Source: Oscillospiraceae bacterium (GTDB lineage: Bacteria > Bacillota > Clostridia > Oscillospirales > Oscillospiraceae). Taken from it: a stretch of DNA of 64,000 nucleotides. The notes beneath the pieces are model-generated. The model worked only from the letters and a program-made list of their open reading frames with translations. It was not told the origin of the DNA and did no database searches. Position 1 is the stretch's first letter; the number at the start of each line of letters is the position of its first letter. The position numbers were made by a program, and so were the translations under genes. Shown here piece after piece: positions 1 through 64,000 of the stretch. Where the stretch lies: NCBI GenBank assembly GCA_017458065.1, contig JAFTGD010000034.1, forward strand, positions 1 through 64,000. Direction: 5' to 3'.

Positions 1-3000
1 CAAATGCGCATAGTTGTCCTTTGCAGTTTCTCCAGATACTGCCTCGACAGCCTTCTGGTAATATTCCTGATACCGCGCATCCTCCGGCAAAATCTCTTCA
101 GCCTTCAGTTCGGCATCATTCGGGATTCCTGCATCTTCGCCGTAAGTCACAGTGATTTCCCAGGTGTCGCCCTTCGCGTCAATCACGGTCTTTATGATCT
201 GTGCGTCCGTCACTTTGATCGTGAACACTTCCCCGGTCTTCATGGTGACGGTCAGCGGTTCCTCACTCTCGAACGGAAGCATACTGATCAAAGCCCAGTC
301 TCCGCTCTCCACGGTCTGCGCATTAATCTCTTCAATCTGCTCTTCTGTCAGCTCCGCTGAGTACTCACACTCCAGCCCGTTGGCTTCTTTAATCTCGCCA
401 ACCGTGCTGTCAGTTTCAACCTTCCCAACCCAAACCAAATCAGGATTCGAAAACTCAACGCTCTCCACATCCGCGACGAATTTCCTCGTCTCCTCAGAAA
501 CCGTCACATCACTCAGCGTGAGCGCATCTTCGTCCGTTACTTCCGCAGAATTAACGTCATTTTCCCCACTGTTCGTTCCCTCAATTATACCAAGGACTTC
601 TATGAGGTCTGTGAAACTCACAAATCCGCCTCCGGGAAGGCTGAAATCGTACATTTTGCCGTTCACCAAGTACGAGAAGTCCACAGTATAGCTCAGCACA
701 AATTCGGAGAAAGAGGGCGTGACGAAGCTGACAGAACGCACAAGCTCTGTCCCGTCTGCCAATTCTGTGCTGTCGGTATTCAGTTCCAGTTCTTCCGCTT
801 TGCCGTCACGGATATGATAGAGGCGGAAGTCTCTGCCGACTGTGCCTTCCGGCAGCTGCAGCGTGACCTGGAAGCCGTCGCCGTATTCGTCGATGTTGAC
901 ATCGTTGAGCCCGATATCAAAGACCTGATAAGCGGTTTCTGCAACAGAGTCTGCAGCTGTCTCCTCAACGGCCTGGACCGCGGCGATGGCGTCGCTGCTC
1001 TCTTCCTCCGTCAGCACTTCGGAATAGGCGGATGCATCCTCCGGGAGGTACCAATCATTCACGGTGCTGATCACAGCATTGTCTGTGCTGGCTTCCGTGA
1101 TTCCGTGGGCAGCCACCTGCACCGTGAACACCGCGCCATCCTGCATGGTGACGGCCAGCTGTTCCTGGACGGCGGTGTCCTTCAGCGGGCGCAGAGCCCA
1201 GTCGCCGACCAACTTTGTCACTTCAACAGCTGCCTCATCGCTGCAGCGTACATTTTCTACCTTTGCGGCAAAGTCAGCCGCAGCGGTGACATCTTCCACC
1301 ACTCCCAGTTCATGGATAACCTGAGAGAGCAGGATCACCTCCGCACCGGGCATGGATGCTGTATAGACTTTTCCGTCTACTTCATACTCAAAGTCTATGA
1401 CCACATAGGCGATGGCATAGATGGAGAAGCTGTCCGCATCAAAGACGACATCGCCGCTTTCCGCCGCAGAGTCCGTCGCCTGATCAATGACTTCCGTATT
1501 CTCTTCCCTGTCGATATGAATGACCCTTGTGGACTCGCTGGCATGCTGGCTTCTCACCGGCGTCATAGTCACACGGATCGGGACCAGCGGCTCGATCTCC
1601 TCGTTCTCGGTGTTGTAGAACTTGATATCCACAGCCTGGACTTCCAGCACTTCGCCGTTTACGGCGTCTGAGACCAGACCCTTCAGGTTGTTCCCGTTGA
1701 CCGGAGAAACATACATCCAGACGCCCTCGGGGAATGCGCCCTCGGGTGCCTCTACAAAGACCTTGATGCCGCCGGCTTCGCCGTTCAGCTCTGTAGCGGG
1801 CATGGGGATACCGGACCCGGTCTCTTCTTCGACCGCGTCAGTCTCTTCTTCCAGGTCTTTATCCTGCGTATTCTCTTTGTCTTCCGATTCTTCTGTATCC
1901 TCAGTGATCAGCTCCGGAGTCTCGACGGCTTCCTCTGTCGGGACATAGTTCGGGTTCTGCGGCAGGATGCCGTAGCCCGCGATCTCGTCGTCGCTCAGAT
2001 AGTAGCCGAAAGTTTCCACCTCGTCGCCGCGGTCACCCTCAACGGTGTTGATGGTGCCGTTCTGCTCGTCCACATAATAGACGATGCCCATATGGTCGAT
2101 GCCCTCTTCCTCGTCCGTGTCGAAGAAGATCAGGTCGCCGGGAGCGGGGACATCGTCCGGGCCGGCGAAAAGCCCGCCGTTCTTGAAGCTCTGGGCCAGC
2201 AGCGCAGGATCATAGTTGTAAGGGACGTTCTCGGTCGGGATCCCGGCATAGTACAGGCAGAAGGACACAAAGGCCGCGTCCCACTTCATATAAGGCGCGT
2301 TGTACCAGGCGCCGTAACGGGTCCAGCCGTTTTTGACCCATGCGGTGCCTTCGTCGTTCAGATAGGTCTCAAAGTTGCGGCTGCTCTCGCCCTTGCCCTG
2401 CTGGGTGGCGGCCACGGTGATGAGGTCCTCGGCCCAATTGCCGGTGAGCTCAAGATTGTCAAAATCGCGCTCCCAGGTCTCGGCTGTCTCGACGTCCGCT
2501 GTCGGATCGCTGACGGGCATCTCTGGGATGACAGGGCTCTCTTCGGGCTCGGCAGTCTCCTTCGGCTGCTCGTTCTTCTTTTCTACTTCTTCTTTGGTCA
2601 GCTCTATGGTCTTGATGCAGTTGGCATCGTGGACATGAACCGGCAGTTCTTCCTTGCCGCAGGTGAGCTCCCGTGTGATCTCGTAGCAGGCATCCGTGTG
2701 GGTATGGGCGCCTTCGCCCTCCGCCATGCCGCAGGTCAGTTCACGACGGGTCTCAGAGCAGGCGTCGCTGTGGGTATGGGCTCCCTCTCCTGCTTCATGA
2801 CCACAGGTGAGAACTTTGTTCCACTGGTAGCAGCTGTCGTCATGGACATGGTCCTCATCCGTGTTCTCACAGATGAGTTCTCCGCGCTCCATGGTATAGC
2901 ACGCGTCAGTATGCTGATGGCCGGGATTCTCTTCCAGGCCGCACACATTGACCGTATACTCCGTATAACACGCGTCACTGTGCTGATGGCCGGCGCTCTC

Positions 3001-3321
3001 CTCCATGCCGCAGGTCAGCGTCCGCGTCTCGGTATAGCAGGCGTCGGAATGGGTGTGCGCTTCCCGCTCCGGAAGGGTGCAGACCAGCTTCCCTTCTTCA
3101 TCATAGCAGTCGGCATTATGGGTGTGTGCCACCTGCTCCGCGTTCTCTGCAGCATAAGGGCAGTCCAGCACCTTTCTGGTATAGGTCTGGGCCACGGCCG
3201 TCTTATGCAGCGTTGCGAAGGTCCCCAGGGAAACGATCATCGACAGACACAGCACCAGGGCGATCCACCTGGTCTGAGCCTTGTGATTCCGCATGATCCG
3301 CTTCAGAAGAGATTCACTCAT
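1..3321 (-). CDS. Large secreted surface protein with His/Cys repeats and a degenerate CHAP-like domain (3' end outside window)
   Basis: The minus strand is open from ATG at 3321 to the window edge (1107 codons, no stop), with AGGA upstream of the ATG. An N-terminal hydrophobic segment at about residues 18-37 suggests Sec export. Residues about 50-230 carry repeated H-x-H-x-x-x-C-Y elements such as HTHSDACY, a pattern I know from large surface proteins of gut Firmicutes. Residues about 295-455 resemble a CHAP/NlpC-type amidase (YGAWYNAPYMKWDAAFVSFC), but the usual catalytic Cys position is Asp348; a His is present at 410 (DHMGIVYY). An acidic linker and two copies of a roughly 200-residue module follow (starting near 640 and 885, each with an FxYxVNGKxY-like strand). 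Likely cell-surface; enzymatic activity doubtful; function unknown. Confidence 0.8.
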   Translation of the reverse strand, partial: MSESLLKRIMRNHKAQTRWIALVLCLSMIVSLGTFATLHKTAVAQTYTRKVLDCPYAAENAEQVAHTHNADCYDEEGKLVCTLPEREAHTHSDACYTETRTLTCGMEESAGHQHSDACYTEYTVNVCGLEENPGHQHTDACYTMERGELICENTDEDHVHDDSCYQWNKVLTCGHEAGEGAHTHSDACSETRRELTCGMAEGEGAHTHTDACYEITRELTCGKEELPVHVHDANCIKTIELTKEEVEKKNEQPKETAEPEESPVIPEMPVSDPTADVETAETWERDFDNLELTGNWAEDLITVAATQQGKGESSRNFETYLNDEGTAWVKNGWTRYGAWYNAPYMKWDAAFVSFCLYYAGIPTENVPYNYDPALLAQSFKNGGLFAGPDDVPAPGDLIFFDTDEEEGIDHMGIVYYVDEQNGTINTVEGDRGDEVETFGYYLSDDEIAGYGILPQNPNYVPTEEAVETPELITEDTEESEDKENTQDKDLEEETDAVEEETGSGIPMPATELNGEAGGIKVFVEAPEGAFPEGVWMYVSPVNGNNLKGLVSDAVNGEVLEVQAVDIKFYNTENEEIEPLVPIRVTMTPVRSQHASESTRVIHIDREENTEVIDQATDSAAESGDVVFDADSFSIYAIAYVVIDFEYEVDGKVYTASMPGAEVILLSQVIHELGVVEDVTAAADFAAKVENVRCSDEAAVEVTKLVGDWALRPLKDTAVQEQLAVTMQDGAVFTVQVAAHGITEASTDNAVISTVNDWYLPEDASAYSEVLTEEESSDAIAAVQAVEETAADSVAETAYQVFDIGLNDVNIDEYGDGFQVTLQLPEGTVGRDFRLYHIRDGKAEELELNTDSTELADGTELVRSVSFVTPSFSEFVLSYTVDFSYLVNGKMYDFSLPGGGFVSFTDLIEVLGIIEGTNSGENDVNSAEVTDEDALTLSDVTVSEETRKFVADVESVEFSNPDLVWVGKVETDSTVGEIKEANGLECEYSAELTEEQIEEINAQTVESGDWALISMLPFESEEPLTVTMKTGEVFTIKVTDAQIIKTVIDAKGDTWEITVTYGEDAGIPNDAELKAEEILPEDARYQEYYQKAVEAVSGETAKDNYAHL

Positions 3322-3562
3322 TGTTACTTTTCCTGCCTTTTTTCTTTATTCAAAAACTATTTGTTTCCGGATTGAAAACGCTATTTTTCCTATTCTTAAC
3401 CAATGTTAAATTATACCACAAAACCGCCTTTTCAGCAAGGATTGAGCACGTATTTTTCAGAATTTTTTCTGCATGTTTTCACTGCATTTCAGTGCGCATA
3501 TTGATCATACCAGAACAGGAATCAACAAAAGAGTCAATAATCCGTATTTTTTGCGCAGAATA

Positions 3563-3589
3563 CCCCGGCCGCTTTTTCGTCGGCCGGGG
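3563..3589 (-). terminator. Hairpin downstream of cation efflux gene
   Basis: Nine-base-pair GC stem (CCCCGGCCG/CGGCCGGGG) with a 9-nt loop lies just past the stop of the minus-strand cation transporter. The U tract is poor, so it may be a weak or factor-assisted terminator. The rest of 3322-3622 is AT-rich and I see no gene in it. Confidence 0.45.
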
Positions 3590-3622
3590 TGTCAAGCTTC
3601 TGTTCTGTTTTGTCGTATCGGG

Positions 3623-4738
3623 TCAGTCCGCCAGATCCACGTCCCGCGCGATAAAGACTTTGTAGTCCGGGGCGATTGCCTCGACCTCCTTCTGCAGCGC
3701 GGCAAGCGCTTCATGCGCGTCTACGTCAAAGCTCACCACCACGTCAAAGCGCAGCTCTTTTGTCTCCGGGTTTGCATGGAAGCCGTGGAGCTGCAGGGCC
3801 CAGTCGTGGGCCAGCACCGCTTCCTGCACGGCGTTGCGGATAGCGGCGACCTCGTCGTCGCTGGTGTTGTAGGAATAGACCCCGACGCCCGTTAGGATGA
3901 CCCCCGTCTCGGTATAGACCTTTGTCTGCACCCGGCGGGTCAGGCGGTCCACCTCTTCGACGGTCATGGTGTCCGGAAGCTCCAGATGGACCGAGGCGTA
4001 ATTCCGGTCCGGGCCGTAGTTATCCAGGAAGAGGTCATAGGCGCCGCGCACCTCCGGCTCCTGCACAAGGACATGGCGGATCTTTTTGGTGAGCTCCGGA
4101 TCCGCCCTGTGGCCGATGATGTCGTCCAGCGTCTCCATCATCATCTCGACACCGGACTTGATGATAAAACCGGAGATCACCACGCCGACCCAGGCCTCGA
4201 GGGAGAGCCCCGTCAGCAGAAAGATCAGCGCCGAAGCCAGCACCGAGGCGGAGAGGATGGCGTCAAAGCGGGCGTCCTCCCCGGAGGCGACGAGCGCGCC
4301 GGAGTTGGCCTTCTGGCCCTGGGCCTTGACGTAGCGCCCAAGCAGCAGCTTCACGATCACCGCCGAGGCGATGATGATGAGCGCGACGGTGGAGTAGTCC
4401 GGTGTCTCGGGGTGGATGATCTCTTTGACCGACTCCACCAGCGAGGTAATACCGGCATAGAGCACGATAGCCGCGACGATCATGGCGCTGAGGTATTCCG
4501 TGCGGCCGTGGCCCAGCGGATGCTTTTTATCCGGCTGGCGGTTGGCAAGCTTGGTGCCGATGATGGTAATGACGGAGGAGAGCGCGTCAGAGAGGTTGTT
4601 CACCGCGTCCAGCGTCACGGCAATGGAGTTTGAGAGCAGGCCGACCGCGGCCTTGAAGGCGGCGAGAAAAAGATTCGCCACGATGCCGACGATACTGGTC
4701 CGGACAATCCGTTTATTCCGATCCATCATTTCTTCCAT
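3623..4738 (-). CDS. Cation diffusion facilitator (CDF) family metal efflux transporter
   Basis: A 371-aa protein with the N-terminal multi-helix transmembrane region of CDF transporters, which export divalent cations (Zn, Fe, Mn, Co) in exchange for protons. The metal-site motifs are visible: an acidic helix with LDAVNNLSDALSS at about 43-55 and HPLGHGRTEY at about 73-82. The C-terminal third is a soluble cytoplasmic domain with VHLELP and DVVVSFDV-like strands. Length is slightly above FieF-type members because of an extended C-terminus. The start MEEMMDRNK at 4738 is reasonable; the internal Met at position 5 is possible. Transcribed alone, divergent from the HD gene. Metal specificity cannot be read from sequence. 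Confidence 0.88.
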   Translation of the reverse strand: MEEMMDRNKRIVRTSIVGIVANLFLAAFKAAVGLLSNSIAVTLDAVNNLSDALSSVITIIGTKLANRQPDKKHPLGHGRTEYLSAMIVAAIVLYAGITSLVESVKEIIHPETPDYSTVALIIIASAVIVKLLLGRYVKAQGQKANSGALVASGEDARFDAILSASVLASALIFLLTGLSLEAWVGVVISGFIIKSGVEMMMETLDDIIGHRADPELTKKIRHVLVQEPEVRGAYDLFLDNYGPDRNYASVHLELPDTMTVEEVDRLTRRVQTKVYTETGVILTGVGVYSYNTSDDEVAAIRNAVQEAVLAHDWALQLHGFHANPETKELRFDVVVSFDVDAHEALAALQKEVEAIAPDYKVFIARDVDLAD

Positions 4739-4822
4739 GAGAGATCACCTCTGGTTTCAACTTGTTATTGTGTGTTCCCATATACTACCACCACGGAGAA
4801 ATTGCCGCAAGAGAAAAAACGC

Positions 4823-4851
4823 TTGCATTCTGTCTTTTTCTGCGTTATTCT
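4823..4851 (+). promoter_or_regulatory. Sigma-A promoter for the HD-domain gene
   Basis: TTGCAT, 17-nt spacer, TATTCT, about 40 nt before the ATG at 4890. Confidence 0.55.
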
Positions 4852-4889
4852 ATTTTTAAACCAACCATTTTCATAGGAAGTGACATACC

Positions 4890-5456
4890 ATGAGCAAATT
4901 AACTCTCGAACGCGCCAAGGAGCTTCTCCCCAAGCACACCACCGAAGACCATCTTTTTGTCCACGCCGCCTGTGTCAGCGCGGCCATGGGCGCGATGGCG
5001 GATTATTTCGGCGAGGACAAGGACCACTGGGAAGCCATCGGCTGGCTCCACGACGTGGACTATGAGCAGTATCCCTCCACGGAGGAGCACTGCCATCATG
5101 TGCGGGAATTTCTGGAACCGGAAGGCGTCGACGAAGAGGATATCCGCAGCATCATCTCCCACGGCTACGGCATCACCACCGACGAGGCTGAGCCGGTAAG
5201 CAACCTGGAGAAGAGCCTCTTCACCGTGGATGAGCTCACCGGCATCGTGCACGCCTACGCGCTGATGCGCCCGGAGGGTATGGACGGCATGTCCGTCAAG
5301 AGCTTCAAGAAGAAGTACAAATCCCTGGGTTTTGCCGCCAAGTGCAACCGCGAGGTCATTGAGCGCGGCTTCCAGATGCTGGGCCTCGATCCCGCGGTCG
5401 TCATGCAGTGCTGCATCGACGGCATGACCGCTCACAAAGCCGAAATCGGCTTCTGA
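4890..5456 (+). CDS. HD-domain protein, predicted phosphohydrolase
   Basis: A 188-aa soluble protein with the metal-binding His-Asp pair of the HD superfamily at H54/D55 (GWLHDVDYEQYP), followed by further histidines (EEHCHHVREF, near 66-70) and a downstream His (IISHGYG). HD proteins usually hydrolyse phosphate esters or nucleotides with divalent metal; the substrate here is unknown. The ATG has AGGAAG 8 nt upstream. It has its own promoter and a strong terminator, so it is monocistronic. Confidence 0.8.
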   Translation: MSKLTLERAKELLPKHTTEDHLFVHAACVSAAMGAMADYFGEDKDHWEAIGWLHDVDYEQYPSTEEHCHHVREFLEPEGVDEEDIRSIISHGYGITTDEAEPVSNLEKSLFTVDELTGIVHAYALMRPEGMDGMSVKSFKKKYKSLGFAAKCNREVIERGFQMLGLDPAVVMQCCIDGMTAHKAEIGF

Positions 5457-5484
5457 TCTTCGCGCTTCTGCGGTATCATGAACC

Positions 5485-5521
5485 TTCTGTCTCCGGCCCT
5501 TCGCCGGGGACAGAATTTTTT
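5485..5521 (+). terminator. Intrinsic terminator after HD gene
   Basis: Stem TTCTGTC(T)CCGGC / GCCGG(G)GACAGAA with a 5-nt loop followed by TTTTTT. Confidence 0.85.
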
Positions 5522-5622
5522 ATGCTCATGATATTGACATCCCGCCTTATTTTCTGTAAATTTGTTTCATCCGCGCGCACGCGCAAAACACGACGGATCA
5601 CGGCAGGGGAGGCGGGAAACGG

Positions 5623-6765
5623 ATGGATGAATATCTGCGGCATCAACGCATCTGGCGTTCGCTCTGGCCCTTCACAACTGCTCTGCTCCGGCTGAAGTTC
5701 AACATCACGCATGAGGACCTCCACGTCGACGGCCCGGTCCTTCTGGTGCCGAATCATGTCAGCGCGTGGGATCCTCTGCTGGTTTCGGCCAGCCTGCGGG
5801 AGAAGCAGGTCTACTTTGTGGCCAGCGAGCACATCTTCCGTCTCGGCCCGGTCTCCAGGGTGATCAACTATCTTGTTGCGCCGATCCCTCGGCGCAAGGC
5901 CTCCTCCGGCGCCGACACCGTCAAGGCCTGCCTGCGCCATCTGCGGGCGGGGCACTCGGTCTGTCTGTTTGCCGAGGGGGAACAGTCCTGGGCCGGCCGC
6001 AATATCCCGATCTTTTCCGCCACGGGCAAGCTGGCCAGAAGCTCCGGCGCGACGCTGGTCACCTACCGGCTGGAGGGCGCTTATCTGAGCTTGCCCCGCT
6101 GGGGGAAGAACATCCGCCGCGGCCGGGTCTACGGGCACCCGGTCGGGATCTATCCGCCCGACGTGCTGAAGGCCATGTCCCCGGACGAGATCAACGCCGC
6201 CATCAACCGCGACATCGCCGAGGACGCCTGGGAGCGCCAGCGTCTTGATCCGGTCGCCTACCGCGGCAAGAACCGCGCCGAGGGGCTGGAGCGGGCACTC
6301 TGGCTCTGCCCCCGCTGCTGCCGGATCGGGACGCTCCGGTCCGGAAGGAACCGCATCTTTTGTTCCTGCGGGCTGGATCTGGAATATACCAAGACCGGCT
6401 TCTTCCAGCCGCCGGAGCCCTTCGCCGACCTCGCCGAGTGGGACGACTGGCAGTGCCGCAAGCTCAGGAGCCGGGAATTCCCGTACCGGGAGCAGGACGG
6501 GCTTCTCTTCTCCGACGAGAATCTCTCTCTGTCCAGGCTCTCCTCCGGCCATCAGGAGCAGCTCCTCGCCGAGGGCAGTCTTCTCCAGTACGAGGACCGT
6601 CTGGAGTGCGCGGGCTACCGCTTTCCCCTCGTGAAGATTGCCAACATGGCCATGATCCTCACCGACCGGCTTCTGTTTTCCGCGGACGAGACGTATTATG
6701 AGATCCGCTCCTCCCATGGAGCCAATCTGCGCAAATATCTGGAAATCTGGAAGGAGCAACACTGA
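5623..6765 (+). CDS. PlsC-like acyltransferase with C-terminal zinc-ribbon-like region
   Basis: A 380-aa protein whose N-terminal two thirds match lysophosphatidate/glycerolipid acyltransferases: the NHxxxxD box is at about 46-52 (NHVSAWD) and the second motif near 127 (LFAEGEQSW, in place of the usual FPEGTRS). These enzymes transfer acyl groups to glycerol phosphates at the membrane. After about residue 225 comes a four-Cys ribbon (CPRC...CSCG), unusual for plain PlsC, and a C-terminal domain I do not recognise. It is directly followed by the symporter gene (no gap), so the two are likely cotranscribed. Confidence 0.75.
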   Translation: MDEYLRHQRIWRSLWPFTTALLRLKFNITHEDLHVDGPVLLVPNHVSAWDPLLVSASLREKQVYFVASEHIFRLGPVSRVINYLVAPIPRRKASSGADTVKACLRHLRAGHSVCLFAEGEQSWAGRNIPIFSATGKLARSSGATLVTYRLEGAYLSLPRWGKNIRRGRVYGHPVGIYPPDVLKAMSPDEINAAINRDIAEDAWERQRLDPVAYRGKNRAEGLERALWLCPRCCRIGTLRSGRNRIFCSCGLDLEYTKTGFFQPPEPFADLAEWDDWQCRKLRSREFPYREQDGLLFSDENLSLSRLSSGHQEQLLAEGSLLQYEDRLECAGYRFPLVKIANMAMILTDRLLFSADETYYEIRSSHGANLRKYLEIWKEQH

Positions 6766-8136
6766 ATGGATTACTCTGCTGCAAACCACGCCCTCTGGAA
6801 CATCATCGTACAGATGGGTTTCCTCGCCTGCGCGATTCTGCTGGCCAATTTCCTCCGGCAGAAGGTCCGCTTCATCCGCAGGAGCATGATGCCCGTCGCC
6901 GTTCTCGGCGGCTTTCTCCTGCTGTTTGCCAAGTACCTCGGCATCGCCAGGATCGATCAGGACCTGATGGAGATGCTGGTCTACCACGGCATCGCGCTGG
7001 GCTTTATTGCGATGAGCCTCCGCGTCCCGATGGAAAAGGCTGAGAAAAGCGACCTCACCGGGCTCAAGTCCGGTGCGGTCATCGTCTCGACCTATCTGGT
7101 GCAGGGCGTGACCGGTCTGCTGATCACCCTGCTGCTGAGCTACACGCTGATGCCCAATATGTTCCAGGCGGCCGGCCTCCTGCTGCCCATGGGCTACGGC
7201 CAGGGCCCCGGCCAGGCAAACAACATCGGCTCCAGCTACGAGTCGCTGGGCTTTGCCGGCGGGCGCAGCTTCGGCCTCGCCATCGCCGCGGCGGGCTATC
7301 TGGTGGCCTGCGTCGTCGGCGTCGTGATCCTGAACATTCTGTCGAAGAAAGGCAAGGTCGGCCGGACCCGCTCCGCCGCCGAGCAGCAGCCGGGCACCGA
7401 CTTCTTCCAGAGCAAGGATGAGATCCCCGTGTCTGACTCGATCGACAAGCTCTCGATCCAGCTGGCGATGGTGCTGATCGTCTATCTGCTGACCTACCTC
7501 GCCGCCCACGGGCTGACCTCGGGCATCTCGGCGATCTCAGAAGGGCTTGGCAACACGCTGAACACCCTGATCTGGGGCTTCAACTTCATCATCGGCTCGG
7601 CCCTCGCGATCCTTGTCCGCGTCCTGCTGGAGCGCGGCAAAAAGAGCGGCCTCATCGTCCGCCAGTACCAGAACAACTATCTGCTGAACCGGCTCTCCGG
7701 CTTCTTCTTCGACATCATGATCGTGGCGGGCATCGCCTCCATCAATCTGGAGGACATCCGCGGCCTCTGGCTCCCCTTTGTGCTGATGACCGTTCTCGGC
7801 GCCATTGTCACCTGGGTCCACCTGACCGTTGTCTGCAAGGCCGCGTATAAGGACTATTACTACGAGGGGCTCATCTCGATGTACGGCATGCTCACCGGCA
7901 CCATCAGCTCAGGCGTGCTGCTTCTGCGTGAGATCGACCCCGACCTCGCGACCCCCGCGGCCAACAACCTGGTCGTCGGTTCCAGCTTCGGCATCATCCT
8001 CGGCGCGCCGGTCCTGGTGCTGGTAAGCCTTGCGCCGCGCTCCACGCTCTTCTGCTGGATCGTGGCCGCCATTGCCGCGCTGTACGGGGCGCTGCTCTGC
8101 CTGCTGATTATGAAAGCCCACCGCCGCAAAAAATAA
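6766..8136 (+). CDS. Sodium/glutamate symporter family (GltS-like) membrane protein
   Basis: A 456-aa polytopic membrane protein with about 12 hydrophobic segments. It has the GltS-family hallmarks of two internally related halves and Gly-rich re-entrant segments, for example MGYGQGPGQANNIGSS near 144 and MLTGTISSGV near 372. GltS proteins couple inward sodium movement to glutamate uptake; the substrate here could be another dicarboxylate or amino acid. The ATG follows the acyltransferase stop with no gap, and GGAGC in the preceding gene's last codons can act as RBS, so translational coupling is likely. Confidence 0.82.
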   Translation: MDYSAANHALWNIIVQMGFLACAILLANFLRQKVRFIRRSMMPVAVLGGFLLLFAKYLGIARIDQDLMEMLVYHGIALGFIAMSLRVPMEKAEKSDLTGLKSGAVIVSTYLVQGVTGLLITLLLSYTLMPNMFQAAGLLLPMGYGQGPGQANNIGSSYESLGFAGGRSFGLAIAAAGYLVACVVGVVILNILSKKGKVGRTRSAAEQQPGTDFFQSKDEIPVSDSIDKLSIQLAMVLIVYLLTYLAAHGLTSGISAISEGLGNTLNTLIWGFNFIIGSALAILVRVLLERGKKSGLIVRQYQNNYLLNRLSGFFFDIMIVAGIASINLEDIRGLWLPFVLMTVLGAIVTWVHLTVVCKAAYKDYYYEGLISMYGMLTGTISSGVLLLREIDPDLATPAANNLVVGSSFGIILGAPVLVLVSLAPRSTLFCWIVAAIAALYGALLCLLIMKAHRRKK

Positions 8137-8151
8137 CATTAAGGAGATCCC

Positions 8152-9450
8152 ATGATTCTTTCCGACAACATCCAGCGTGCCCCCGACGGCAGCCTCTGCT
8201 TTGCAGGGCAGTCGGTCCCGGAGCTCGCCGCCCGCTACGGCACGCCCCTCTACCTGATGGACGAGGAGCGCATCCGCCACAACTGCCGCATGTACGCTGA
8301 CACCTTCCGCGAATGCTTCGGGCAAAACGCCCTTCCCCTCTATGCCGGGAAGGCCGCTTCCTTCCGGGCGATCTACCGGATCGCCCGGGAAGAGGGCATG
8401 GGCGTCGACGCCGTGTCCCCCGGTGAGATCCACACCGCCCTGTCTGCCGGTTTTCCGGCGGAAAAGATCTTTTTCCACGGCGACGGCAAGACCGACGCCG
8501 ACATCCGATACGGCGTGGAGCAGGGCGTCGGCTACTTCATTGTGGATAACCCCGACGAGCTGAAGCAGCTGGCCGAGGAGGCCGAGCGCCAGGGCGTCGT
8601 GCAGAAGGTTCTTCTTCGCGTGACCCCGGGCATCGACCCACACACCTACAAGGCCATCAACACCGGCACCGTCGACGTCAAGTTCGGCGTCCCGATGGAG
8701 ACCGGCCAGGCCTACGCCTTTGTCCAGGACGCGCTGTGCCTCCCCTCTCTCTCGGTATGCGGGCTGCACTGCCACGTGGGCTCCGAGGTCTTTGACGAGA
8801 CGGTCTTTGAGGACACGATCGACGTAATGACCGCCTTCATGGCGGAACTCTACAGGGGCTTCGGCTATGTGACGGAGATGCTGAATGTCGGCGGCGGCTA
8901 CGGCGTACGCTATCTCGATACCGATAAGCACATCGACATCCCCGCCCGCATCCGCAGCGTCGCCGACCGGCTGAAGCAGCGCACGGAGGAGCTGGGTCTG
9001 AAGCTGCCCTTCTTCCTGATGGAGCCGGGCCGCAGCATCGTGGCCGACGCCGGCATGACGGTCTACACTGTCTCGAGCGTCAAGCGGATCCCGGGCTATA
9101 AGTACTACGTCGTCATCGACGGCGGCATGACCGACAACCCCCGCTACCCGCTTTACCAGGCTCCCTACACCGTCCTGCACGCCGACCGCGAGGCCCAGTT
9201 CTACGCGGTCTACGACCTCGCCGGGCGCTGCTGCGAGTCCGGGGACATCATCCAGCCCGCTATCAAGCTCCCCATCGACACACGCCGCGGCGACCACATC
9301 GCCGTCTGCACCACCGGCGCCTACAACTACTCCATGGCGTCCAACTACAACCGTCTGGGCCGTCCGCCGGTCGTGATGCTCTCCGAAGGCGACAGCTATC
9401 TCGCCGTCCGCCGCGAGACCCTGGACGACATCGTCGCTCTGGACACATAA
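8152..9450 (+). CDS. lysA: Diaminopimelate decarboxylase
   Basis: A 432-aa fold-III PLP decarboxylase, converting meso-diaminopimelate to L-lysine in the last step of lysine biosynthesis. Visible landmarks: the PLP-lysine box YAGKAAS at about 62-68, GLHCHVGSE at about 204-212, the phosphate-binding GGGYG near 247, and CESGDI near 362 that contributes the catalytic Cys. Length matches the family. It starts 15 nt after the symporter with AAGGAG as RBS, so it probably ends a three-gene unit starting at 5623. Confidence 0.9.
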   Translation: MILSDNIQRAPDGSLCFAGQSVPELAARYGTPLYLMDEERIRHNCRMYADTFRECFGQNALPLYAGKAASFRAIYRIAREEGMGVDAVSPGEIHTALSAGFPAEKIFFHGDGKTDADIRYGVEQGVGYFIVDNPDELKQLAEEAERQGVVQKVLLRVTPGIDPHTYKAINTGTVDVKFGVPMETGQAYAFVQDALCLPSLSVCGLHCHVGSEVFDETVFEDTIDVMTAFMAELYRGFGYVTEMLNVGGGYGVRYLDTDKHIDIPARIRSVADRLKQRTEELGLKLPFFLMEPGRSIVADAGMTVYTVSSVKRIPGYKYYVVIDGGMTDNPRYPLYQAPYTVLHADREAQFYAVYDLAGRCCESGDIIQPAIKLPIDTRRGDHIAVCTTGAYNYSMASNYNRLGRPPVVMLSEGDSYLAVRRETLDDIVALDT

Positions 9451-9494
9451 AAAAACTGTCTTGGTTCACACGCCAAAACAGAAACGGTTTATGA

Positions 9495-9522
9495 TTGACT
9501 TTTTAAGGAAAGCTGTTATAAT
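9495..9522 (+). promoter_or_regulatory. Strong sigma-A promoter for a short RNA
   Basis: TTGACT, 16-nt spacer, perfect TATAAT. No protein-coding gene follows on this strand before a terminator about 100 nt later, so it appears to drive a small RNA. Confidence 0.75.
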
Positions 9523-9528
9523 GAGGGC

Positions 9529-9631
9529 ACAAGGGGCTTATACCTCCTCTCCGGCGGTCAGCCCTGTCTAGTTAAAGTCTACACATTTTATGCAGATCCG
9601 TCACCGGCCAGGGTGGCGGTTCTGCTTTTTT
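9529..9631 (+). ncRNA. Candidate antisense small RNA (type I antitoxin-like)
   Basis: A discrete unit of about 100 nt between a strong promoter (9495-9522) and an intrinsic terminator (9592-9631). Its 5' part forms a stem, GGGCT (9534-9538) with AGCCC (9560-9564), whose loop exposes CCTCCTCTCC. Its 3' end overlaps, in antisense, the last 31 nt of the 27-codon ORF on the minus strand and its 3' untranslated region. This convergent geometry is that of type I toxin-antitoxin loci. The transcript ends are inferred from promoter and terminator only. Confidence 0.6.
9592..9631 (+). terminator. Intrinsic terminator of the candidate antitoxin RNA
   Basis: Hairpin GCAGA.CCG.CACC / GGTG.CGG.TCTGC (9592-9625) followed by six T. 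The stem overlaps the 3' end of the opposing small ORF. Confidence 0.85.
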
Positions 9632-9684
9632 ACTGCTACTGTAATGGTAAACCCAAATACATGAAAAGTAACGGTAATTGGCAT
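9601..9684 (-). CDS. Predicted 27-aa small peptide, candidate type I toxin
   Basis: ATG at 9684 to TGA at 9601 encodes 27 residues, with a GAGGG ribosome site 9 nt upstream (AATCGAGGGC). The N-terminal two thirds is a run of beta-branched and aromatic residues (MPITVTFHVFGFTITVAV) followed by a basic tail (KKQNRHPGR). This hydrophobic-plus-basic plan resembles small membrane-active peptides of type I toxin systems. It has its own consensus promoter (9741-9769) and faces a convergent small RNA that overlaps its 3' end. I cannot assign a named family; toxicity is inference. Confidence 0.55.
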   Translation of the reverse strand: MPITVTFHVFGFTITVAVKKQNRHPGR

Positions 9685-9740
9685 TTCAGCAAGCCCTCGA
9701 TTCTGATGAAGTAGCTGGCCGCCTCGCCCCTTGCAGCAGC

Positions 9741-9769
9741 AGTCTAACACAATGACCATTCTGTGTCAA
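9741..9769 (-). promoter_or_regulatory. Sigma-A promoter for the 27-aa ORF
   Basis: TTGACA, 17-nt spacer, TAGACT on the minus strand, ending 56 nt before the ATG at 9684. Confidence 0.7.
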
Positions 9770-9824
9770 ACATCAATCCCCCTCGTAACAGCACTTTTTG
9801 CAATGTTTTTGGCATTTATTGCCA

Positions 9825-9853
9825 TTGTCTTTGCAATTCGAATCTGATAGAAT
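9825..9853 (+). promoter_or_regulatory. Probable promoter of the D-aminoacylase/Dpp operon
   Basis: TTGTCT, 17-nt spacer, TAGAAT, about 90 nt before the ATG at 9944. No other good promoter lies before the operon. Confidence 0.55.
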
Positions 9854-9943
9854 CTGCACATCAAAAGGAAAAGAGGCCTGATTCTCCGTCACGCCGGCTG
9901 CGGGAAGCCGCAGACCGGAGCGGGAGAACAGGATTGTTCGGAA

Positions 9944-11296
9944 ATGACGACACGGATTCAAAACGGAACGGTAATCGACCCCGCCTCCGGGACACACGAG
10001 GTCCGGGATCTCTGGATACAGGACGGCCGGATTGCCGCTCCCGCCGAGCGCGCGGACAAGACCATCGACGCCGCGGGGCAGGTCGTATGCCCCGGTTTTA
10101 TCGACATCCACATGCATGAGGACCCCGTGGACGCGGAAGGGCGCCTCGAGTCCTATGATGAGAGCTCCGTCTTCGCCTGCATGCTCCACATGGGCGTGAC
10201 CACCGCCGTCGCGGGCAACTGCGGCGAGAACAAGTACCACCCGGCGGACTATCTGGATCTGGTCGACCGGGACGGCGCGCCGGTGAATGTGGCGATGCTG
10301 GCGGGGCACGGCTTCTTCCGTCACGAGGCGGGCTGCCGCGACCGCTACGCCGCCGCCACCGCCGCCCAGCGCGACCGCATGGCGGGCGAGATCCGGGAGT
10401 CCCTGCAGCGCGGCTGCATCGGCGTCTCCTTCGGCCTCCGCTATGAGCCGGGCATGGACGCGCGGGAGCTCACAGAGGCCGCCGCGGGCGTCCGCGGTAC
10501 GGGAAAGCTCGTCGCCGCCCATGTGCGGGACGACGCGGCGCAGATCTTCTCCGCCGCGAGGGAGTTCCTCGACGCGGGGCTGCAGCTGGAGGTTCCCCTG
10601 CAGGTCTCCCACATCGGCAGCATGGCGGGCTTCGGTCAGATGGCGGAATTCCTGGCGCTGATCGATGAGTACCGGAAAAACAGCCCGAATATCTTCTGCG
10701 ACTGCTATCCCTATGACGCCTTCTCCACCGGGCTCGGTTCGGCCACCTATGACGAAGGCTGGCTGGAGCGCTATCACTGCGACTACAGCGTGTTGGAGCT
10801 CTGCCTGCCCGAGTACGAAGGACAGCGCTGCACGGAGGAGCTCTTCCGGCGCATTCGCCGGGAGCAGCCGGACACGATGACCGTCTGCCATGTGATGCGC
10901 CAGGAGGAGGTCGATCTCGCCTACCGGCATGAGGCCGTCATGGTGGCAAGCGACGCCACCCTGGACCATGGCCGGGGCCATCCCCGTGCCTGCGGCACCT
11001 TCCCCCGCGTGCTCTCCCGCTATGTGCGCAGCGGGGTACTGACTCTGGATGACGCCATCCGGCGGATGACCGTTCTGCCGGCGGCTCAGCTCGGCCTTGG
11101 GAACAAGGGCCGGCTCTCCGAGGGCGCAGACGCCGATGTGGTGATCTTCGACCCGGAGCAAATCTGTGACCGTGCCACCTTTACGGATCCCCTGACCCCG
11201 CCCGCGGGGATCGGTCGGGTCCTTATCGGTGGAAAGCCCGTCCTCCGGGACGGAGAGATTCTGGACCGCCGTGCCGGGAAAGCGGTACGCGGATAA
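9944..11296 (+). CDS. Amidohydrolase of the N-acyl-D-amino-acid deacylase (D-aminoacylase) family
   Basis: A 450-aa metal-dependent amidohydrolase. The HxH at H56/H58 (FIDIHMHED) and the family's metal-ligand Cys at C93 (AGNCGE) are present, followed by the ligand-type His in LQVSHIGS, a further His in VCHVMR and the late Asp in MVASDATLDHG. D-aminoacylases remove the acyl group from N-acyl-D-amino acids; relatives act on D-glutamyl or D-aspartyl derivatives. It heads an operon with a full peptide-type ABC importer, suggesting that imported N-acylated or D-residue peptides are its substrates. RBS GGGAGA upstream. Confidence 0.82.
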   Translation: MTTRIQNGTVIDPASGTHEVRDLWIQDGRIAAPAERADKTIDAAGQVVCPGFIDIHMHEDPVDAEGRLESYDESSVFACMLHMGVTTAVAGNCGENKYHPADYLDLVDRDGAPVNVAMLAGHGFFRHEAGCRDRYAAATAAQRDRMAGEIRESLQRGCIGVSFGLRYEPGMDARELTEAAAGVRGTGKLVAAHVRDDAAQIFSAAREFLDAGLQLEVPLQVSHIGSMAGFGQMAEFLALIDEYRKNSPNIFCDCYPYDAFSTGLGSATYDEGWLERYHCDYSVLELCLPEYEGQRCTEELFRRIRREQPDTMTVCHVMRQEEVDLAYRHEAVMVASDATLDHGRGHPRACGTFPRVLSRYVRSGVLTLDDAIRRMTVLPAAQLGLGNKGRLSEGADADVVIFDPEQICDRATFTDPLTPPAGIGRVLIGGKPVLRDGEILDRRAGKAVRG

Positions 11297-11321
11297 CCCA
11301 ACACTCAAAGGAGGAAAAATC

Positions 11322-12884
11322 ATGAAGAAAGTACTCACCGTCGTGCTGGCTGTTGCGCTCTGTCTGACCGCATTCACCGCCTTTTCCCCCGCGGCCAAAG
11401 CGGAGCCCCGCGTGCTGAACATCGCGCTGGACGGGCAGCCGGAACACCTGGATGTCGCCATGAGCAGCATGGACATCGCATCCGAGGTCGTTTTCGGACC
11501 GGTCTATGAAAAACTTGTCGCCTTCAACGGCGAGAACCAGGTCATCCCTGAGCTTGCGGAGTCCTGGGAGCTCAGCGAAGGCAACACCGTCTACACCTAC
11601 CACCTGCGCCAGGGCGTCCTCTTCCACAACGGCGAGACCATGACCGCCGATGACGTCGTCGCCTCCATGAACCGCTGGATCGACGCCGCCGACAACGCAA
11701 ACTCCCTCGTAGGCGGCGCGCACTTCACCGCCGTGGACGAGAACACCGTCGAGATCCGCATGGAGACCGGCACCCTCTATCTCAACGAGATGATCGCCGG
11801 ACTCGGCCAGCAGGCCGTCATCATGCCCGCCTCCGTCATCGCGGCCGTCGGCGAGGGCGAGCTGGTGCAGGAATACATCGGCACCGGTCCCTATGTCTAT
11901 AACGAGTGGAAGGCCGACCAGTATATCCGCCTGGTTCCCTTTGCGGATTACCAGCCCTACGGCGCCGAGGGCGACTACTCCGGCTGGGGCGGCTACAAGA
12001 CCGCCTGGTATGACGAAGTCTATTTCTACTTCCCCGGCGACAACGCCACCGTCGTCTCCGGCATCCAGACCGGCGAGTTCGACATCGCTGACCGCCTGAA
12101 CGGCGACGATTATGACGTCTTTGCCGACGATGAAGACTTCACCATCTTCTCCGACGAGGCCGAGATGCCCATGCTGATCTTCAACAAGGCCGAAGGCGTC
12201 GCCTCCAACGCGCTGGTGCGCCAGGCGGTTCAGGCCGTCATCAACTGCGACGACCTCCTCTACGCCTCCTACGGCAACCCTGACCTCTACAAGCTCTATT
12301 CTTCCTACATGTTCGAGAGCTCCGCCAACTGGTACACCGAGGCCGGCAGCGACAGGTACAACCAGAACGATCCGGAAGCGGCCGCCGCCCTCTTTGAGGA
12401 AGCGGGCTGGACCGACAGCGACGTCTTCCGCATCCTGGTCCGCACCGACGTCTCCGACTTCTATGCGCAGGCACAGGTCATCCAGGAAGAGCTGCGCGGC
12501 ATCGGCGTCAACTGCGACCTGGTCGCCTATGACGCTTCCTCCTACAGCGATGTGCGCAACAACCATCCGGAATCCTGGGACGCCTTCATCACCAGCTTCG
12601 GACCGAAGGTCCTGCCGAACATGAACCTCTTCCTCTCCGCCTCCTGGGCCGGCTGGTGCGCCGACGAGCGTATCCAGTCTGACCTCGCGGCCATCGCCTC
12701 CGGCACCGAGCTGGAAGCCGCCCGTCAGACCTGGGACGAACTTCAGGCCTACATGTATGAGGAGTTTGTCCCCGTGGTGAAGTTCGGCTCCACCCAGCTC
12801 AGCGGCGTCTGCAGCAGCGATATCGCCGGCGCCTTCATCAAAGAGCGTCTGGTCTGGGTTGACGCCCACCCCGTGAACGGTTGA
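11322..12884 (+). CDS. ABC transporter substrate-binding protein, peptide/nickel (Dpp/Opp) type
   Basis: A 520-aa extracellular solute-binding protein family 5 member. Start at 11322 is chosen because GAGGAAAAATC precedes it and a signal peptide follows immediately (MKKVLTVVLAVALCLTAF, likely cleaved after AKA near residue 27). Family features are VIPELAESWELSEG near 65 and the conserved region LRQGVLFHNGETMTADDVV. There is no good lipobox (the only early Cys is preceded by Leu), which is odd for a monoderm binding protein. It delivers oligopeptides or N-acyl amino acids to the permeases downstream. Confidence 0.88.
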   Translation: MKKVLTVVLAVALCLTAFTAFSPAAKAEPRVLNIALDGQPEHLDVAMSSMDIASEVVFGPVYEKLVAFNGENQVIPELAESWELSEGNTVYTYHLRQGVLFHNGETMTADDVVASMNRWIDAADNANSLVGGAHFTAVDENTVEIRMETGTLYLNEMIAGLGQQAVIMPASVIAAVGEGELVQEYIGTGPYVYNEWKADQYIRLVPFADYQPYGAEGDYSGWGGYKTAWYDEVYFYFPGDNATVVSGIQTGEFDIADRLNGDDYDVFADDEDFTIFSDEAEMPMLIFNKAEGVASNALVRQAVQAVINCDDLLYASYGNPDLYKLYSSYMFESSANWYTEAGSDRYNQNDPEAAAALFEEAGWTDSDVFRILVRTDVSDFYAQAQVIQEELRGIGVNCDLVAYDASSYSDVRNNHPESWDAFITSFGPKVLPNMNLFLSASWAGWCADERIQSDLAAIASGTELEAARQTWDELQAYMYEEFVPVVKFGSTQLSGVCSSDIAGAFIKERLVWVDAHPVNG

Positions 12885-12902
12885 GCCTAAGCCCTCTCTT
12901 CT

Positions 12903-12932
12903 GCAATCCCGCCCCAAACGGGGCGGGATTGC
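12903..12932 (+). terminator. Intercistronic hairpin after binding-protein gene
   Basis: Perfect 13-bp stem GCAATCCCGCCCC / GGGGCGGGATTGC with an AAAC loop and no T tract. Probably a partial terminator or mRNA-stabilising element that raises binding-protein levels relative to the permease genes. Confidence 0.7.
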
Positions 12933-13005
12933 GTCTTGATGCGGCTTCGGTTTTATGATATAGTGAGTTATTATTCTGCGTATTCTGCGAAAGGAGACGC
13001 TTTTC

Positions 13006-13953
13006 ATGCACAAGTACATCCTCAAGCGGCTCCTGTCGCTGATTCCGGTCCTGTTCGTGGTTTCCCTTGCGATCTTTCTGCTGATCCATCTGGTCCCCGG
13101 CGACCCCGCCGCCGCGATCCTCGGCGAGCAGGCCACGCAGGACCAGATCGACGCGCTGCGTGAGACCCTCGGGCTCAACGAGCCGCTGATCCTCCAGTAT
13201 CTGCACTGGCTCGGCGGTCTGTTCCGCGGCGACTGGGGCACCAGCCTCTTCATGGACGGCACCATGCTGGAAATCATCGGCTCGCACATGATCCCCACCC
13301 TGCAGCAGACGCTGGTGGCGGTCAGCTTTGCGGCGCTGATCGGCGTTCCCCTCGGGATGCTCGCCGCCATCCGGCGCGGCGGTCTTACCGACCGGCTGGT
13401 CTCCGGCTTCTCCACCATCGGCGTCTCGATGCCAAGCTTTCTCATGGGACTCGGCCTCGTGCTGCTGTTCTCGGTGAAGCTCCGCTGGCTGCCGTCCTCC
13501 GGGTATAAGGAGATCTCCTCCGTCGGCTTTGGCAAGCACTTCCGCTACATGCTGCTGCCGGGCATCGCGCTCGGCTTTATCGAGATGGGCCTCATCATCC
13601 GCATGACGCGCTCCGCCATGCTGGAGATCCTGGACGCCGACTATATGCGCATGGCCAAGGCCAAGGGTGTCTCCCGCACCAGGATGTTCATGAAGCACGC
13701 GCTGAAGAATGCCCTCGTCGGTATCCTGACGGTGGTGGGGCTGTCCTTCATCTCGTGCCTGGGCGGCGCCGCCGTGACGGAGGCCATCTTCAACCTGCCC
13801 GGTATCGGCAAGCTCACCCTCAACGCGGTCATGCGCCGCGACTATGAGGTGGTGCAGGCGGTGGTGCTGATGGTATCGCTGCTGAACGTGCTCTGCACGC
13901 TGGTGCTGGACCTGCTCTATGCGCTGGTCGACCCGCGTGTGCGGCTGAACTGA
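13006..13953 (+). CDS. ABC transporter permease, DppB type
   Basis: A 315-aa inner-membrane permease of the binding-protein-dependent transport family. It starts MHKYILKRLLSLIPVLFVVS with the first transmembrane helix at about 9-29, carries the DppB N-terminal extracytoplasmic loop (HLVPGDPAAAILGEQAT), and has the cytoplasmic EAA loop near residues 208-228 (DADYMRMAKAKGVSRTRM). It forms the heterodimeric channel with the next gene. RBS AAAGGAG precedes the ATG. Confidence 0.9.
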   Translation: MHKYILKRLLSLIPVLFVVSLAIFLLIHLVPGDPAAAILGEQATQDQIDALRETLGLNEPLILQYLHWLGGLFRGDWGTSLFMDGTMLEIIGSHMIPTLQQTLVAVSFAALIGVPLGMLAAIRRGGLTDRLVSGFSTIGVSMPSFLMGLGLVLLFSVKLRWLPSSGYKEISSVGFGKHFRYMLLPGIALGFIEMGLIIRMTRSAMLEILDADYMRMAKAKGVSRTRMFMKHALKNALVGILTVVGLSFISCLGGAAVTEAIFNLPGIGKLTLNAVMRRDYEVVQAVVLMVSLLNVLCTLVLDLLYALVDPRVRLN

Positions 13954-13965
13954 GAGGTGACGGCT

Positions 13966-14838
13966 ATGACAGATCTCTCTTCCGTCCGGCGCGAGCTCCG
14001 CAGGGAGCAGCGCAGCCTCCGTGTCCACCGCTTCTTCCGGAACCGGCAGGCGGTTCTCGGCGCATGCATCGTACTGCTGATGCTGGTGGTGGCGGTCTTC
14101 GCCCCGCTGCTGGCCCCGGCCGACCCCCTGGCGCAGACGGTCTCCAACCGCTTCGCCAAACCCGGTACCGCCGGATACCTTCTCGGCGCGGACAAACTGG
14201 GCCGTGACCTTCTCAGCCGCATCATCTACGGCGCGCGCGTTTCCATGACCGTCGGCCTCAGCGTGGGACTCAGCTCGATGCTCATCGGGATGACCGTAGG
14301 GCTGTACGCCTGCTATTACAGAGTGCTCGACAGCATCCTGATGCGGATCTGCGACGGACTGAGCGCGATCCCTTCGACGCTGCTGGCCATCGCGCTGATG
14401 GCGGTTCTGGGTCCCAGCACCTTCAATGTGATCCTCGCCCTCAGCATCGTGTACATCCCACGCATGGCCCGTATCTCCCGCTCCGCCGCCCTCGTGGTGA
14501 AGGAGCAGACCTATATCGAGGCGCTCCGCTCGCAGGGAGCCTCGGCCACCCGCATCATCTGGCGGCACATCGCGCCGAATATTCTCTCGGCGGTCGTTGT
14601 GCAGGCTTCCTACAACTTTGCAAACTCCATCATCACCGAGGCCGCGCTGAGCTTTCTCGGCGTAGGGGTTCCCGCCCCGCAGCCCAGCTGGGGGAACATC
14701 CTCTCCGAGGGGCGCGAGGTCATCACCAAGGCCTGGTGGATGGTCGTCTATCCGGGTCTCGCGACGGCGATTGCCGTCATGGGCACCAACATCTTCGGCG
14801 ACGGGCTCCGGGACATCCTGGACCCGCATACCAACTGA
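13966..14838 (+). CDS. ABC transporter permease, DppC type
   Basis: A 290-aa permease. I take ATG at 13966 because GAGAGG lies 6 nt upstream; a GTG at 13957 is in frame but overlaps that site. It has the cytoplasmic N-terminal extension of DppC proteins (about 20-45), the GADKLGRDLLSRIIYGARVS motif near 70-90, an EAA loop (QTYIEALRSQGASATR, near 180-195) and six predicted helices. It is the partner of the DppB-type permease 13 nt upstream. Confidence 0.9.
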   Translation: MTDLSSVRRELRREQRSLRVHRFFRNRQAVLGACIVLLMLVVAVFAPLLAPADPLAQTVSNRFAKPGTAGYLLGADKLGRDLLSRIIYGARVSMTVGLSVGLSSMLIGMTVGLYACYYRVLDSILMRICDGLSAIPSTLLAIALMAVLGPSTFNVILALSIVYIPRMARISRSAALVVKEQTYIEALRSQGASATRIIWRHIAPNILSAVVVQASYNFANSIITEAALSFLGVGVPAPQPSWGNILSEGREVITKAWWMVVYPGLATAIAVMGTNIFGDGLRDILDPHTN

Positions 14839-14925
14839 GGATCGCGCAACGGCAGTCCAGCCGTCTTTTTCCGCCTCGGGCGGGAAAAGAACCCTGTGTG
14901 ATCCATTCCCGACGAGGACATCTCA

Positions 14926-15915
14926 ATGGCAGAAAACATTCTCGAAGTCAATCATCTCACGACCCGCTTCCGCACCGAGCGCGGAACGGCGGTCGCCGTG
15001 CAGGGCGTCTCCTTCCACGTTGCCCGGGGCGAGATCCTCGGTCTCGTGGGCGAGTCCGGCTGCGGCAAGTCCGTCACCAGCCAGTCCATCATGCGGCTTT
15101 ATGACGAAAAGCGGCTTGCCAGCTACGAGGGCGAAGTTCTCTTTGAGGGCCGCAACCTCCTGACACTTCCGGAGAAGCAGATGCAGGCTGTGCGCGGCGG
15201 CGAGATCGCCATGGTCTTTCAGGACAGCCTCAGCTCCCTGAACCCGGTTTTCACCTGCGGGGATCAGATCATGGAGTCGATGCTGATCCATCAGAAGCTC
15301 CCCCGCCGCGAGGCGAAGGAGAAGGCCATCGAGATGCTGCGTCTGGTCGGGATTCCCGATCCCGAAAAACGCTTTTCCCAGTACCCACACGAGCTCTCCG
15401 GCGGACAGAGACAGCGCGTGATGATCGCCTGCGCCCTCAGCTGCCGGCCGAAGCTTCTCATCGCGGATGAGCCCACCACCGCGCTGGATGTGACGATCCA
15501 GGCCCAGATCATGGAACTGATCGTCGACCTCAACCGCGAGCTCAACATGGGCGTCATCCTGATCACCCACGACCTCTCCGTCGTCGCCGAGACCTGCAGC
15601 CGCGTGGCGGTCATGTACCTCGGCCAGATCGTCGAGGAGGCGGATGTCCTGAGCCTCTTTGAACACCCCATGCACCCCTATACCCGGGGCCTGCTGAAGA
15701 GCATCCCCACTGTCGAGGACGGAAAGCGTGAAGAGCTCTATATCATCGAGGGGACCGTCCCTCTGCTGAGCCAGATCCCGCAGGGCTGCCGGTTCCGTCC
15801 TCGCTGCCCCTATGCCACCGAGGCCTGCGGCCGGGAGATGCCGCCGCTGGAGACGCTGCCCTCCGGGCAGAAGGTGCGCTGCTTCCGGGCCTCTGAGCTC
15901 GCATCCGGGAGGTGA
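14926..15915 (+). CDS. ABC transporter ATP-binding protein, DppD type
   Basis: A 329-aa ATPase with Walker A GESGCGKS near residues 43-50, signature LSGGQRQR near 160, Walker B LLIADEPT near 181 and the switch His in ITHDLS. The C-terminal oligopeptide-transporter extension has Cys residues ([15 protein letters not shown]), which in relatives of this family can bind an Fe-S cluster. It energises the permease pair together with the next gene. Confidence 0.9.
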
Positions 15916-15919
15916 GCCG

Positions 15920-16885
15920 ATGGAACAGAACATGATTCTCTCAGCCCGGCATGTCCGCACCTGGTTCCCGGTGCGGGGCATCGCGGGTCAGACCGTCGGC
16001 AATGTCAAGGCCGTGGACGACGTGTCGCTCTCTCTCTTCCGGGGTGAGACCTACGGTCTCGTCGGCGAGACGGGCTGCGGCAAGTCCACCCTCGGCAGGA
16101 CCCTGATCCGTCTGCTGGACCCGACCGACGGCCAGATCCTGCTGGACGGTACCGACATCACCAAGCTCTCCGCCCGGCAGCTGCTGCCGCTCCGCGCCAG
16201 GATGCAGATGGTCTTCCAGGACCCCTACAGCTCGCTGGACGGCAGGATGCACGTCGGGGAGATCCTGATGGAGACCCTCGCCATCCAGAAGCGGGGCAGC
16301 AGGAAGGACAATATGGAGCTGGTGCTCCGCATGTTGGAGCAGGTCGGCCTTCTGCCGGAGCACTTCTACCGCTATCCGCACGAGCTCTCCGGCGGCCAGC
16401 GCCAGCGCGTCGGCCTCGCCAGGGCGCTGCTGCCCGAACCGGAGCTCATCATCTGTGACGAGCCGGTCTCGGCACTGGATGTCTCGGTCCGCTCCCAGAT
16501 CATCCGGCTGCTGCTGGATCTGCAGGAGCAGCGGAACCTGAGCTATCTCTTCATCTCCCACGATATGTCCGTGGTGCGCTATATGGCCGACCGCGTCGGC
16601 GTCATGTACCTCGGCCGTCTGGTGGAGGAGGCCGCGACGGACGAGCTGTTCCGCCATCCCCTGCACCCCTACACCCGGGTCCTGCTCAGCGCGGTGCCGA
16701 CGCCCGATCCCCGGACGCACCGGGAGCGCATCGTCCTCGAGGGCGAGCTCCCCTCCCCTCTGTCTCCGCCCCCCGGCTGTCCCTTCCACACCCGCTGTCC
16801 CAGGGCAACGGAGCAGTGCCGGCAGGCCTTCCCCGAGACGAAAAAAGCAGCCGACGGTCACCTTGTCGCCTGCCATCTGGTATAG
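15920..16885 (+). CDS. ABC transporter ATP-binding protein, DppF type
   Basis: A 321-aa ATPase, the second nucleotide-binding subunit. The ATG at 15920 has GGGAGGTGAG just upstream, within the end of the preceding gene; the 4-nt gap indicates translational coupling. Motifs: Walker A GETGCGKS near 49-56, signature LSGGQRQR near 155-162, Walker [12 protein letters not shown], and a terminal [15 protein letters not shown] cysteine motif like that of DppD. It ends the seven-kilobase operon. Confidence 0.9.
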
Positions 16886-16910
16886 CACGGTCCGAACAGG
16901 GACCGCAAAA

Positions 16911-16936
16911 CTCCCCCGCCCGGATGGGCGGGGGAG
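16911..16936. terminator. Bidirectional terminator between convergent operons
   Basis: Stem CTCCCCCGCCC / GGGCGGGGGAG with a GGAT loop. On the minus strand TTTT follows, serving the oxidoreductase operon; on the plus strand it closes the Dpp operon. Confidence 0.8.
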
Positions 16937-16975
16937 TAAGCATTTGTGGAGTATTGTGTCTGTCCGGAACCCGGC

Positions 16976-17518
16976 TCAGGCCTTGGCGGCCTCCATGCCG
17001 GCGACCAGCGCGGCCTTGTTGCCCTCGAGGAAGCGCATCTTGCGCTCGCCGAGCTCGATCTTGATGGCGTCGACCATCTTGTCCATCGAGACGGCGTCCT
17101 CGTCCGCGCCCATCATGGCGCCCAGGATGGCGACGTTGGCGCCCTTCGGGTTCTTGACCTGGTCGGCAATGCCCGCCGCGTCGCAGTATACCACGCGGAC
17201 ATCATCGCGCTGTACCTTGCGGTCAATGATGGAGGAGTTGACAACGATCAGTCCGCCGGGCTTGACCGTGTGCTCGAACTTGTCCAGCGAGGGCAGGTTC
17301 ATCGCGATCAGGACATCACAGTGGTCCACGATCGGAGAGCCGACCGGCTCGTCCGAGACGACGACCGAGCAGTTGGCGGTACCGCCGCGCATCTCCGGGC
17401 CATAGGAAGGCAGCCAGGAAACGTGCTTGCCGTCAAGCATATTGGCCATGGCGAGGAACTTGCCGATCAGCAGCATGCCCTGTCCGCCGAAGCCTGCGAA
17501 AACATACTGTTTCATCAT
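16976..17518 (-). CDS. 2-oxoacid:ferredoxin oxidoreductase, gamma subunit
   Basis: A 180-aa subunit with the family opening [14 protein letters not shown] and the phosphate-binding-like GGQG. It is the gamma domain of the pyruvate/2-oxoacid oxidoreductase family, which helps bind CoA and join the catalytic domains. It is last in a delta-alpha-beta-gamma operon (19590 to 16976). The gene order and alpha-subunit sequence favour a 2-oxoisovalerate or 2-oxoglutarate type over pyruvate. Confidence 0.9.
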
Positions 17519-17520
17519 GA

Positions 17521-18279
17521 TTATTCAGCCCCCTTGTCTTTCTTCACGCCCAGAGGATAGTAGGGGATCATGTTCTCTTCCAGCCACTTCATGGCCTCGA
17601 CCGGGCTCAGGCCCCAGTTCGTCGGGCAGGTGGACAGAACCTCGATCATGCAGAAGCCCTTGCCATCCAGCTGATACTGGAACGCTTTCTTGATTGCCTT
17701 TTTGGTCTTGAGGATGTTTGCATTGGTGTTCACCGCGCAGCGCTCAATGTAGTAGGAGCCGGGAACCTCGGAGAGCATCTCGGACATCTTGATGGGCGCG
17801 CCGCACCAGGCCTCGTCACGGCCGTATGGAGAGGTGGTGGTCTTCTGGCCGACCAGGGTGGTCGGGGCCATCTGACCGCCGGTCATACCGTAGATGGCGT
17901 TGTTGACAAAGATGGTGACGATCTTCTCGCCGCGGTGGGCGGCGTGGACGATCTCAGCCGTGCCGATGGAGGCCAGGTCGCCGTCGCCCTGATAAGTGAA
18001 GACCAGGGTGCCGGGGCGGGCGCGCTTGGCGCCGGTCGCCACAGCGGGGGCGCGGCCGTGGGCCGCCTCAAACATATCGCAGTTGAAGTAATCATAGGCA
18101 AAGACGGAGCAGCCGACGGGGGCGACGCCCATCACGTTACCGGCCTCAAGCTTGCCCTCCTGGACCAGCTCGTCGATGCTCTCGGCCACCAGGCGGTGGA
18201 TAATGCCGTGGTTGCAGCCCGGGCAGTAATGGAACTGCTTATCGGTAAGAAGCTTGGTTCTCTCAAATACGACGGACAT
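17521..18279 (-). CDS. 2-oxoacid:ferredoxin oxidoreductase, beta (TPP-binding) subunit
   Basis: A 252-aa catalytic subunit. CPGCNHGIIHR near 19-29 is the beta-subunit signature, and the TPP-binding motif GDGDLASIG with the downstream NNAIYGMTGGQ segment is intact. It oxidatively decarboxylates a 2-oxoacid to acyl-CoA, passing electrons to ferredoxin. It lies 2 nt from both neighbours, consistent with one mRNA. Confidence 0.92.
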   Translation of the reverse strand: MSVVFERTKLLTDKQFHYCPGCNHGIIHRLVAESIDELVQEGKLEAGNVMGVAPVGCSVFAYDYFNCDMFEAAHGRAPAVATGAKRARPGTLVFTYQGDGDLASIGTAEIVHAAHRGEKIVTIFVNNAIYGMTGGQMAPTTLVGQKTTTSPYGRDEAWCGAPIKMSEMLSEVPGSYYIERCAVNTNANILKTKKAIKKAFQYQLDGKGFCMIEVLSTCPTNWGLSPVEAMKWLEENMIPYYPLGVKKDKGAE

Positions 18280-18281
18280 TT

Positions 18282-19361
18282 TTACTTACCCTCCTTCATC
18301 TCGAGGATCTTCTGCTTGATCTCTTTGGTGGTCGGGAACTGGCTGCCGTAGTGACCGAAGAAGTCGACAGGCTTCCGGCCTTCGATGGCGAGCTTGACAT
18401 CCTCGAGCATCTGGCCTTCGTTGACCTCGACGTCCAGAACGGCCTTGACCTGCTCAGCGCAGCAGGTCTCTCTCAGCGCGTCATACGGGAACGGCCATAC
18501 GGAGATGGGACGGAACAGGCCGACCTTGTGGCCCTCCTCGCGCATCTGGTCCACAACCGTCTTCACGATACGGGCGACGGTGCCGAAGGCGGTAACGACG
18601 ATCTCGGCGTCCTCGGTCTTGTAGCACTCCCACATCTGCTCGTTCTTCTTAGCCTCGGCATAGACGGCCTGCAGCACGTCGTTGTGCTCGGAAAGGGACT
18701 CGGTGTCGATGAAGATGGAGTTGATGACGCCGCGCTTTGCGGGGTCGTCGCCCGGCTTCCAGCCGGTGCAGGCCCAGGGCTTCTTCTCCGGGTCTACTTT
18801 GTAATCCACCATCTCGGGCATCTCGACCGGCTCCATCATCTGGGCGATGATGCCGTCGGCGAGGAAGAGGACCGGCATGCGGTACTTTTCAGCCTTCTCG
18901 AAGGCAAACATCATGATATCGATGGCTTCCTGCACGGAAGAGGGAGCATAGGTCAGCAGGTGATAGTCGCCGTTGCCGCCGCCCTTGACGCCCTGGAAAT
19001 AGTCGCCCTGGGAGGCCTGGATGTTGCCAAGGCCCGGGCCGCCGCGCATGACGTTCAGGATCACGCAGGGGAGCTGGGCGCCGGCGCAGTAGGAGATGCC
19101 TTCCTGCTTCAGGGAGACGCCGGGGCTGGAGGAAGAGGTGATGACGCGTGCGCCGGTTCCGGCAGCGCCGTACACCATGTTGATCGCCGCGACCTCGCTC
19201 TCGGCCTGGAGGAAGCAGCCTCCGACCTCGGGCATACGTGCGGACATATATTCAGGGATCTCAGTCTGCGGAGTGATGGGGTAGCCGAAGAAGAAACGTG
19301 CGCCCGCGCGAATGGCGGCCTCAGCGATTGCTTCGCTCCCCTTCATAAGAGTCAGTGCCAT
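18282..19361 (-). CDS. 2-oxoacid:ferredoxin oxidoreductase, alpha subunit (VorB-like)
   Basis: A 359-aa subunit with the Pyr-type TPP domain at the N-terminus (FFFGYPITPQTEIPEYM near 23-39), the conserved QAESEVAAINMVYGA and SSSPGVSLKQEGI segments, and the transketolase C-terminal-like domain after about 250. Its sequence type is that of 3-methyl-2-oxobutanoate (branched-chain) ferredoxin oxidoreductases, so branched-chain amino-acid fermentation is a likely role. 2-oxoglutarate is the alternative substrate. Confidence 0.9.
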   Translation of the reverse strand: MALTLMKGSEAIAEAAIRAGARFFFGYPITPQTEIPEYMSARMPEVGGCFLQAESEVAAINMVYGAAGTGARVITSSSSPGVSLKQEGISYCAGAQLPCVILNVMRGGPGLGNIQASQGDYFQGVKGGGNGDYHLLTYAPSSVQEAIDIMMFAFEKAEKYRMPVLFLADGIIAQMMEPVEMPEMVDYKVDPEKKPWACTGWKPGDDPAKRGVINSIFIDTESLSEHNDVLQAVYAEAKKNEQMWECYKTEDAEIVVTAFGTVARIVKTVVDQMREEGHKVGLFRPISVWPFPYDALRETCCAEQVKAVLDVEVNEGQMLEDVKLAIEGRKPVDFFGHYGSQFPTTKEIKQKILEMKEGK

Positions 19362-19374
19362 GTTCGTATCCTCC

Positions 19375-19590
19375 TTAGTCTCTGTCGATCCGGATTGCTA
19401 CATCCGGGCAGGTACGCGCGCAGGACGCGCATCCGATGCAGTCCTCGGGTCTGACGACCTCTGCCGGATGATAGCCCTTCGCGTTGAGCTTGGTCTTGGA
19501 GAGCTCCAGCACGTTCTTGGGACATGCCCGCGCGCACAGTCCGCAGCCCTTGCAAACCAGCTCATTGATGGTTACTGTGACTTTTGCCAT
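19375..19590 (-). CDS. 2-oxoacid:ferredoxin oxidoreductase, delta (2[4Fe-4S] ferredoxin) subunit
   Basis: A 71-aa ferredoxin with two CxxCxxCxxxC clusters ([12 protein letters not shown] and [12 protein letters not shown]). It accepts electrons from the catalytic subunits and passes them to soluble ferredoxin. First structural subunit of the operon, preceded by AGAGGTAG as ribosome site; an 80-nt gap separates it from the upstream P-loop gene with no obvious promoter. Confidence 0.9.
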
Positions 19591-19670
19591 AAATTCTACC
19601 TCTTTTCTCTTTTTACTGATATCTTGGTAGTCCTATGTTGAAACCGCATTCCGCGGGGTCATACAAGTGA

Positions 19671-20411
19671 TTAAAGATATTCCAGCTGCTGAGGCCGCTT
19701 CTCGGCCAGGCTGTTGATCCAGCTGTTCCAGTCGCGCCGCATATAGATGTCAATGGGCAGCGGCGTGCCGATGTATTTGGGGTCGTGTCCCTCCTCCGCA
19801 AGGAACTGCTCCAGCAGCTCCCTCCTGCCGGAGGTGTACTTCACCGGGACGCCGGTCCGCTCAGATACTTCCTTGATGATCTCGTAGCCGTCGTGCAGCT
19901 CCTGGACGGTCGTCACCTCGGCGAGGTTGGTGTTGTTGATCATGCCCGTAATCTTCAGGCGGGAATGGATCTGCATCTCCTCCTGCAGGTGCATGACCTT
20001 TTCCACAGTCCCGGCGAGAGGTCTGCGGATATTCACCACATTCAGGACCTCCAGCGCGCCCTCTTCCAGCTGCATAAAGTCCTCATGATAGCGCCCCAGC
20101 GCCGTGGAGCCTACGGCGTCGCCGCCCACGTCGAAGATGACCGTGTCCCAGTCCATCGCAAACGCGGACTGCACCTCGGCCGGGAGGGAAAGAGTCTCGA
20201 TGCCGGAATTGGCAAAATTCGGCGAGACCAGACGGATCTCCTTCATTTCCACCTGCTTGCCGCGCTCGGTGAGGCGGAAGTAGGTGTTCACCATGTCCAA
20301 GTCCAGCAGCTCGGTGCGCTCGCCCCGCTCCGCCGCCGCAAAAGCAAAATTAAGCGCCAGCTCTGACTTCCCGCTGCCGTAGTTGCCAATCAGGACCATC
20401 ATCTTTTTCAT
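19671..20411 (-). CDS. P-loop ATP/GTP-binding protein, upstream of the oxidoreductase operon
   Basis: A 246-aa protein beginning MKKMMVLIGNYGSGKSELAL; Walker A is at 9-16. I chose 20411 because GGAGGC lies 6 nt upstream; an in-frame start further up would place the start inside the promoter region. DLDMVNTYFR and VIFDVGGDAVG resemble the switch regions of MinD/ArsA-type or CobW-type NTPases. The product is unassigned. Linkage to the oxidoreductase genes suggests a role in assembling or regulating that enzyme, but this is inference from position. Confidence 0.75.
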   Translation of the reverse strand: MKKMMVLIGNYGSGKSELALNFAFAAAERGERTELLDLDMVNTYFRLTERGKQVEMKEIRLVSPNFANSGIETLSLPAEVQSAFAMDWDTVIFDVGGDAVGSTALGRYHEDFMQLEEGALEVLNVVNIRRPLAGTVEKVMHLQEEMQIHSRLKITGMINNTNLAEVTTVQELHDGYEIIKEVSERTGVPVKYTSGRRELLEQFLAEEGHDPKYIGTPLPIDIYMRRDWNSWINSLAEKRPQQLEYL

Positions 20412-20451
20412 GCCGACGCCTCCAATGAACGCTATTCTCAATTTCAGTATT

Positions 20452-20481
20452 ATTTTAACACTCTGCCGGTACAAGCGTCAA
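20452..20481 (-). promoter_or_regulatory. Promoter for the P-loop/oxidoreductase operon
   Basis: TTGACG, 18-nt spacer, TAAAAT on the minus strand, about 40 nt before ATG 20411. Confidence 0.6.
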
Positions 20482-20758
20482 TGAGCAAAATAGACAGAAA
20501 ACCATTATTTTAAATTGCAAGTTGACGAGATTTTAAACCCTTTGCTTTAAAACCGATGCAAAACTTTTCAATTAACAGGATTTTTGCTTTTAATATGTGA
20601 AATATTTATCCTATCTGAATGATAGGAATTCTTTTCCCCGCTGTCTTCTCCCTCAGTCCGTACGAATGCTTTCACACATTTTTCCGCAAGTGCATATTCC
20701 TTTTTCCCCGGATCGGCGTTATACTGCTGTCAGCATGATTTGATAAGGAGCCTGCCCC
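20482..20758. other. AT-rich intergenic region
   Basis: No supported gene. It contains a short palindrome CCTATC/GATAGG at 20610-20626 and a TATACT-like -10 (20721-20726) ahead of the membrane-protein gene at 20759, without a convincing -35. Confidence 0.4.
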
Positions 20759-21499
20759 ATGAATGCTTTTCTGATCCTTGCCTATCTGTTCTTTATCGGG
20801 TCCCTGCTCGGCTGGGGGCTGGAGGTCCTGTTCCGCAAGTTCTTCTCCTCCTCCAACCCGGAGCACCGCTGGATCAATCCCGGCTTCTGCGTCGGCCCTT
20901 ATATCCCGCTCTACGGCTGCGGTCTCTGCATCCTCTACATCCTCGCCACCGTCGGCGAGAAGTACGGTCTGGATACCACCCGGCAGGGGAAAGCCCTGCT
21001 CTTTCTCGGCATGGCCGTCAGCATGACGCTTATTGAATACATTGCCGGCATCCTGCTGCTGAAGGTCTTCCGCCTCCGGCTCTGGGACTACACCAGGCTC
21101 TGGGGCAATATCCAGGGCCTGATCTGCCCGCTGTTCTCTCTCTTCTGGGCGATCCTTGGCGCGGTCTATTACTTCTTTGTCCACCCGGCGATCCTCGATG
21201 CGCTGATGTGGCTGGCCAACAACCTCGCCTTCTCCTTTGTGATCGGCTTTTTCTTCGGCGTATTCACCATCGATGTTGCCTACTCCGGCAGTCTGGTTGC
21301 CCGGATGAAGGCTTATGCCGACGAGCACCAGGTCGTCGTCCGGGTTGAGGAACTGCGGCTCCATATCCGGCGGGCCCGGGAACTCGCCTCCATGCGGGTA
21401 CACTTCTTTCTCCAGTTCCAGACCAAGCGCGATCTCTCCGAGCACCTGCGAGAAGCGCAGGAGGCCATCGAGAAAATCCGCCAGCGCAAAGCGAGCTGA
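20759..21499 (+). CDS. Predicted membrane protein of the CmpB/'ABC transporter type IV' family
   Basis: A 246-aa integral membrane protein with about five to six helices in the first 165 residues and a charged cytoplasmic C-terminal tail (about 180-246). The motifs GSLLGWGLEVLFRKF and INPGFCVGPYIPLYGCG match the family often annotated as 'putative ABC transporter permease' (PF06541), although no ATPase is adjacent and function is unproven. The ATG is preceded by AAGGAG. It is monocistronic, with a clear terminator after it. Confidence 0.75.
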   Translation: MNAFLILAYLFFIGSLLGWGLEVLFRKFFSSSNPEHRWINPGFCVGPYIPLYGCGLCILYILATVGEKYGLDTTRQGKALLFLGMAVSMTLIEYIAGILLLKVFRLRLWDYTRLWGNIQGLICPLFSLFWAILGAVYYFFVHPAILDALMWLANNLAFSFVIGFFFGVFTIDVAYSGSLVARMKAYADEHQVVVRVEELRLHIRRARELASMRVHFFLQFQTKRDLSEHLREAQEAIEKIRQRKAS

Positions 21500-21518
21500 A
21501 ACAGCCCCATGAATCTAA

Positions 21519-21569
21519 AAGGACGGACCTGTGTGATTCCATCAGGCACACGGATTCGTCCTTCTTTTT
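21519..21569 (+). terminator. Intrinsic terminator after membrane-protein gene
   Basis: Long stem with AAGGACG/CGTCCTT at the base and GTGTG/CACAC higher up, followed by CTTTTT. Confidence 0.75.
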
Positions 21570-21693
21570 GTCTCCTTTTCAGCTTCTGAAGGCTGTTCCG
21601 GAATATGAAAGCACAGTCCTTGTCATATTCCACAAATTAACCTTCTCTTTTTTGTAGTATTCTCCTAAAATGATCGCTCCCGCCCCAAGACGT

Positions 21694-21723
21694 TTGACAA
21701 TCAATCCCGCTTGCTGGTAGAAT
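21694..21723 (+). promoter_or_regulatory. Promoter of the sugar ABC operon
   Basis: TTGACA, 18-nt spacer, TAGAAT, giving a leader of about 195 nt. Confidence 0.65.
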
Positions 21724-21729
21724 ACAGAC

Positions 21730-21924
21730 GTGATTCCGGGTCTGCTTTTTTCCCTTCCGTCTGAGACGCTTTGGCGATGAGCATTCCGCTTTTTTGTTGT
21801 TATGCGGGATGCGGGCAACACGCCGCAGCGGCCGCTGCGCTGCCCGGGGGAGCCGCCCGCCCATGACCGGTTCGGTAATAACTGCATTGCAGTCATTATA
21901 AAATATTTTTATGGAGGAAACACT
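21730..21924 (+). other. Long 5' leader of the sugar ABC operon
   Basis: About 195 nt between the promoter and the binding-protein ATG. Near its 5' end CAGAC/GTCTG plus TTTTTT resembles a weak terminator (21725-21751). Further down is a GC-rich stretch with CGCCGCAGCGGCC. I recognise no known riboswitch. GGAGGA directly precedes the ATG. Confidence 0.4.
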
Positions 21925-23028
21925 ATGAAAAAGACTCTGGCACTCATTCTGACCCTCTGCATGGTGTTCTCTCTGGCAGCCATTGGCGGAACCTCCGCCT
22001 TTGCCGCCGGACAGACCATCTACGTTCTGGGTCCCACCCCCGACCACGGCTGGACCGCCCAGGCCGGTGCCTATGCTCAGGCCAAGTGCGATGAAATCAC
22101 GGCCGAGGGCACCTACAAGGCTGTCTACATGCCCGCCTCTTCCGGTGAAGAGCAGGTCGACCAGTGCAACACCATTATCGCCAACGGCGACGCAGCGCTG
22201 GTTGTCATGATGGCGCTGGACGATTCCGCCCAGGCCGGTCAGGAAGCTCTGTACTTTGAAGAGATCCCCTTCATCTCCTTCGACCGCATCATTGAGGCCA
22301 CCGAAGCCTATGCAGCGCTGAACGCCTCCGGTGATAACTGGCAGTGCGGCGCCGGCATCGCCTACTGGCTTCAGAAGAACGGCATGGAGCCGGGCGACAC
22401 CGTCGTGGTGCTCTACGGCGACAACGGAACCGTCTGCTCCCGCCGTCAGGAAGGCTTTGAGCAGTTCCTCCGCGGCGAGGTGAAGTACTCCGACGCACAG
22501 ACCGGCGAGTATGAGACCACCACCGTCTGGACCCAGGATCAGATAGACGAGATCTTCAACGGCTACACGGTCGTCTGCAACTGGTCCGCTGACGGCGCCT
22601 ACAGCTACATCGAGCAGAAGTTTGATGAGATCGTTGCCGCTGCCAAGGCCAACACCGGAAAGCTCTTCATCTACTCCATGGACGATGAGATGACCTTCGG
22701 CGTCCTCAACTATCTGGAAGCCGGCGCTTCCGCTGAGACGCTTGCCGACCTCAAGGATATGGACGCCTACATCTCCGCCATCGGCGGCATGCAGGAACTC
22801 TATGATGTCATGGCGGGCACGGACGATCAGTCTGAGCTGGCCAAGGAGTATTTCGACGACATGATGTCCATGTACTTCAGCCCGAAGATGATGCAGGATA
22901 TCATTGAGAAGGGCCTGACCTATCTCTCCGGCGACTGGGATTATGAAGTCGGCTCCGGCGAGTATCAGCCCACCTGGATTGTCGACGCCAACAACGTCAA
23001 CGACTTCGAAGGCTTCCAGGGCCACTGA
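21925..23028 (+). CDS. Sugar ABC transporter substrate-binding protein (periplasmic-binding family, RbsB/XylF-like)
   Basis: A 367-aa secreted binding protein. Start 21925 is set by ATGGAGGAAACACT upstream and the signal peptide directly after it (cleavage likely after AFA near 28). The body has the type I periplasmic-binding fold order seen in ribose/galactose/xylose receptors (VLGPTPDHGWTAQAGAYA, VVVLYGDNGTVCSRRQEGF). As with the peptide receptor, no lipobox Cys follows the hydrophobic core. It is first in an operon with an RbsA-like ATPase and RbsC-like permease, so uptake of a pentose, hexose or other small polyol or autoinducer-type sugar is likely. Confidence 0.85.
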   Translation: MKKTLALILTLCMVFSLAAIGGTSAFAAGQTIYVLGPTPDHGWTAQAGAYAQAKCDEITAEGTYKAVYMPASSGEEQVDQCNTIIANGDAALVVMMALDDSAQAGQEALYFEEIPFISFDRIIEATEAYAALNASGDNWQCGAGIAYWLQKNGMEPGDTVVVLYGDNGTVCSRRQEGFEQFLRGEVKYSDAQTGEYETTTVWTQDQIDEIFNGYTVVCNWSADGAYSYIEQKFDEIVAAAKANTGKLFIYSMDDEMTFGVLNYLEAGASAETLADLKDMDAYISAIGGMQELYDVMAGTDDQSELAKEYFDDMMSMYFSPKMMQDIIEKGLTYLSGDWDYEVGSGEYQPTWIVDANNVNDFEGFQGH

Positions 23029-23051
23029 TCCAAATTTACAGTTGAATCCGC

Positions 23052-23077
23052 GCGGATGCAGGGCAACCTGCATCCGC
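23052..23077 (+). terminator. Intercistronic hairpin after sugar-binding protein
   Basis: Perfect 11-bp stem GCGGATGCAGG/CCTGCATCCGC closed by a GCAA tetraloop, no T tract. Likely a stabiliser or attenuator giving excess binding protein over membrane components. Confidence 0.75.
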
Positions 23078-23122
23078 ATTATACAAGCGCGTAAACCGCT
23101 CAAATAACAGGGAGTAAGCCAT

Positions 23123-24628
23123 ATGACGATCCTTGAAATGAAACACGTTTCCAAGGCCTTTGGCGGTTCTCAGGCCTTGTCAGATATCCAGTTTTCCGTT
23201 GAGGAGGGAGAAATCCACGCGCTCCTCGGAGAAAACGGCGCCGGAAAGTCAACGCTGATGAACATCCTCACCGGCGTCATTCCCGCCGACTCCGGTTCCA
23301 TCCGCTTCCTTGGGAAGGATTATCCTTCCCCCACCATCCAGCAGATGGAGGCAGCAGGGATTGCCTTTGTCCACCAGGAACTGAATGTCATCAACGACCT
23401 GACGGTCGCTGACAACATCTTTTTGTGCCGCGAGCTGAAAGGTCCGCTGGGCCTGCTTCGGCAGAAGGAGCAGATTGCCCGTGCCAGACAGCTGTTTGAA
23501 GATCTTGGTGTCGAGATGGATCCCAGCACCATGGTCTCGGAACTGAAAACCAGCGAAAAACAGCTTCTGGAAATCTGCCGCGCCCTTTATGTGGACGCCA
23601 AGCTTCTGATCCTCGACGAGCCGACCACGGCCCTGTCCAACAACGAAATCGAGCATCTTTTCGGGATCCTCCGCAAATTGAAAACTCAGGGGAAATCGTT
23701 CATCTTCATCTCACACAAAATGCCCGAGATCTTTGCCATCGCGGACCGCTATACCGTGCTGAGAAACGGAGAATACGTTGCCTCAGGAAATATAAAGGAC
23801 ACCAACGCCCACGCCGTTACCTCTCTCATGGTAGGCAGCCAGTATGTCAATGAGGACGTTTACGTCCCCCGCGAACTCGGTGACACGATACTGGAACTCC
23901 GGCACTACAGCGGCCAGGGCTTCCATGACATTGATCTGAGCGTCCGCCGGGGCGAGATTGTCGCTTTCACCGGTCTCGCAGGCTGCGGCGCCAGCGAGCT
24001 GATGCAGACCATGTTCGGCGCGCTGCCCTCAGAAGGCGGCCACATGCTTGTCCATGGAAAGAGCCTGGGCGGCAGCATTGTCCAATTTATGAAACGAGGC
24101 GTCGCCATGCTGCCTTCCAACCGAAAGGAAAACTCCGTGGTGCCGGACATGACCATCATGGAGAATTTCTATCTGGCCGAACACGAGCTCTCGAAAGGGA
24201 AGCATCCCTTCATCAAGGTGAAGGAAGAAACCGGCCGCTATGAGGCGCAGAAAGAGTCCCTGCACATCAAGGCGGCCAGCAGCGCAGACAGCATCCTGGC
24301 CCTCTCGGGCGGCAACCAGCAGAAGGTCTTCCTGGCGCGCTGGCTGAACATCGGCGCGGATGTTCTTCTCTTTGACAATCCGACCCAGGGCGTGGACGTG
24401 GGGGCGAAGGAAGAAATCTACAAGCTGATTCTTGACTTCGCTCAAAACGGCAAAACCGTGATCATCAACACCCTTGAGATTCCCGAGATTCAAAAAGTCG
24501 CTGACCGCTGCGTGGTCTTCTATGAAGGCCGGATCGTGAAGATCTTTGAACACAGCGAAGTCAACGAACACGACGTCATGCTCTATTCCACCAACGCCAT
24601 AGAGACGACACAGGAGGCAGCAGTATGA
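23123..24628 (+). CDS. Sugar ABC transporter ATP-binding protein (RbsA/MglA-like, double ATPase)
   Basis: A 501-aa fused ATPase with two nucleotide-binding domains. The first has Walker A GENGAGKS near 37-44 and Walker B LLILDEPTTALS near 160. The second is degenerate at its P-loop (GLAGCGASE, near 279), as is usual in RbsA proteins, but keeps a signature-like SGGNQQK near 397. It energises the permease encoded by the overlapping next gene. Confidence 0.92.
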   Translation: MTILEMKHVSKAFGGSQALSDIQFSVEEGEIHALLGENGAGKSTLMNILTGVIPADSGSIRFLGKDYPSPTIQQMEAAGIAFVHQELNVINDLTVADNIFLCRELKGPLGLLRQKEQIARARQLFEDLGVEMDPSTMVSELKTSEKQLLEICRALYVDAKLLILDEPTTALSNNEIEHLFGILRKLKTQGKSFIFISHKMPEIFAIADRYTVLRNGEYVASGNIKDTNAHAVTSLMVGSQYVNEDVYVPRELGDTILELRHYSGQGFHDIDLSVRRGEIVAFTGLAGCGASELMQTMFGALPSEGGHMLVHGKSLGGSIVQFMKRGVAMLPSNRKENSVVPDMTIMENFYLAEHELSKGKHPFIKVKEETGRYEAQKESLHIKAASSADSILALSGGNQQKVFLARWLNIGADVLLFDNPTQGVDVGAKEEIYKLILDFAQNGKTVIINTLEIPEIQKVADRCVVFYEGRIVKIFEHSEVNEHDVMLYSTNAIETTQEAAV

Positions 24629-25710
24629 ATAACGAGAAAAAAAGCTTTGGCGCGACATTAGGCCGGCTCTGGTCCCAGTACAGCTTTATTTTTGTGCTGG
24701 TCATCATCATGATCGGCTATGCCTTTACCATCCAGGCAAACGGCAACACCTTCAATTTTGGCCATATCGCGGCAATTCTGTCGAGCCAGAACACGGTCAT
24801 TGTAGGTACCATTGCCCTTGGCATGGCCTTCGTCATCATCACCGGGCAGATCGACCTCTCTGTCGGCTCTTCTCTGGTGCTGTGTACCGGCGCGACCATT
24901 GTCGTTTTCAATGTGACCAATTCCATTCCCTTGATGATCCTCACAGCACTTGCCGTCGGCGCGCTCTGCGGCGCTGTCAACGGTCTTCTGGTCGGTCTGG
25001 GCAAAATGCCGCCCTTTGTTGTCACGCTTGGCACCATGCTGATTTACCGCTCTCTGACGCTCTCGGTGGTACGCAAGGTTGATCCCGCTATCAGCGGCTC
25101 CTCCTCCAGCCAGTTTGCCATGCTCAGCTCCAACAGCAACTACATGGCGCTGCGCAAGACCTTTGGCGCGGGGAAGCTCAGCATCGGCAGCTTTTCACTG
25201 CCCTATATCTTCTTTGTGTTTCTGTTTATGGCGATTCTGTTCATCGTGATCTCCAGAAACACCAAGTACGGCAAGAGCGTATATGCCGTCGGCTCCAATG
25301 AGAAAAGCGCGCGCCTCGCAGGCATCAACGTCACGTGGGTGAAGATCTCCGTCTTCATTCTGACAGGGCTCTGCGTCGGCGTGGCCAGCATTCTGCAGGC
25401 CTGCAAAATCAGCAACGTCACCCCCGCCTCCTCCGGTGTGAGCTATGAGATGTACGCCATCGCCTCGGTGGTTCTGGCGGGCGTCAACATGGCCGGCGGC
25501 AAAGGCAAGCTGCTCGGCGTCATTTTCGGCGCTCTGTCTTACACCACCATCAACTTTATCATTGTCTCGATCCCCGGCCTGAGCGTCGACATACAGGACA
25601 CCTTCCAGGGCCTGGTCCTGATCATTGTCATCCTGATCCAGACGGTTGGTCCGGTGATCCGGGAGAACATCCAGCGCGCCCGGAAGCGCAAACAGTCCTC
25701 TGCCGCGTAA
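24625..25710 (+). CDS. Sugar ABC transporter permease (RbsC-like)
   Basis: A 361-aa permease with eight to ten helices and the family motif GQIDLSVGSSLVLC at about 73-86, plus VYAVGSNEKSARLAGINV (about 221-238) in the cytoplasmic coupling loop. Its ATG overlaps the ATPase stop by 4 nt (ATGA), giving translational coupling. It ends the operon. Confidence 0.92.
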   Translation: MNNEKKSFGATLGRLWSQYSFIFVLVIIMIGYAFTIQANGNTFNFGHIAAILSSQNTVIVGTIALGMAFVIITGQIDLSVGSSLVLCTGATIVVFNVTNSIPLMILTALAVGALCGAVNGLLVGLGKMPPFVVTLGTMLIYRSLTLSVVRKVDPAISGSSSSQFAMLSSNSNYMALRKTFGAGKLSIGSFSLPYIFFVFLFMAILFIVISRNTKYGKSVYAVGSNEKSARLAGINVTWVKISVFILTGLCVGVASILQACKISNVTPASSGVSYEMYAIASVVLAGVNMAGGKGKLLGVIFGALSYTTINFIIVSIPGLSVDIQDTFQGLVLIIVILIQTVGPVIRENIQRARKRKQSSAA

Positions 25711-25730
25711 AAATCTTTTGCCTTATACAC

Positions 25731-25758
25731 GGAGCACCCGCCTTTCGGCGGGTGCTCC
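25731..25758. terminator. Bidirectional terminator, sugar ABC operon end
   Basis: Perfect 12-bp stem GGAGCACCCGCC/GGCGGGTGCTCC with a TTTC loop. It sits 24 bp before the left direct repeat of the island, so before insertion it would have separated this operon from the convergent RNA methyltransferase gene. Confidence 0.85.
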
Positions 25759-25781
25759 GATTCGTTTTCTATACAGTTTTC

Positions 25782-25827
25782 AGCGCTTCCCCAGCTGCCA
25801 GAAAGCTACAGCCCCGGCGGCGGCCAC
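25782..25827. repeat. Left 46-bp direct repeat (attachment-site-like), relic of RNA methyltransferase 3' end
   Basis: These 46 bp match 37748-37793 at 45 positions (C/T difference at the fifth base). Read on the minus strand they encode VAAAGAVAFWQLGKR followed by a TGA stop, exactly the C-terminus of the methyltransferase whose intact copy ends at 37746. With no gene attached here, this is the displaced original 3' end, and the 12 kb between the repeats looks inserted. Confidence 0.85.
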
Positions 25828-25923
25828 ATGTTTCCTGTCTCAAACAATCATAGCCGTCCTCTGTTTCAAACCTCACGGTGCGCCAGGTCCGATTCAACTT
25901 GATGGGATAAATACGGAAATCCG

Positions 25924-27222
25924 TCAAATCCACATCAACTTTTTTGCTTCATTTGCCAGCTCCAGACGAAAATCCGGATGTGCAATATTGATCAAAGCGT
26001 TCGCCCGCTCCCTGAGGTTTTTCCCCCGCAAATGAGCAATTCCGTATTCTGTCACGACATAGTCTGCATAATTTCGGGGTATTGTTATCACAGAACCGGC
26101 ATCCAGTGTCGCCCGTATTTTAGAAAAGCCCTTCGCGGATTTGGAACTGAACGCCATGATGCCTCTGCCGCCCTTTGACCGTAATGCGCCATAGGCAAAG
26201 CACAGTGCTCCTCCTGACCCGGAAAATTGTCTGGTCCCGATAGCTTCAGAGGCGATTTGCCCCATCAGGTCCATTTCCACACAGGTATTGATAGATACGA
26301 AATTATCGTTCTTCGCTATTATGAACGGATCACATCCCCAGCTGCCGGGAGTAATGCGAAAGCTTTGATTGCTTTTCAAAGTTTCAAACAGGGCTGCGTC
26401 TCCTCTCGCAAAGGTGAAGATATGTTCACCCGGCAGGAAATTTTTCCTTTTCCCTGTGATAACGCCCTCTCGCACTAATTTGGCCATAGAGCTTGTAAGC
26501 ATCTCCGTATGCATCCCGAGATCATTCAGGTCCATACAGAGCTCGGCAATCGCATTGGGCAGGCCTCCGATTCCGAACTGGACGCAGTCTCCATCATGAA
26601 TCAGGCTGTGAACATTCCTCGCAACCTCTGCTTCTTCCGGAGAGGCGGTTTTGGATGGCATAACCATAATCGGCATATCTGTTTCAGTCAAAGCGGTCAC
26701 ATTGGAAATATGGATCTCTGTGCCGTTATTTACCCGTGGCAGGTTTGGGTTTACTTCCAGCAGCACCTTACCTTTGTTCTCCAGAACAGCCTTCAGGCAG
26801 TCTGATTCCCACATGTTACACAGGCCAATCTGGAAATTGCCGCTCTCATCCATGTCCGTTACTGCGGCAATGAACACCGTCGGATGATTTTCTCCAATCA
26901 GCCTGCCATTCATGCTCATATCCGCGGGGAAAAAGGATGAATTTCCCTTTGCCAGCCCATCCCTCATGTCCTTACCAAAGAAGAAGCCCTGCGTGAAAAT
27001 ATGACCTTCCATGCCGTCCATAGCCGGGAAAGGGTAATAATTGGCAAAATCTTTAAACACCTTCACATTATGAACACGCTGTGCAATGGTGTGAAACTGC
27101 GCGCCAAAAGAGAGTGGCGCGTTCCCGTCACCCGCAAAAACGACCACATCACCGGAGGAGATTTGAGACAGGCACTCCTCCAGTGTCGCTTTTTTGCGTT
27201 CGTATTCCATTCTGTAGTTCAC
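25924..27222 (-). CDS. Acetyl-CoA hydrolase/CoA-transferase family protein (4-hydroxybutyrate CoA-transferase-like)
   Basis: A 432-aa family I-type CoA-transferase. The catalytic glutamate region HTEMLTSS places Glu at residue 240, matching the position known for 4-hydroxybutyrate CoA-transferase; GIGGLPNAIAE precedes it, and FSGSGGALCFAYGA (near 334) is the glycine loop that binds CoA. Such enzymes swap CoA between acyl-CoA and acetate or another acid. It is third in the minus-strand operon after an enoate-reductase-like enzyme and BKACE. Here it may activate acetoacetate released by BKACE or recycle the acyl-CoA product. An alternative is plain butyrate/acetate CoA exchange. Confidence 0.88.
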   Translation of the reverse strand: MNYRMEYERKKATLEECLSQISSGDVVVFAGDGNAPLSFGAQFHTIAQRVHNVKVFKDFANYYPFPAMDGMEGHIFTQGFFFGKDMRDGLAKGNSSFFPADMSMNGRLIGENHPTVFIAAVTDMDESGNFQIGLCNMWESDCLKAVLENKGKVLLEVNPNLPRVNNGTEIHISNVTALTETDMPIMVMPSKTASPEEAEVARNVHSLIHDGDCVQFGIGGLPNAIAELCMDLNDLGMHTEMLTSSMAKLVREGVITGKRKNFLPGEHIFTFARGDAALFETLKSNQSFRITPGSWGCDPFIIAKNDNFVSINTCVEMDLMGQIASEAIGTRQFSGSGGALCFAYGALRSKGGRGIMAFSSKSAKGFSKIRATLDAGSVITIPRNYADYVVTEYGIAHLRGKNLRERANALINIAHPDFRLELANEAKKLMWI

Positions 27223-27299
27223 TCTTGTTCCCCCTCGTCTACGCTGCTTTCATAGCAACCTGCTGTAACAGTCGTGTTCGTGTTTCTTAGTGATTCGGG

Positions 27300-28136
27300 T
27301 CAGCGTCTTTTTACCCCAAGGATCTCCCGCGCTTCTTCCGCCGTTGCAATGTCGCGCCCTGCTGTTTTACCCAATTCAACAGCCTGCCGGACGTAGCTTT
27401 CGTTGGTTGCCAGAACACCTTTCTTCAGCCAGATTCCATCTTCCAGCCCTACACGAATACCATTTGCTCCGCCGGCTAAGCCTGCCAACAGCATCGGCAT
27501 ATGCCATCTTCCGATGCCTGTAATCGACCAGGTTGATCCTTCCGGCATGCAGTCAAGCAGGAACGACACATTCTTCATTGTGCCTTCCATCCCGCCGGGA
27601 ATTCCCATGATAAACTGGAAGTGGCAGGGAGCAGTCAGGATGCCATCCTTGACACACTGGCGCACATTGTTAAACATGGCCGTATCAAATATTTCGATTT
27701 CTGGCTTGGTCCCGGTCTCCTGACACACCTTTCCGAGTCGCTCCATCAGAGACGGGGGATTAAGATAAACAAACGCCTTTCCCCAGTTTATTGAGCCCGG
27801 ATTATAAGAGCACATCTCCGGTTTAATCGTTTCGATATGTGCAGTACGCAACTCGTCGCTTCCTACACCCCCGGTAGAAAGATTCAGGATTGCATCCAGG
27901 CCTTCTCGTTCCAGTGCATCAACAACAGCACTGTGTGCTTCTGCAAAACGATGGGTTTCCATGGACGCATGACCTTCATCATCTCGTACATGGATGTGGA
28001 TAATCGATGCACCTGCCTTGACGCAGGCTACAGCATCCCTGGCAATTTCTTCCGGAGTGTAGGGAACTGCCGGATTCATTTCTTTCGTCGTTCCGTTGCC
28101 GAGCAATGCGGCAGTAATAATGAGTTTTTGATTCAT
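27300..28136 (-). CDS. Beta-keto acid cleavage enzyme (BKACE, DUF849 / Kce-like)
   Basis: A 278-aa TIM-barrel enzyme. Family motifs are GNGTTKEMNPAVPYTPEEIA at 14-33, the metal-binding HxH at H47/H49 (IIHIHVRD), and GLEDGIW near 230 carrying the conserved acid. BKACE enzymes condense a beta-keto acid with acetyl-CoA and split it to acetoacetate plus a new acyl-CoA; known members act on 3-keto-5-aminohexanoate (lysine fermentation) or dehydrocarnitine. None of the other lysine-fermentation genes (aminomutases) is nearby, so the substrate is probably different. The hydroxyacid dehydrogenase at 34998 could supply the keto acid. Confidence 0.88.
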   Translation of the reverse strand: MNQKLIITAALLGNGTTKEMNPAVPYTPEEIARDAVACVKAGASIIHIHVRDDEGHASMETHRFAEAHSAVVDALEREGLDAILNLSTGGVGSDELRTAHIETIKPEMCSYNPGSINWGKAFVYLNPPSLMERLGKVCQETGTKPEIEIFDTAMFNNVRQCVKDGILTAPCHFQFIMGIPGGMEGTMKNVSFLLDCMPEGSTWSITGIGRWHMPMLLAGLAGGANGIRVGLEDGIWLKKGVLATNESYVRQAVELGKTAGRDIATAEEAREILGVKRR

Positions 28137-28176
28137 TTTAGTAACCTTCCTTCATTTCTTCCGTTCATATTTCTTT

Positions 28177-30123
28177 TTACGCATCCAACGCGGCAGTATA
28201 CCCGTCCAGAACATCTTCCATAATGCGAGCTGTCTTAGCTGCATCACCGATCACATGCACATTCGAATGTTTCCCCTTCAGAGCCTGATAGATTTTCCCG
28301 CAGGACCTCACGCCTTTACACACGATTACTTTGTCACAGGGAAGTTCATAAACTTCTTCTGTATCAACATTCTGGAATATGACTCTGTCATCTCCGATTT
28401 TCAAGAGCTTCCGCCCTGAGATAAGTACTGTATTGTGGAGGTTGAGTGTCCGCATGATCTCTCCGATGATAACGTTGCTGCCTCCTCCCGAGGCGACTCG
28501 TTTTGACTCTCCGAGAATCGTAACCATATTGCCCTGCTCGCATAGGTATTCTGCTGTTTCCAAAGCGGTAAGACCGGTTCCAAGAAGCACAACGCTCTTG
28601 TTTTTCAAACTGCACCGGCCTCCCAGGATCTCTGGAGGTGTTGTCACCAGCTTGCTGTCAATTCCATCAACATCGGGTAAATAGGGTGCTGAACCGGTAG
28701 CGTCAATGATAAGATACGGTTTCAATTTCAGTATTTCATCAGGAGTGATTTCATAGTTCAGGCAGATATCGACGCCTGATTTTTCCAGCTGTGTTTTCTC
28801 GAAGTCGATGAACCATTGCATTTTATCCTTCTTGGGCGCCTGTGCAGCCAGCCATATCTGTCCGCCCAGGTGATCTTCCCGTTCATAGAGGGAGACACGG
28901 AAATTGCGCATGGCCAGTATTCTCGCACATTCCATTCCGGCAACTCCGGCTCCAACAACAATGCAGAGTTTCTCTCCCCCATCTCGGATAATCTGACGCT
29001 TTTCCAGTTCATGACCGCATTCAGGATTTACAGAGCAGACAATAGGCTTCTCAGCCTTAATATTGTCAATACAACGCAGACAGGAAATGCACCTGCGAAT
29101 ATCCTCGGGATGTCCTGCTGCAGCCTTTGCCGGCCATTCAGGATCAGCAAGGAAGCTTCGACCCATCCCTATGAAATCCATATACCCTTCATTGAGAAGC
29201 TGTTCTGCATAATCAGGATCGCGAATCACAGTTGTGGCAATCACAGGAATATTGACCATGGTTCGGATTGCCTTAGCGAGATGGCGCCGCCACCCTTGCT
29301 GATAGGTCACCGGCTCAAGAGAATGTGAACGCCCGTTTTCTGTTCCTCCTACAGTTACGCTTATGGCATCCACACGATGCATCTCCAATAGCTGGCACAG
29401 GCGGATCGATTTTTCCAGATGATAGCTCTCATCACCCATATAGTCCTCAGCTGACACCCGGACCGAAATCGGATACTCTCTCCCAACCGCAGCCCGTACT
29501 GCGTCCACAATCTCGAGAAGCAACCTGCACCTGTTTTCAAAGCTTCCCCCATACTCGTCATTACGTTTGTTGAAATAGGGACTTAGGAACTCATGCAGCA
29601 GATAGTGATGCGCCGCGTGAATCTCTATGCCGTCGAATCCCGCTCTCTTAGCCAGGTTTGCTGCATATACATAGTCCTGCACCAGCGCCTGTAATTCTTC
29701 TCTTTCAAACGCCCTCGCCTCCTGCCGCAGGAAACGGGATGTAATCCCACTGGGTCCCGGAAGCGGATTTCCCCCATTCGCCGCATTGGTGGAAATCACT
29801 CCCGGGTGCAGCAGCTGAGGAAAAATAGCGCAATCGTATTGATGGACTGCCTCGGTAAGTTTCTTCAGCATCGGAAGCTGTCCTTCGTCTGTTAAACAGA
29901 TCTGACGCTGTGCTCGCCTTCCATGCTCATCATTTACGCAGGCCACCTCGGTGGTCAGTAATGCTGCGCCGCCTTTTGCTCTCTCGACATAGTAAGCGAT
30001 AAACGCATCTGTAATCGTTCCGTCGGGATTTGCCAGGCCGCAGCCCATTGGTGTCATAACCAGCCGGTTCTTTATTTTCAACTGATTAATATATGCGGGG
30101 GAGAAAAGAGTTGGGTAAGACAT
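28177..30123 (-). CDS. NADH:flavin oxidoreductase / 2,4-dienoyl-CoA reductase (FadH, enoate reductase-like)
   Basis: A 648-aa Old-Yellow-Enzyme-type flavoprotein. The N-terminal TIM barrel (1-330) has EIHAAHHYLLHEFLSPYFNKR typical of the active-site segment. The [4Fe-4S] motif is CISCLRCIDNIKAEKPIVC, and a C-terminal FAD/NAD(P)H domain has GAGVAGME. These enzymes reduce alpha,beta-unsaturated acids or dienoyl-CoA, sometimes demethylate N-methyl compounds. First gene of the operon with BKACE and CoA-transferase, divergent from the FadR-type regulator. Substrate not deducible. Confidence 0.87.
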   Translation of the reverse strand: MSYPTLFSPAYINQLKIKNRLVMTPMGCGLANPDGTITDAFIAYYVERAKGGAALLTTEVACVNDEHGRRAQRQICLTDEGQLPMLKKLTEAVHQYDCAIFPQLLHPGVISTNAANGGNPLPGPSGITSRFLRQEARAFEREELQALVQDYVYAANLAKRAGFDGIEIHAAHHYLLHEFLSPYFNKRNDEYGGSFENRCRLLLEIVDAVRAAVGREYPISVRVSAEDYMGDESYHLEKSIRLCQLLEMHRVDAISVTVGGTENGRSHSLEPVTYQQGWRRHLAKAIRTMVNIPVIATTVIRDPDYAEQLLNEGYMDFIGMGRSFLADPEWPAKAAAGHPEDIRRCISCLRCIDNIKAEKPIVCSVNPECGHELEKRQIIRDGGEKLCIVVGAGVAGMECARILAMRNFRVSLYEREDHLGGQIWLAAQAPKKDKMQWFIDFEKTQLEKSGVDICLNYEITPDEILKLKPYLIIDATGSAPYLPDVDGIDSKLVTTPPEILGGRCSLKNKSVVLLGTGLTALETAEYLCEQGNMVTILGESKRVASGGGSNVIIGEIMRTLNLHNTVLISGRKLLKIGDDRVIFQNVDTEEVYELPCDKVIVCKGVRSCGKIYQALKGKHSNVHVIGDAAKTARIMEDVLDGYTAALDA

Positions 30124-30193
30124 GGTCGGCCTCCTCCAGACTATTCTCTGCTTCCATCTGCATACTATCTGTGCCGGCAGCAGAAGAAATACA

Positions 30194-30222
30194 TTGCAAA
30201 GAAAAACTTTCTATTTTATAAT
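30194..30222 (+). promoter_or_regulatory. Promoter of the FadR-type regulator gene
   Basis: TTGCAA, 17-nt spacer, perfect TATAAT, about 40 nt before ATG 30264. Confidence 0.7.
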
Positions 30223-30263
30223 AAGCGACATTAAACGATATTTTGCTGTAAGGAATAAGGCGT

Positions 30264-30989
30264 ATGAATCATTCAGAAAAACGTAATACCAGCCAAAAAA
30301 TTGTAGATTATCTGCTGGATCAGATACAGTCCGGTGTTCTCCGCAAAGGTTCGCGTCTGCCGACAGAGCATGATCTGGCAGAGCTTTTGGGTGTCAGCCG
30401 TATTCCTCTTCGCGAAGCGATCTGTGCACTTCGGACCGTTGGGCTTCTTGAAGCCCGGCAGGGCGGCGGCACATATGTGACAACGAACTGCGATCCTGCT
30501 ATCTTAGGACGCATGCTGTATGACTATGCGTTGCTGGAAAATGTAGACCTGCACCAAATTGTTGACGTCCGCATTTTGCTTGAGCCCGAGGCTGCCAGGC
30601 AAGCCGCTCTGCAGGGTACCCAATTGCAGAAAGAAGCGATCATGAAACTTTCCGATGAGTACTCCCAGGTCGTTGAAAACTATTTGGCTGACCCTGAAAA
30701 CCATTCCCGTATGGCAAGTTTGGATCGAGAATTCCACCAGGCAATCGCAAAGGCAAGCCACAATGAGTTTCTATGGATGCTTCTTGTTGTCTCAGGGACC
30801 TCTTTCAACGAACTGAACTCTAAAAGCTCCCGTTCTCTGGACGCATGGGGTGCAAGAACCAGAAAGCTGTTCTCTGAGCAGCATCGCGACATTGCACAGG
30901 CCATATTGGCAGGAGATGCATCACAGGCGAGGAAAATAATGGAAAAACATCTTCGCCTGATAAAAGGTTCCTTGACGACACATCCATAA
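30264..30989 (+). CDS. GntR-family transcriptional regulator, FadR subfamily
   Basis: A 241-aa regulator with an N-terminal winged helix-turn-helix (about 8-75, including SRLPTEHDLAELLGVSRIPL and the wing GGGTYVT) and an all-helical FCD effector domain (about 90-235) with conserved DVRILLEPEAARQAA and FHQAIAKASHN. FCD domains bind organic acids, often through a metal. It lies in the middle of the catabolic island; TNGTNNNACNA-type sites typical of this subfamily occur at 33.6-33.8 kb between the permease and thiolase transcription units, so it is the likely local regulator. Confidence 0.9.
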   Translation: MNHSEKRNTSQKIVDYLLDQIQSGVLRKGSRLPTEHDLAELLGVSRIPLREAICALRTVGLLEARQGGGTYVTTNCDPAILGRMLYDYALLENVDLHQIVDVRILLEPEAARQAALQGTQLQKEAIMKLSDEYSQVVENYLADPENHSRMASLDREFHQAIAKASHNEFLWMLLVVSGTSFNELNSKSSRSLDAWGARTRKLFSEQHRDIAQAILAGDASQARKIMEKHLRLIKGSLTTHP

Positions 30990-31009
30990 GCCTTCTATCC
31001 TTTTCTTTC

Positions 31010-31044
31010 AACCGGCAGGATCTGATATTCAGTTCCTGCCGGTT
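31010..31044. terminator. Hairpin between convergent genes
   Basis: Eleven-bp stem AACCGGCAGGA/TCCTGCCGGTT between the regulator and the lactonase-like gene. Confidence 0.7.
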
Positions 31045-31072
31045 CTGTATTGCTGGTAGATTCGCTGTTTTA

Positions 31073-32167
31073 TTATTTCTTCGGCTCAAACTTTGCGGCT
31101 AGTTTCATGTAATTTGGCACTCTGGTTTTGTCGATGTTTACCGCGCCGCTTGGATGCCGGTAACGTCGCATCGCTTTGTCTCTCGGATACTGGTAAAGTC
31201 CGCCCAATTGCATAATACAGGGTGTGATTTCCGGAATCATCTCTTCAGCCAGCCGCTCGAACTGATTGACAAGCAAGTTCGGATCCCATGCAGTATGAGC
31301 AAGGTTCTCGTAGTGGTCCGGAATAATCACTTTGCATTGCAGCGCATCTGCAAGACGAACCACATCATACGGGCTCATCTTGTCTGTAGCTCCCGGACGG
31401 TTATAGCCCATATTGGTTGTGACAACATCGATGTCAAAAAACTCCGGAAAATAAGCATATCCGTCGTTATACCACGTGTCACCGGTGAACAGAATATTTC
31501 CTCCCGAGGTCTTGACCAGATATGACACGCAGCAGTCATCATAAGGAAGGAGTTCCTTTCCTCCTCCTGTACGTATTGCCGTATCGTCGTAGCACGGCAG
31601 AACTTGTACTGTGGCCCCTGGCACTTCAAACGTATCGCCGACCGTCACTTGATTGATACGCGGAGTCGGAACTTCAAATTCATCCAGTCGCTTGGCGACA
31701 GTTTTCGGTCCGTAGAAGGGGCAATCCGTGGTCTGACTTGCCGCCTTAACAGAATAAATATCGCAATGGTCCTGATGTACATGTGTGATCAGGCAAGCGT
31801 CCAGTTTCCCGAACTGCCAGGGGTCGATGATGACCGGGGGAAGATTCAGCCAGTTCAAGCTGTCCGCTCCACACTGGCGGCATACTCCGCAGGAACTGAT
31901 CTCCGTATAGCCGGATCCTCCCGTGAACATATCAATCCAGAGGATACCACCCTCGTCTGTTTTCAAAATCCAGGAAGCTCCCTGAATCCACCACATGGCA
32001 ACTTGACCTTTCGGGACTTCATAGCTCATGATCTGATGGTTCAAATAACTGCCCCATCCAGGGAAGCACTCATGGAGCCATTTTTCGCGATCCAGGTCGT
32101 GGTTGGTGTTCTGATACGTTCCGGAAACAAGGCCGCGGCCATCTGTCATCTGTACCATAGTGTTCAT
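31073..32167 (-). CDS. UlaG-like metallo-beta-lactamase-fold lactonase
   Basis: A 364-aa protein closely patterned on L-ascorbate-6-phosphate lactonase UlaG: REKWLHECFPGWGSYLN near 27-43, VAMWWIQGASWILKT, the zinc-binding HVHQDH near residue 128-133, FTGDTWY, and TDKMSPYDVVRLADAL. UlaG opens a sugar-acid lactone. No ascorbate PTS genes are present, so another lactone or cyclic ester is probable. It follows the permease gene by 14 nt and is probably cotranscribed with it. The HxHxDH ligands are intact. Confidence 0.82.
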   Translation of the reverse strand: MNTMVQMTDGRGLVSGTYQNTNHDLDREKWLHECFPGWGSYLNHQIMSYEVPKGQVAMWWIQGASWILKTDEGGILWIDMFTGGSGYTEISSCGVCRQCGADSLNWLNLPPVIIDPWQFGKLDACLITHVHQDHCDIYSVKAASQTTDCPFYGPKTVAKRLDEFEVPTPRINQVTVGDTFEVPGATVQVLPCYDDTAIRTGGGKELLPYDDCCVSYLVKTSGGNILFTGDTWYNDGYAYFPEFFDIDVVTTNMGYNRPGATDKMSPYDVVRLADALQCKVIIPDHYENLAHTAWDPNLLVNQFERLAEEMIPEITPCIMQLGGLYQYPRDKAMRRYRHPSGAVNIDKTRVPNYMKLAAKFEPKK

Positions 32168-32181
32168 CTCCTTTTTAAGTT

Positions 32182-33552
32182 TTAATGTCCAGCTCTGTCA
32201 GGATTCGCAAATGTCTTATAACCTATAAGCGTATAGATTGCACCGACAGCGAAGAGTGCGAGCAGTACATACTGGATCGTGACGGCCAGCCCCTGGAAGT
32301 TCAGCCACCAGAGATAGATGGACAGAATCGTAGGGATAAGCGTAACTGCCCAGAGCGCGCCCTTTGACATATGCCACTTTGATTTTTCCCAGATTTCCGG
32401 GTAGAACTTCGGAAGGCTCAGCAGGCCAAAGTTGGGGATAATATTCACCAGGATCTGCAGATTTGTTGCGGCCTTGAGGACATTGGTATTGGCTGCGCTG
32501 ATACCGTCCGCCGGAACGAAAACCAGAAGAGCAAGCGCCGCAAGCAGATATACCGCCTGAATACGATAAGGAACGCCATATTTGTTGGTGACGCCGAACC
32601 ACTTGGGTGCCCAGCCATCACGGATGGCCGCCTGCACCGGCGTTGAGTACCATCCAAATGAACCATTGATGGTCGTAGCAATTGCAAGGCATGCTCCGCC
32701 GAAGATGAAGAACAGCTGCAGCGGCTTCATGTTTTCAAAAATTGCAGCGGCTGCGTTGACAACAGAATTTGCCGGTCCTCGGAACAACAAGGTTCCCGGT
32801 GTCGCAGCACCGTCCGGCATCGGGACCAAAGGAAGGGATCCCACTGTCGCAATAGAAATACCGGCAAACAGCAGACCGGCGCAGAGTGTGATGAGCAGAC
32901 AGGCTTTGGGCAGGCTGCGTTCAGCGTCCTCGGCAATTCCTCCGAGTTCCAGCATCGCCATGCCGCCGCCCATACAGAAGACAAGGAGTGCCACCGCATT
33001 GAAGAAGCCTCCGACTCCGTGGGTAAGAAACGCTTCTTTATTGAACACAAACATCGTATCCATATGGACAAACCCGAACACAATAAACGTTGCAAACGCG
33101 AGGAAAAGCACAATATTCATGATCCTCTGAACTTTTGCGGCACTCTTTAATCCGAAATAGTTCGTGATGTAGAAAACAATGCCGATCAGAGCCGCAACCA
33201 ACTTTGGATTGAGCGTTGTGAAGACAGACGTGAAAAAGATGGCAAACGCAGTAATATTCGCGAACATTGCAATTCTGCCGATAAAAAAGATCCAGAAATA
33301 AAAGCCTCCCATAGCCGGGCTGAATGCTTCCTTACTCAAGGAGTAAGACACACCCTGTCTCGGTACAATTGAGGCTGCGATAATAACGGGGAACATCATG
33401 AAAAAAATCGCGAACGCGCCTACGACATAGGCAAGGAAGGTACTGCCGCCGGTATACATCGCTGCTACACCGGTGAGTGAAAAGACTGCGGAGCCCAGCG
33501 TAAAGCCGAGGCCGATCGCAAACAATTCACGGAAGCTTAGTTTCTTGTTCAT
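32182..33552 (-). CDS. APC-family amino acid/amine permease
   Basis: A 456-aa polytopic transporter with about 12 helices. Start 33552 (MNKKLSFRELFAIGLGF) is chosen for its GGAGAAG site and because helix 1 with the APC motif GFTLGSAVFSLTG begins directly after it; a longer reading frame would run through the promoter and operator region. It imports an amino acid, amine or similar organic cation/zwitterion. As the only transporter in the island it probably brings in the pathway substrate. First gene of the permease-lactonase unit. Confidence 0.85.
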   Translation of the reverse strand: MNKKLSFRELFAIGLGFTLGSAVFSLTGVAAMYTGGSTFLAYVVGAFAIFFMMFPVIIAASIVPRQGVSYSLSKEAFSPAMGGFYFWIFFIGRIAMFANITAFAIFFTSVFTTLNPKLVAALIGIVFYITNYFGLKSAAKVQRIMNIVLFLAFATFIVFGFVHMDTMFVFNKEAFLTHGVGGFFNAVALLVFCMGGGMAMLELGGIAEDAERSLPKACLLITLCAGLLFAGISIATVGSLPLVPMPDGAATPGTLLFRGPANSVVNAAAAIFENMKPLQLFFIFGGACLAIATTINGSFGWYSTPVQAAIRDGWAPKWFGVTNKYGVPYRIQAVYLLAALALLVFVPADGISAANTNVLKAATNLQILVNIIPNFGLLSLPKFYPEIWEKSKWHMSKGALWAVTLIPTILSIYLWWLNFQGLAVTIQYVLLALFAVGAIYTLIGYKTFANPDRAGH

Positions 33553-33596
33553 TGTCTCTGCTTCTCCTTTGTTGTTCAGAGCTATGCTCCGATTAT

Positions 33597-33620
33597 TTGT
33601 ATTATCAATTTGTAATACAT
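33597..33620. promoter_or_regulatory. Two imperfect FadR-type operator sites
   Basis: TTGTATTATCAA (33597-33608) and TTGTAATACAT (33610-33620) lie side by side just downstream of the -10 of the permease promoter. The second differs by one base from the TNGTNNNACNA consensus of FadR-subfamily GntR regulators. Confidence 0.5.
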
Positions 33621-33624
33621 AACA

Positions 33625-33653
33625 TTTGTAAATGAAGAGGCCGAAAATGTCAA
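33625..33653 (-). promoter_or_regulatory. Promoter of the permease-lactonase unit
   Basis: TTGACA, 17-nt spacer, TACAAA on the minus strand, about 75 nt before ATG 33552. Confidence 0.5.
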
Positions 33654-33739
33654 TAGAGAAATGGAAATTCACCATAAATTCGTTAGAAGTACACAAAATC
33701 CAGCTATTATCTTTGTTAATTTTGCTACTAAAATATTTA

Positions 33740-33768
33740 TTGTAATACAAATTAATTCGTGTTAATAT
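33740..33768 (+). promoter_or_regulatory. Promoter of the thiolase operon overlapping a perfect FadR-type operator
   Basis: The palindrome TTGTAATACAA (33740-33750) fits TNGTNNNACNA exactly and overlaps the -35 TTGTAA. A 17-nt spacer leads to TAATAT (33763-33768). A further imperfect site TTGTAATATGT is at 33798-33808. This fits repression by the FadR-type regulator encoded at 30264. Confidence 0.6.
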
Positions 33769-33830
33769 GACATTGGTTTATTTATTTTATCGATTATTTG
33801 TAATATGTATTTAGAGAGGAGCTAATCTGC

Positions 33831-34985
33831 ATGAATCCACGTTCTGCTGTTATTGTCGCGTATGGCCGAAGCGCCTGCTGTCGGGCAAGAAAAGGGCACC
33901 TCGCCGATACCCATCCCATCGAGTACTCTGCTCAGGTACTTCAGGGTGTCCTGGCTAAGGTGCCCCAACTTCCCCATGAGCGCATCGACGACGTCATTCT
34001 CGGTTGTGCGATGCCCGTCAATCAGATGGATTTTAATGCCGCACGCAGTGTCGCCCGGCGGGCGGGCCTGCCAAACAGCGTTCCGGGCCAGACCATCAAC
34101 CGTTTCTGTTCTTCCTCCCTTCAGGCAATCGGAACCGCGGCAAACGCGATTCTCGCCGGGCAGATGGATTGTGTGATCGCCGGGGGCACGGAAGCAATGA
34201 GTATGTGCTTCCATCAGCCGCAGGAAGAATATAAGGACAAGCTGCTGGATGAACAGGATATCGGCATCTACATGTCTATGGGCGAGACTGCAGAGCGGAT
34301 CGCAGAACGCTATCACATCTCTCGAAGGGAGATGGAAGAGATGGCCGTTGAATCTCACCGCCGCGCGCACGAAGCTCAGGTGAACGGCAAACTGGCTCCC
34401 AGTATTATTCCTGTTACCAACGTACATGGAGAAAAGATCACCGAAGACGAAGGAATCCGTCCGGGGACCAATATGGAAACCCTGGCAGGCCTCAAACCCT
34501 GCTTTAGGGAAAACGGTCTCGTTACAGCCGCTACTTCTTCTCAAACGACGGACGCTTCTGCTTTTGCCATAGTGATGGCTTCCGACCCGGCAGAAGAACT
34601 GGGGATCCGGCCTCTTGCCCGCTTTATCAGCTTTGCTGTCGCCGGCTGTGAGGCACAGGTCATGGGGCTTGGCCCCATCTATGCTGTGCCGAAGGCGATG
34701 GCGCGCGCGGGGCTGACCGTTGACGACATGGACGTGATCGAGCTCAACGAAGCCTTCGCCTCCCAGGCCATCGCCTGTATGCGTGAACTGAAGCTTCCCC
34801 CGGAAAAGGTCAATCCCTATGGCGGCGCGATGGCGCTTGGCCATCCGATGGGCGCAACCGGCGTTTTTCTTACCGGAAAGGCGCTGGACTACCTGCAGGA
34901 TACCGGCGGCCGATATGCGCTGGTCACCATGTGCATTGGCGGTGGAATGGGCGCCGCTGGAATTTTTGAGTATCTCGGATCATAA
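33831..34985 (+). CDS. Thiolase (acetyl-CoA C-acyltransferase)
   Basis: A 384-aa thiolase with all catalytic residues: nucleophile C93 (NRFCSSSLQ), H338 (MALGHPMGATG) and C368 (MCIGGGMGAAG). It cleaves acetoacetyl-CoA or another 3-ketoacyl-CoA with CoA. AGGAGC precedes the ATG. First of three genes with a hydroxyacid dehydrogenase and an IlvD-type dehydratase. In the island it would turn acetoacetyl-CoA, formed through BKACE and the CoA-transferase, into two acetyl-CoA. Confidence 0.9.
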   Translation: MNPRSAVIVAYGRSACCRARKGHLADTHPIEYSAQVLQGVLAKVPQLPHERIDDVILGCAMPVNQMDFNAARSVARRAGLPNSVPGQTINRFCSSSLQAIGTAANAILAGQMDCVIAGGTEAMSMCFHQPQEEYKDKLLDEQDIGIYMSMGETAERIAERYHISRREMEEMAVESHRRAHEAQVNGKLAPSIIPVTNVHGEKITEDEGIRPGTNMETLAGLKPCFRENGLVTAATSSQTTDASAFAIVMASDPAEELGIRPLARFISFAVAGCEAQVMGLGPIYAVPKAMARAGLTVDDMDVIELNEAFASQAIACMRELKLPPEKVNPYGGAMALGHPMGATGVFLTGKALDYLQDTGGRYALVTMCIGGGMGAAGIFEYLGS

Positions 34986-34997
34986 GGAGGAACAGAG

Positions 34998-35933
34998 ATG
35001 AATTCGAAAAAGGTAGTCATTGCAGGTGCGGGAACGATGGGCGCCTCGCTGGCTCAGGTCTATGCGCTGGCCGGCTGGGATACCATTCTGTATAACCGCA
35101 GCGAGTCCGGTCTGCAGCGGGCGCAAAGTCTGATTGAGTTGAACCAGCGCACTTTGGTGGACGAGGGGATCGTGAGTGCGGAAGAATCAGGCGCCATGTA
35201 TACTCGTATCCAGATGTCGACCGATAAGGGAAACTTTACAGACGCAGCCCTCGTCGTGGAGAACATCGTAGAGAACCTGGATGCCAAGCGCGCTTTCTGG
35301 GCGGAGATTTCCCCCACGGTTCCTGCCGAAGCGCTGCTCGCCACCAACACCAGCGGCCTGCATATCACTGAGATTGCCGAGGCCGTAACCCTGCCGGAAC
35401 GCTTTATGGGCCAGCACTGGCTGAATCCGCCCCATCTTCTGCCTCTGTGCGAAATCATCGCCGGGGAGAAAACCAGCGAGGAAGCCATCCGGAAAATGCG
35501 CAAGTTGGTCACAGGACTGAACAAGCAGCCGGTTGTCGTCAAGGACATCAACGGTTTTATCATTAACCGTATTCAATTTGCCGTGCTGCGTGAGGCACTG
35601 TACATCGTCGACAGCGGCGCTGCCACCTTTGAGGACGTGGACACTGTGCTTAAGGCAGGCATGGGACTGCGCTATGCAGCACTTGGCCCCTTCGGTGTGG
35701 CGGACTTCGGCGGTCTGGATACCTTCGAGCATATCAACAGCTACCTCAATGCCGATCTCTGCGACGCCAAAGAGGGCAGCGCAAGACTGAAAGCAATGGT
35801 GGAAGCTGGCAAACTGGGGGTGAAGTCCGGGGAAGGCTTCTATGACTACTCCGGCGAAAAGGCGCAGAAGGCCATCCGGGATCGAGATCGCCTGTACATT
35901 GAGCTCGCGAAAGTTCTGTATTTTAGAAAGTGA
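34998..35933 (+). CDS. 3-hydroxyacyl-CoA dehydrogenase family protein, possibly acting on a free 3-hydroxy acid
   Basis: A 311-aa dehydrogenase. The Rossmann motif GAGTMGASLA is at 10-19; the end of the second strand reads LYNRSES rather than an acidic residue, which may favour NADP. The catalytic His-Glu pair is H140 (MGQHWLNPP) and E152. The NPPHLLPLCEII stretch is closer to my memory of L-carnitine and L-gulonate 3-dehydrogenases, which use free acids, than to 3-hydroxybutyryl-CoA dehydrogenase. With BKACE in the island, oxidation of a free 3-hydroxy acid to a beta-keto acid is attractive; a CoA-ester substrate remains possible. Confidence 0.82.
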   Translation: MNSKKVVIAGAGTMGASLAQVYALAGWDTILYNRSESGLQRAQSLIELNQRTLVDEGIVSAEESGAMYTRIQMSTDKGNFTDAALVVENIVENLDAKRAFWAEISPTVPAEALLATNTSGLHITEIAEAVTLPERFMGQHWLNPPHLLPLCEIIAGEKTSEEAIRKMRKLVTGLNKQPVVVKDINGFIINRIQFAVLREALYIVDSGAATFEDVDTVLKAGMGLRYAALGPFGVADFGGLDTFEHINSYLNADLCDAKEGSARLKAMVEAGKLGVKSGEGFYDYSGEKAQKAIRDRDRLYIELAKVLYFRK

Positions 35934-35942
35934 GGATTCCCT

Positions 35943-37604
35943 ATGAGAAGTGATTTGATGAAAACCGGCGTCGACCGGATTCCGCACCGCTCTCTCTTCC
36001 GTGCACTCGGCCTGACGGACGAGGAACTGGAACGGCCCATCATTGGTGTTGTCAGCGCCAAAAATGAGATTATCCCGGGGCACATGCACCTGGACAAGAT
36101 TGCCGATGCAGTCAAGGCCGGTATCCGTATGGCCGGCGGTACACCTGTTGAGTTCCCCGCGATCGGGGTCTGCGACGGGATCGCCATGAACCACGAAGGT
36201 ATGTTCTATTCTCTGCCGAGTCGGGAGCATATTGCTGATTCCGTGGAAATCATGGCCACAGCCCATCCTTTCGACGGTCTTGTTCTGATCCCCAACTGCG
36301 ATAAAATCGTTCCGGGTATGCTGATGGCCGCTTTGCGGCTGAATATCCCTGCCATCTTCTGCAGCGGCGGCCCGATGATGCCGGGCCATGCCAACGGCAG
36401 ACAAGTAGCGCTAACGGATGCTTTCGAGGCGCCGGGTGCTGTCCGGACCGGGAAAATGACTGCCGAGCAGGCGCAGGATATTGTAGAGCACGCCTGCCCA
36501 GGCTGCGGCTCCTGCGCCGGAATGTTTACGGCGAATTCCATGAACTGTATGACGGAGATCCTTGGCATGGCCCTGCCCGGCAACGGCACCATCCCCGCGG
36601 TTGAGAGTCAGCGCATTCTGCTGGCAAAGCACACCGGCATGAAGATCATGGATCTGGTGCGCGACGATGTACGCCCGCGTGATATTGTTACGGAGAAGGC
36701 TATTCGCAACGGTCTTGCTGCCGATATGGCACTGGGCTGCTCCACCAACACGATGCTGCATCTGCCTGCCATTGCGCATGAAGCAGGGATCCCCTTTGAC
36801 CTCAACGGTGTGAACGCAGTAAGCGACCGGGTTCCCCATCTGGTCAAGCTCAACCCCGCCGGCGTTCACTGTCTGGTTGATTTGAACAACGCCGGAGGCC
36901 TGAGCGCTGTGATGAAGCGCTTGGACAGTCTCGGCCTTATTGACCCCTCCGCCCGTACAGTGGACGGCACCTGGGCAGAGCGCATTCAAAAGGCAGTGAT
37001 TTTCGACGTGAGTGTGATCCGGGATCGGGAACACGCTTATTCTCAAACCGGCGGTCTGGCGATTCTGTATGGGAATCTCGCACCGGACGGTGCTGTGGTC
37101 AAAAAGGGCGCTGTACTGCCGGAGATGATGGTGCACACAGGCCCGGCCAGGTGCTTCGACAGCGAAGAAGACTGTTGTGAGGGCCTCTACAGCGGTAAGG
37201 TTGTGCCGGGCGACGTGGTAGTAATCCGCTTCGAGGGGCCGAAAGGCGGTCCCGGCATGCGGGAGATGCTCTCCCCCACGGCGGCGCTCGCCGGTATGGG
37301 GCTTGACTCCACCTGTGCGCTGGTGACAGACGGACGCTTCTCCGGCGTAAGCCGCGGAGCCTCCATCGGTCATGTCTCTCCAGAGGCTGCAGCCGGAGGT
37401 TTGATGGCTTATGTGAAGGATGGCGATCTGATCGCCATCGACATCCCCGGGCACAGTATTCAGCTTCTGGTGGATGAAGATGAGATTGCCCGGCGTAAGG
37501 AGGCCCATTCGCCCCAACCCCCAAAACAAGTGGCGGGATATCTCAAGCGCTATCGTGCCATGGTCAGTTCTGCAAACCTTGGAGCGATCCTTAGAACAGA
37601 TTGA
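35943..37604 (+). CDS. IlvD/Edd-family dehydratase (dihydroxy-acid or sugar-acid dehydratase)
   Basis: A 553-aa Fe-S dehydratase with the family cysteine motifs [10 protein letters not shown] (C near 119) and [19 protein letters not shown] (near 182-200), [10 protein letters not shown], and a C-terminal [19 protein letters not shown]. Members remove water from 2,3-dihydroxy acids: the branched-chain intermediate (IlvD), 6-phosphogluconate or sugar acids. No ilvBCE genes are nearby and it is third in the thiolase operon, so a catabolic sugar-acid-type role is more likely than isoleucine/valine synthesis. It starts 9 nt after the previous stop. Confidence 0.87.
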
Positions 37605-37642
37605 AAAACGAATCCCTGCCAGAATTGACAGGGATTCGTTTT
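37605..37642 (+). terminator. Intrinsic terminator of the thiolase operon
   Basis: Perfect 14-bp stem AAAACGAATCCCTG/CAGGGATTCGTTTT immediately after the dehydratase stop. The following 100 bp to the right direct repeat is AT-rich and carries no gene. Confidence 0.85.
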
Positions 37643-37745
37643 ATTCAGATGATTTTATTTTCTGTTAATTCGATAAAATACTCCAAGTTGAAGTGGTGAT
37701 AGAGGAAGATCTGTAAAAACGGGACCAACACGGTTCTTGTCTGCG

Positions 37746-38582
37746 TTAGCGTTTCCCCAGCTGCCAGAAAGCTACAGCCCCGGCGGCGGCCACGTTCAGC
37801 GAGTCCACCCCGTGGGCCATGGGGATCTTCACCGTATAGTCGCAGTCGGCGATGGTCCGGTCCGCAAGGCCGTCGCCCTCCGTCCCGAGGATCACCGCAA
37901 GCCTCTCCTCCGCCATGAGATCGGGATCGTCAATGCTGACGGATTCGTCCCGCAGGGCCATCGCGGCAGTCTTGAAGCCATAACCCCGGATCAGTTCCAT
38001 TCCCTTCTCCGGCCAGTCGGTCAGCTCCTCGCCGATCCAGGCCCAGGGGATCTGGAACACCGTCCCCATACTGACACGGATACAGCGCCGGTACAGCGGG
38101 TCCGTAGACGCCGGCGTCAGCAGGATCGCGTCCATCCCCATGGCCGCGGCCGAGCGGAAAATGGCCCCCAGGTTCGTGGGGTTCATCACGTCCTCCAGCA
38201 CCACGACCCGGCTGCTGTTCTGCAGCAGGTCCTCCGCTTGCGGAAGCGGCGGGCGCTTCATCGCGCAGAGGACGCCCCGTGTCAGCGGGAAACCCGTTAA
38301 CTGTTTGAGGCATTCTTCCTCCGCCACATAGACCGGCACATCCGGACAGCGGGCGAGGATCTCCTGCCCCTTCTCCCGGCCGTCCAGCATCTTGGGCAGC
38401 ATCAGGAGGGATTCCGGCTCGCAGCCCCCCTCCAGCGCGCGTTCGATCACATGGGGGCTCTCGGCGATGAAGAGCGAGTTCTCGATGCCGTGGTGACTGC
38501 GCAGCTGGGTCTCGGTCAGGCGGGCATAGATATCCAGTTCCGGCGCGTGAAAATCTGTGATTTCAATGAATGAATGGCTCAT
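37746..38582 (-). CDS. TrmH/SpoU-family RNA 2'-O-methyltransferase
   Basis: A 278-aa SPOUT methyltransferase. The N-terminal substrate-binding domain (1-115) precedes the knot domain with its three motifs: NPTNLGAIFRSAAAMGMDA near 135-153, ILGTEGDGL near 225 and VDSLNVAAAGAVAFW near 259-273. It uses S-adenosylmethionine to methylate a ribose in rRNA or tRNA. The gene is intact, but its last 15 codons are also found at 25782-25827, showing that its 3' end served as an insertion target. Confidence 0.9.
   Translation of the reverse strand: MSHSFIEITDFHAPELDIYARLTETQLRSHHGIENSLFIAESPHVIERALEGGCEPESLLMLPKMLDGREKGQEILARCPDVPVYVAEEECLKQLTGFPLTRGVLCAMKRPPLPQAEDLLQNSSRVVVLEDVMNPTNLGAIFRSAAAMGMDAILLTPASTDPLYRRCIRVSMGTVFQIPWAWIGEELTDWPEKGMELIRGYGFKTAAMALRDESVSIDDPDLMAEERLAVILGTEGDGLADRTIADCDYTVKIPMAHGVDSLNVAAAGAVAFWQLGKR
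37748..37793. repeat. Right 46-bp direct repeat within the RNA methyltransferase 3' end
   Basis: Partner of 25782-25827 (45/46 identical). It forms the last 15 codons of the methyltransferase and the first base of its stop, here TAA instead of the TGA of the left copy. It is the expected product of integration that regenerates the target gene's end. Confidence 0.85.
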
Positions 38583-38723
38583 CTCGCGCTCCCTTCTCTT
38601 TCTGCCCGCTCATTTTATTGCTTTTTTCCTGTTTGTCAATGGTTTTCTTGCCGGTGGAATCAATGGAGGCTCGGAATTGGTGAATTTCCATGTCATACTG
38701 ATATGGGCGTTCCGTTCTCCTGT

Positions 38724-39248
38724 TCAGAGAACCCGCTCATAACAGTACACAGTACGGGCCTCGCCGATGTCTTCATAGAAGATTTCCACCGTGTCGATAA
38801 ATCGGAAGCCCAGTTTTGCATACATCTTCTGTGCAACCGTGTTCTCATCCAGCGTATCGAGCCGTATCGCTTTCTGTCCCCTCTTTCCGGCTTCGGCAAT
38901 GCAATACTCCACCATCGCGGTTCCGTATCCACGACGTGAAACCTCAGGGCTGACCCGCAGCGCATGCATAACAGCTATCTGTTCCGGCGGCGCCGAGATC
39001 TGCCAGCGAAGCTTCCCGTAAGACGGATCCTGCTCCTGATTCATAATAATGGCAGAGACGATCGTACCGCCCTCCGTCCCGATGAAGAGATCCGAGTCCC
39101 GGATGGCCTTCCGCACCATCGCCTCAGACGGGTAGCCGCCCTTGTTCCCGTCATGCAGAAAGGGCATCTCTCCCAGCACTGCACACATCATGTTATAGAA
39201 TGCCATGACCTCAGGGAAATCGTCTTGAACAGCGAAACGAATTGTCAT
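38724..39248 (-). CDS. GNAT-family N-acetyltransferase
   Basis: A 174-aa protein with the GNAT fold: the acetyl-CoA loop VSRRGYGTAMVEYC (about 115-128) follows the strand MHALRVSP, and AQKMYAKLGFRF near 143-154 is the family's C-terminal motif. The acceptor is unknown. It is separated from its neighbours by 69 and 141 bp, so it may be transcribed with the PanE-like gene upstream. Confidence 0.85.
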   Translation of the reverse strand: MTIRFAVQDDFPEVMAFYNMMCAVLGEMPFLHDGNKGGYPSEAMVRKAIRDSDLFIGTEGGTIVSAIIMNQEQDPSYGKLRWQISAPPEQIAVMHALRVSPEVSRRGYGTAMVEYCIAEAGKRGQKAIRLDTLDENTVAQKMYAKLGFRFIDTVEIFYEDIGEARTVYCYERVL

Positions 39249-39316
39249 ATGGTCTCCACACCCTTAAGCGAGATTGTTTGATATCATACAAAAAACGGTC
39301 CCTGTGGATAAGTGCT

Positions 39317-40234
39317 TTATGATGTGCTTTCCATCGCCAGGATTGTCTGATAATATCTCTCGTTCACCGGAAGGGAAAGGCCGTGCTTCTTTGCAAGCCG
39401 GAGCATGGTTCCGGAAAACAGCTCTACCTCGGTCTTTCTTCCTGCCAGCGCGTCCTGTCGCATGGATGGAATACCGCGAGGATTCAAGCTCCGGAGAATG
39501 CTCAGGTCCTTTTCCAGATCCTCCTGGGAAAGCGTAACGCCCTCGGCCGCAGCAACGAGAATGACCTCTTCCATCGCCGCCCGCATATCGTCCAGAGCAG
39601 GACCGGGCGATGTGGCCCCCTCATAGTCCGTCTTGTAGATCATGCAGGTCTGGTTGACACCGACATTGATCATGAATTTGTTCCACATGGCATGGCGGAT
39701 GTTTTGGTGGACCTCGTACCATATTTCTGCCCGGTCAAGAAAAGAGGTCAGCCTTTGCAGATGTTCCTCCTGCCCGGGTATCGCCGATCCGATCTGCCAG
39801 CCGCCCATGTGGTCATAGACCAGCGATGTTCCGTCGCGGACAGCATCCATGCCGATTGCCACGCAATCCAGAATCTGTCGCCTGGGATAGACCTCTGCGA
39901 GTATCTCCTCACTGCTGATTCCATTCATAAGCGAAATGATCGTCGTGTTATCAGATACCGCAGGACGGATCAATGCTCTGGCATCGAAAAGCCCGCTGAA
40001 CTTCGTCGAGATCATGATGAGATCAGCGGGCGCGGACAAATCATCCGGAGAGGCAAGACGGAACGAAACCTCGTTGCCATTGATGGTATAACGGTCATGC
40101 AGATGCCGCTCTTTCCGCTGCTTATCCATCAGGTAGCAGAGGTGATCCGCCCCCAGTTTGTTTTGAATCTGCTGGCCGAACAAGAGGCCGAGGGCTCCCA
40201 TCCCGACAATAACCACGTTCTCAATTTTGTCCAT
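39317..40234 (-). CDS. Ketopantoate reductase family protein (PanE/ApbA-like)
   Basis: A 305-aa NAD(P)H-dependent reductase with the Rossmann motif VGMGALGLLFG at 10-20, the strand STKFS near 73, a conserved Asn in MNGISSEE near 98-105 and NKFMINVGVNQ near 180-190, where the catalytic Lys lies. The family reduces 2-dehydropantoate to pantoate in CoA synthesis or acts on similar 2-keto acids. No panB/panC is nearby, so the true substrate is uncertain. Confidence 0.82.
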   Translation of the reverse strand: MDKIENVVIVGMGALGLLFGQQIQNKLGADHLCYLMDKQRKERHLHDRYTINGNEVSFRLASPDDLSAPADLIMISTKFSGLFDARALIRPAVSDNTTIISLMNGISSEEILAEVYPRRQILDCVAIGMDAVRDGTSLVYDHMGGWQIGSAIPGQEEHLQRLTSFLDRAEIWYEVHQNIRHAMWNKFMINVGVNQTCMIYKTDYEGATSPGPALDDMRAAMEEVILVAAAEGVTLSQEDLEKDLSILRSLNPRGIPSMRQDALAGRKTEVELFSGTMLRLAKKHGLSLPVNERYYQTILAMESTS

Positions 40235-40251
40235 CTGATCGTGCCCTCATA

Positions 40252-40356
40252 TTATCTGTGGTATGATGATTTCTCCGTCGCCGCAATGCCATGGACAGCC
40301 GCAGAAAGGATTTTGACACCGGCGTCCAACACTGCCTGTTCTACTTGAAACGTCAT
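40252..40356 (-). CDS. Possible 34-aa small ORF upstream of the PanE-like gene
   Basis: ATG at 40356 has GGGGAG 9 nt upstream and encodes 34 residues (begins MTFQVEQAVLDAGVKILSAA) ending 17 nt before the PanE-like start. A good promoter lies at 40428-40456. It could be a leader peptide, a small gene or a relic; I recognise no family. Confidence 0.3.
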   Translation of the reverse strand: MTFQVEQAVLDAGVKILSAAVHGIAATEKSSYHR

Positions 40357-40427
40357 AATTACGATCTCCCCGAAGAATATATTTGCCTATTTGCACATTA
40401 AACAGACTAAAACCGAAGGTAGATAGG

Positions 40428-40456
40428 ATAATAGCACAAGTGGATCGTGATTTCAA
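40428..40456 (-). promoter_or_regulatory. Promoter for the small ORF/PanE-like unit
   Basis: TTGAAA, 17-nt spacer, TATTAT on the minus strand. The remaining 40457-40580 is the upstream region of the toxin-antitoxin pair. Confidence 0.6.
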
Positions 40457-40589
40457 GAGTGAGCGGAATGAAACGATACCGGAATGAAAAAATAGATACC
40501 CGCAACGGCACCGCTTGTTCTGCCGCTTGCAAATGCTTGCAATATTCCCTCTCTTGTGTTATATTGACCAATGAAGGAGCGTGATCATA

Positions 40590-40892
40590 ATGGCGAACAC
40601 AACTGCCGTCTATGCCCGTATCGATACGAACTTGAAAGATACCGCTGAGGGTATTCTTGCTCAGCTGGGGATCTCACCTTCTGCCGCAATCCAGATGCTT
40701 TATAGCCAGATCATTTTGGAACGCGGTATGCCCTTTGAATCTAAACTTCCTGTAAGAAAACCCGTTGCTGTCGGTTCGCTTACCAGAGAGCAGTTGGACG
40801 CAGAGCTTCAGAAAGGCTTTGATTCCGCTAAGAACGGTGTATATTCTGACGAGGATGTCGATCAGATTCTTGCCAGGGAATTTGGCATATGA
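40590..40892 (+). CDS. RelB/DinJ-family antitoxin
   Basis: A 100-aa protein. ATG at 40590 is used because AAGGAG lies about 11 nt upstream. The N-terminal ribbon-helix-helix (TTAVYARIDTNLKDTAEGIL, then LGISPSAAIQMLYSQI) binds DNA and represses the pair's promoter, while the C-terminal region (about 65-100) should wrap the toxin. It overlaps the toxin gene by 4 nt (ATGA), typical of type II systems. Confidence 0.9.
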   Translation: MANTTAVYARIDTNLKDTAEGILAQLGISPSAAIQMLYSQIILERGMPFESKLPVRKPVAVGSLTREQLDAELQKGFDSAKNGVYSDEDVDQILAREFGI

Positions 40893-41221
40893 GCAGAAAA
40901 TACACAATAAACTACTCTCCTGATGCCCTGGACGACTTGAAGGACATCTATTCTTACATTGCATTTCATCTCCTGGAGAAGGACACCGCCAGAAAGCTGG
41001 TCGCTAAGATTCGGAAAGAAATCAAAACCCTTGCCAGCATGCCTGAAAGGTACGTCCTTGTCGATTGGGAGCCCTGGCACTCTGCCGGTGTTCGCACTCT
41101 CCTTGTGGCGAACTACATTGCTTATTACCGGGTAGATAACGAATTGAATGCGGTTCTGATCGGTCGCATCCTATACGCCGGTCGGGATACAGAAGAAATA
41201 GTTCAAGGGGCTTCCTTTTGA
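40889..41221 (+). CDS. RelE/ParE-superfamily toxin
   Basis: A 110-aa toxin with the superfamily pattern: an N-terminal strand and helix pair (YSPDALDDLKDIYSYI), LASMPERY near 49-56, then a sheet ending VRTLLVANYIAYYRVD and VLIGRILYAGRD. RelE members cut mRNA on the ribosome while ParE members poison gyrase; the subfamily cannot be settled here. It is intact and paired with the RelB-like antitoxin. Confidence 0.88.
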   Translation: MSRKYTINYSPDALDDLKDIYSYIAFHLLEKDTARKLVAKIRKEIKTLASMPERYVLVDWEPWHSAGVRTLLVANYIAYYRVDNELNAVLIGRILYAGRDTEEIVQGASF

Positions 41222-41235
41222 GACGGCCCCTTGTA

Positions 41236-41277
41236 ACACGAGCAAAGGACCGCCCGGAGGCGGTCCTTTGCTCGTGT
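41236..41277. terminator. Strong bidirectional hairpin after the TA pair
   Basis: Perfect 19-bp stem (ACACGAGCAAAGGACCGCC and its complement) with a CGGA loop between convergent genes. Confidence 0.8.
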
Positions 41278-41284
41278 CATCCAT

Positions 41285-41767
41285 TCAGAGCTCTGTGTAG
41301 ATCATTCCATTTTTCCCGCGGTCTGACCGGAAAAGGGTCGCGTGATCGGCATTCATCTGAACCGGTGGAATCGTCACGCCTGGGATCTTCCCCGTCGCCC
41401 TGCGAATCAGCGTGATATGCGGTGAGAACCTTTTCCTGTCAAACGGAATATCGGCCTCTGGCAGAGCCCTCCGCAACCGCTTCACATAGCTTTCCAGCGC
41501 GTTGTTCTTTTCAATTCCCGCCCAGAGGAGATCGCCAAAGCTGCCAAAGCCGGACAAGCGGATTTCAGTGGACTGGAAGGGAACTGAGGAGAGAACGTCC
41601 AGAACATCGTCCGGCTCAGGATATTCCCCGATGAAGGCCAGTGTAATGTGGAAATTCTCTTCCGGGGAGTAATTCCCCCGGACACCGCGGCGGGAAAGAT
41701 AATCCTGCGTCTGTTTGAGCGCAGCTTTCATCTCTGCGGAAAGCGGGATCGCTATAAAGAGTCTCAT
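41285..41767 (-). CDS. thpR: RNA 2',3'-cyclic phosphodiesterase (2'-5' RNA ligase family)
   Basis: A 160-aa 2H phosphoesterase with both HxT motifs: HITLAFIGE near 41-49 and HITLIRRAT near 125-133. It hydrolyses 2',3'-cyclic phosphates on RNA in vitro; older annotation calls it 2'-5' RNA ligase. The opening MRLFIAIPLS is typical. Monocistronic, convergent with the TA pair. Confidence 0.9.
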   Translation of the reverse strand: MRLFIAIPLSAEMKAALKQTQDYLSRRGVRGNYSPEENFHITLAFIGEYPEPDDVLDVLSSVPFQSTEIRLSGFGSFGDLLWAGIEKNNALESYVKRLRRALPEADIPFDRKRFSPHITLIRRATGKIPGVTIPPVQMNADHATLFRSDRGKNGMIYTEL

Positions 41768-41837
41768 AACGTATCGTCTTCACTGCTCCTTGTGGTATGG
41801 CTGTTTGTATTGATTTGAACACACTGCCGTTCTTCCT

Positions 41838-42713
41838 CTATTCATTTACGGGGTCCCCTGCCGGCGATGGGTCGGCCGGCAGGACCCGCTCACGGAAGCC
41901 GAGATGCAGGGCGTCGGTCGGGCAGGCCGAGACGCAGATCCCGCAGCGGATGCACTCGGCGCTGTTGGGCCTGCGGACCGGATCCGCCTGCATGGGGCAG
42001 GCCCGGGTACAGCCGCCGCAGTGCACACAGCGCTGCTCGTCATGCTGCATCCGGAGAAGGCTCACGCGGTTCAGCATCCCATAGATGGCCCCCAGCGGGC
42101 AGAGGTACTTGCAGAAGGGGCGGAAGACCAGCACACTCCCGATCACGACGGCCAGCAACACCAGCATCTTCCACCCGAACAGCAGCCCGAGGGCGAAGTT
42201 CGTCTTCGCCCCGTGCAGCAGGACCAGAGGAATCCCACCCTCCAGGGTCCCCGCCGGACAGAGGAATTTGCAGAAAGTCGGCGTCCAGGCTGTCAGCATC
42301 GGCAGTATGATAACCAGCAACAGCAGCACCAGGTATTTTCCCCACCGGAGCGGCCGGTCCAGCCGGAAGTGCTCCGGTTTTTTCTTTGGGAAGGGGATTT
42401 TGTGCAGCAGCTCCTGCACGAAGCCGAAGGGACACAGAAAACCGCACACTGCCCTCCCGAGCAGCGCGCCGAAGAACAGCAGAAAGCCCATCACGTAATA
42501 GGGGAAGCGGATCGGCCGGGACGAGAGGAAGTTCTGCAGCGCGCCGATGGGACAGGCGCCCACCGCGCCCGGGCAAGAATAGCAGTTCAGCCCGGGGACG
42601 CATACGTTTTTTCCGGCTCCCTGATAGATCTTCCCGGTTGCAAAGCCCTTGAAATTGGCGTTCTGAATCAGCAGGGCGCAGAACTGGATCCAGCTGCGCG
42701 CCTTTTTAACCAA
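41838..42713 (-). CDS. Membrane-bound 4Fe-4S polyferredoxin (NapH/YccM-like)
   Basis: A 291-aa membrane protein with about four helices, membrane-proximal cysteines (CYSCPGAVGACPIG near 44-57; CGFLCPFGFVQE; CKFLCPAG; CKYLCPLG) and two terminal ferredoxin clusters (CVHCGGCTRACP and CIRCGICVSACP). Start TTG at 42713 overlaps the stop of the 44-aa gene and has GGAG 10 nt upstream; no ATG or GTG gives a better fit. It likely carries electrons across or along the membrane to the adjacent thioredoxin-like lipoprotein. Confidence 0.85.
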   Translation of the reverse strand: MVKKARSWIQFCALLIQNANFKGFATGKIYQGAGKNVCVPGLNCYSCPGAVGACPIGALQNFLSSRPIRFPYYVMGFLLFFGALLGRAVCGFLCPFGFVQELLHKIPFPKKKPEHFRLDRPLRWGKYLVLLLLVIILPMLTAWTPTFCKFLCPAGTLEGGIPLVLLHGAKTNFALGLLFGWKMLVLLAVVIGSVLVFRPFCKYLCPLGAIYGMLNRVSLLRMQHDEQRCVHCGGCTRACPMQADPVRRPNSAECIRCGICVSACPTDALHLGFRERVLPADPSPAGDPVNE

Positions 42714-42840
42714 CGCCGATGCACTCCAGGCAAATCTGCGCCGCCTTGCGCAGCACCTGCTGGTTCTGCCCCAGCCAGAGGCCGAGGCCGATCAGCCCTG
42801 CAGAGGCTGCGAGCAGCAGGCCGGGGATGCCTCTTCTCAT
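42706..42840 (-). CDS. 44-aa CXXC small membrane protein (CD1871A family-like)
   Basis: A 44-residue gene easily missed because of its size. Its ATG at 42840 overlaps the TlpA gene's stop by 4 nt and its end overlaps the TTG start of the polyferredoxin. One transmembrane helix (about 5-24) is followed by the conserved tail VLRKAAQICLECIGVG with the CLEC motif. The tail matches the Clostridial family named after C. difficile CD1871A, known to sit between TlpA-like and ferredoxin-like genes. Its Cys pair probably relays electrons or disulfides. Confidence 0.8.
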   Translation of the reverse strand: MRRGIPGLLLAASAGLIGLGLWLGQNQQVLRKAAQICLECIGVG

Positions 42841-43451
42841 TTCAGCAGCTCCTGGATGACCGTTTCCCACTGGGCATAGCTCCGGCTGCCGCCGTACAGC
42901 TCCCCGACCAGATGGCCCTCGCCGTCCACAAAGATGGTCACCGGGATGTAGCCAGTGTTCATCACTTTGTCGATGCTCTCGGTGAGCCGCAGCGTGGGAT
43001 AAGTGACGCCGAGCTCTTCCATCTTCAGGATGTTGTCCTTTTCATACTCTTCCATCGAGATCCCCAGGATCCGGAAGCCGTCCTCCTCGTATTTCTCATA
43101 GAGTTTCTGCAGGTCCGGCATCTCGCCGACGCACGGCGGGCACCAGTAGGCCCAGAGGTTCAGCATGGTGAGCTTTGCCTCCGCAAAGCAGAGATCGGTC
43201 CACTCGTTCCCTTCCGTGTCCACGGTGGTGAAGACGATATCCGGGCTCCAGTCCTCCGGAACCGCCGCCTCTTCGCTCTCCGGCGTTTCGGTTTCCGGGG
43301 CTTCAGGGGTGCTTTCCGGGATTTCGGTTTCCTGTACCTCCGCTGAGGGAGCTGGGGTTACGGCTGACGCGGCCGCCTGTTGTCCGCAGCCGGCGAGCGC
43401 CAGGCAGCTGAGCAGCAGGGCCAGTACGCAGCATATGATCGTCTTTTTCAT
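42837..43451 (-). CDS. TlpA-family thioredoxin-like lipoprotein
   Basis: A 204-aa lipoprotein: the signal peptide ends at a lipobox LAGC (Cys22), followed by a Ser/Pro/Glu-rich linker (about 25-65) and a thioredoxin-like domain whose active site is WCPPC near 110-114, with IPVTIFVDG as the cis-Pro segment. It acts outside the membrane as a disulfide reductase. First gene of a three-gene overlap operon with the CXXC peptide and the membrane polyferredoxin, which could supply reductant. Confidence 0.9.
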   Translation of the reverse strand: MKKTIICCVLALLLSCLALAGCGQQAAASAVTPAPSAEVQETEIPESTPEAPETETPESEEAAVPEDWSPDIVFTTVDTEGNEWTDLCFAEAKLTMLNLWAYWCPPCVGEMPDLQKLYEKYEEDGFRILGISMEEYEKDNILKMEELGVTYPTLRLTESIDKVMNTGYIPVTIFVDGEGHLVGELYGGSRSYAQWETVIQELLK

Positions 43452-43494
43452 TTGGTTCCTTCTTTCATGCGGTGTTTTTTCTTCCTATTGATCA

Positions 43495-43523
43495 AGTATG
43501 AAGGAGAACTTCTCTTTTGTCAA
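43495..43523 (-). promoter_or_regulatory. Promoter of the TlpA operon
   Basis: TTGACA, 17-nt spacer, CATACT on the minus strand. Between here and 43771 I see no gene. Confidence 0.5.
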
Positions 43524-43771
43524 GAGTATTGCAACCGTCGAACACTCTCTTCTGCGCCGCGGCTGTGTCCGTGTTGTGCCGCACAGCCATTCTGTCATCT
43601 TGACGATAATTCTGAATCCCGCCTGAAGACAGAAATGCCGTTTCGGACACTTTGTCCGCCGGTGTCAGGACAGGGCACATTCCTGCGTTTGTTAAAACCT
43701 TGCTAAACGTGTAAAAACAACCCAATTTTTGTGCAAAAGTGCCAGTTCGTGCAGTTCTATTTGATTCTGAA

Positions 43772-43800
43772 TTGACTTTCTTATGAAATTTTTATATAAT
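43772..43800 (+). promoter_or_regulatory. Strong promoter of the flavoenzyme operon
   Basis: TTGACT, 17-nt spacer, perfect TATAAT with AT-rich flanks, about 70 nt before ATG 43870. Confidence 0.8.
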
Positions 43801-43869
43801 ATATGGGTGCAAAACTGTGGTTTTCATAGCAGTACATCATCATACTTTTTACAGGAGGGAGTAACATCT

Positions 43870-44079
43870 ATGAAGAAAGCAGCAAAGAAGCTCTTGTTCC
43901 TCGCTTGCTTCGGCGGCTTTGCTTATCTGCTCGGTAAGCTGGCTCAGAAGGATGAAGTCCAGGAGAAGCTGTTTGAAGTCCTCGGCGAAGACACCTACCT
44001 CGCCATCCTCGACAAGGTCCGTCTCGGCGGCGACCTGCTCATGTGGCCGATCGACTACGTCAGAGCTTTGCTTCCGTGA
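43870..44079 (+). CDS. Small 69-aa predicted membrane-associated protein
   Basis: Start 43870 follows a very strong AGGAGGGA site; the leader upstream contains in-frame codons but lies within the transcript's untranslated region. The protein begins with Lys-rich MKKAAKKLLFLACFGGFAYL, giving one hydrophobic segment (about 8-22), then an acidic helical part ending LLMWPIDYVRALLP. I do not recognise the family. It is 37 nt upstream of the flavoenzyme, shares its biased codon use and is probably cotranscribed, so it may anchor or assist that enzyme. Confidence 0.65.
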   Translation: MKKAAKKLLFLACFGGFAYLLGKLAQKDEVQEKLFEVLGEDTYLAILDKVRLGGDLLMWPIDYVRALLP

Positions 44080-44116
44080 TCGGTACGGAAAGTCTATTTT
44101 GAAAAGGAGTTAATCT

Positions 44117-46177
44117 ATGAATCCGAAATATGAGCCTCTATTTACTCCGTTCAAAATCGGAGAGGTAGAAATCCCCAACCGCATCGTGCAATGTTCCATG
44201 GGCGGCACGACCCTGTTCGGCTGGCTGGAGCCTTCCCACTTTGACCTGGAAGGCGCGGACTTCCTGCTCAAACGTGCGAAGGACGGCGTCGGCCTGGTCC
44301 TCCCCGGCATGCAGGTCATCCGTGACACCATGGGCCGCAAGTGGCTCGATTCCAACCGTCAGATGTACCGTGTGCTCAAGCCCTATATGGACGAGTATCA
44401 CAAGACCGGCGGTAAGCTCTTCATTCAGCTGGCAGGCGGCTTCGGCCGTTCCATGGCCGTTACCCCCTGGATGGCCGCCCTCGGCAGAAACGACCTGCTG
44501 AACAAGATCGCCAGCCCCATCGTCGACGTGCAGTATGCCTGTGCCTCCGCCTCCGCCACTCCGAACCGCTGGGCCGACAACCTGACCTCCCGTCCCTTCA
44601 CCGTGGAAGAGATCCAGGAGATGGTCTGGCACTTCGGCGCCACCGCCAAGAAGCTGCGCGAAGCCGGTGTCGACGGCGTTGAGATCCACGCTGTACACGA
44701 AGGCTACAACCTCGACCAGTTCGCCATTGCGAACATGAACTTCCGTACCGACCAGTACGGCGGCTCTCTGGAGAACCGTCTGCGCTTCGCCACTGAGATC
44801 GTCCAGTCGATCCACGAGCAGGCCGGCGACGACTTCCCCGTCTCCCTCCGTTATTCTGTCCGCTCCTGCACCAAGGGTTGGCGCAAGGGTGCCATGCCCG
44901 GCGAAGAGTTTGAAGAGTTCGGCCGTGACCTGGCTGAGTCCGAGAAGGCCGTCAAGATCCTGCAGGATGCCGGCTATGCCTTCCTCAACTGCGACAACGG
45001 CACCTACGACGCCTGGTACTGGGCACATCCGCCACAGTACATGCCGGATAACTGCAACCTCGCAGACGTTGAGCACATCCGTCAGTTCATCGACATCCCG
45101 GTCGCCTGCGCCGGCCGTATGGATCCGGTCAAGGCCGCGGAAGAGATTGCCGCCGGCCGTCTGGACGCCGTCGCCATCGCCCGCCAGAACCTGGTTGATG
45201 AGCACTGGGTCACCAAGATCAAAGAGGGCCGCGAAGACGAGATCCGTCCCTGCATCCGCTGCCACAACGGCTGCTTCAACTTCTCCAAGGCTGCCGGCAC
45301 CGAGAACATGCAGTCCCTGGGCGACTCCCTGCACCTCGGCCGCTGCGCTCTGAACCCGCCCACCATGCAGCACAACCGCTATAAGATCGTCCCGACCAAG
45401 AAGCCCAAGAAGGTCGCCATCATCGGCGGCGGCGTCGGCGGTATGGAGTGCGCGCTGGTCCTGAAGAAGCGCGGCCACAACCCGGTCATCTTCGAGAAGG
45501 AAGATCAGCTCGGTGGTCTGTTCCTGACGGCTTCCGCGATGACCTTCAAAGAGAACGACAAGGATCTGCTCCGCTGGTACCGGGACGAGATCAAGCGTTA
45601 CAACATCGACGTCCGCTTCAACACCGAGGTCAACGACCTTGGCACCATCAAGCGCGGCTTTGACGAGATCATCGTCTGCACCGGTTCCGTTCCCAGAGCC
45701 ATGCCTCAGATCAAAGGCTTTGACAAGACCATGAGCTTCCGCGAGCTGCTCCGCGAGAAGAAGGAATGCGGCGACACGGTCGTCTTCCTCGGTGGCGGTC
45801 AGTCCTCCTGCGAGGCGGCCTACGACCTCGTCCTCGCCGGCAAGCACCCGGTCATCGTCGAGTACGGCAACGACCTGGTCGCGGCTCAGGCTACCTGCCT
45901 TGCCAACACCTCGTTCCTGCGTGACGCCATGGAGTATCACAAGGTTCCGACCTATCTGCACAGCACCATCACCGAGATCGGCGACGGCTACTGCATGATC
46001 AAGACTCCGGACGGTGAATTCAAGCAGGAGTGCGACACCGTTGTCAACGGCATCGGCTTTGTCCCGGCTCCGGTCGGCGACAAAGGCGCACATGTGCACC
46101 GCGTCGGCGACTGCGTTGCCATCGGCAACCTGCGCACCGTTATCTGGCGCGCATGGGATGTTTGCATGCGCATCTAA
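44117..46177 (+). CDS. Enoate reductase-like NADH:flavin oxidoreductase (BaiCD/BaiH-type architecture)
   Basis: A 686-aa iron-sulfur flavoenzyme: TIM-barrel OYE domain (1-370) with VEIHAVHEGYNLDQFAIANM at the catalytic segment, an Fe-S motif CIRCHNGC near 377-384 with the next Cys (GRCALNP) about 20 residues on rather than the usual 11-12, then an FAD/NAD(P)H domain starting AIIGGGVGGMECAL. Relatives reduce 2-enoates, cinnamates, bile-acid enones or dienoyl-CoA. The strong promoter, ideal RBS and GC-ending codons suggest high expression and a respiratory or redox-sink role. Substrate unknown. Confidence 0.85.
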   Translation: MNPKYEPLFTPFKIGEVEIPNRIVQCSMGGTTLFGWLEPSHFDLEGADFLLKRAKDGVGLVLPGMQVIRDTMGRKWLDSNRQMYRVLKPYMDEYHKTGGKLFIQLAGGFGRSMAVTPWMAALGRNDLLNKIASPIVDVQYACASASATPNRWADNLTSRPFTVEEIQEMVWHFGATAKKLREAGVDGVEIHAVHEGYNLDQFAIANMNFRTDQYGGSLENRLRFATEIVQSIHEQAGDDFPVSLRYSVRSCTKGWRKGAMPGEEFEEFGRDLAESEKAVKILQDAGYAFLNCDNGTYDAWYWAHPPQYMPDNCNLADVEHIRQFIDIPVACAGRMDPVKAAEEIAAGRLDAVAIARQNLVDEHWVTKIKEGREDEIRPCIRCHNGCFNFSKAAGTENMQSLGDSLHLGRCALNPPTMQHNRYKIVPTKKPKKVAIIGGGVGGMECALVLKKRGHNPVIFEKEDQLGGLFLTASAMTFKENDKDLLRWYRDEIKRYNIDVRFNTEVNDLGTIKRGFDEIIVCTGSVPRAMPQIKGFDKTMSFRELLREKKECGDTVVFLGGGQSSCEAAYDLVLAGKHPVIVEYGNDLVAAQATCLANTSFLRDAMEYHKVPTYLHSTITEIGDGYCMIKTPDGEFKQECDTVVNGIGFVPAPVGDKGAHVHRVGDCVAIGNLRTVIWRAWDVCMRI

Positions 46178-46400
46178 AATTTGTTTGTGTCCCTCCCCCG
46201 CTGGGGGAGGGATACGTTTTTGTTCGCATGGGACGTCTGCATGTGTATCTAAAGTTTGTTTGTGTCCCTCCCCCGTTGGGGAGGGATACGGTTTTTTGTT
46301 CGCATGGGATGTCTGCATGCGTATCTAAAGTTTGTTCGTGTCCCTCCCCCGCTAGGGGAGGGATACAGTTTTCTGTTCGCATGGGATGTCTGTATGCGCC
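46151..46400 (+). repeat. Tandem repeat (3.3 copies of about 76 bp) duplicating the gene's 3' end and terminator
   Basis: Units begin at 46151, 46226, 46302 and 46379 (last one partial). Each full unit contains a copy of the final codons and stop (encoding AWDVCMRI), a spacer, a C-rich/G-rich hairpin such as CCCTCCCCCGCTGGGGGAGG and a T-rich run. The first unit starts inside the coding sequence of the flavoenzyme. The result is three consecutive terminator-like hairpins. Confidence 0.9.
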
Positions 46401-46422
46401 TTGATTTTCCCCATAATAGTTT

Positions 46423-46450
46423 AACCCTCTCCTTTCGGAGAGGGTTTTTT
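46423..46450. terminator. Intrinsic terminator after the tandem repeats
   Basis: Ten-bp stem AACCCTCTCC/GGAGAGGGTT with TTTC loop and a following T run. Confidence 0.85.
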
Positions 46451-46818
46451 CATTTCGAAAGCAGTTCGTCCATCTTTGCCGCGGCAAAGCGGATCAGGTC
46501 GTCGCAGGGGATCTTCGCCGCTTTCAGGTCCTCGCAGCGCACCGCGCCGAACTTCTCACGGAAGGCGGCGATCAGCTCCCGGTCGACGCCGTTGATCAAC
46601 GGGCGGTTCTCAGCGCCGTACTTCATCCCCGCTGCCATCACCGCGCCGGAGATCGCCCCGCACAGCTCCCTGCAGCCGGCTCCGCCGCCAAAGCCCGTGG
46701 CAACCGCCGCGGCGGTCTTTTCATCCAACCCGGAGTGCTTTTGGAGGGTCATCAGGACCGACTGCGCGCAGTTATATCCCCTGTCATGCAGGGCAGAGGC
46801 TTTTTCTTCGGTTGTCAT
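46450..46818 (-). CDS. C-GCAxxG-C-C family protein
   Basis: A 122-aa protein with the family's cysteine layout: NCAQSVL near 16-22, GGGAGCRELCGAISGAVMA near 44-62, and late Cys residues (VRCEDL, IPCDDL). Members are small redox or metal-associated proteins of anaerobes with unknown function, sometimes next to molybdenum or redox genes. Convergent with the flavoenzyme operon. Confidence 0.8.
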   Translation of the reverse strand: MTTEEKASALHDRGYNCAQSVLMTLQKHSGLDEKTAAAVATGFGGGAGCRELCGAISGAVMAAGMKYGAENRPLINGVDRELIAAFREKFGAVRCEDLKAAKIPCDDLIRFAAAKMDELLSK

Positions 46819-47049
46819 GGGTCGTCCTCCCGTATGGTTGTGAATTTTCTGTCCGGCCTGCGCCTCCGCAGCCCGGCAGAACCGCCTGTTATTTATGAAT
46901 TATAACATATAGAAGCCATGTTTGTCATTGAGAACTTTTCTATTCTGTCAATGGATTTTTCCCCTTTTTTTTGCTATGATTACAGTTACTTCTTTCCTTC
47001 GCTATCAAGGCAAAGAAAGGAGCAGACAGAAAGAAAAGGAGATATTATT

Positions 47050-48246
47050 ATGCAGCTGAAACTTTCCGACAGAATTATGAAGCCCGACTTCCAGGGCGAA
47101 TTCACCGCCTCCATTCTGGCCGCGGCAGCCTCTCCTGACATTATCTCCTTCGCCGGCGGCCTGCCGAACCCCGTTTCTTTCCCCATTCCGGAGATGGAAG
47201 CTGCCACGAAGAAGGTTCTCGAAGAGAATGGCGTCACCGCCCTGCAGTACAGCTCCACCCAGGGCTGGCCCGCCCTGCGCAAGTGGATCGCCAAACGCTA
47301 TGAGACCATGGGCGTCAGCGATGTGAGCCCCGACGATATCATCGTCACCAACGGCTCCCAGCAGGCCCTCGCCATGATCGGCGCCGCCATGATCAACCCC
47401 GGCGACGAGATCATCGTCGAAGATCCCACTTACCTGGTCGCGCTGCAGTCCTTCCATGTGTTTGATCCCTCCGTCCTGACCGTCACCATGAATCCCGACG
47501 GCATCGACTGCGGTGAGCTGGCTGAGACGATCAAGAATCATCCCGAAGCCAAGTTTGCCTATCTGATCCCGAACTTCCAGAACCCGACCGGCCTGAGCTA
47601 TTCTCAGGAAGTCCATGACAAGGTCGTTGAGATCTTCAAAAACAGCAACGTGCTCCTTCTCGAGGACAACCCCTACCGCGAGATCCGCTTCGCCGGCACC
47701 GCCACCGACAGCTTCGGCAAGGAGCTGGGCGAGCAGTGCTGCATGCTGGGCACCTTCTCCAAGATCATCACCCCGGGCATGCGCATCGGCTGGATCTGTG
47801 TCCGCAACAAGGAACTGAAGGCAAAGCTTCTCAACTACAAGTCCACCGCCGACCTGCACACCAACATCTTCAGCCAGATGGTCCTGGCCCAGTACCTGGC
47901 CGACAACGATGTGGACGAGCACATCGCGAAGATCAAGGAACTCTACAAGGCCAAGTCCGACTTCATGGTCGCCTGCCTCAACAAGTACCTGCCCGAGGGC
48001 TGCGAGCTCACCCCCACTGAGGGCGGCATGTTCCTGTGGGTCACTCTGCCGAACAACCTTTCCGCGCTGCAGCTCTACTACAAAGCGCTGGAGAAGGGCG
48101 TCGCCATCTGCCCGGGCGATCCGTTCTATGAATATAAGCGCAATGTCTCAAGCTTCCGCGTCAACTACTCCAACTCCACCGACGAGGCCATCGAAAAGGG
48201 CGTCAAGATCCTCGGTGAGGCCTGCGCCGAAATGATGCAGGCGTAA
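47050..48246 (+). CDS. PLP-dependent class I/II aminotransferase (MocR/2-aminoadipate-type)
   Basis: A 398-aa fold-type I aminotransferase. Start 47050 has AAAAGGAGAT upstream; a longer in-frame reading begins within the promoter region. Landmarks: GGLPNPVSFP near 34-43, the substrate-binding YLIPNFQNPTG near 170-180, LLEDNPYREIRF near 204, and the PLP-lysine box TFSKIITPGMRIGW near 236. The closest functional group is 2-aminoadipate/branched-chain-type aminotransferases. It transfers an amino group from an amino acid to a 2-oxoacid, which could feed the 2-oxoacid:ferredoxin oxidoreductase elsewhere in the window. Confidence 0.88.
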   Translation: MQLKLSDRIMKPDFQGEFTASILAAAASPDIISFAGGLPNPVSFPIPEMEAATKKVLEENGVTALQYSSTQGWPALRKWIAKRYETMGVSDVSPDDIIVTNGSQQALAMIGAAMINPGDEIIVEDPTYLVALQSFHVFDPSVLTVTMNPDGIDCGELAETIKNHPEAKFAYLIPNFQNPTGLSYSQEVHDKVVEIFKNSNVLLLEDNPYREIRFAGTATDSFGKELGEQCCMLGTFSKIITPGMRIGWICVRNKELKAKLLNYKSTADLHTNIFSQMVLAQYLADNDVDEHIAKIKELYKAKSDFMVACLNKYLPEGCELTPTEGGMFLWVTLPNNLSALQLYYKALEKGVAICPGDPFYEYKRNVSSFRVNYSNSTDEAIEKGVKILGEACAEMMQA

Positions 48247-48277
48247 GCTGCAAAATTCAACCTGATCCAGACCTGGC

Positions 48278-48323
48278 AAAGGCCGGGAAGTATCGAATCC
48301 GTTCGGTACTCCCCGGCCTTTTT
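48278..48323. terminator. Bidirectional terminator between aminotransferase and cyclase genes
   Basis: Long interrupted stem (AAAGGCCGGG...CCCGGCCTTT) with a TTCG-containing apex and a T run on the plus strand. Confidence 0.85.
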
Positions 48324-48355
48324 GGTTTTTGAAATTCAGCCGCTCTCCGCGCTGC

Positions 48356-50089
48356 TCAGCTCTTCAATGCGGTCTTGTTTTGATACATCCGGTTGTCCGC
48401 ACGCTCGAAGACCTGCGAGACCGTGGTGTCGCTCCCGGCGTCGTAGTCCGACATGCCGACGGCAATCACGACCTTCCCTGTCGCCATGTTCTCCCGGACC
48501 TGATCCTTCATCTGCTGCAGCAGGGCATGGCGGTTGTCATAGTCTCCGCCCTGCGGCACTACCACGAACTCGTCCCCTCCGATGCGGAACACGGGGCTGT
48601 GGGACCAGGTATGGCAGATGAGCTCGGAGGCGCTGCGGATATACGCGTCCCCCTCGATGTGGCCCAGGCCGTCGTTAATAGCCTTCAGACCGTTGACATC
48701 GCAGACGACAATGGAGAAGGGCCTGACGCTGCCCGCTTCGATCTGCTCCTGCAGGGCGTCCTCCGTCTCGGTGTAGGCGGCTTTGTTTTTGACGCCGGTC
48801 AGTCCGTCCCGATAGGCCTTCACGCTGGCCACATGCAGCTTTTCCTGGACCTCGCGCTCCCTCCGCACCTCCTGGTCGATGTTCATGACGCCGATGATCA
48901 GGTGCTTATTGTCATTGGCCCAGATGACCGACATCCTCGCGTACATGATCCCGTCGCCAACGAGCAGACGGTAGGTGTGGGTGATCATGTGCTTGCCCTG
49001 CAGCATCTGCATCATGGTTGGCTTATGCAGCAGACGCAGGACCTCGTCCCGGTCCTCGGGATAGATCACGCGCTTGATGTTGTCGATCGACTCGCGGAAG
49101 AAGTCCTCACCGGACGGCCGCACCTGCAGGCTCTTGTAGACATCCGTAGAGGAGAACTCGGTATAGTGATCCGTGAGCATATCCACATAATAGATCGTGT
49201 CGTACTGGTTGGCGAGGCTCTCCGCGATCTGCGAGAAGACCGCGTTCTCGGCGACCATCCTCTTGATCGCGTTTTCCCGCTGGATCTCGCTGTCGATGTT
49301 CATCACGGTCATGATCAGGTGCTTCCGGTCGTTGGCCCAGAAGACCGACATGCGGGTGTAGCTGCTGCCCTCCGCCAGCAGAAGCTGATAGGTAAGGGTG
49401 AAGCTGCCGTTCTCTTCCAGCTTCCGGAGCATGGTCTTCTTGTCCAGCGCCTCGAACACGCGCTCCCGGTCCGACGGGTGAACGATCATGCCGACGTTGC
49501 GTTGGGAGGTCCCGAAAAAGTCGCTCCCGACCGGGCTGATGTTGAATTCCTTATACTCTCTTGCAGCGGTGAACTCGATATACTCGTCGGTCTCGGTATC
49601 GATGTAGTAAATCATCCCGTACTGGTTGGCCAGGCTCTCCGCGATATGGGAGAAGATAAGGCTCCGCTCCGAGATGGTCCTGAGCTCTTCCTGATGCCGG
49701 ACCGTCTCGTCCACGTTCTGCACCCCCAGGACCATGTAGTCGCCCTCCTCGGAGGTGTCGTGGAGGATGCGCATGGCATGGAAGACGGGCTGCCCGTCGA
49801 TCATCAGGCGGTAGATCAGCGAAAAGCCCCCGTTCTCCCGGAGCCGGGAGAGCAGATTCTCTCTGCTGAGCGCTCTGGACACCATATCCCAGTCGTCGTC
49901 GCAGACGACAGCCCGGATGTCCCGCTGGCAGTCGGCGAAAAAGTCGGTCCCAGAGGACTGCAGCTCCAGCTTCTGATAACCCCGGTTGGTGCTGTAGCTC
50001 TCATAGTGATCGTTTTTCAGGTCAATAAAATATACGCTGGTATAATCGATCAGCAGGGCCATGGCGACCCTTGCAATGGTACTGTTCAT
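48356..50089 (-). CDS. Diguanylate cyclase with three tandem PAS-like sensor domains
   Basis: A 577-aa signalling protein. Three related sensor modules (about 1-130, 140-270, 275-405) each contain a DYTSVYFIDLKNDHYE-like or MIYYIDTETDEYIEF-like strand and an FF...R..V.P.DR.RV block, so they arose by duplication. A linker helix leads to a GGDEF domain (about 420-577) with DGLTGVKNKAAY and an intact GGDEF active site near 505, so it should make cyclic di-GMP from two GTP. There are no transmembrane segments, so it is a cytoplasmic sensor. The RBS is weak (AGGAGG lies 13 nt upstream). Confidence 0.88.
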   Translation of the reverse strand: MNSTIARVAMALLIDYTSVYFIDLKNDHYESYSTNRGYQKLELQSSGTDFFADCQRDIRAVVCDDDWDMVSRALSRENLLSRLRENGGFSLIYRLMIDGQPVFHAMRILHDTSEEGDYMVLGVQNVDETVRHQEELRTISERSLIFSHIAESLANQYGMIYYIDTETDEYIEFTAAREYKEFNISPVGSDFFGTSQRNVGMIVHPSDRERVFEALDKKTMLRKLEENGSFTLTYQLLLAEGSSYTRMSVFWANDRKHLIMTVMNIDSEIQRENAIKRMVAENAVFSQIAESLANQYDTIYYVDMLTDHYTEFSSTDVYKSLQVRPSGEDFFRESIDNIKRVIYPEDRDEVLRLLHKPTMMQMLQGKHMITHTYRLLVGDGIMYARMSVIWANDNKHLIIGVMNIDQEVRREREVQEKLHVASVKAYRDGLTGVKNKAAYTETEDALQEQIEAGSVRPFSIVVCDVNGLKAINDGLGHIEGDAYIRSASELICHTWSHSPVFRIGGDEFVVVPQGGDYDNRHALLQQMKDQVRENMATGKVVIAVGMSDYDAGSDTTVSQVFERADNRMYQNKTALKS

Positions 50090-50209
50090 CTGCTGCCTGC
50101 ATCCTCCTGCGTGACTTTTTCGATGATCTCATCTGCGGTCATAAGGTGCGCCTCTTGCCCGGGAAACCCGGCAGATTACGACGCGATCATACAATGTTAT
50201 AGATTGCCC

Positions 50210-50240
50210 GTTAGATCCTCGCCTCCGGCGAGGATCTAAC
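50210..50240. repeat. Perfect 14-bp inverted repeat upstream of the cyclase gene
   Basis: GTTAGATCCTCGCC and its complement around a 3-nt TCC loop, without T tracts. It marks the boundary where the AT-rich accessory patch begins; 50241-50479 carries no supported gene. Confidence 0.6.
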
Positions 50241-50479
50241 GCATGTTCCGGTCAAGCACTTTGTTTGTCAGCCTATCTTATCACGAACCCTCTGCCTGAG
50301 CAACAAAAAAACAGGCTGAAAACCGGAGATTTTGGCATTTTCGCTCTGTACGCCGATCTTCGGTGGACGAAAGTTGTATAAACGGTTGTAGAACAACAAA
50401 TTGGATTGCGGGCGATTATCGTTCGTCCATAAAAAGTAACAACTCGACTAAAAATATAAAATTCACTCTGTTTGACGCC

Positions 50480-50529
50480 TTGACAGCGCAAGTTTCATCA
50501 AATATAATAGTTTCACCGAATCGGTGAAA
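50480..50529 (+). promoter_or_regulatory. Promoter and operator of the AbiE-like pair
   Basis: TTGACA (50480-50485), 17-nt spacer, TATAAT (50503-50508), then a perfect palindrome TTTCACCGAATCGGTGAAA (50511-50529) at the expected transcription start. Antitoxins of the AbiEi group bind inverted repeats in their own promoter, so this is probably the autoregulatory site. Confidence 0.8.
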
Positions 50530-50541
50530 TGGGTGATTTTA

Positions 50542-51615
50542 ATGAAACACACTTTATCTAAAAAGCAATATGTGCAGTTGGCTATTGACCAATTCTGTAG
50601 GGTGATAAACCAGGTCCCCTTCATTTCTGACACAGAAATCCAGACGAATGATCATCAAAGCTCGTCAAAGAGCCCTGACTTTTCGGTTTATACACATATC
50701 CAACAGCGCGGAGAGACTATCAAATTCAATATTGAAGTCAAATCCAGCGGAGAAAAGCGATTTGCTCGGGCTTTTGCTGATCTTGTTGCAATGCAAAACG
50801 CAAAGTCAAATTGGGTTTTTATGGCTCCCTACATTTCAGCCGAGACAGGAGAATTCCTTAAAGCGCAGAACCTGAACTTTATGGATTTGTCTGGAAACTG
50901 CTACATCTCTGCATGGTATCTTTTTATTTCGGTTTCGGGACAGCCAAATCAATATATCGAAAGAAGAGATAAGAAAGCGTATTTTTCAAAGTCTTCATCC
51001 GGTGCGTCTTCGGTAATACGTACAATGCTAAGCACGCCAACAAAATGGTGGCAGGTAAAGGAGTTAGCCGAAAAATCTGGGAAAGCGATGGGGACAGTAT
51101 CTAATGTAAAATCCTATCTGCTTGAACATGACTGGCTTGAAGAAAACAACGGAAAATTCAGAGCCTCCCATATTAAAGATCTCTTACAGGCATGGGCGAA
51201 GGATTATCATTTAAAAGACTCCCTGTCGTACCAATTTTACTCGCTTGATCCTATCCCAGAGATAGAAAAAATGGTGGCGCAGTGGAGCAATTCACATGAA
51301 GGCGCCGCGCAGCTCAGTTCTATTTCTGCCGGCGCTCGATATGCACCGGTAGTACGGTATACAAAAGCCCACCTCTATGTTCAGCCGCAGTATCTTGCTG
51401 AGATTCGGCGAGATTTGAACCTGCAGGAAGTGGAATCCGGCGGAAATGTCATGATTACGATCCCGCATGACCAGACGCCCTATATAGATACACGCATCAT
51501 AAACGGCGATCCTATTGTATCCCCGGTCCAAGCGATACTGGATTTGCTTGGAGAATCAAGTCGAGGTGAAGAGGCTGCTGAAGCAATCATATATAAAGAA
51601 TTTGGAGATCAGTAA
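50542..51615 (+). CDS. AbiEi-like antitoxin of a type IV toxin-antitoxin system
   Basis: A 357-aa protein. ATG 50542 is preferred over the GTG at 50524, which lies inside the operator at the transcription start. The first half resembles a restriction-endonuclease-like fold (PDFSVYTHIQQRGETIKFNI, EVKSSGEKRFARAFADL). A winged helix follows near 155-200 (WWQVKELAEKSGKAMGTVSN) and a C-terminal domain ends DTRIINGDPIVSPVQAILDL, typical of AbiEi-type antitoxins. It lies 2 nt before the nucleotidyltransferase toxin gene. It should repress the operon and neutralise the toxin. Confidence 0.78.
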   Translation: MKHTLSKKQYVQLAIDQFCRVINQVPFISDTEIQTNDHQSSSKSPDFSVYTHIQQRGETIKFNIEVKSSGEKRFARAFADLVAMQNAKSNWVFMAPYISAETGEFLKAQNLNFMDLSGNCYISAWYLFISVSGQPNQYIERRDKKAYFSKSSSGASSVIRTMLSTPTKWWQVKELAEKSGKAMGTVSNVKSYLLEHDWLEENNGKFRASHIKDLLQAWAKDYHLKDSLSYQFYSLDPIPEIEKMVAQWSNSHEGAAQLSSISAGARYAPVVRYTKAHLYVQPQYLAEIRRDLNLQEVESGGNVMITIPHDQTPYIDTRIINGDPIVSPVQAILDLLGESSRGEEAAEAIIYKEFGDQ

Positions 51616-51617
51616 CG

Positions 51618-52451
51618 ATGATTAGAGATGAAGATCTAAAGCACGCAATAGACTACTCAGAAGGCCAAAAGCAGGCTGCCTACGCGGTTCTCGGTGAAAT
51701 CGTCAACATCTTGAATGAATTCGAGGAAGATATTCGAATCATCGGAGGCTAGGTACCGTCTCTCGTTTTCCCGGACGGCGAGCACATTGGATCGATAGAC
51801 GTCGATGTGCTTCTGAATCAGGAGAAAATCAAGAAAGCCGAAAGCTATCTTACAATCAAGCGGATACTGTTGAAGAACGGATATCAGAAACACCCCGAAA
51901 AGTTCTTTACCTTTGTAAAAACCGTAATTGTCGATGGTGTCAGATATGATGTTGATGTCGATTTCCTGTCTGGTAAATATGGTGGCGATGGCGGAAATGT
52001 CAGCAAGCATGTTGATGGTATCAAAACACTTCCCGCGACTGGCGGTAATTTTGCGTTTGAATTTCCGGCCTATGACGTTACCATTCAGTACACCAGACCT
52101 GACGGAGCATTGGACACTGGCCATGTTAAGGTGATTTCTGTTGTCCCGTATCTCGTAATGAAAGCGGCTGCACTTGGCCGGGGAAAGCCAAAAGATGCCT
52201 ATGATATTTACTATACGGTTGACCATTTTGAGGGTGGTGTAAGGGCCTTGGCCGAAGAGTTCAAGCCGTATAAAGATAAGGCCTTGGTAAAAGAGATGAC
52301 ACAAAAGCTCAATGAGAAATTTGCGTCCTATCGGCATGCCGGCCCCGTGGACATTGTGTCTTTCCTTTCTATTGACGATGAGGAAGAAAGAGCGCAAATC
52401 CAGCAGGACGCTTTTCAGAAGATCCATTACTTAGTGGGACAACTCCTATAG
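51618..52451 (+). pseudogene. AbiEii-like nucleotidyltransferase toxin interrupted by an amber stop
   Basis: Reading from ATG 51618, 44 codons end at TAG (51750-51752), and the same frame continues to 52451 for 278 codons in total. The stop replaces the Trp expected in the nucleotidyltransferase motif: IIGG-stop-VPSLVFPDGEH, followed by the metal-binding IGSIDVDVLL. A single base change TGG to TAG explains this. The rest matches AbiEii/DUF1814 toxins (nucleotidyl transfer to RNA or tRNA), including YDVDVDFLSG and KDAYDIYYTVDHF. Unless the stop is read through or is a sequence error, the toxin is dead while its antitoxin is intact. Confidence 0.8.
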
Positions 52452-52465
52452 AATCTTAATTCGTT

Positions 52466-52517
52466 TGCCCGTCACGCTTTTTTGCGCTATAATGATGTAA
52501 AATATGATATTTTACAA
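52466..52517 (+). promoter_or_regulatory. TetR promoter with palindromic operator
   Basis: TTGCCC, 17-nt spacer, TATAAT (52489-52494), then a perfect palindrome TGTAAAATA-TGA-TATTTTACA (52497-52517) covering the start point: a classic TetR autoregulatory operator. Confidence 0.8.
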
Positions 52518-52543
52518 CTGTTCGTCATGGAGCGTGATAAAAT

Positions 52544-53095
52544 ATGGTGCGTAAAACAACAAAAGAGATCCTTGCCGAATCTTTTATCGAACTTGCGGCA
52601 CAGAAGTCAATCAACAGAATCTCAATTCTTGACATCGTTGAAAACTGTTCTTTGACAAAACCGACTTTTTACAGATATTTCAAGGATAAATATGATCTGA
52701 TCACATGGATCTATATCCGGGAAGCGCAAAAGAATCTGAGCAAGATCGGGAAAAACGGCTATCTGTGGAAAGATACCTTGCTGGACGGTCTGCACTACTA
52801 CGAGGAAAACCGCAAATTCATGTTGAATGCCCTGAAGCACACAAGCGGCAGAGATTCTTTTATCCAGCAGATTAACAGGGTTGATGTGGAATTGATTACC
52901 TCGGAAATTCAAAAAAAGCTGGACGCTGACAGAATCCCTGCGGATCTCAACGCAATGATCCGGATTTACTGTTATGGGACCGGACAGTATCTGTGCGATT
53001 GGCTCATGGACAGCAAACCCGCTTCCTGTGAAAGCGTGGCAACAGTCATGGAAGCCTGTATTCCGGAGCAGCTGAGACCGTTTTTGTGTGAGTGA
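52544..53095 (+). CDS. TetR/AcrR-family transcriptional regulator
   Basis: A 183-aa regulator with an N-terminal helix-turn-helix (about 8-55: KEILAESFIELAAQ, ISILDIVENCSLTKPTFYRYF) and a C-terminal ligand domain of the DhaS-like group (GTGQYLCDWL). The GGAGCGTG site precedes the ATG. It is alone in its unit and has a symmetrical operator at its promoter. The convergent redox genes downstream are not obviously its targets; the 21-bp operator could be searched genome-wide. Confidence 0.88.
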   Translation: MVRKTTKEILAESFIELAAQKSINRISILDIVENCSLTKPTFYRYFKDKYDLITWIYIREAQKNLSKIGKNGYLWKDTLLDGLHYYEENRKFMLNALKHTSGRDSFIQQINRVDVELITSEIQKKLDADRIPADLNAMIRIYCYGTGQYLCDWLMDSKPASCESVATVMEACIPEQLRPFLCE

Positions 53096-53134
53096 GCATC
53101 TTCAAAGATAAAACCACGGCTTCAAAAGAGGTCA

Positions 53135-53178
53135 GTATAGAATCAGAGTCAGGAATGTTCCTGACTCTGATTCTATAC
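53135..53178. repeat. Perfect 21-bp inverted repeat (2-nt spacer)
   Basis: GTATAGAATCAGAGTCAGGAA is followed after TG by its exact complement. It lies between the TetR gene and its terminator. The unusual length suggests a terminator, cruciform site or relic of a small mobile element. Confidence 0.75.
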
Positions 53179-53210
53179 GGCGGCTTTCGTTTATGAAGCC
53201 GCCTCTTTTT
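53179..53210 (+). terminator. Intrinsic terminator after the TetR gene
   Basis: Stem GGCGGCTT/AAGCCGCC followed by TCTTTTT. Confidence 0.75.
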
Positions 53211-53219
53211 CTTTGTCCT

Positions 53220-53858
53220 TTATCTTGTCTCGACCAGGGCTTTTCCCATTGCAAATGCTTTTTTCATTTCCTGCGGGAAGACGGTTTCATGCCGTTTCTG
53301 CTTGGCCTCGCCGTCAAAATACCAGGGCCAGTCCGTCTTGCTGTAGTCCTTGAGCTGCAGCGTGTCACCGCTGATAAGAAGCTGCGTGGGGCCGACAAAG
53401 CGGCTCAGCGTCTGCTGGTAGCTTCGCATAAGGCCGGTAAAATAGGTATCGGGCGCGTTGCTGGTCATAATGAGCAGAACCGGAACAGGATTTGAGTTGC
53501 AGCATGGGACGTCGGCATTGTAAGTCAGATTCTGGAACACCAGGCGCTCATACAGTGCGCGGAAGGAAGCGCTCAGCTCCCCCAAGTAATTGGGAGAACC
53601 GATGATCAGACCGTCTGATTCCCGGATGGCGTCCAGCACCGGCGTCAGTCCGTCGCGGCAGATGCAATGCCCCTTGTTCTTTTCACGCTTGCAGCCAAAG
53701 CAGGAAATGCAGCCGGTATACTTCTCCAGCCGGACCAGATCAAACTTCTCAACGACCGCCCCGGCGGCTTCGGCGCCCCTGGCGGCCTCGGTTACAAGGG
53801 TGTCGGTATTCCAGCCCTTGCGGGGGCTGGCGTTGACGGCGACGATTCTTTTTTCCAT
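53220..53858 (-). CDS. Flavodoxin-fold NAD(P)H-dependent oxidoreductase / iron-sulfur flavoprotein-like
   Basis: A 212-aa FMN-binding protein starting VAVNASPRKGWNTDTLV (FMN phosphate loop). The compact cysteine motif CISCFGCKREKNKGHC near 50-65 is that of iron-sulfur flavoproteins, which pass single electrons from ferredoxin. GSPNYLGELSASFRALYERL binds the flavin ring. Last gene of the minus-strand redox operon; RBS GGAGG. Confidence 0.85.
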   Translation of the reverse strand: MEKRIVAVNASPRKGWNTDTLVTEAARGAEAAGAVVEKFDLVRLEKYTGCISCFGCKREKNKGHCICRDGLTPVLDAIRESDGLIIGSPNYLGELSASFRALYERLVFQNLTYNADVPCCNSNPVPVLLIMTSNAPDTYFTGLMRSYQQTLSRFVGPTQLLISGDTLQLKDYSKTDWPWYFDGEAKQKRHETVFPQEMKKAFAMGKALVETR

Positions 53859-53871
53859 AGATGGATCCTCC

Positions 53872-54633
53872 TTATTCGTTCGCTCCGATAATATCTTGCA
53901 GCGTCACATGTTCATTGCGAAAGCGAACGCTGTTTGCCTCCCGGCTCAGGTGGATCGCATTTCGGGGACAGTTGTGCAGGCAGGCATAGCAGACCTCGCA
54001 GTGATCGGAGAAAAGAACTCCGTTTTCTGTGACGGTAATGTTATTCGCCGGGCAGACCCGGACGCAGATCCCACAGCGGATGCAGGCGTTGTTGACGATG
54101 TAATGCTGCGCGGTGTCTTTCTTCAGAATGCTCTTTGCCAGTCGGTTGCTGAACATCGCCATCTGAAGTTTCGTCTTTGCTGTGATCACGGCCGGTCTTT
54201 GCCGTCCCGCCGCGATCTCGGCACACAGTCTTTCCAGCTGTCCATCCACATTCTTTTCGGGCAAAGTTCGGATCTGATCGGCCATATCGAAGATCGGCAG
54301 ATAATTGTCTACCATATGCACGGCGTTCACATAGTTGAGCGTCAAGCCTGCCTCCCGCGCTGCCAGTTCCGCATGCGCGAAGGCCGCGCCGCAGCTCATA
54401 CCGAAGGTGTAGACGAAGAAGAAATACTCCGTTTTGATTTTAGCCTTGGTCATGAACTCTCTGACCATCATGGGCATTTCTCCGGCATACACGGGACAGG
54501 CGATGCCCACCGCATCGTCTTCGATCTCGATCGTCTCCTGCCGCATGAGCTTAGGGATTGACAGCAGAGTTCCTCCAATACGCCGGGCTACATCCAGGCA
54601 GTTGCCTGACGCTGTAAAAAAGCAAACGGTCAT
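53872..54633 (-). CDS. EFR1-family ferredoxin-flavodoxin fusion
   Basis: A 253-aa protein with an N-terminal flavodoxin-like domain (MTVCFFTASGNCLDVARRIG and CPVYAGEMPMMVREF) and two C-terminal 4Fe-4S clusters (CIRCGICVRVCP near 186-197; CEVCYACLHNCP). EFR1 proteins combine the two electron carriers; the partner enzyme is unknown. It lies between the peroxiredoxin and the flavoprotein, so it may supply electrons to peroxide or oxygen reduction. Confidence 0.87.
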   Translation of the reverse strand: MTVCFFTASGNCLDVARRIGGTLLSIPKLMRQETIEIEDDAVGIACPVYAGEMPMMVREFMTKAKIKTEYFFFVYTFGMSCGAAFAHAELAAREAGLTLNYVNAVHMVDNYLPIFDMADQIRTLPEKNVDGQLERLCAEIAAGRQRPAVITAKTKLQMAMFSNRLAKSILKKDTAQHYIVNNACIRCGICVRVCPANNITVTENGVLFSDHCEVCYACLHNCPRNAIHLSREANSVRFRNEHVTLQDIIGANE

Positions 54634-54675
54634 ATTGTGATCCTCCGTTATCTTTTAAAGTACTGTCCTATCCCC

Positions 54676-55128
54676 TTATTCCAATGCTCCCAGCATCTGT
54701 TCGGCGTTTTCCTTCGGCTTGACGCCGCCGAAGGCCTTTACAACGATCCCGTTTTCATCGATTAGATAGGTGGAACGGATCAGGCTTTTGGTCGGCTTTC
54801 CGTCCTTGCTGGGTTTCAGAACGTCGTAGGCCGTAATAACCTCTAATTCCTCATCCGCCAGCAGCGGGAAGGGCAGTCCGTGCTTCTCTTCAAACTGCTT
54901 ATGGGACGCCACACTGTCCTTGCTCACTCCAAGCACCGCCGCGCCCTTTTCCTGAATCTGCGGATAGCGGTCGCGGAAATTGCAGGCCTGGCTGGTGCAG
55001 CCGCCGGTCATGTCCTTCGGGTAAAAATACAGGATGACCTTTTTGCCCCTGTAATCCGACAGGCTGTGCTTTTTCCCGTTCTGATCCGGCAGGGTGAATT
55101 CCGGGGCTTGAACTCCGATTTCCAGCAT
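54676..55128 (-). CDS. bcp: Thioredoxin-dependent thiol peroxidase (BCP-type peroxiredoxin)
   Basis: A 150-aa peroxiredoxin. The peroxidatic Cys is in the segment FYPKDMTGGCTSQACNFRD, which also has the second Cys five residues later typical of BCP. It reduces hydrogen peroxide and organic peroxides using thioredoxin. It sits 1 nt after the MarR-type gene, so they are cotranscribed. Confidence 0.92.
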   Translation of the reverse strand: MLEIGVQAPEFTLPDQNGKKHSLSDYRGKKVILYFYPKDMTGGCTSQACNFRDRYPQIQEKGAAVLGVSKDSVASHKQFEEKHGLPFPLLADEELEVITAYDVLKPSKDGKPTKSLIRSTYLIDENGIVVKAFGGVKPKENAEQMLGALE

Positions 55129-55129
55129 C

Positions 55130-55594
55130 TTAAATGCCTCCTTCCATTCTTACATCCATTCCTGCAAGCGCACGCTTCAGCAAGTCCCGCAGCAGGAGCA
55201 GCTCATCCTCTGAAAGCGGGATGCAGCCCTGCATCTGCCCAGGGACGTGTGTTGCCTTTTCCTTCAGCTTTTCTCCTTCCTCTGTGAGAGAAAGGAAGAG
55301 CTTTCGCTCGTTGTTATCCGGTCTGGTTCGATGAATATATCCCACTTTATCCAGGCGCTTCAGGAGCGGCGCGAGGGTCCCGGAATTCAGATGGATCTTT
55401 CTTCCCAATTCCCCCTCGGTCATCCCGCCGTGCTCCCAAAGGACCATCATGACCAGATACTGTGTATAGGTCAGATTCAGCGCTTCCAGAGGCTCTCTGT
55501 ATTGCCGCACGACTTCTTTGGCGCAGGCATAGAGGGGAAAGCAGAGCTGATCCTCCAGCCGTGGGCACGCCCCGTGTGTCTGTGTTCCATTCAT
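55130..55594 (-). CDS. MarR-family regulator, OhrR-like
   Basis: A 154-aa winged-helix repressor. The N-terminal QLCFPLYACAKEVVRQY has a Cys in the position of the peroxide-sensing Cys of OhrR, and LNLTYTQYLVMMVLWE, KIHLNSGTLAPLLKRL (recognition helix) and RTRPDNNERKLFLSLTEEG (wing) follow. OhrR-type repressors release DNA when the Cys is oxidised. It precedes bcp by 1 nt. The two palindromic sites at 56169-56201 and 57985-58017 are its likely operators. A decayed copy of this gene lies at 57331-57479. Confidence 0.9.
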   Translation of the reverse strand: MNGTQTHGACPRLEDQLCFPLYACAKEVVRQYREPLEALNLTYTQYLVMMVLWEHGGMTEGELGRKIHLNSGTLAPLLKRLDKVGYIHRTRPDNNERKLFLSLTEEGEKLKEKATHVPGQMQGCIPLSEDELLLLRDLLKRALAGMDVRMEGGI

Positions 55595-55684
55595 ACTGAG
55601 ATACCGTCTCCTTTTGAAAAGAGACTGGCGCGCGTCATGCAGCGTCAGCCTCCGTAAAAAAGATCTTCTTGGTCTGCTCCTTAA

Positions 55685-56146
55685 TTAGCCCATCTGTTCA
55701 ATCAAATAATTCTCGTATCCGATCCTTCCGATGATGCCCATATGCTTTGCCACCCAGGCACGATGCTCGGATTCACATTCGACAAAGCTTTCCACGAGTT
55801 TTCTGGTTATGGAATCATCCGTAAGAGAGGCTGCGACCTTTTCGAGCTCTTCCACACCCTTGAATTCCTTAAAACCGTCGTCCCAGTCCTTCAGGAGATC
55901 TTTGATCTCGCAGAAAATCGGCTGCTCCACACATCCGAACACAGGCTGACCGCCAAGGGCCAGGACCCTTTCCGTGCATTTTTTGGCTTCGTCCAGTTCC
56001 TCTTCCCCTTCCTCTTTGCAGAGATCTGCAAACTTCCCAAAGCCCTGCGCACGGAACGTCGCCTCGTGAATGAAGTCCGCCTGAGAGCTGGAATACCAGG
56101 AAGCTGCGTAATCGTTGAGCATCTTGATCTTTTCTTCGAGTGTCAT
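55685..56146 (-). CDS. Ferritin-like four-helix protein (bacterioferritin/Dps-like)
   Basis: A 153-aa all-helical protein. Start 56146 has AGGGGGT upstream; a longer frame would begin inside the operator. It resembles bacterioferritin-type helical bundles: EATFRAQGFGKFADLCKEEG, then a stretch ending CTERVLALGGQPVF. The first ExxH metal motif reads EELDEA, so the usual His is missing; the second is present as ESEH in VECESEHRAWV. It may bind iron differently or serve as a peroxide scavenger. It follows the OhrR-type operator directly. Confidence 0.7.
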   Translation of the reverse strand: MTLEEKIKMLNDYAASWYSSSQADFIHEATFRAQGFGKFADLCKEEGEEELDEAKKCTERVLALGGQPVFGCVEQPIFCEIKDLLKDWDDGFKEFKGVEELEKVAASLTDDSITRKLVESFVECESEHRAWVAKHMGIIGRIGYENYLIEQMG

Positions 56147-56168
56147 GAGTATACCCCCTGATCGTTTT

Positions 56169-56230
56169 GTAGTTGCACGCTTTCTTGTCGTGCGCAACTA
56201 CATCATAATAGATCAGGACCAGCATGTCGA
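56169..56230 (-). promoter_or_regulatory. Promoter-operator, copy 1 (ferritin-like/MarR/bcp operon)
   Basis: Minus strand: TCGACA (56225-56230), 17-nt spacer, TATGAT (56202-56207), immediately followed by an inverted repeat with arms GTAGTTGC-ACG and CGTGC-GCAACTAC (56169-56201) at the start point. The region up to 56284 is about 65-75% similar to 57971-58100, by eye. Confidence 0.75.
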
Positions 56231-56343
56231 GTTACAACTTCAGGCTTTCGTATCATGCCTTTACCTTTTCGCGAAAGAGTAAAGATTGATTCGCGCAGGA
56301 ACGTTTTTCGCTGTTCCGGGGTCCGTTCTTCTACTGCTTCGGA

Positions 56344-57285
56344 TTACGCTTTGTTGAACTTCTCTTTCCTCTGTTTGCAGCGGGGGCACTTCCAGTCGTC
56401 GGGGAGCTCTTCAAAGGCCACGCCGTCATGCTCTGCAGGATCATACACATAGCCGCAGATGGAACAGACATACTTGCCGGTGGCCTCCTGCTTCGAGAAA
56501 TCTACTTCTGCAAATACGGTCGGGACCGGATTGTCCAGATCCATCACGCGCCTGGCCTCCAGGTTCTCATAGCCCTGAGGCGTATGGGTACCCATATAGA
56601 CTGTGGGGTGATTGCGGACGAATTCCCGCACCCGATCCATGGTCTCGCGATCCGCCGCCAGGTCGTCAAACACGACTGACAGCTTGTTCTCATAAAGCGC
56701 TTCGTCCACATAGGTGATATCCCCGTGGATCATATAAAACAGACCGTCGTTCTCCACAATCACAATGCTGTTGCCGTTGGTGTGTCCTTTCGCCTTGATG
56801 AGCGTGATCCCTTCCCGGATCTTCTGGCAGGCCGGGAAATTATAGTAAGCGCCGTCTGTGAATTTCACGGGTACAAGGTTGGGAATGCCCTGCAGCTCCG
56901 GTGCGCTCATCTCGTCCTCGTTCACAAAAATCTGCGCATTGGGAAAAGATCTGAGCTCGCCTGAGTGATCGCTGTGCTTATGGGTGAGCAGGATCTTGGT
57001 CACCTGTTCCGGCTTGTAGCCGAGGGCTGCAAAGGCTTCCATGTAGCTGCAGATATCCTTGCCGGTGTACAGGATACTCGTCTCATCCGGCACTTCCTCC
57101 GGCGTTCCGGCCGGCAGGCCTGTATCCACCAGGATCACCTCGTCCCCGGTGTCGATCAGATAGTTCTGCAGGCTGCCGCGATAACGGATCTGGGGATCGA
57201 ATTTCTCCGGTCCTTCCTCTCCGCCGAACACAAAGGGCTGTGTGTAGAATCCGCCTGTTCTGAACTTGACTGCTTTAATATCCAT
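56344..57285 (-). CDS. MBL-fold hydrolase fused to a C-terminal rubredoxin
   Basis: A 313-aa fusion. Start 57285 is fixed by GAAAGGAGAAACATC upstream. Residues 1-260 form a metallo-beta-lactamase fold with HKHSDH near 99-104, GHTNGNS near 163 and GTHTPQGYE. Residues 265-313 are a rubredoxin ([15 protein letters not shown] and [11 protein letters not shown]). Some MBL-fold diiron flavoproteins reduce oxygen or NO with rubredoxin; this protein has no flavodoxin domain, but one could be supplied by the EFR1 or flavoprotein genes nearby. Its metal site may be mono- or dinuclear. Confidence 0.85.
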
Positions 57286-57330
57286 GATGTTTCTCCTTTC
57301 GTAAGGCTTCGGACATTTGCCCGGCCTTTT

Positions 57331-57479
57331 CCTCCTATGCAAACTCCATTCCGGAAAGCGCACTTCAGCAAGTCCCGCAGCAGGCACAGTTCATCCGCGC
57401 CGAAAGCGGGTGCAGCCCTGCATCTGCCGCGGAACACAATTTGAAAAGAGGCTGGCGCCGTCATGCAGCGTCAGCCTTT
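57331..57479 (-). pseudogene. Remnant of a duplicated MarR gene with a large internal deletion
   Basis: 57338-57437 resembles the 3' end of the intact MarR gene (55145-55245): both share CTTCAGCAAGTCCCGCAGCA and TGCAGCCCTGCATCTGCC. It is then joined to sequence like the region just upstream of that gene (55612-55650; shared TCATGCAGCGTCAGCC). The middle, about 360 bp with the DNA-binding domain, is missing and the frame is broken. This is a decayed second copy left by duplication of the whole promoter-gene-marR block. Confidence 0.8.
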
Positions 57480-57497
57480 GTTCTTACAGCCAGCTCT

Positions 57498-57899
57498 TTA
57501 AAAAGCGACGGTTTCCGGTGCTTCGGTAAAGGAACTGAAGGTAGCGGTGGCGTTCTTGAAATACAGCATCTGCATATTGTCGTCATCCGCACTGTAGGCT
57601 CCTTTGAGGCTCGGCATCTTTTCAAGCATGGCGACTTTGACGTCATGGTTGTCGTCGTCGACAAGCTCGCCCGTGATGCGAACCCACTTGCCGTCCTTGA
57701 ACGCGCAGACCTCCACCTTGGGATTGGCCGCAATCTGACGAGAAACCGGTTTGACCTTCCCTGTCTGGATATACAGCTTCCCGTCATACAGGAGAGAAGT
57801 GCCGAAGGCTCTCACTCTCGGCTGGTCACCTTCTACTGTAGCCAGATAGTAGACGTGTGCCTCATCCAAAAACTGATAAACTTTCTCGATTCCGCTCAT
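57498..57899 (-). CDS. Pyridoxamine 5'-phosphate oxidase-family (FMN-binding split barrel) protein
   Basis: A 133-aa protein with the split-barrel signature: VYYLATVEGDQPRVRAFGTSLLYDG near 17-41 and KVEVCAFKDGKWVRITGEL near 67-85. Small members bind FMN or F420 and reduce or scavenge small molecules; the substrate is unknown. It is first in the unit controlled by the second promoter-operator copy and has AAAGGAGG upstream. Confidence 0.85.
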   Translation of the reverse strand: MSGIEKVYQFLDEAHVYYLATVEGDQPRVRAFGTSLLYDGKLYIQTGKVKPVSRQIAANPKVEVCAFKDGKWVRITGELVDDDNHDVKVAMLEKMPSLKGAYSADDDNMQMLYFKNATATFSSFTEAPETVAF

Positions 57900-57984
57900 G
57901 GTTGTACCTCCTTTTTATTCGCTGATCTGTTCGATCAGATCGTTTTCATTGCCGCGCTCTTTCGACAGCACCCCTGATCGTTTG

Positions 57985-58046
57985 GTAGTCGCACGCTTTC
58001 TTGTCGTGCACAACTATATAATAGTAGATCAGGACCAGCATGTCGA
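57985..58046 (-). promoter_or_regulatory. Promoter-operator, copy 2 (PNPOx-like/MBL-rubredoxin unit)
   Basis: Minus strand: TCGACA (58041-58046), 17-nt spacer, TATTAT (58018-58023), then the inverted repeat with arms around CTTTCTTGT (57985-58017). The layout is the same as at 56169-56230, implying the same MarR-type repressor. Confidence 0.75.
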
Positions 58047-58110
58047 GTTACAGCTTTGGGCGAGTGTATCATGACTTTACTTTTTGATGAAATCGTAAAG
58101 TTTTTCGCCG

Positions 58111-59949
58111 TTACTTTTCCCCTTCGATCTCCAGGATCTTCCGGAACTGGGTCTCGTAGAGCTCCCGGTAGGTGCCGCCGAGGGCCAGCAGCTCCTCGTG
58201 GCTGCCCTGCTCGGCGATGGTCCCGTCCTTCACAACCAAAATCTTGTCCGCCTTCAGGATGGTGGAGAGCCGGTGGGCGATGACGATGCTGGTGCGCCCT
58301 TCCATCAGGGCCTCCAGCGCCTCCTGGATGGCATTTTCGGTGATCGAGTCGAGGGCGGAGGTCGCCTCGTCCAAGATCAGGATCCGCGGGTCCTTCAGGA
58401 TGACGCGTGCGATGCTGAGGCGCTGCTTCTCGCCGCCGGAGAGCTTCAGGCCGCGGTTTCCGACCAGGGTCTCATAGCCTTCCGGCTGGGCGGCAATAAA
58501 GTCGTTAAGGTTTGCGATGTAGCAGGCGGCGTCCAGCTCCTCCTGGGTCGCATCCTCTTTGGCGTAGAGCAGGTTCTCGCGGATGGTGCCGTTGAAGAGA
58601 TAGCTGTCCTGCGTCACCACGCCGATCTGGGCGCGCAGGTAGGAAAGGTCAAAATCCCGCACATCCACGCCGGCGATCGTGACCTTGCCGCCCAGCACGT
58701 CATAGAGCCGCGGGATCAGGTTCACGACCGTGGACTTGCCCGAGCCGCTGGGCCCCACGATGGCGTACATCTTCCCGGCCGGAACCGTGAAGTCGATATC
58801 CGTCAGAAGGGGTTTTTCCGGGTCATAGGAGAAGGCCACATGCTCGTAGACGATGTCCCCGTCCGTGACATCCGGCGTTTTCCCGTTCTCGGGGGACTGG
58901 ATGGGGTTTTCCATGTCAAAGTAATCGAAGATTCTTGTAAACAGCGCAAGGGATCTGGTGAAGTCCACATGGATGTTCAGCAGCGATTCCACCGGACGGT
59001 AGAGGCGGTTCACCAGCGACACGGTCGCCGTGATGGTACCGACGGTGAGGCCGGGGTCGGACCTTGCGATGATAAAGTAGCCGCCGGCAAAGTAGATCAG
59101 CAGCGGGCCGAGCTGGGTGAATAGCCCCATCACCACGCGGAACCAGCGGCCGCTCTGCTGCTCCTTCAGGCTCAGGCGGGTGACATCCTCGTTCACCGCC
59201 ACAAAGCGCTCGTACTCCCGCTTCTCCCGGGTGAACAGCTTCACCAGCAGCGAGCCGGAGACCGAGAGCGTCTCGTTGATGAGCTGGTTCATCTCATCCT
59301 GCTTGGCCTGGCTGTCGGTCAGCAGCTGATAGCGCTTTTTGCCGACGCTCTTGGTCGGGAGAATAAGCAGCGGCAGCACCACAATCCCCACCAGCGCCAG
59401 CTGCCAGCTCATGGTGAAGAGGGCAACCAGCGTCGTCACCACAGTGGCGATGTTGGAGACGATGCTGGAGAGCGTCCCGGAGATGACGGAGCTCACGCCG
59501 CTGATGTCGGTGTTCATGCGGGTAATGATGTCGCCCTGCTTCTCAGACGTGAAGAAGGCGTGCGGCATGTGCTGGAGATGGTCATACATCTGGTTCTTCA
59601 TGTCGAAGATGATCCGCTGGGAGATCCAGGAATTGATGTAGCTCTCCAGGACGGAGATCACCTGCGACGCACTCAGCGTCACAAAGGCCAGGATCAGCAG
59701 CCGGATCAGCAGGGCCATGTTCTTCCCTACCAGCGCCTCATCCACGATGCGCCCTGTGATGACGCTGGGCAGCAGGCCGAGGACCGCCGAAACCAGGATC
59801 GTCACAAACACCAGCAGAAACTGGGGCCAGTATGGGACCAGATAGGACAGGATCCTCCTGATCAGAGCGCTGTTTACTTTCGGCATGTTCTTTTTTTCTT
59901 CCTCGGTCAGGAACCCGCGCGGGCCCATGCTGCGTCCGGGAGGCGCCAT
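58111..59949 (-). CDS. ABC exporter, fused permease-ATPase (multidrug/lipid type)
   Basis: A 612-aa half-transporter. Start 59949 has AAAGG upstream; the frame further up runs through the transcript leader. The transmembrane domain (about 30-330) has six helices and HMPHAFFTSEKQGDIITRMNTD. The ATPase domain has Walker A GPSGSGKS near 409-416, Q-loop, signature LSGGEKQR near 516, Walker B ILILDEATSALD and the switch His in IAHRLST. It probably works as a homodimer exporting drugs or lipids. Confidence 0.9.
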   Translation of the reverse strand: MAPPGRSMGPRGFLTEEEKKNMPKVNSALIRRILSYLVPYWPQFLLVFVTILVSAVLGLLPSVITGRIVDEALVGKNMALLIRLLILAFVTLSASQVISVLESYINSWISQRIIFDMKNQMYDHLQHMPHAFFTSEKQGDIITRMNTDISGVSSVISGTLSSIVSNIATVVTTLVALFTMSWQLALVGIVVLPLLILPTKSVGKKRYQLLTDSQAKQDEMNQLINETLSVSGSLLVKLFTREKREYERFVAVNEDVTRLSLKEQQSGRWFRVVMGLFTQLGPLLIYFAGGYFIIARSDPGLTVGTITATVSLVNRLYRPVESLLNIHVDFTRSLALFTRIFDYFDMENPIQSPENGKTPDVTDGDIVYEHVAFSYDPEKPLLTDIDFTVPAGKMYAIVGPSGSGKSTVVNLIPRLYDVLGGKVTIAGVDVRDFDLSYLRAQIGVVTQDSYLFNGTIRENLLYAKEDATQEELDAACYIANLNDFIAAQPEGYETLVGNRGLKLSGGEKQRLSIARVILKDPRILILDEATSALDSITENAIQEALEALMEGRTSIVIAHRLSTILKADKILVVKDGTIAEQGSHEELLALGGTYRELYETQFRKILEIEGEK

Positions 59950-60023
59950 ATGATCACAGCCTTTCTCTGCGTTCGGGCCGGGAGATTTTCTCCCGGTCCG
60001 AACGCTGTGTAAAAAACATACCA

Positions 60024-60052
60024 ATTGTATGGTTTTTACGCGCTTCCGTCAA
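60024..60052 (-). promoter_or_regulatory. Promoter of the ABC exporter
   Basis: TTGACG, 17-nt spacer, TACAAT on the minus strand. The leader contains a hairpin with CCGGGAGA/TCTCCCGG arms (about 59977-59996). Confidence 0.7.
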
Positions 60053-60106
60053 GGAATAAAGCGTGAACTTTCCTGTTTTCTTCCCTATTTTTGTTGTATT
60101 TAACGA

Positions 60107-60135
60107 TTGACGCATGGTGTCAGATTCGCTATACT
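60107..60135 (+). promoter_or_regulatory. Promoter of the glycogen phosphorylase gene
   Basis: TTGACG, 17-nt spacer, TATACT, about 65 nt before ATG 60202. Confidence 0.7.
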
Positions 60136-60201
60136 TATTTCGTTGTGCCGTAATCATCCCTTCTGGTACGCATTGATTCCCTTTTTGGAGGTTTTTATAT
60201 T

Positions 60202-62604
60202 ATGTTAGGACAGATTTCACGTGACGAAATTCGCAGCGCAATCGCCGACAAGCTCTGCGCGCACTTCGGCGTCTCCCCGAACAGCGCCACAGCGGAGCAG
60301 GTCTTTCAGGCTTCCGCCATTGTCATCCGTGAGTTGATGAGCCGCTTCCTCGCCATTGAGGACCCCCACCGCGTGGAGAAGGAAGTCCACTATTTGTCGA
60401 TGGAGTTTCTGATGGGCCGCAGCCTGATGAAGAACGCCTACAACCTGGGCGTCGGCGAGGCTCTGACCGGCGCGCTGGAGGATATGGGCTTCAACGCCTC
60501 GGATATCTTTGAGGAAGAGCCGGACGCCGGTCTCGGCAACGGCGGTCTCGGCCGTCTGGCCGCCTGTTACATGGACAGCATGGCCTCCCTCGGCTATGAG
60601 GGCACCGGCTATTCCATCTGCTACGAGCTGGGCATCTTCAAGCAGCAGTTCCGTGACGGCAAGCAGACCGAGGTCGCCGACAACTGGCGCACCGCGGCCG
60701 AGAGCTGGCTGATCCCCCGCTATGAGGACCAGGTCGAGGTTCGCTTCGGCGGGCAGATTTCCCCGCACTGGGACAACCAGGGCCATTACTTTGCCGAGCA
60801 CACCGGTTACACCTCCGTCATCGCGGTTCCCCGCGACATGCTGATTGCCGGCTACGGCGAGAACACCGTCAATACCCTGCGGCTTTGGGACGCCAAGAGC
60901 CCCAACTTCCTGGATATGTACCTCTTCTCCGAGGGCGAATATGTCAAGAGCATGGAGCAGCGCACCATGGCCGAGGTCATCACCAAGGTGCTCTACCCCG
61001 CCGACGACCACATTGAGGGCAAGACCCTCCGTCTGAAGCAGCAGTACTTCTTCGTCTCCGCGAGCGCGCAGGACATCGTCCGCAAGCACATCAAGAAGTG
61101 GGGCGATATCCAGAGCTTTTCCAGACACCACGCCATCCAGATCAACGACACCCACCCCACCATGATTATCCCTGAGCTCATGCGCATCTTCATGGACGAG
61201 TACGGTCTCGGCTGGGACGCCGCCTGGGAGCTGGTACGCAAGAGCGTCGCCTACACCAACCACACCGTCATGTCCGAGGCGCTGGAGAAGTGGCCGCAGG
61301 ATCTGATCCAGCAGCTGCTGCCCCGTATCTGGGAGATCATGTGCGAGATCAACCGCCGCTGGTGCGACTATCTGGTCCAGTCCTTCGGCTGGGACGAGCG
61401 TGTCGGCCGCAACCTGATCATCCGCGACGGCCAGGTCCACATGGCCAACCTCTGCCTCGCCACCTGCCGCATGGTCAACGGCGTCTCCCGCCTGCACGGC
61501 GAGATCCTCCGCAACGACCTGTTCCGGGATATCTGCAGTCTCCGCCCGGACCGCTTCACCTATGTCACCAACGGCATCGACCACCGCCGCTGGCTCGCTC
61601 AGATCAACCCCGAGCTTCACAAGCTGATTGTCGAACTGCTGGGTGACGACGACTATCTGATGAATCCCGACGCGCTTTCCGGACTGCGCGCTTTCGAGCT
61701 GGACAATGAGGTCCTCACGCGCATCAACGCCATCAAGCGCGACAACCGCGAGCGCTTCACCCAGTTCCTCAAGCGCAACGGCAGCGACGTAGTCCTGAAT
61801 CCGGACGCTCTGATGGACGTCCAGATCAAGCGTCTGCACGAGTACAAGCGCCAGCTGCTCTGCGCCATGAGCATCGCCAGCCTCCAGATGCAGCTGCATG
61901 ACAATCCGAACCGCGACTTTGCTCCGCGGAGCTTCGTCTTCGGCGCCAAGTCTGCGGCCGGCTACAAGACCGCCAAGCGCATCATCGAGCTGCTGCTCTC
62001 CATGCAGCAGGACATCAACAACGACCCCGTCTGCAAGGACCGCCTGCAGATCTGCTTTGTGGAGAACTACCGTGTGTCGGCCGCCGAGGCCATTGTCCCC
62101 GCCGCCGATATCTCCGAGCAGATTTCTACCGCCGGCAAGGAGGCCTCCGGTACCGGCTGTATGAAGCTGATGATGAACGGCGCCGTGACCATCGGCACGT
62201 TGGACGGCGCCAACGTCGAGATGTATGAGCGCCTCGGCGACGCGAACATGTTCCTCTTCGGTCTGCACACCGACGAGATCGAGTCCTGGCGCCGCAATGG
62301 CTACGACCCGGCCGGCATTGCCAACAACGACCCGGAGATCAACCGTGTGATGCAGCGCTTCAGCCAGGGTTTCTCCGACGGCAAGAGCTATTCTGACCTC
62401 GTGTCCGGCCTGCTCTACGGCGGCGACCCCTACATGCTGATTGCCGACTACCGCTCCTATGTCGAGTGCCGCGACAGGCTCTATGCCCGCCTCGCCGACG
62501 ACAAAGAGCGTGCCCGTCTCGCACTGGTGAACACCGCGGAGAGCGGCTTCTTCGCCGCCGACCGCGCCATCAAAGAGTACGCCGAAAAGATCTGGAAGCT
62601 GTAA
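60202..62604 (+). CDS. glgP: Glycogen/starch/alpha-glucan phosphorylase
   Basis: An 800-aa GT35 phosphorylase that releases glucose 1-phosphate from alpha-1,4-glucans with PLP as cofactor. Features: EFLMGRSLMKNAYNLG near 69-84, DAGLGNGGLGRLAACYMDSM near 109-128, NDTHP in the active site, and the PLP-lysine region EASGTGCMKLMMNGA with K655; the residue before MK is Cys where Asn is usual. Length is normal. It has its own promoter, a GGAGG site and a terminator, so it is transcribed alone. Confidence 0.95.
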   Translation: MLGQISRDEIRSAIADKLCAHFGVSPNSATAEQVFQASAIVIRELMSRFLAIEDPHRVEKEVHYLSMEFLMGRSLMKNAYNLGVGEALTGALEDMGFNASDIFEEEPDAGLGNGGLGRLAACYMDSMASLGYEGTGYSICYELGIFKQQFRDGKQTEVADNWRTAAESWLIPRYEDQVEVRFGGQISPHWDNQGHYFAEHTGYTSVIAVPRDMLIAGYGENTVNTLRLWDAKSPNFLDMYLFSEGEYVKSMEQRTMAEVITKVLYPADDHIEGKTLRLKQQYFFVSASAQDIVRKHIKKWGDIQSFSRHHAIQINDTHPTMIIPELMRIFMDEYGLGWDAAWELVRKSVAYTNHTVMSEALEKWPQDLIQQLLPRIWEIMCEINRRWCDYLVQSFGWDERVGRNLIIRDGQVHMANLCLATCRMVNGVSRLHGEILRNDLFRDICSLRPDRFTYVTNGIDHRRWLAQINPELHKLIVELLGDDDYLMNPDALSGLRAFELDNEVLTRINAIKRDNRERFTQFLKRNGSDVVLNPDALMDVQIKRLHEYKRQLLCAMSIASLQMQLHDNPNRDFAPRSFVFGAKSAAGYKTAKRIIELLLSMQQDINNDPVCKDRLQICFVENYRVSAAEAIVPAADISEQISTAGKEASGTGCMKLMMNGAVTIGTLDGANVEMYERLGDANMFLFGLHTDEIESWRRNGYDPAGIANNDPEINRVMQRFSQGFSDGKSYSDLVSGLLYGGDPYMLIADYRSYVECRDRLYARLADDKERARLALVNTAESGFFAADRAIKEYAEKIWKL

Positions 62605-62625
62605 GCTTTTCCAAAATGAAAAACG

Positions 62626-62656
62626 CAGCGCCCTGAGAAATCAGGGCGCTGACTGT
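62626..62656 (+). terminator. Intrinsic terminator after glgP
   Basis: Perfect 11-bp stem CAGCGCCCTGA/TCAGGGCGCTG with GAAA loop, then GACTGTTTT. Confidence 0.85.
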
Positions 62657-62733
62657 TTTATATCCCGTCTTGCCACCCGCTCCCATTTGAAGTATAATCT
62701 CGTGTACATGAACCAAAACAGGAGTGAACCAAT

Positions 62734-63699
62734 CTGCAAAACATCGCTGAAAATATCTATTCTTTTTCCATCCAACTTCCGGATAATCCTCTAAAATGGC
62801 TCAACTGCTATGTCATAAAAGGCCTGCCCGGTGAGCGGAATCTTCTGATCGATACCGGCTTTCGGCGTCCGGAGTGCCTGTCTGACCTGCTGGCCGGGAT
62901 GGAGGCGCTCTCACTGGCGCCGGAAGAGACGGATGTCTTCCTGACCCATCTCCATTCTGACCACACCGGTAATGCAAAAGAACTGCAGGATCTCGGCTGC
63001 CGCCTTCTGATGGGGGAAAAGGACATGAACTACCTTCATAGGATGGATCCTTCGATCCGCAATTCCCGCATGCTTCGGGAGGGTATGCCGCAGGAGATTC
63101 TTACCGAAGTGATCAGCAACAACCCGGGAAGGCGCTATGCCCCCGTCCCCTTTGACGCGGAAACCGTACAGGACGGCGACCGTCTCAGCTATGGCGGATA
63201 CCATCTGACCTGCCTTTCGACTCCCGGTCACACACCCGGTCACTTCTGCCTGTACGACCGGGAGCGGGAGCTTATCTTCCTGGGCGATCACGTCCTCTTT
63301 GATATTACGCCGAACATCAGCTTCTGGGATGGCATGGAGGATGCGCTGGGAACCTATCTGGAGAGTCTGAAGAGCATGATGGATCTTCCGGTCAAATATG
63401 CGCTTCCCGGTCACCGGCATATGGGCGGCATCTCCATGCGGGATCGCATCATTGAGCTTCTTGCCCACCATGACGCCCGCCTCGACGAAGCTGAGAGGAT
63501 TGTCTGCGAGCACCCCGGGATCAACGCATACGACCTGGCGGGAATGATGACCTGGCGGATCCGTTCCAGGAACTGGGCGGAGTTCCCTCCCGGTCAGAAA
63601 TGGTTCGCTGTCTGTGAAGCTTTGGCCCACTTGGATCATCTGGTTCTGACCGGGCGGATAACACGTGCGGATCATGGCGATATCCGATATTATAAATAA
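62734..63699 (+). CDS. MBL-fold metallo-hydrolase, probably starting at a CTG codon
   Basis: The first ATG in frame (62899) falls after the first beta strands of the fold. The same frame is open back to a TGA at 62725, and this part encodes a proper MBL N-terminus (WLNCYVIKG near 22-30, LLIDTGF near 36-42). The only start-like codon with a ribosome site is CTG at 62734, with AGGAG ending 9 nt upstream. From there the protein is 321 aa with zinc motif HLHSDH near 73-78, GHTPGHFCLYD and LGDHVLFD, as in glyoxalase II-like or hydrolase MBL proteins; the C-terminal winged-helix-like region (about 240-310) fits this subfamily. Substrate unknown. Confidence 0.8.
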   Translation: MQNIAENIYSFSIQLPDNPLKWLNCYVIKGLPGERNLLIDTGFRRPECLSDLLAGMEALSLAPEETDVFLTHLHSDHTGNAKELQDLGCRLLMGEKDMNYLHRMDPSIRNSRMLREGMPQEILTEVISNNPGRRYAPVPFDAETVQDGDRLSYGGYHLTCLSTPGHTPGHFCLYDRERELIFLGDHVLFDITPNISFWDGMEDALGTYLESLKSMMDLPVKYALPGHRHMGGISMRDRIIELLAHHDARLDEAERIVCEHPGINAYDLAGMMTWRIRSRNWAEFPPGQKWFAVCEALAHLDHLVLTGRITRADHGDIRYYK

Positions 63700-63700
63700 G

Positions 63701-63727
63701 GGCAGGTCCTTCGGGGCCTGCCGTTTT
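63701..63727 (+). terminator. Intrinsic terminator after the MBL gene
   Basis: Stem GGCAGG(TCC)/(GGG)CCTGCC followed by GTTTT. Between here and 63846 I see no gene. Confidence 0.7.
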
Positions 63728-63846
63728 CATTCCATCACACAACGTTCATTATTCTGTTTCTTGCTTCAACGACTTTTCCATGTTCTTATCCTTTCGTAAA
63801 TACTGTCCGGGAACTTTCCCTCCGTCTATTTTTTCAGGCTCTTTTC

Positions 63847-63875
63847 TTGCGCTGCTCTTGTTCCTGTGGTACTAT
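63847..63875 (+). promoter_or_regulatory. Probable promoter of the last gene
   Basis: TTGCGC, 17-nt spacer, TACTAT, about 30 nt before ATG 63908. Confidence 0.5.
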
Positions 63876-63907
63876 CATTTCATCTTTCAGTCCTGGAGGC
63901 TATCATC

Positions 63908-64000
63908 ATGCTCATCCAATATGAACCTTCCCTCTTCCGTTCCGCTGCCTATGACGGCGCTCAAGAGATCGGTGAATGCTGCTATTCCGTATCCGGCAAT
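63908..64000 (+). CDS. 5' end of an unidentified protein (possibly GNAT acetyltransferase)
   Basis: ATG 63908 with TGGAGG upstream opens a frame that runs off the window (31 codons, beginning MLIQYEPSLFRSAAYDGAQE). The IGECCYSVSGN stretch vaguely recalls the first strands of some small GNAT acetyltransferases, but this is too short to assign. Confidence 0.5.
   Translation, partial: MLIQYEPSLFRSAAYDGAQEIGECCYSVSGN

Follow-up and report, generated by a model that had tools for sequence, protein, structure and literature searches.

A putative integrase-less, CIME-like catabolic island between 46-bp direct repeats at the 3' end of a SpoU-family methyltransferase gene

In the parts of a survey that deal with them (PMC7563491), CIMEs are described as att-flanked elements without recombination genes, with a cargo of 1.2-13 kb that is often metabolic, located at the 3' ends of protein-coding genes; lone CIMEs are, according to its authors, undetectable by the method of that survey. 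Among catabolic islands, those of Dehalococcoides lie between the 3' end of ssrA and its repeat, and 15 of them are devoid of an integration module, as given in the relevant sections of PMC3146451. Two other systems target related genes: the rumA ICE of Streptococcus salivarius also uses an RNA methyltransferase gene, of another family and with a serine integrase (as presented in PMC7563491), and the prophage integration system pIF05 of Mycobacterium abscessus has a SpoU-like gene as target, with a predicted insertion point at its 5' end, in codon six. As these two systems are presented there, neither is a 3'-end-restoring insertion in the methyltransferase gene considered below. A description of this site was not found in the portions of the literature retrieved on genomic islands, SpoU, integrase and attB, and a literature search on islands without integrase returned nothing.

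The window (the whole stretch of DNA analysed, 64,000 nucleotides) belongs to a 105,401-bp contig of a bacterium related to rumen microbes, whose genome assembly comprises 83 contigs. Between two copies of a 46-bp repeat lie, on about 12 kb, nine metabolic or regulatory genes (Table 1), as an earlier note on this DNA had claimed, and we consider with a probability of about 0.5 that this interval is a horizontally acquired, integrase-less, CIME-like catabolic island integrated at the 3' end of the methyltransferase gene. It resembles the S. salivarius CIMEs (3' ends of fda, rpsI and rpmG), as described in PMC7563491, in being cargo-only with one repeat that restores a gene end, and its size and metabolic cargo are within what the same source gives for CIMEs. 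Unlike them it stands alone, no related ICE, IME or integrase having been found at the methyltransferase site, and a scan of 149 flanks, 109 of them distinct and 85 of these spanning 5 kb or more, revealed no ICE or IME using the same target. With the Dehalococcoides islands (vcr-GI) it shares catabolic cargo, a gene 3' end with its repeat, and the lack of an integration module seen in some of them; these differ by their tmRNA target, 20-bp repeat, many tandem islands and known serine integrase DsiB, according to the sections of PMC3146451 concerned.

Table 1. Coordinates of the repeat copies, of the genes of the putative island and of flanking features (positions in the window)
Feature	Position	Strand	Remarks
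P-loop ATPase gene (CbiA/ParA-type domain)	19671..20411	-	
ABC transporter operon, likely of sugar type	21802..25710	+	PF13407 binding protein, ABC ATPase, PF02653 permease
Terminator-like hairpin between ABC operon and left copy	25730..25759	+	reads in the direction of the ABC operon
Left (distal) repeat copy, attL-like	25782..25827	+	stop TGA at 25780-25782
Acetyl-CoA hydrolase/CoA-transferase family	25924..27222	-	
BKACE (beta-keto acid cleavage enzyme family)	27300..28136	-	domain and family matches
NADH:flavin oxidoreductase with pyridine nucleotide-disulphide oxidoreductase domain (BaiCD/enoate-reductase type)	28177..30123	-	
GntR/FCD transcriptional regulator	30264..30989	+	Pfam, NCBIfam
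Metallo-beta-lactamase-fold hydrolase	31073..32167	-	top NCBIfam match L-ascorbate 6-phosphate lactonase, under cut-off
APC-family amino-acid permease	32182..33750	-	Pfam; real start probably within the ORF
Thiolase (acetyl-CoA C-acyltransferase)	33831..34985	+	Pfam, NCBIfam
3-hydroxyacyl-CoA dehydrogenase family	34998..35933	+	Pfam, NCBIfam
Dihydroxy-acid dehydratase IlvD	35943..37604	+	above TIGR00110 cut-off
Inverted repeat between IlvD and methyltransferase	37605..37645		bidirectional terminator by eye; unlisted by the scan (loop limit 8)
SpoU-family RNA 2'-O-methyltransferase	37746..38582	-	PF00588; 278 aa; GC3 0.832, like native flank genes
Right repeat copy (3' end of methyltransferase gene)	37748..37793	+	stop TAA at 37746-37748

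The two repeat copies are in direct orientation and identical at 45 of 46 positions, which bears out the single mismatch reported earlier. This mismatch (repeat position 5, AAG/AAA) is synonymous, as is the change between the stop codons, TGA in the left copy and TAA in the right one; sequence identity between the copies stops at the stop codon. The methyltransferase gene has its true C-terminus (ending in VAAAGAVAFWQLGKR) and stop in the right copy. In the left copy the same 15 C-terminal residues are encoded, with a stop, but no gene body precedes them: traced upstream, the frame runs into a stop after a few codons. The nature of both copies had been proposed from the letters. With the same 15 residues plus a stop on both sides, the target gene is intact, and the direct repeats at both edges may be read as attL/attR-like, in the manner of CIMEs. 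Self-comparison of the whole contig, limited to direct repeats 22-120 bp long with 88% identity or more and a spacing below 45 kb, retained three repeats, namely this pair, a tandem array at 46150-46396 and a pair 1.8 kb apart; the core is seen at only two places in its own genome. A chance repeat was ruled out by this self-comparison and two-place occurrence.

The repeat copies are located at the exact two edges of a block of shifted composition. In 1-kb windows, G+C content ranges from 43 to 53% between about 26.0 and 34.0 kb and from 55 to 60% between about 34.0 and 37.5 kb, and it is 53-59% over 20-25.5 kb in the left flank; third-position G+C (GC3) is 0.49-0.68 in the island genes versus 0.72-0.83 in the methyltransferase and left-flank genes. 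The composition shift noticed previously thus holds by both measures, with a right flank that is uneven in G+C (47-62%). The methyltransferase gene itself looks native by its GC3 and by its steady identity to a homologous locus (L033), which does not drop in the last bin, at the 3' end.

Nine close relatives were compared, two of which are uninformative. The methyltransferase gene is directly adjoined by a homologue of the P-loop ATPase gene of Table 1 in four of the nine, and by other cargo of 2.0-5.6 kb at its 3' flank in three, so this flank varies between close relatives; the island is absent from it in every relative examined, and their site is free of both island and repeat. The island is most simply interpreted as a gain at a variable spot. 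None of the relatives compared shows the precise empty junction that had been predicted, with the methyltransferase gene leading into the hairpin at 25731-25758: instances of the ABC operon with no adjoining methyltransferase gene are present elsewhere in the genus, and the island-free relatives have a different methyltransferase neighbour. The repeat was to be taken as an unrelated duplication if close relatives all carried the same order with both repeats, or if the empty arrangement never occurred; the former is excluded, the exact arrangement was never seen, and an empty site does exist if any island-free, repeat-free 3' flank is counted as such.

No donor of the island was found in searches of family, order and genus genomes. 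A DNA query with the whole island matched 207 of 400 family genomes, each match listed being confined to IlvD, thiolase or dehydrogenase. BKACE (E <= 1e-80) was found in 4 of 394 order genomes including its own, with at most 56% identity, and the 3-hydroxyacyl-CoA dehydrogenase (E <= 1e-60) in 4 of 102 genus genomes including its own, with 64-66% identity. The cluster is not conserved around these matches, where only a thiolase-BKACE adjacency recurs (two of three loci); the CoA-transferase is the only island gene for which near genus relatives were seen (82-83% amino acid identity, three genomes).

For the formation of a CIME-like island, the following steps may be proposed. An incoming molecule that contained the terminal ~46 bp of the methyltransferase gene would have recombined there with the corresponding stretch of the chromosome. 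The gene would thereby have received the same 15 residues and a stop from the element, and its original end would have moved to the distal border of the island along with the TGA and the hairpin that follows. The length of the shared stretch would fit a tyrosine-recombinase att core better than a serine one; insertion by a serine integrase was disfavoured on the same ground, such sites having only few bases in common. The enzyme would either have been supplied in trans or have disappeared together with the remainder of a larger element, and the island would therefore be CIME-like, that is, cis-mobilizable. From the anatomy alone we infer a recombinase as the putative maker of the island, and likewise a circular intermediate, which of the two copies is the older, and any present mobility.

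In agreement with the earlier note, which saw neither integrase nor transposase between the repeats, no such family is among the Pfam matches of the nine proteins, and their scan with Pfam and NCBIfam gave no integrase, relaxase or conjugation gene inside. Its reading of the locus as site-specific integration is drawn from the repeat, and is weakened by the lack of a repeated gene end in the 149 homologous 3' flanks (109 distinct, many short) and of inverted-repeat arms in the core. The distinct flanks reach 3 kb in 96 cases, 5 kb in 85, 10 kb in 28 and 15 kb in 25 (loci L040, L047, L064 and L082 were left out as too short), and power is limited for an island-sized element because only 28 flanks reach 10 kb. 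Of 136 flanks, 6 contained recombinase-like matches, none closer to the gene end than 4.6 kb (L221), and a second set of 13 flanks contained none. Imperfect inverted-repeat arms are typical of tyrosine-integrase cores, without being universal; the best arms in the core pair at 5/8, a score at least equalled by 262 of 264 46-bp windows of the gene. The two island ends have no direct 8-mer in common that might serve as a recombinase arm site. Overall, the edge repeat, intact gene end, foreign composition, absence from relatives and resemblance to published CIMEs and Dehalococcoides islands were counted for the CIME-like reading, and the lack of an integrase in or beside the island, of inverted-repeat arms and of a shared end 8-mer, of a repeated gene end in the homologous flanks, of a known element at this site, of core matches in plasmids and viral contigs and of the exact empty junction, together with identity ending at the stop codon, as expected of homologous gene ends, against it.

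The missing integrase and att architecture, and an identity that ends at the stop codon with both differences synonymous, would also be accounted for by homology-anchored insertion without recombinase, a serious rival, possible although on the unlikely side. A donor cluster beside a methyltransferase 3' end would have entered by a RecA crossover within the gene on one side, with an illegitimate joint on the other that fell 46 bp before the end of the recipient's gene; alternatively, a single crossover would have brought in a circle with the 46-bp stretch in common. The left copy would then be the stump of the recipient's own gene end. However, no island gene was found beside the methyltransferase gene in any 3' flank searched (60 regions and 80 loci, partly from the same genomes), the gene shows neither foreign GC3 nor an identity drop toward its 3' end, and 46 bp is short for a RecA-dependent crossover. 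PMC3240628 reports homology-facilitated illegitimate recombination for three species with natural competence and, at very low frequency, for E. coli.

Reduction by internal deletion of a larger element (ICE, IME or prophage) that once had its own integrase is improbable, although CIMEs are defined as decayed ICEs or IMEs in the passages cited from PMC7563491, and the host genome gave 11 matches to tyrosine recombinases and 14 to the resolvase family. The nine genes are mostly intact-looking with short spacers, only about 96 bp and 143 bp separate the repeats from the nearest gene ends, and 24 recombinase queries from the same genome (including several wrong-frame ORFs, e.g. L130, L133 and L142) gave no match in 277 six-frame stretches of the interval. 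A misjoining of two molecules or strains via the common 46 bp seems highly improbable: such a repeat can join contigs in a low-k short-read assembly, and the genome is fragmented, but both junctions are internal to the 105-kb contig, and a real sequence with the 46 bp plus island would be needed somewhere anyway. Among other origins, a tRNA-type integration site was ruled out by the lack of tRNA within the window, and a transposon target-site duplication by the lack of a transposase family in the Pfam matches and by the length of 46 bp, usual duplications being far shorter.

Islands without integrase escape usual island finders, and this clear candidate, with its well-defined edges, offers a concrete sequence (a 46-bp core, two junctions and one predicted circle) in a host group sampled largely as metagenome-assembled genomes. 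If the island is mobile, it would illustrate how a fermentative set (CoA-transferase, BKACE, thiolase, 3-hydroxyacyl-CoA dehydrogenase) can be gained as one unit. It is doubtful that the methyltransferase 3' end is an undescribed attachment site for stand-alone, integrase-less cargo moved wholly in trans; if true, a class of solo catabolic cassettes that restore gene ends would be missed by integrase-based island finders.

Exact matches of 14-15 bp to the gene end in five flanks (L246, L256, L257, L293, L299) were taken as chance, and the recombinase matches of L256 include one to a wrong-frame query. The core had no match on plasmids, by which a plasmid origin was rejected, and a degenerate pattern of the gene end had no exact match in viral contigs. 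A phage origin was also rejected, the single core match in a phage collection (MT836128.1, 81% over 43 bases) being a whole methyltransferase gene in what looks like a mis-filed bacterial contig. Isolated extra core matches occur in the 400 family genomes, and one such case (G291) corresponds to two full methyltransferase paralogues.

The repeat-bracketed island described in the earlier note was found to be real and correctly described: the two repeat copies are 45/46 identical, and the 46-bp core occurs at only these two sites in the bacterium's own 3.6-Mb genome. Read in gene direction, the repeat takes in the last 15 codons of the SpoU-family methyltransferase gene and the first base of the stop codon that follows them; similarity breaks off abruptly at either side. 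Two differences near the 3' end of the copies (AAG/AAA and TGA/TAA) are each synonymous. The left copy is not a gene, because an upstream stop only a few codons away closes its reading frame.

Coordinates of the island edges and of neighbouring features in the window
Feature	Position	Strand	Description
ATPase gene	19671-20411	-	
ABC operon	21802-25710	+	
Hairpin	25730-25759		terminator-like
Left repeat copy	25782-25827		attL/attR-like edge
Right repeat copy	37748-37793		3' end of the methyltransferase
Methyltransferase	37746-38582	-	SpoU-family RNA 2'-O-methyltransferase
5' genes	38724-43451		GNAT, PanE/ApbA, RelB/ParE-type toxin-antitoxin pair, LigT/2'-5' RNA ligase-like, ferredoxin-type, TlpA-like
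Small gene	43783		
OYE-like gene	44117-46177	+	
Tandem array	46150-46396		3' end and terminator of the OYE-like gene, three copies (75-76 bp) and a fourth partial

The nine island genes encode a CoA-transferase, BKACE, a BaiCD-type flavoenzyme, a GntR/FCD regulator, a metallo-beta-lactamase-fold hydrolase, an APC permease, a thiolase, a 3-hydroxyacyl-CoA dehydrogenase and IlvD. Two proteins scored above family cut-offs, the dehydratase that of NCBIfam IlvD and the thiolase that of its subfamily; the other seven assignments are based on Pfam domains. Judging from these family names, fermentation of amino or hydroxy acids via beta-keto acids and CoA esters is a plausible guess for their role. 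GC3 is 0.49-0.58 in the six left genes and 0.62-0.68 in the thiolase, dehydrogenase and IlvD genes, against 0.72-0.83 in the left-side ATPase, up1 and ABC genes; given these lower values and their two classes, the island is foreign, perhaps of two origins. The methyltransferase (GC3 of 0.83, with no drop of identity to its nearest relative, L033, in the last bin) looks native.

Among the best 80 of 286 homologous stretches, which were retained for comparison, nine loci carry a methyltransferase 87-93% identical to that of the window. In four of them (L035, L037, L039, L041) the ATPase gene follows after about 180-280 bp, and in three (L034, L038, L033) 2.0, 3.9 and 5.6 kb of other cargo, respectively, separate the two genes; the ATPase gene was not found in the 13.4 kb of flank retrieved for L036, and the contig of L040 stops 224 bp past the methyltransferase. 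The gene-end repeat was seen in none of the nine, and island genes (E <= 1e-15) were found neither in 60 methyltransferase flanks nor in 80 named loci, a set that overlaps in part with the genomes of the first. Since the relatives' flanks differ and the island genes are absent there, the methyltransferase 3' flank is a spot differing between lineages, and the simplest account of the island is that it was gained. By eye, the ORFs of the other cargo comprise an ABC/FtsX-like transporter set, a CoA-transferase-like gene and two TPR-like lipoprotein genes.

The ABC operon belongs to the variable stretch beside the methyltransferase. Homologous operons in other genomes of the genus (72-87% DNA identity across about 3-3.9 kb) have no methyltransferase on the stretches retrieved, and sequence past the permease is unrelated among the five compared; the predicted empty junction of operon, hairpin and methyltransferase was thus not found.

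The gene end was searched for in 136 flanks (1.40 Mb) and in a second set of 13 (0.16 Mb), amounting to 109 distinct flanks, and was not repeated in either set except as chance matches of 14-15 bp. Recombinase-like ORFs were present in 6/136 flanks, the nearest 4.6 kb from the gene end, and in 0/13 of the second set. Only 28 of the 109 reach at least 10 kb, so an island-sized element could go undetected in most; an integrase adjoining the gene would escape detection less often than a full-length element. That nearest recombinase is a large serine-recombinase-like ORF, 4.6-6.4 kb downstream of the methyltransferase in L221 (genome G033), near which the gene end is not repeated. The core matched 157 of 400 family genomes (E <= 0.05); the strongest matches among those listed and retrieved read as methyltransferase ends. 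Two strong methyltransferase matches each were obtained in G038, G055 and G078, and contig 48 of G291 bears two full SpoU methyltransferase paralogues about 44 kb apart (L287, L288). MT836128.1 (L171), filed as Bacteriophage sp., resembles an ordinary bacterial contig, carrying the methyltransferase gene in full as well as an aconitase-like ORF.

The most probable reading of the interval is a foreign island specific to this lineage, its edges resembling attL and attR. In anatomy it matches a site-specific insertion into the 3' end of a gene, in which the copy brought by the element would restore the methyltransferase while the gene's former end, together with the terminator, would be displaced to the far edge. 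So long a shared stretch points to a tyrosine recombinase or homologous recombination rather than a serine integrase. For a recombinase step we put the odds at about even. Inverted-repeat arms, typical though not universal in attachment cores, are absent (262/264 windows of the gene have equal or better scores), the two island ends have no direct words in common, and no related element with the same site was seen among the 109 distinct flanks, all of which weakens the recombinase reading. A serious though less probable rival, insertion anchored by RecA on one side and joined illegitimately on the other, would account equally well for identity stopping at the stop codon. It predicts a donor in which IlvD adjoins a methyltransferase gene; none was seen. 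In line with the earlier note, no integrase or transposase was detected between the repeats: integrase, transposase and relaxase families are lacking among the Pfam matches of the nine proteins, and 24 recombinase queries from the same genome gave no match to 277 six-frame stretches of the island.

Decayed elements that keep their att sites and have lost recombination and transfer genes are described as CIMEs, those of S. salivarius carrying 1.2-13 kb of cargo at protein-gene 3' ends; single CIMEs evade those authors' method, by their own statement (PMC7563491). The same plan is common to the catabolic ssrA islands of Dehalococcoides, 15 of which are reported without an integration module (PMC3146451). 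By analogy, the island may work like a solo CIME, for which it is a candidate.

On the other side of the methyltransferase, the tandem array of the OYE-like gene end is a second case, close to the island, of a duplicated gene end; it occurs in 0/7 relatives compared, and its unit is found only there in the genome. Of the 5' genes, three have a GC3 of 0.65 and the last two (ferredoxin-type, TlpA-like) of 0.80-0.83; in seven close relatives the methyltransferase and the small gene lie instead about 240-370 bp apart.
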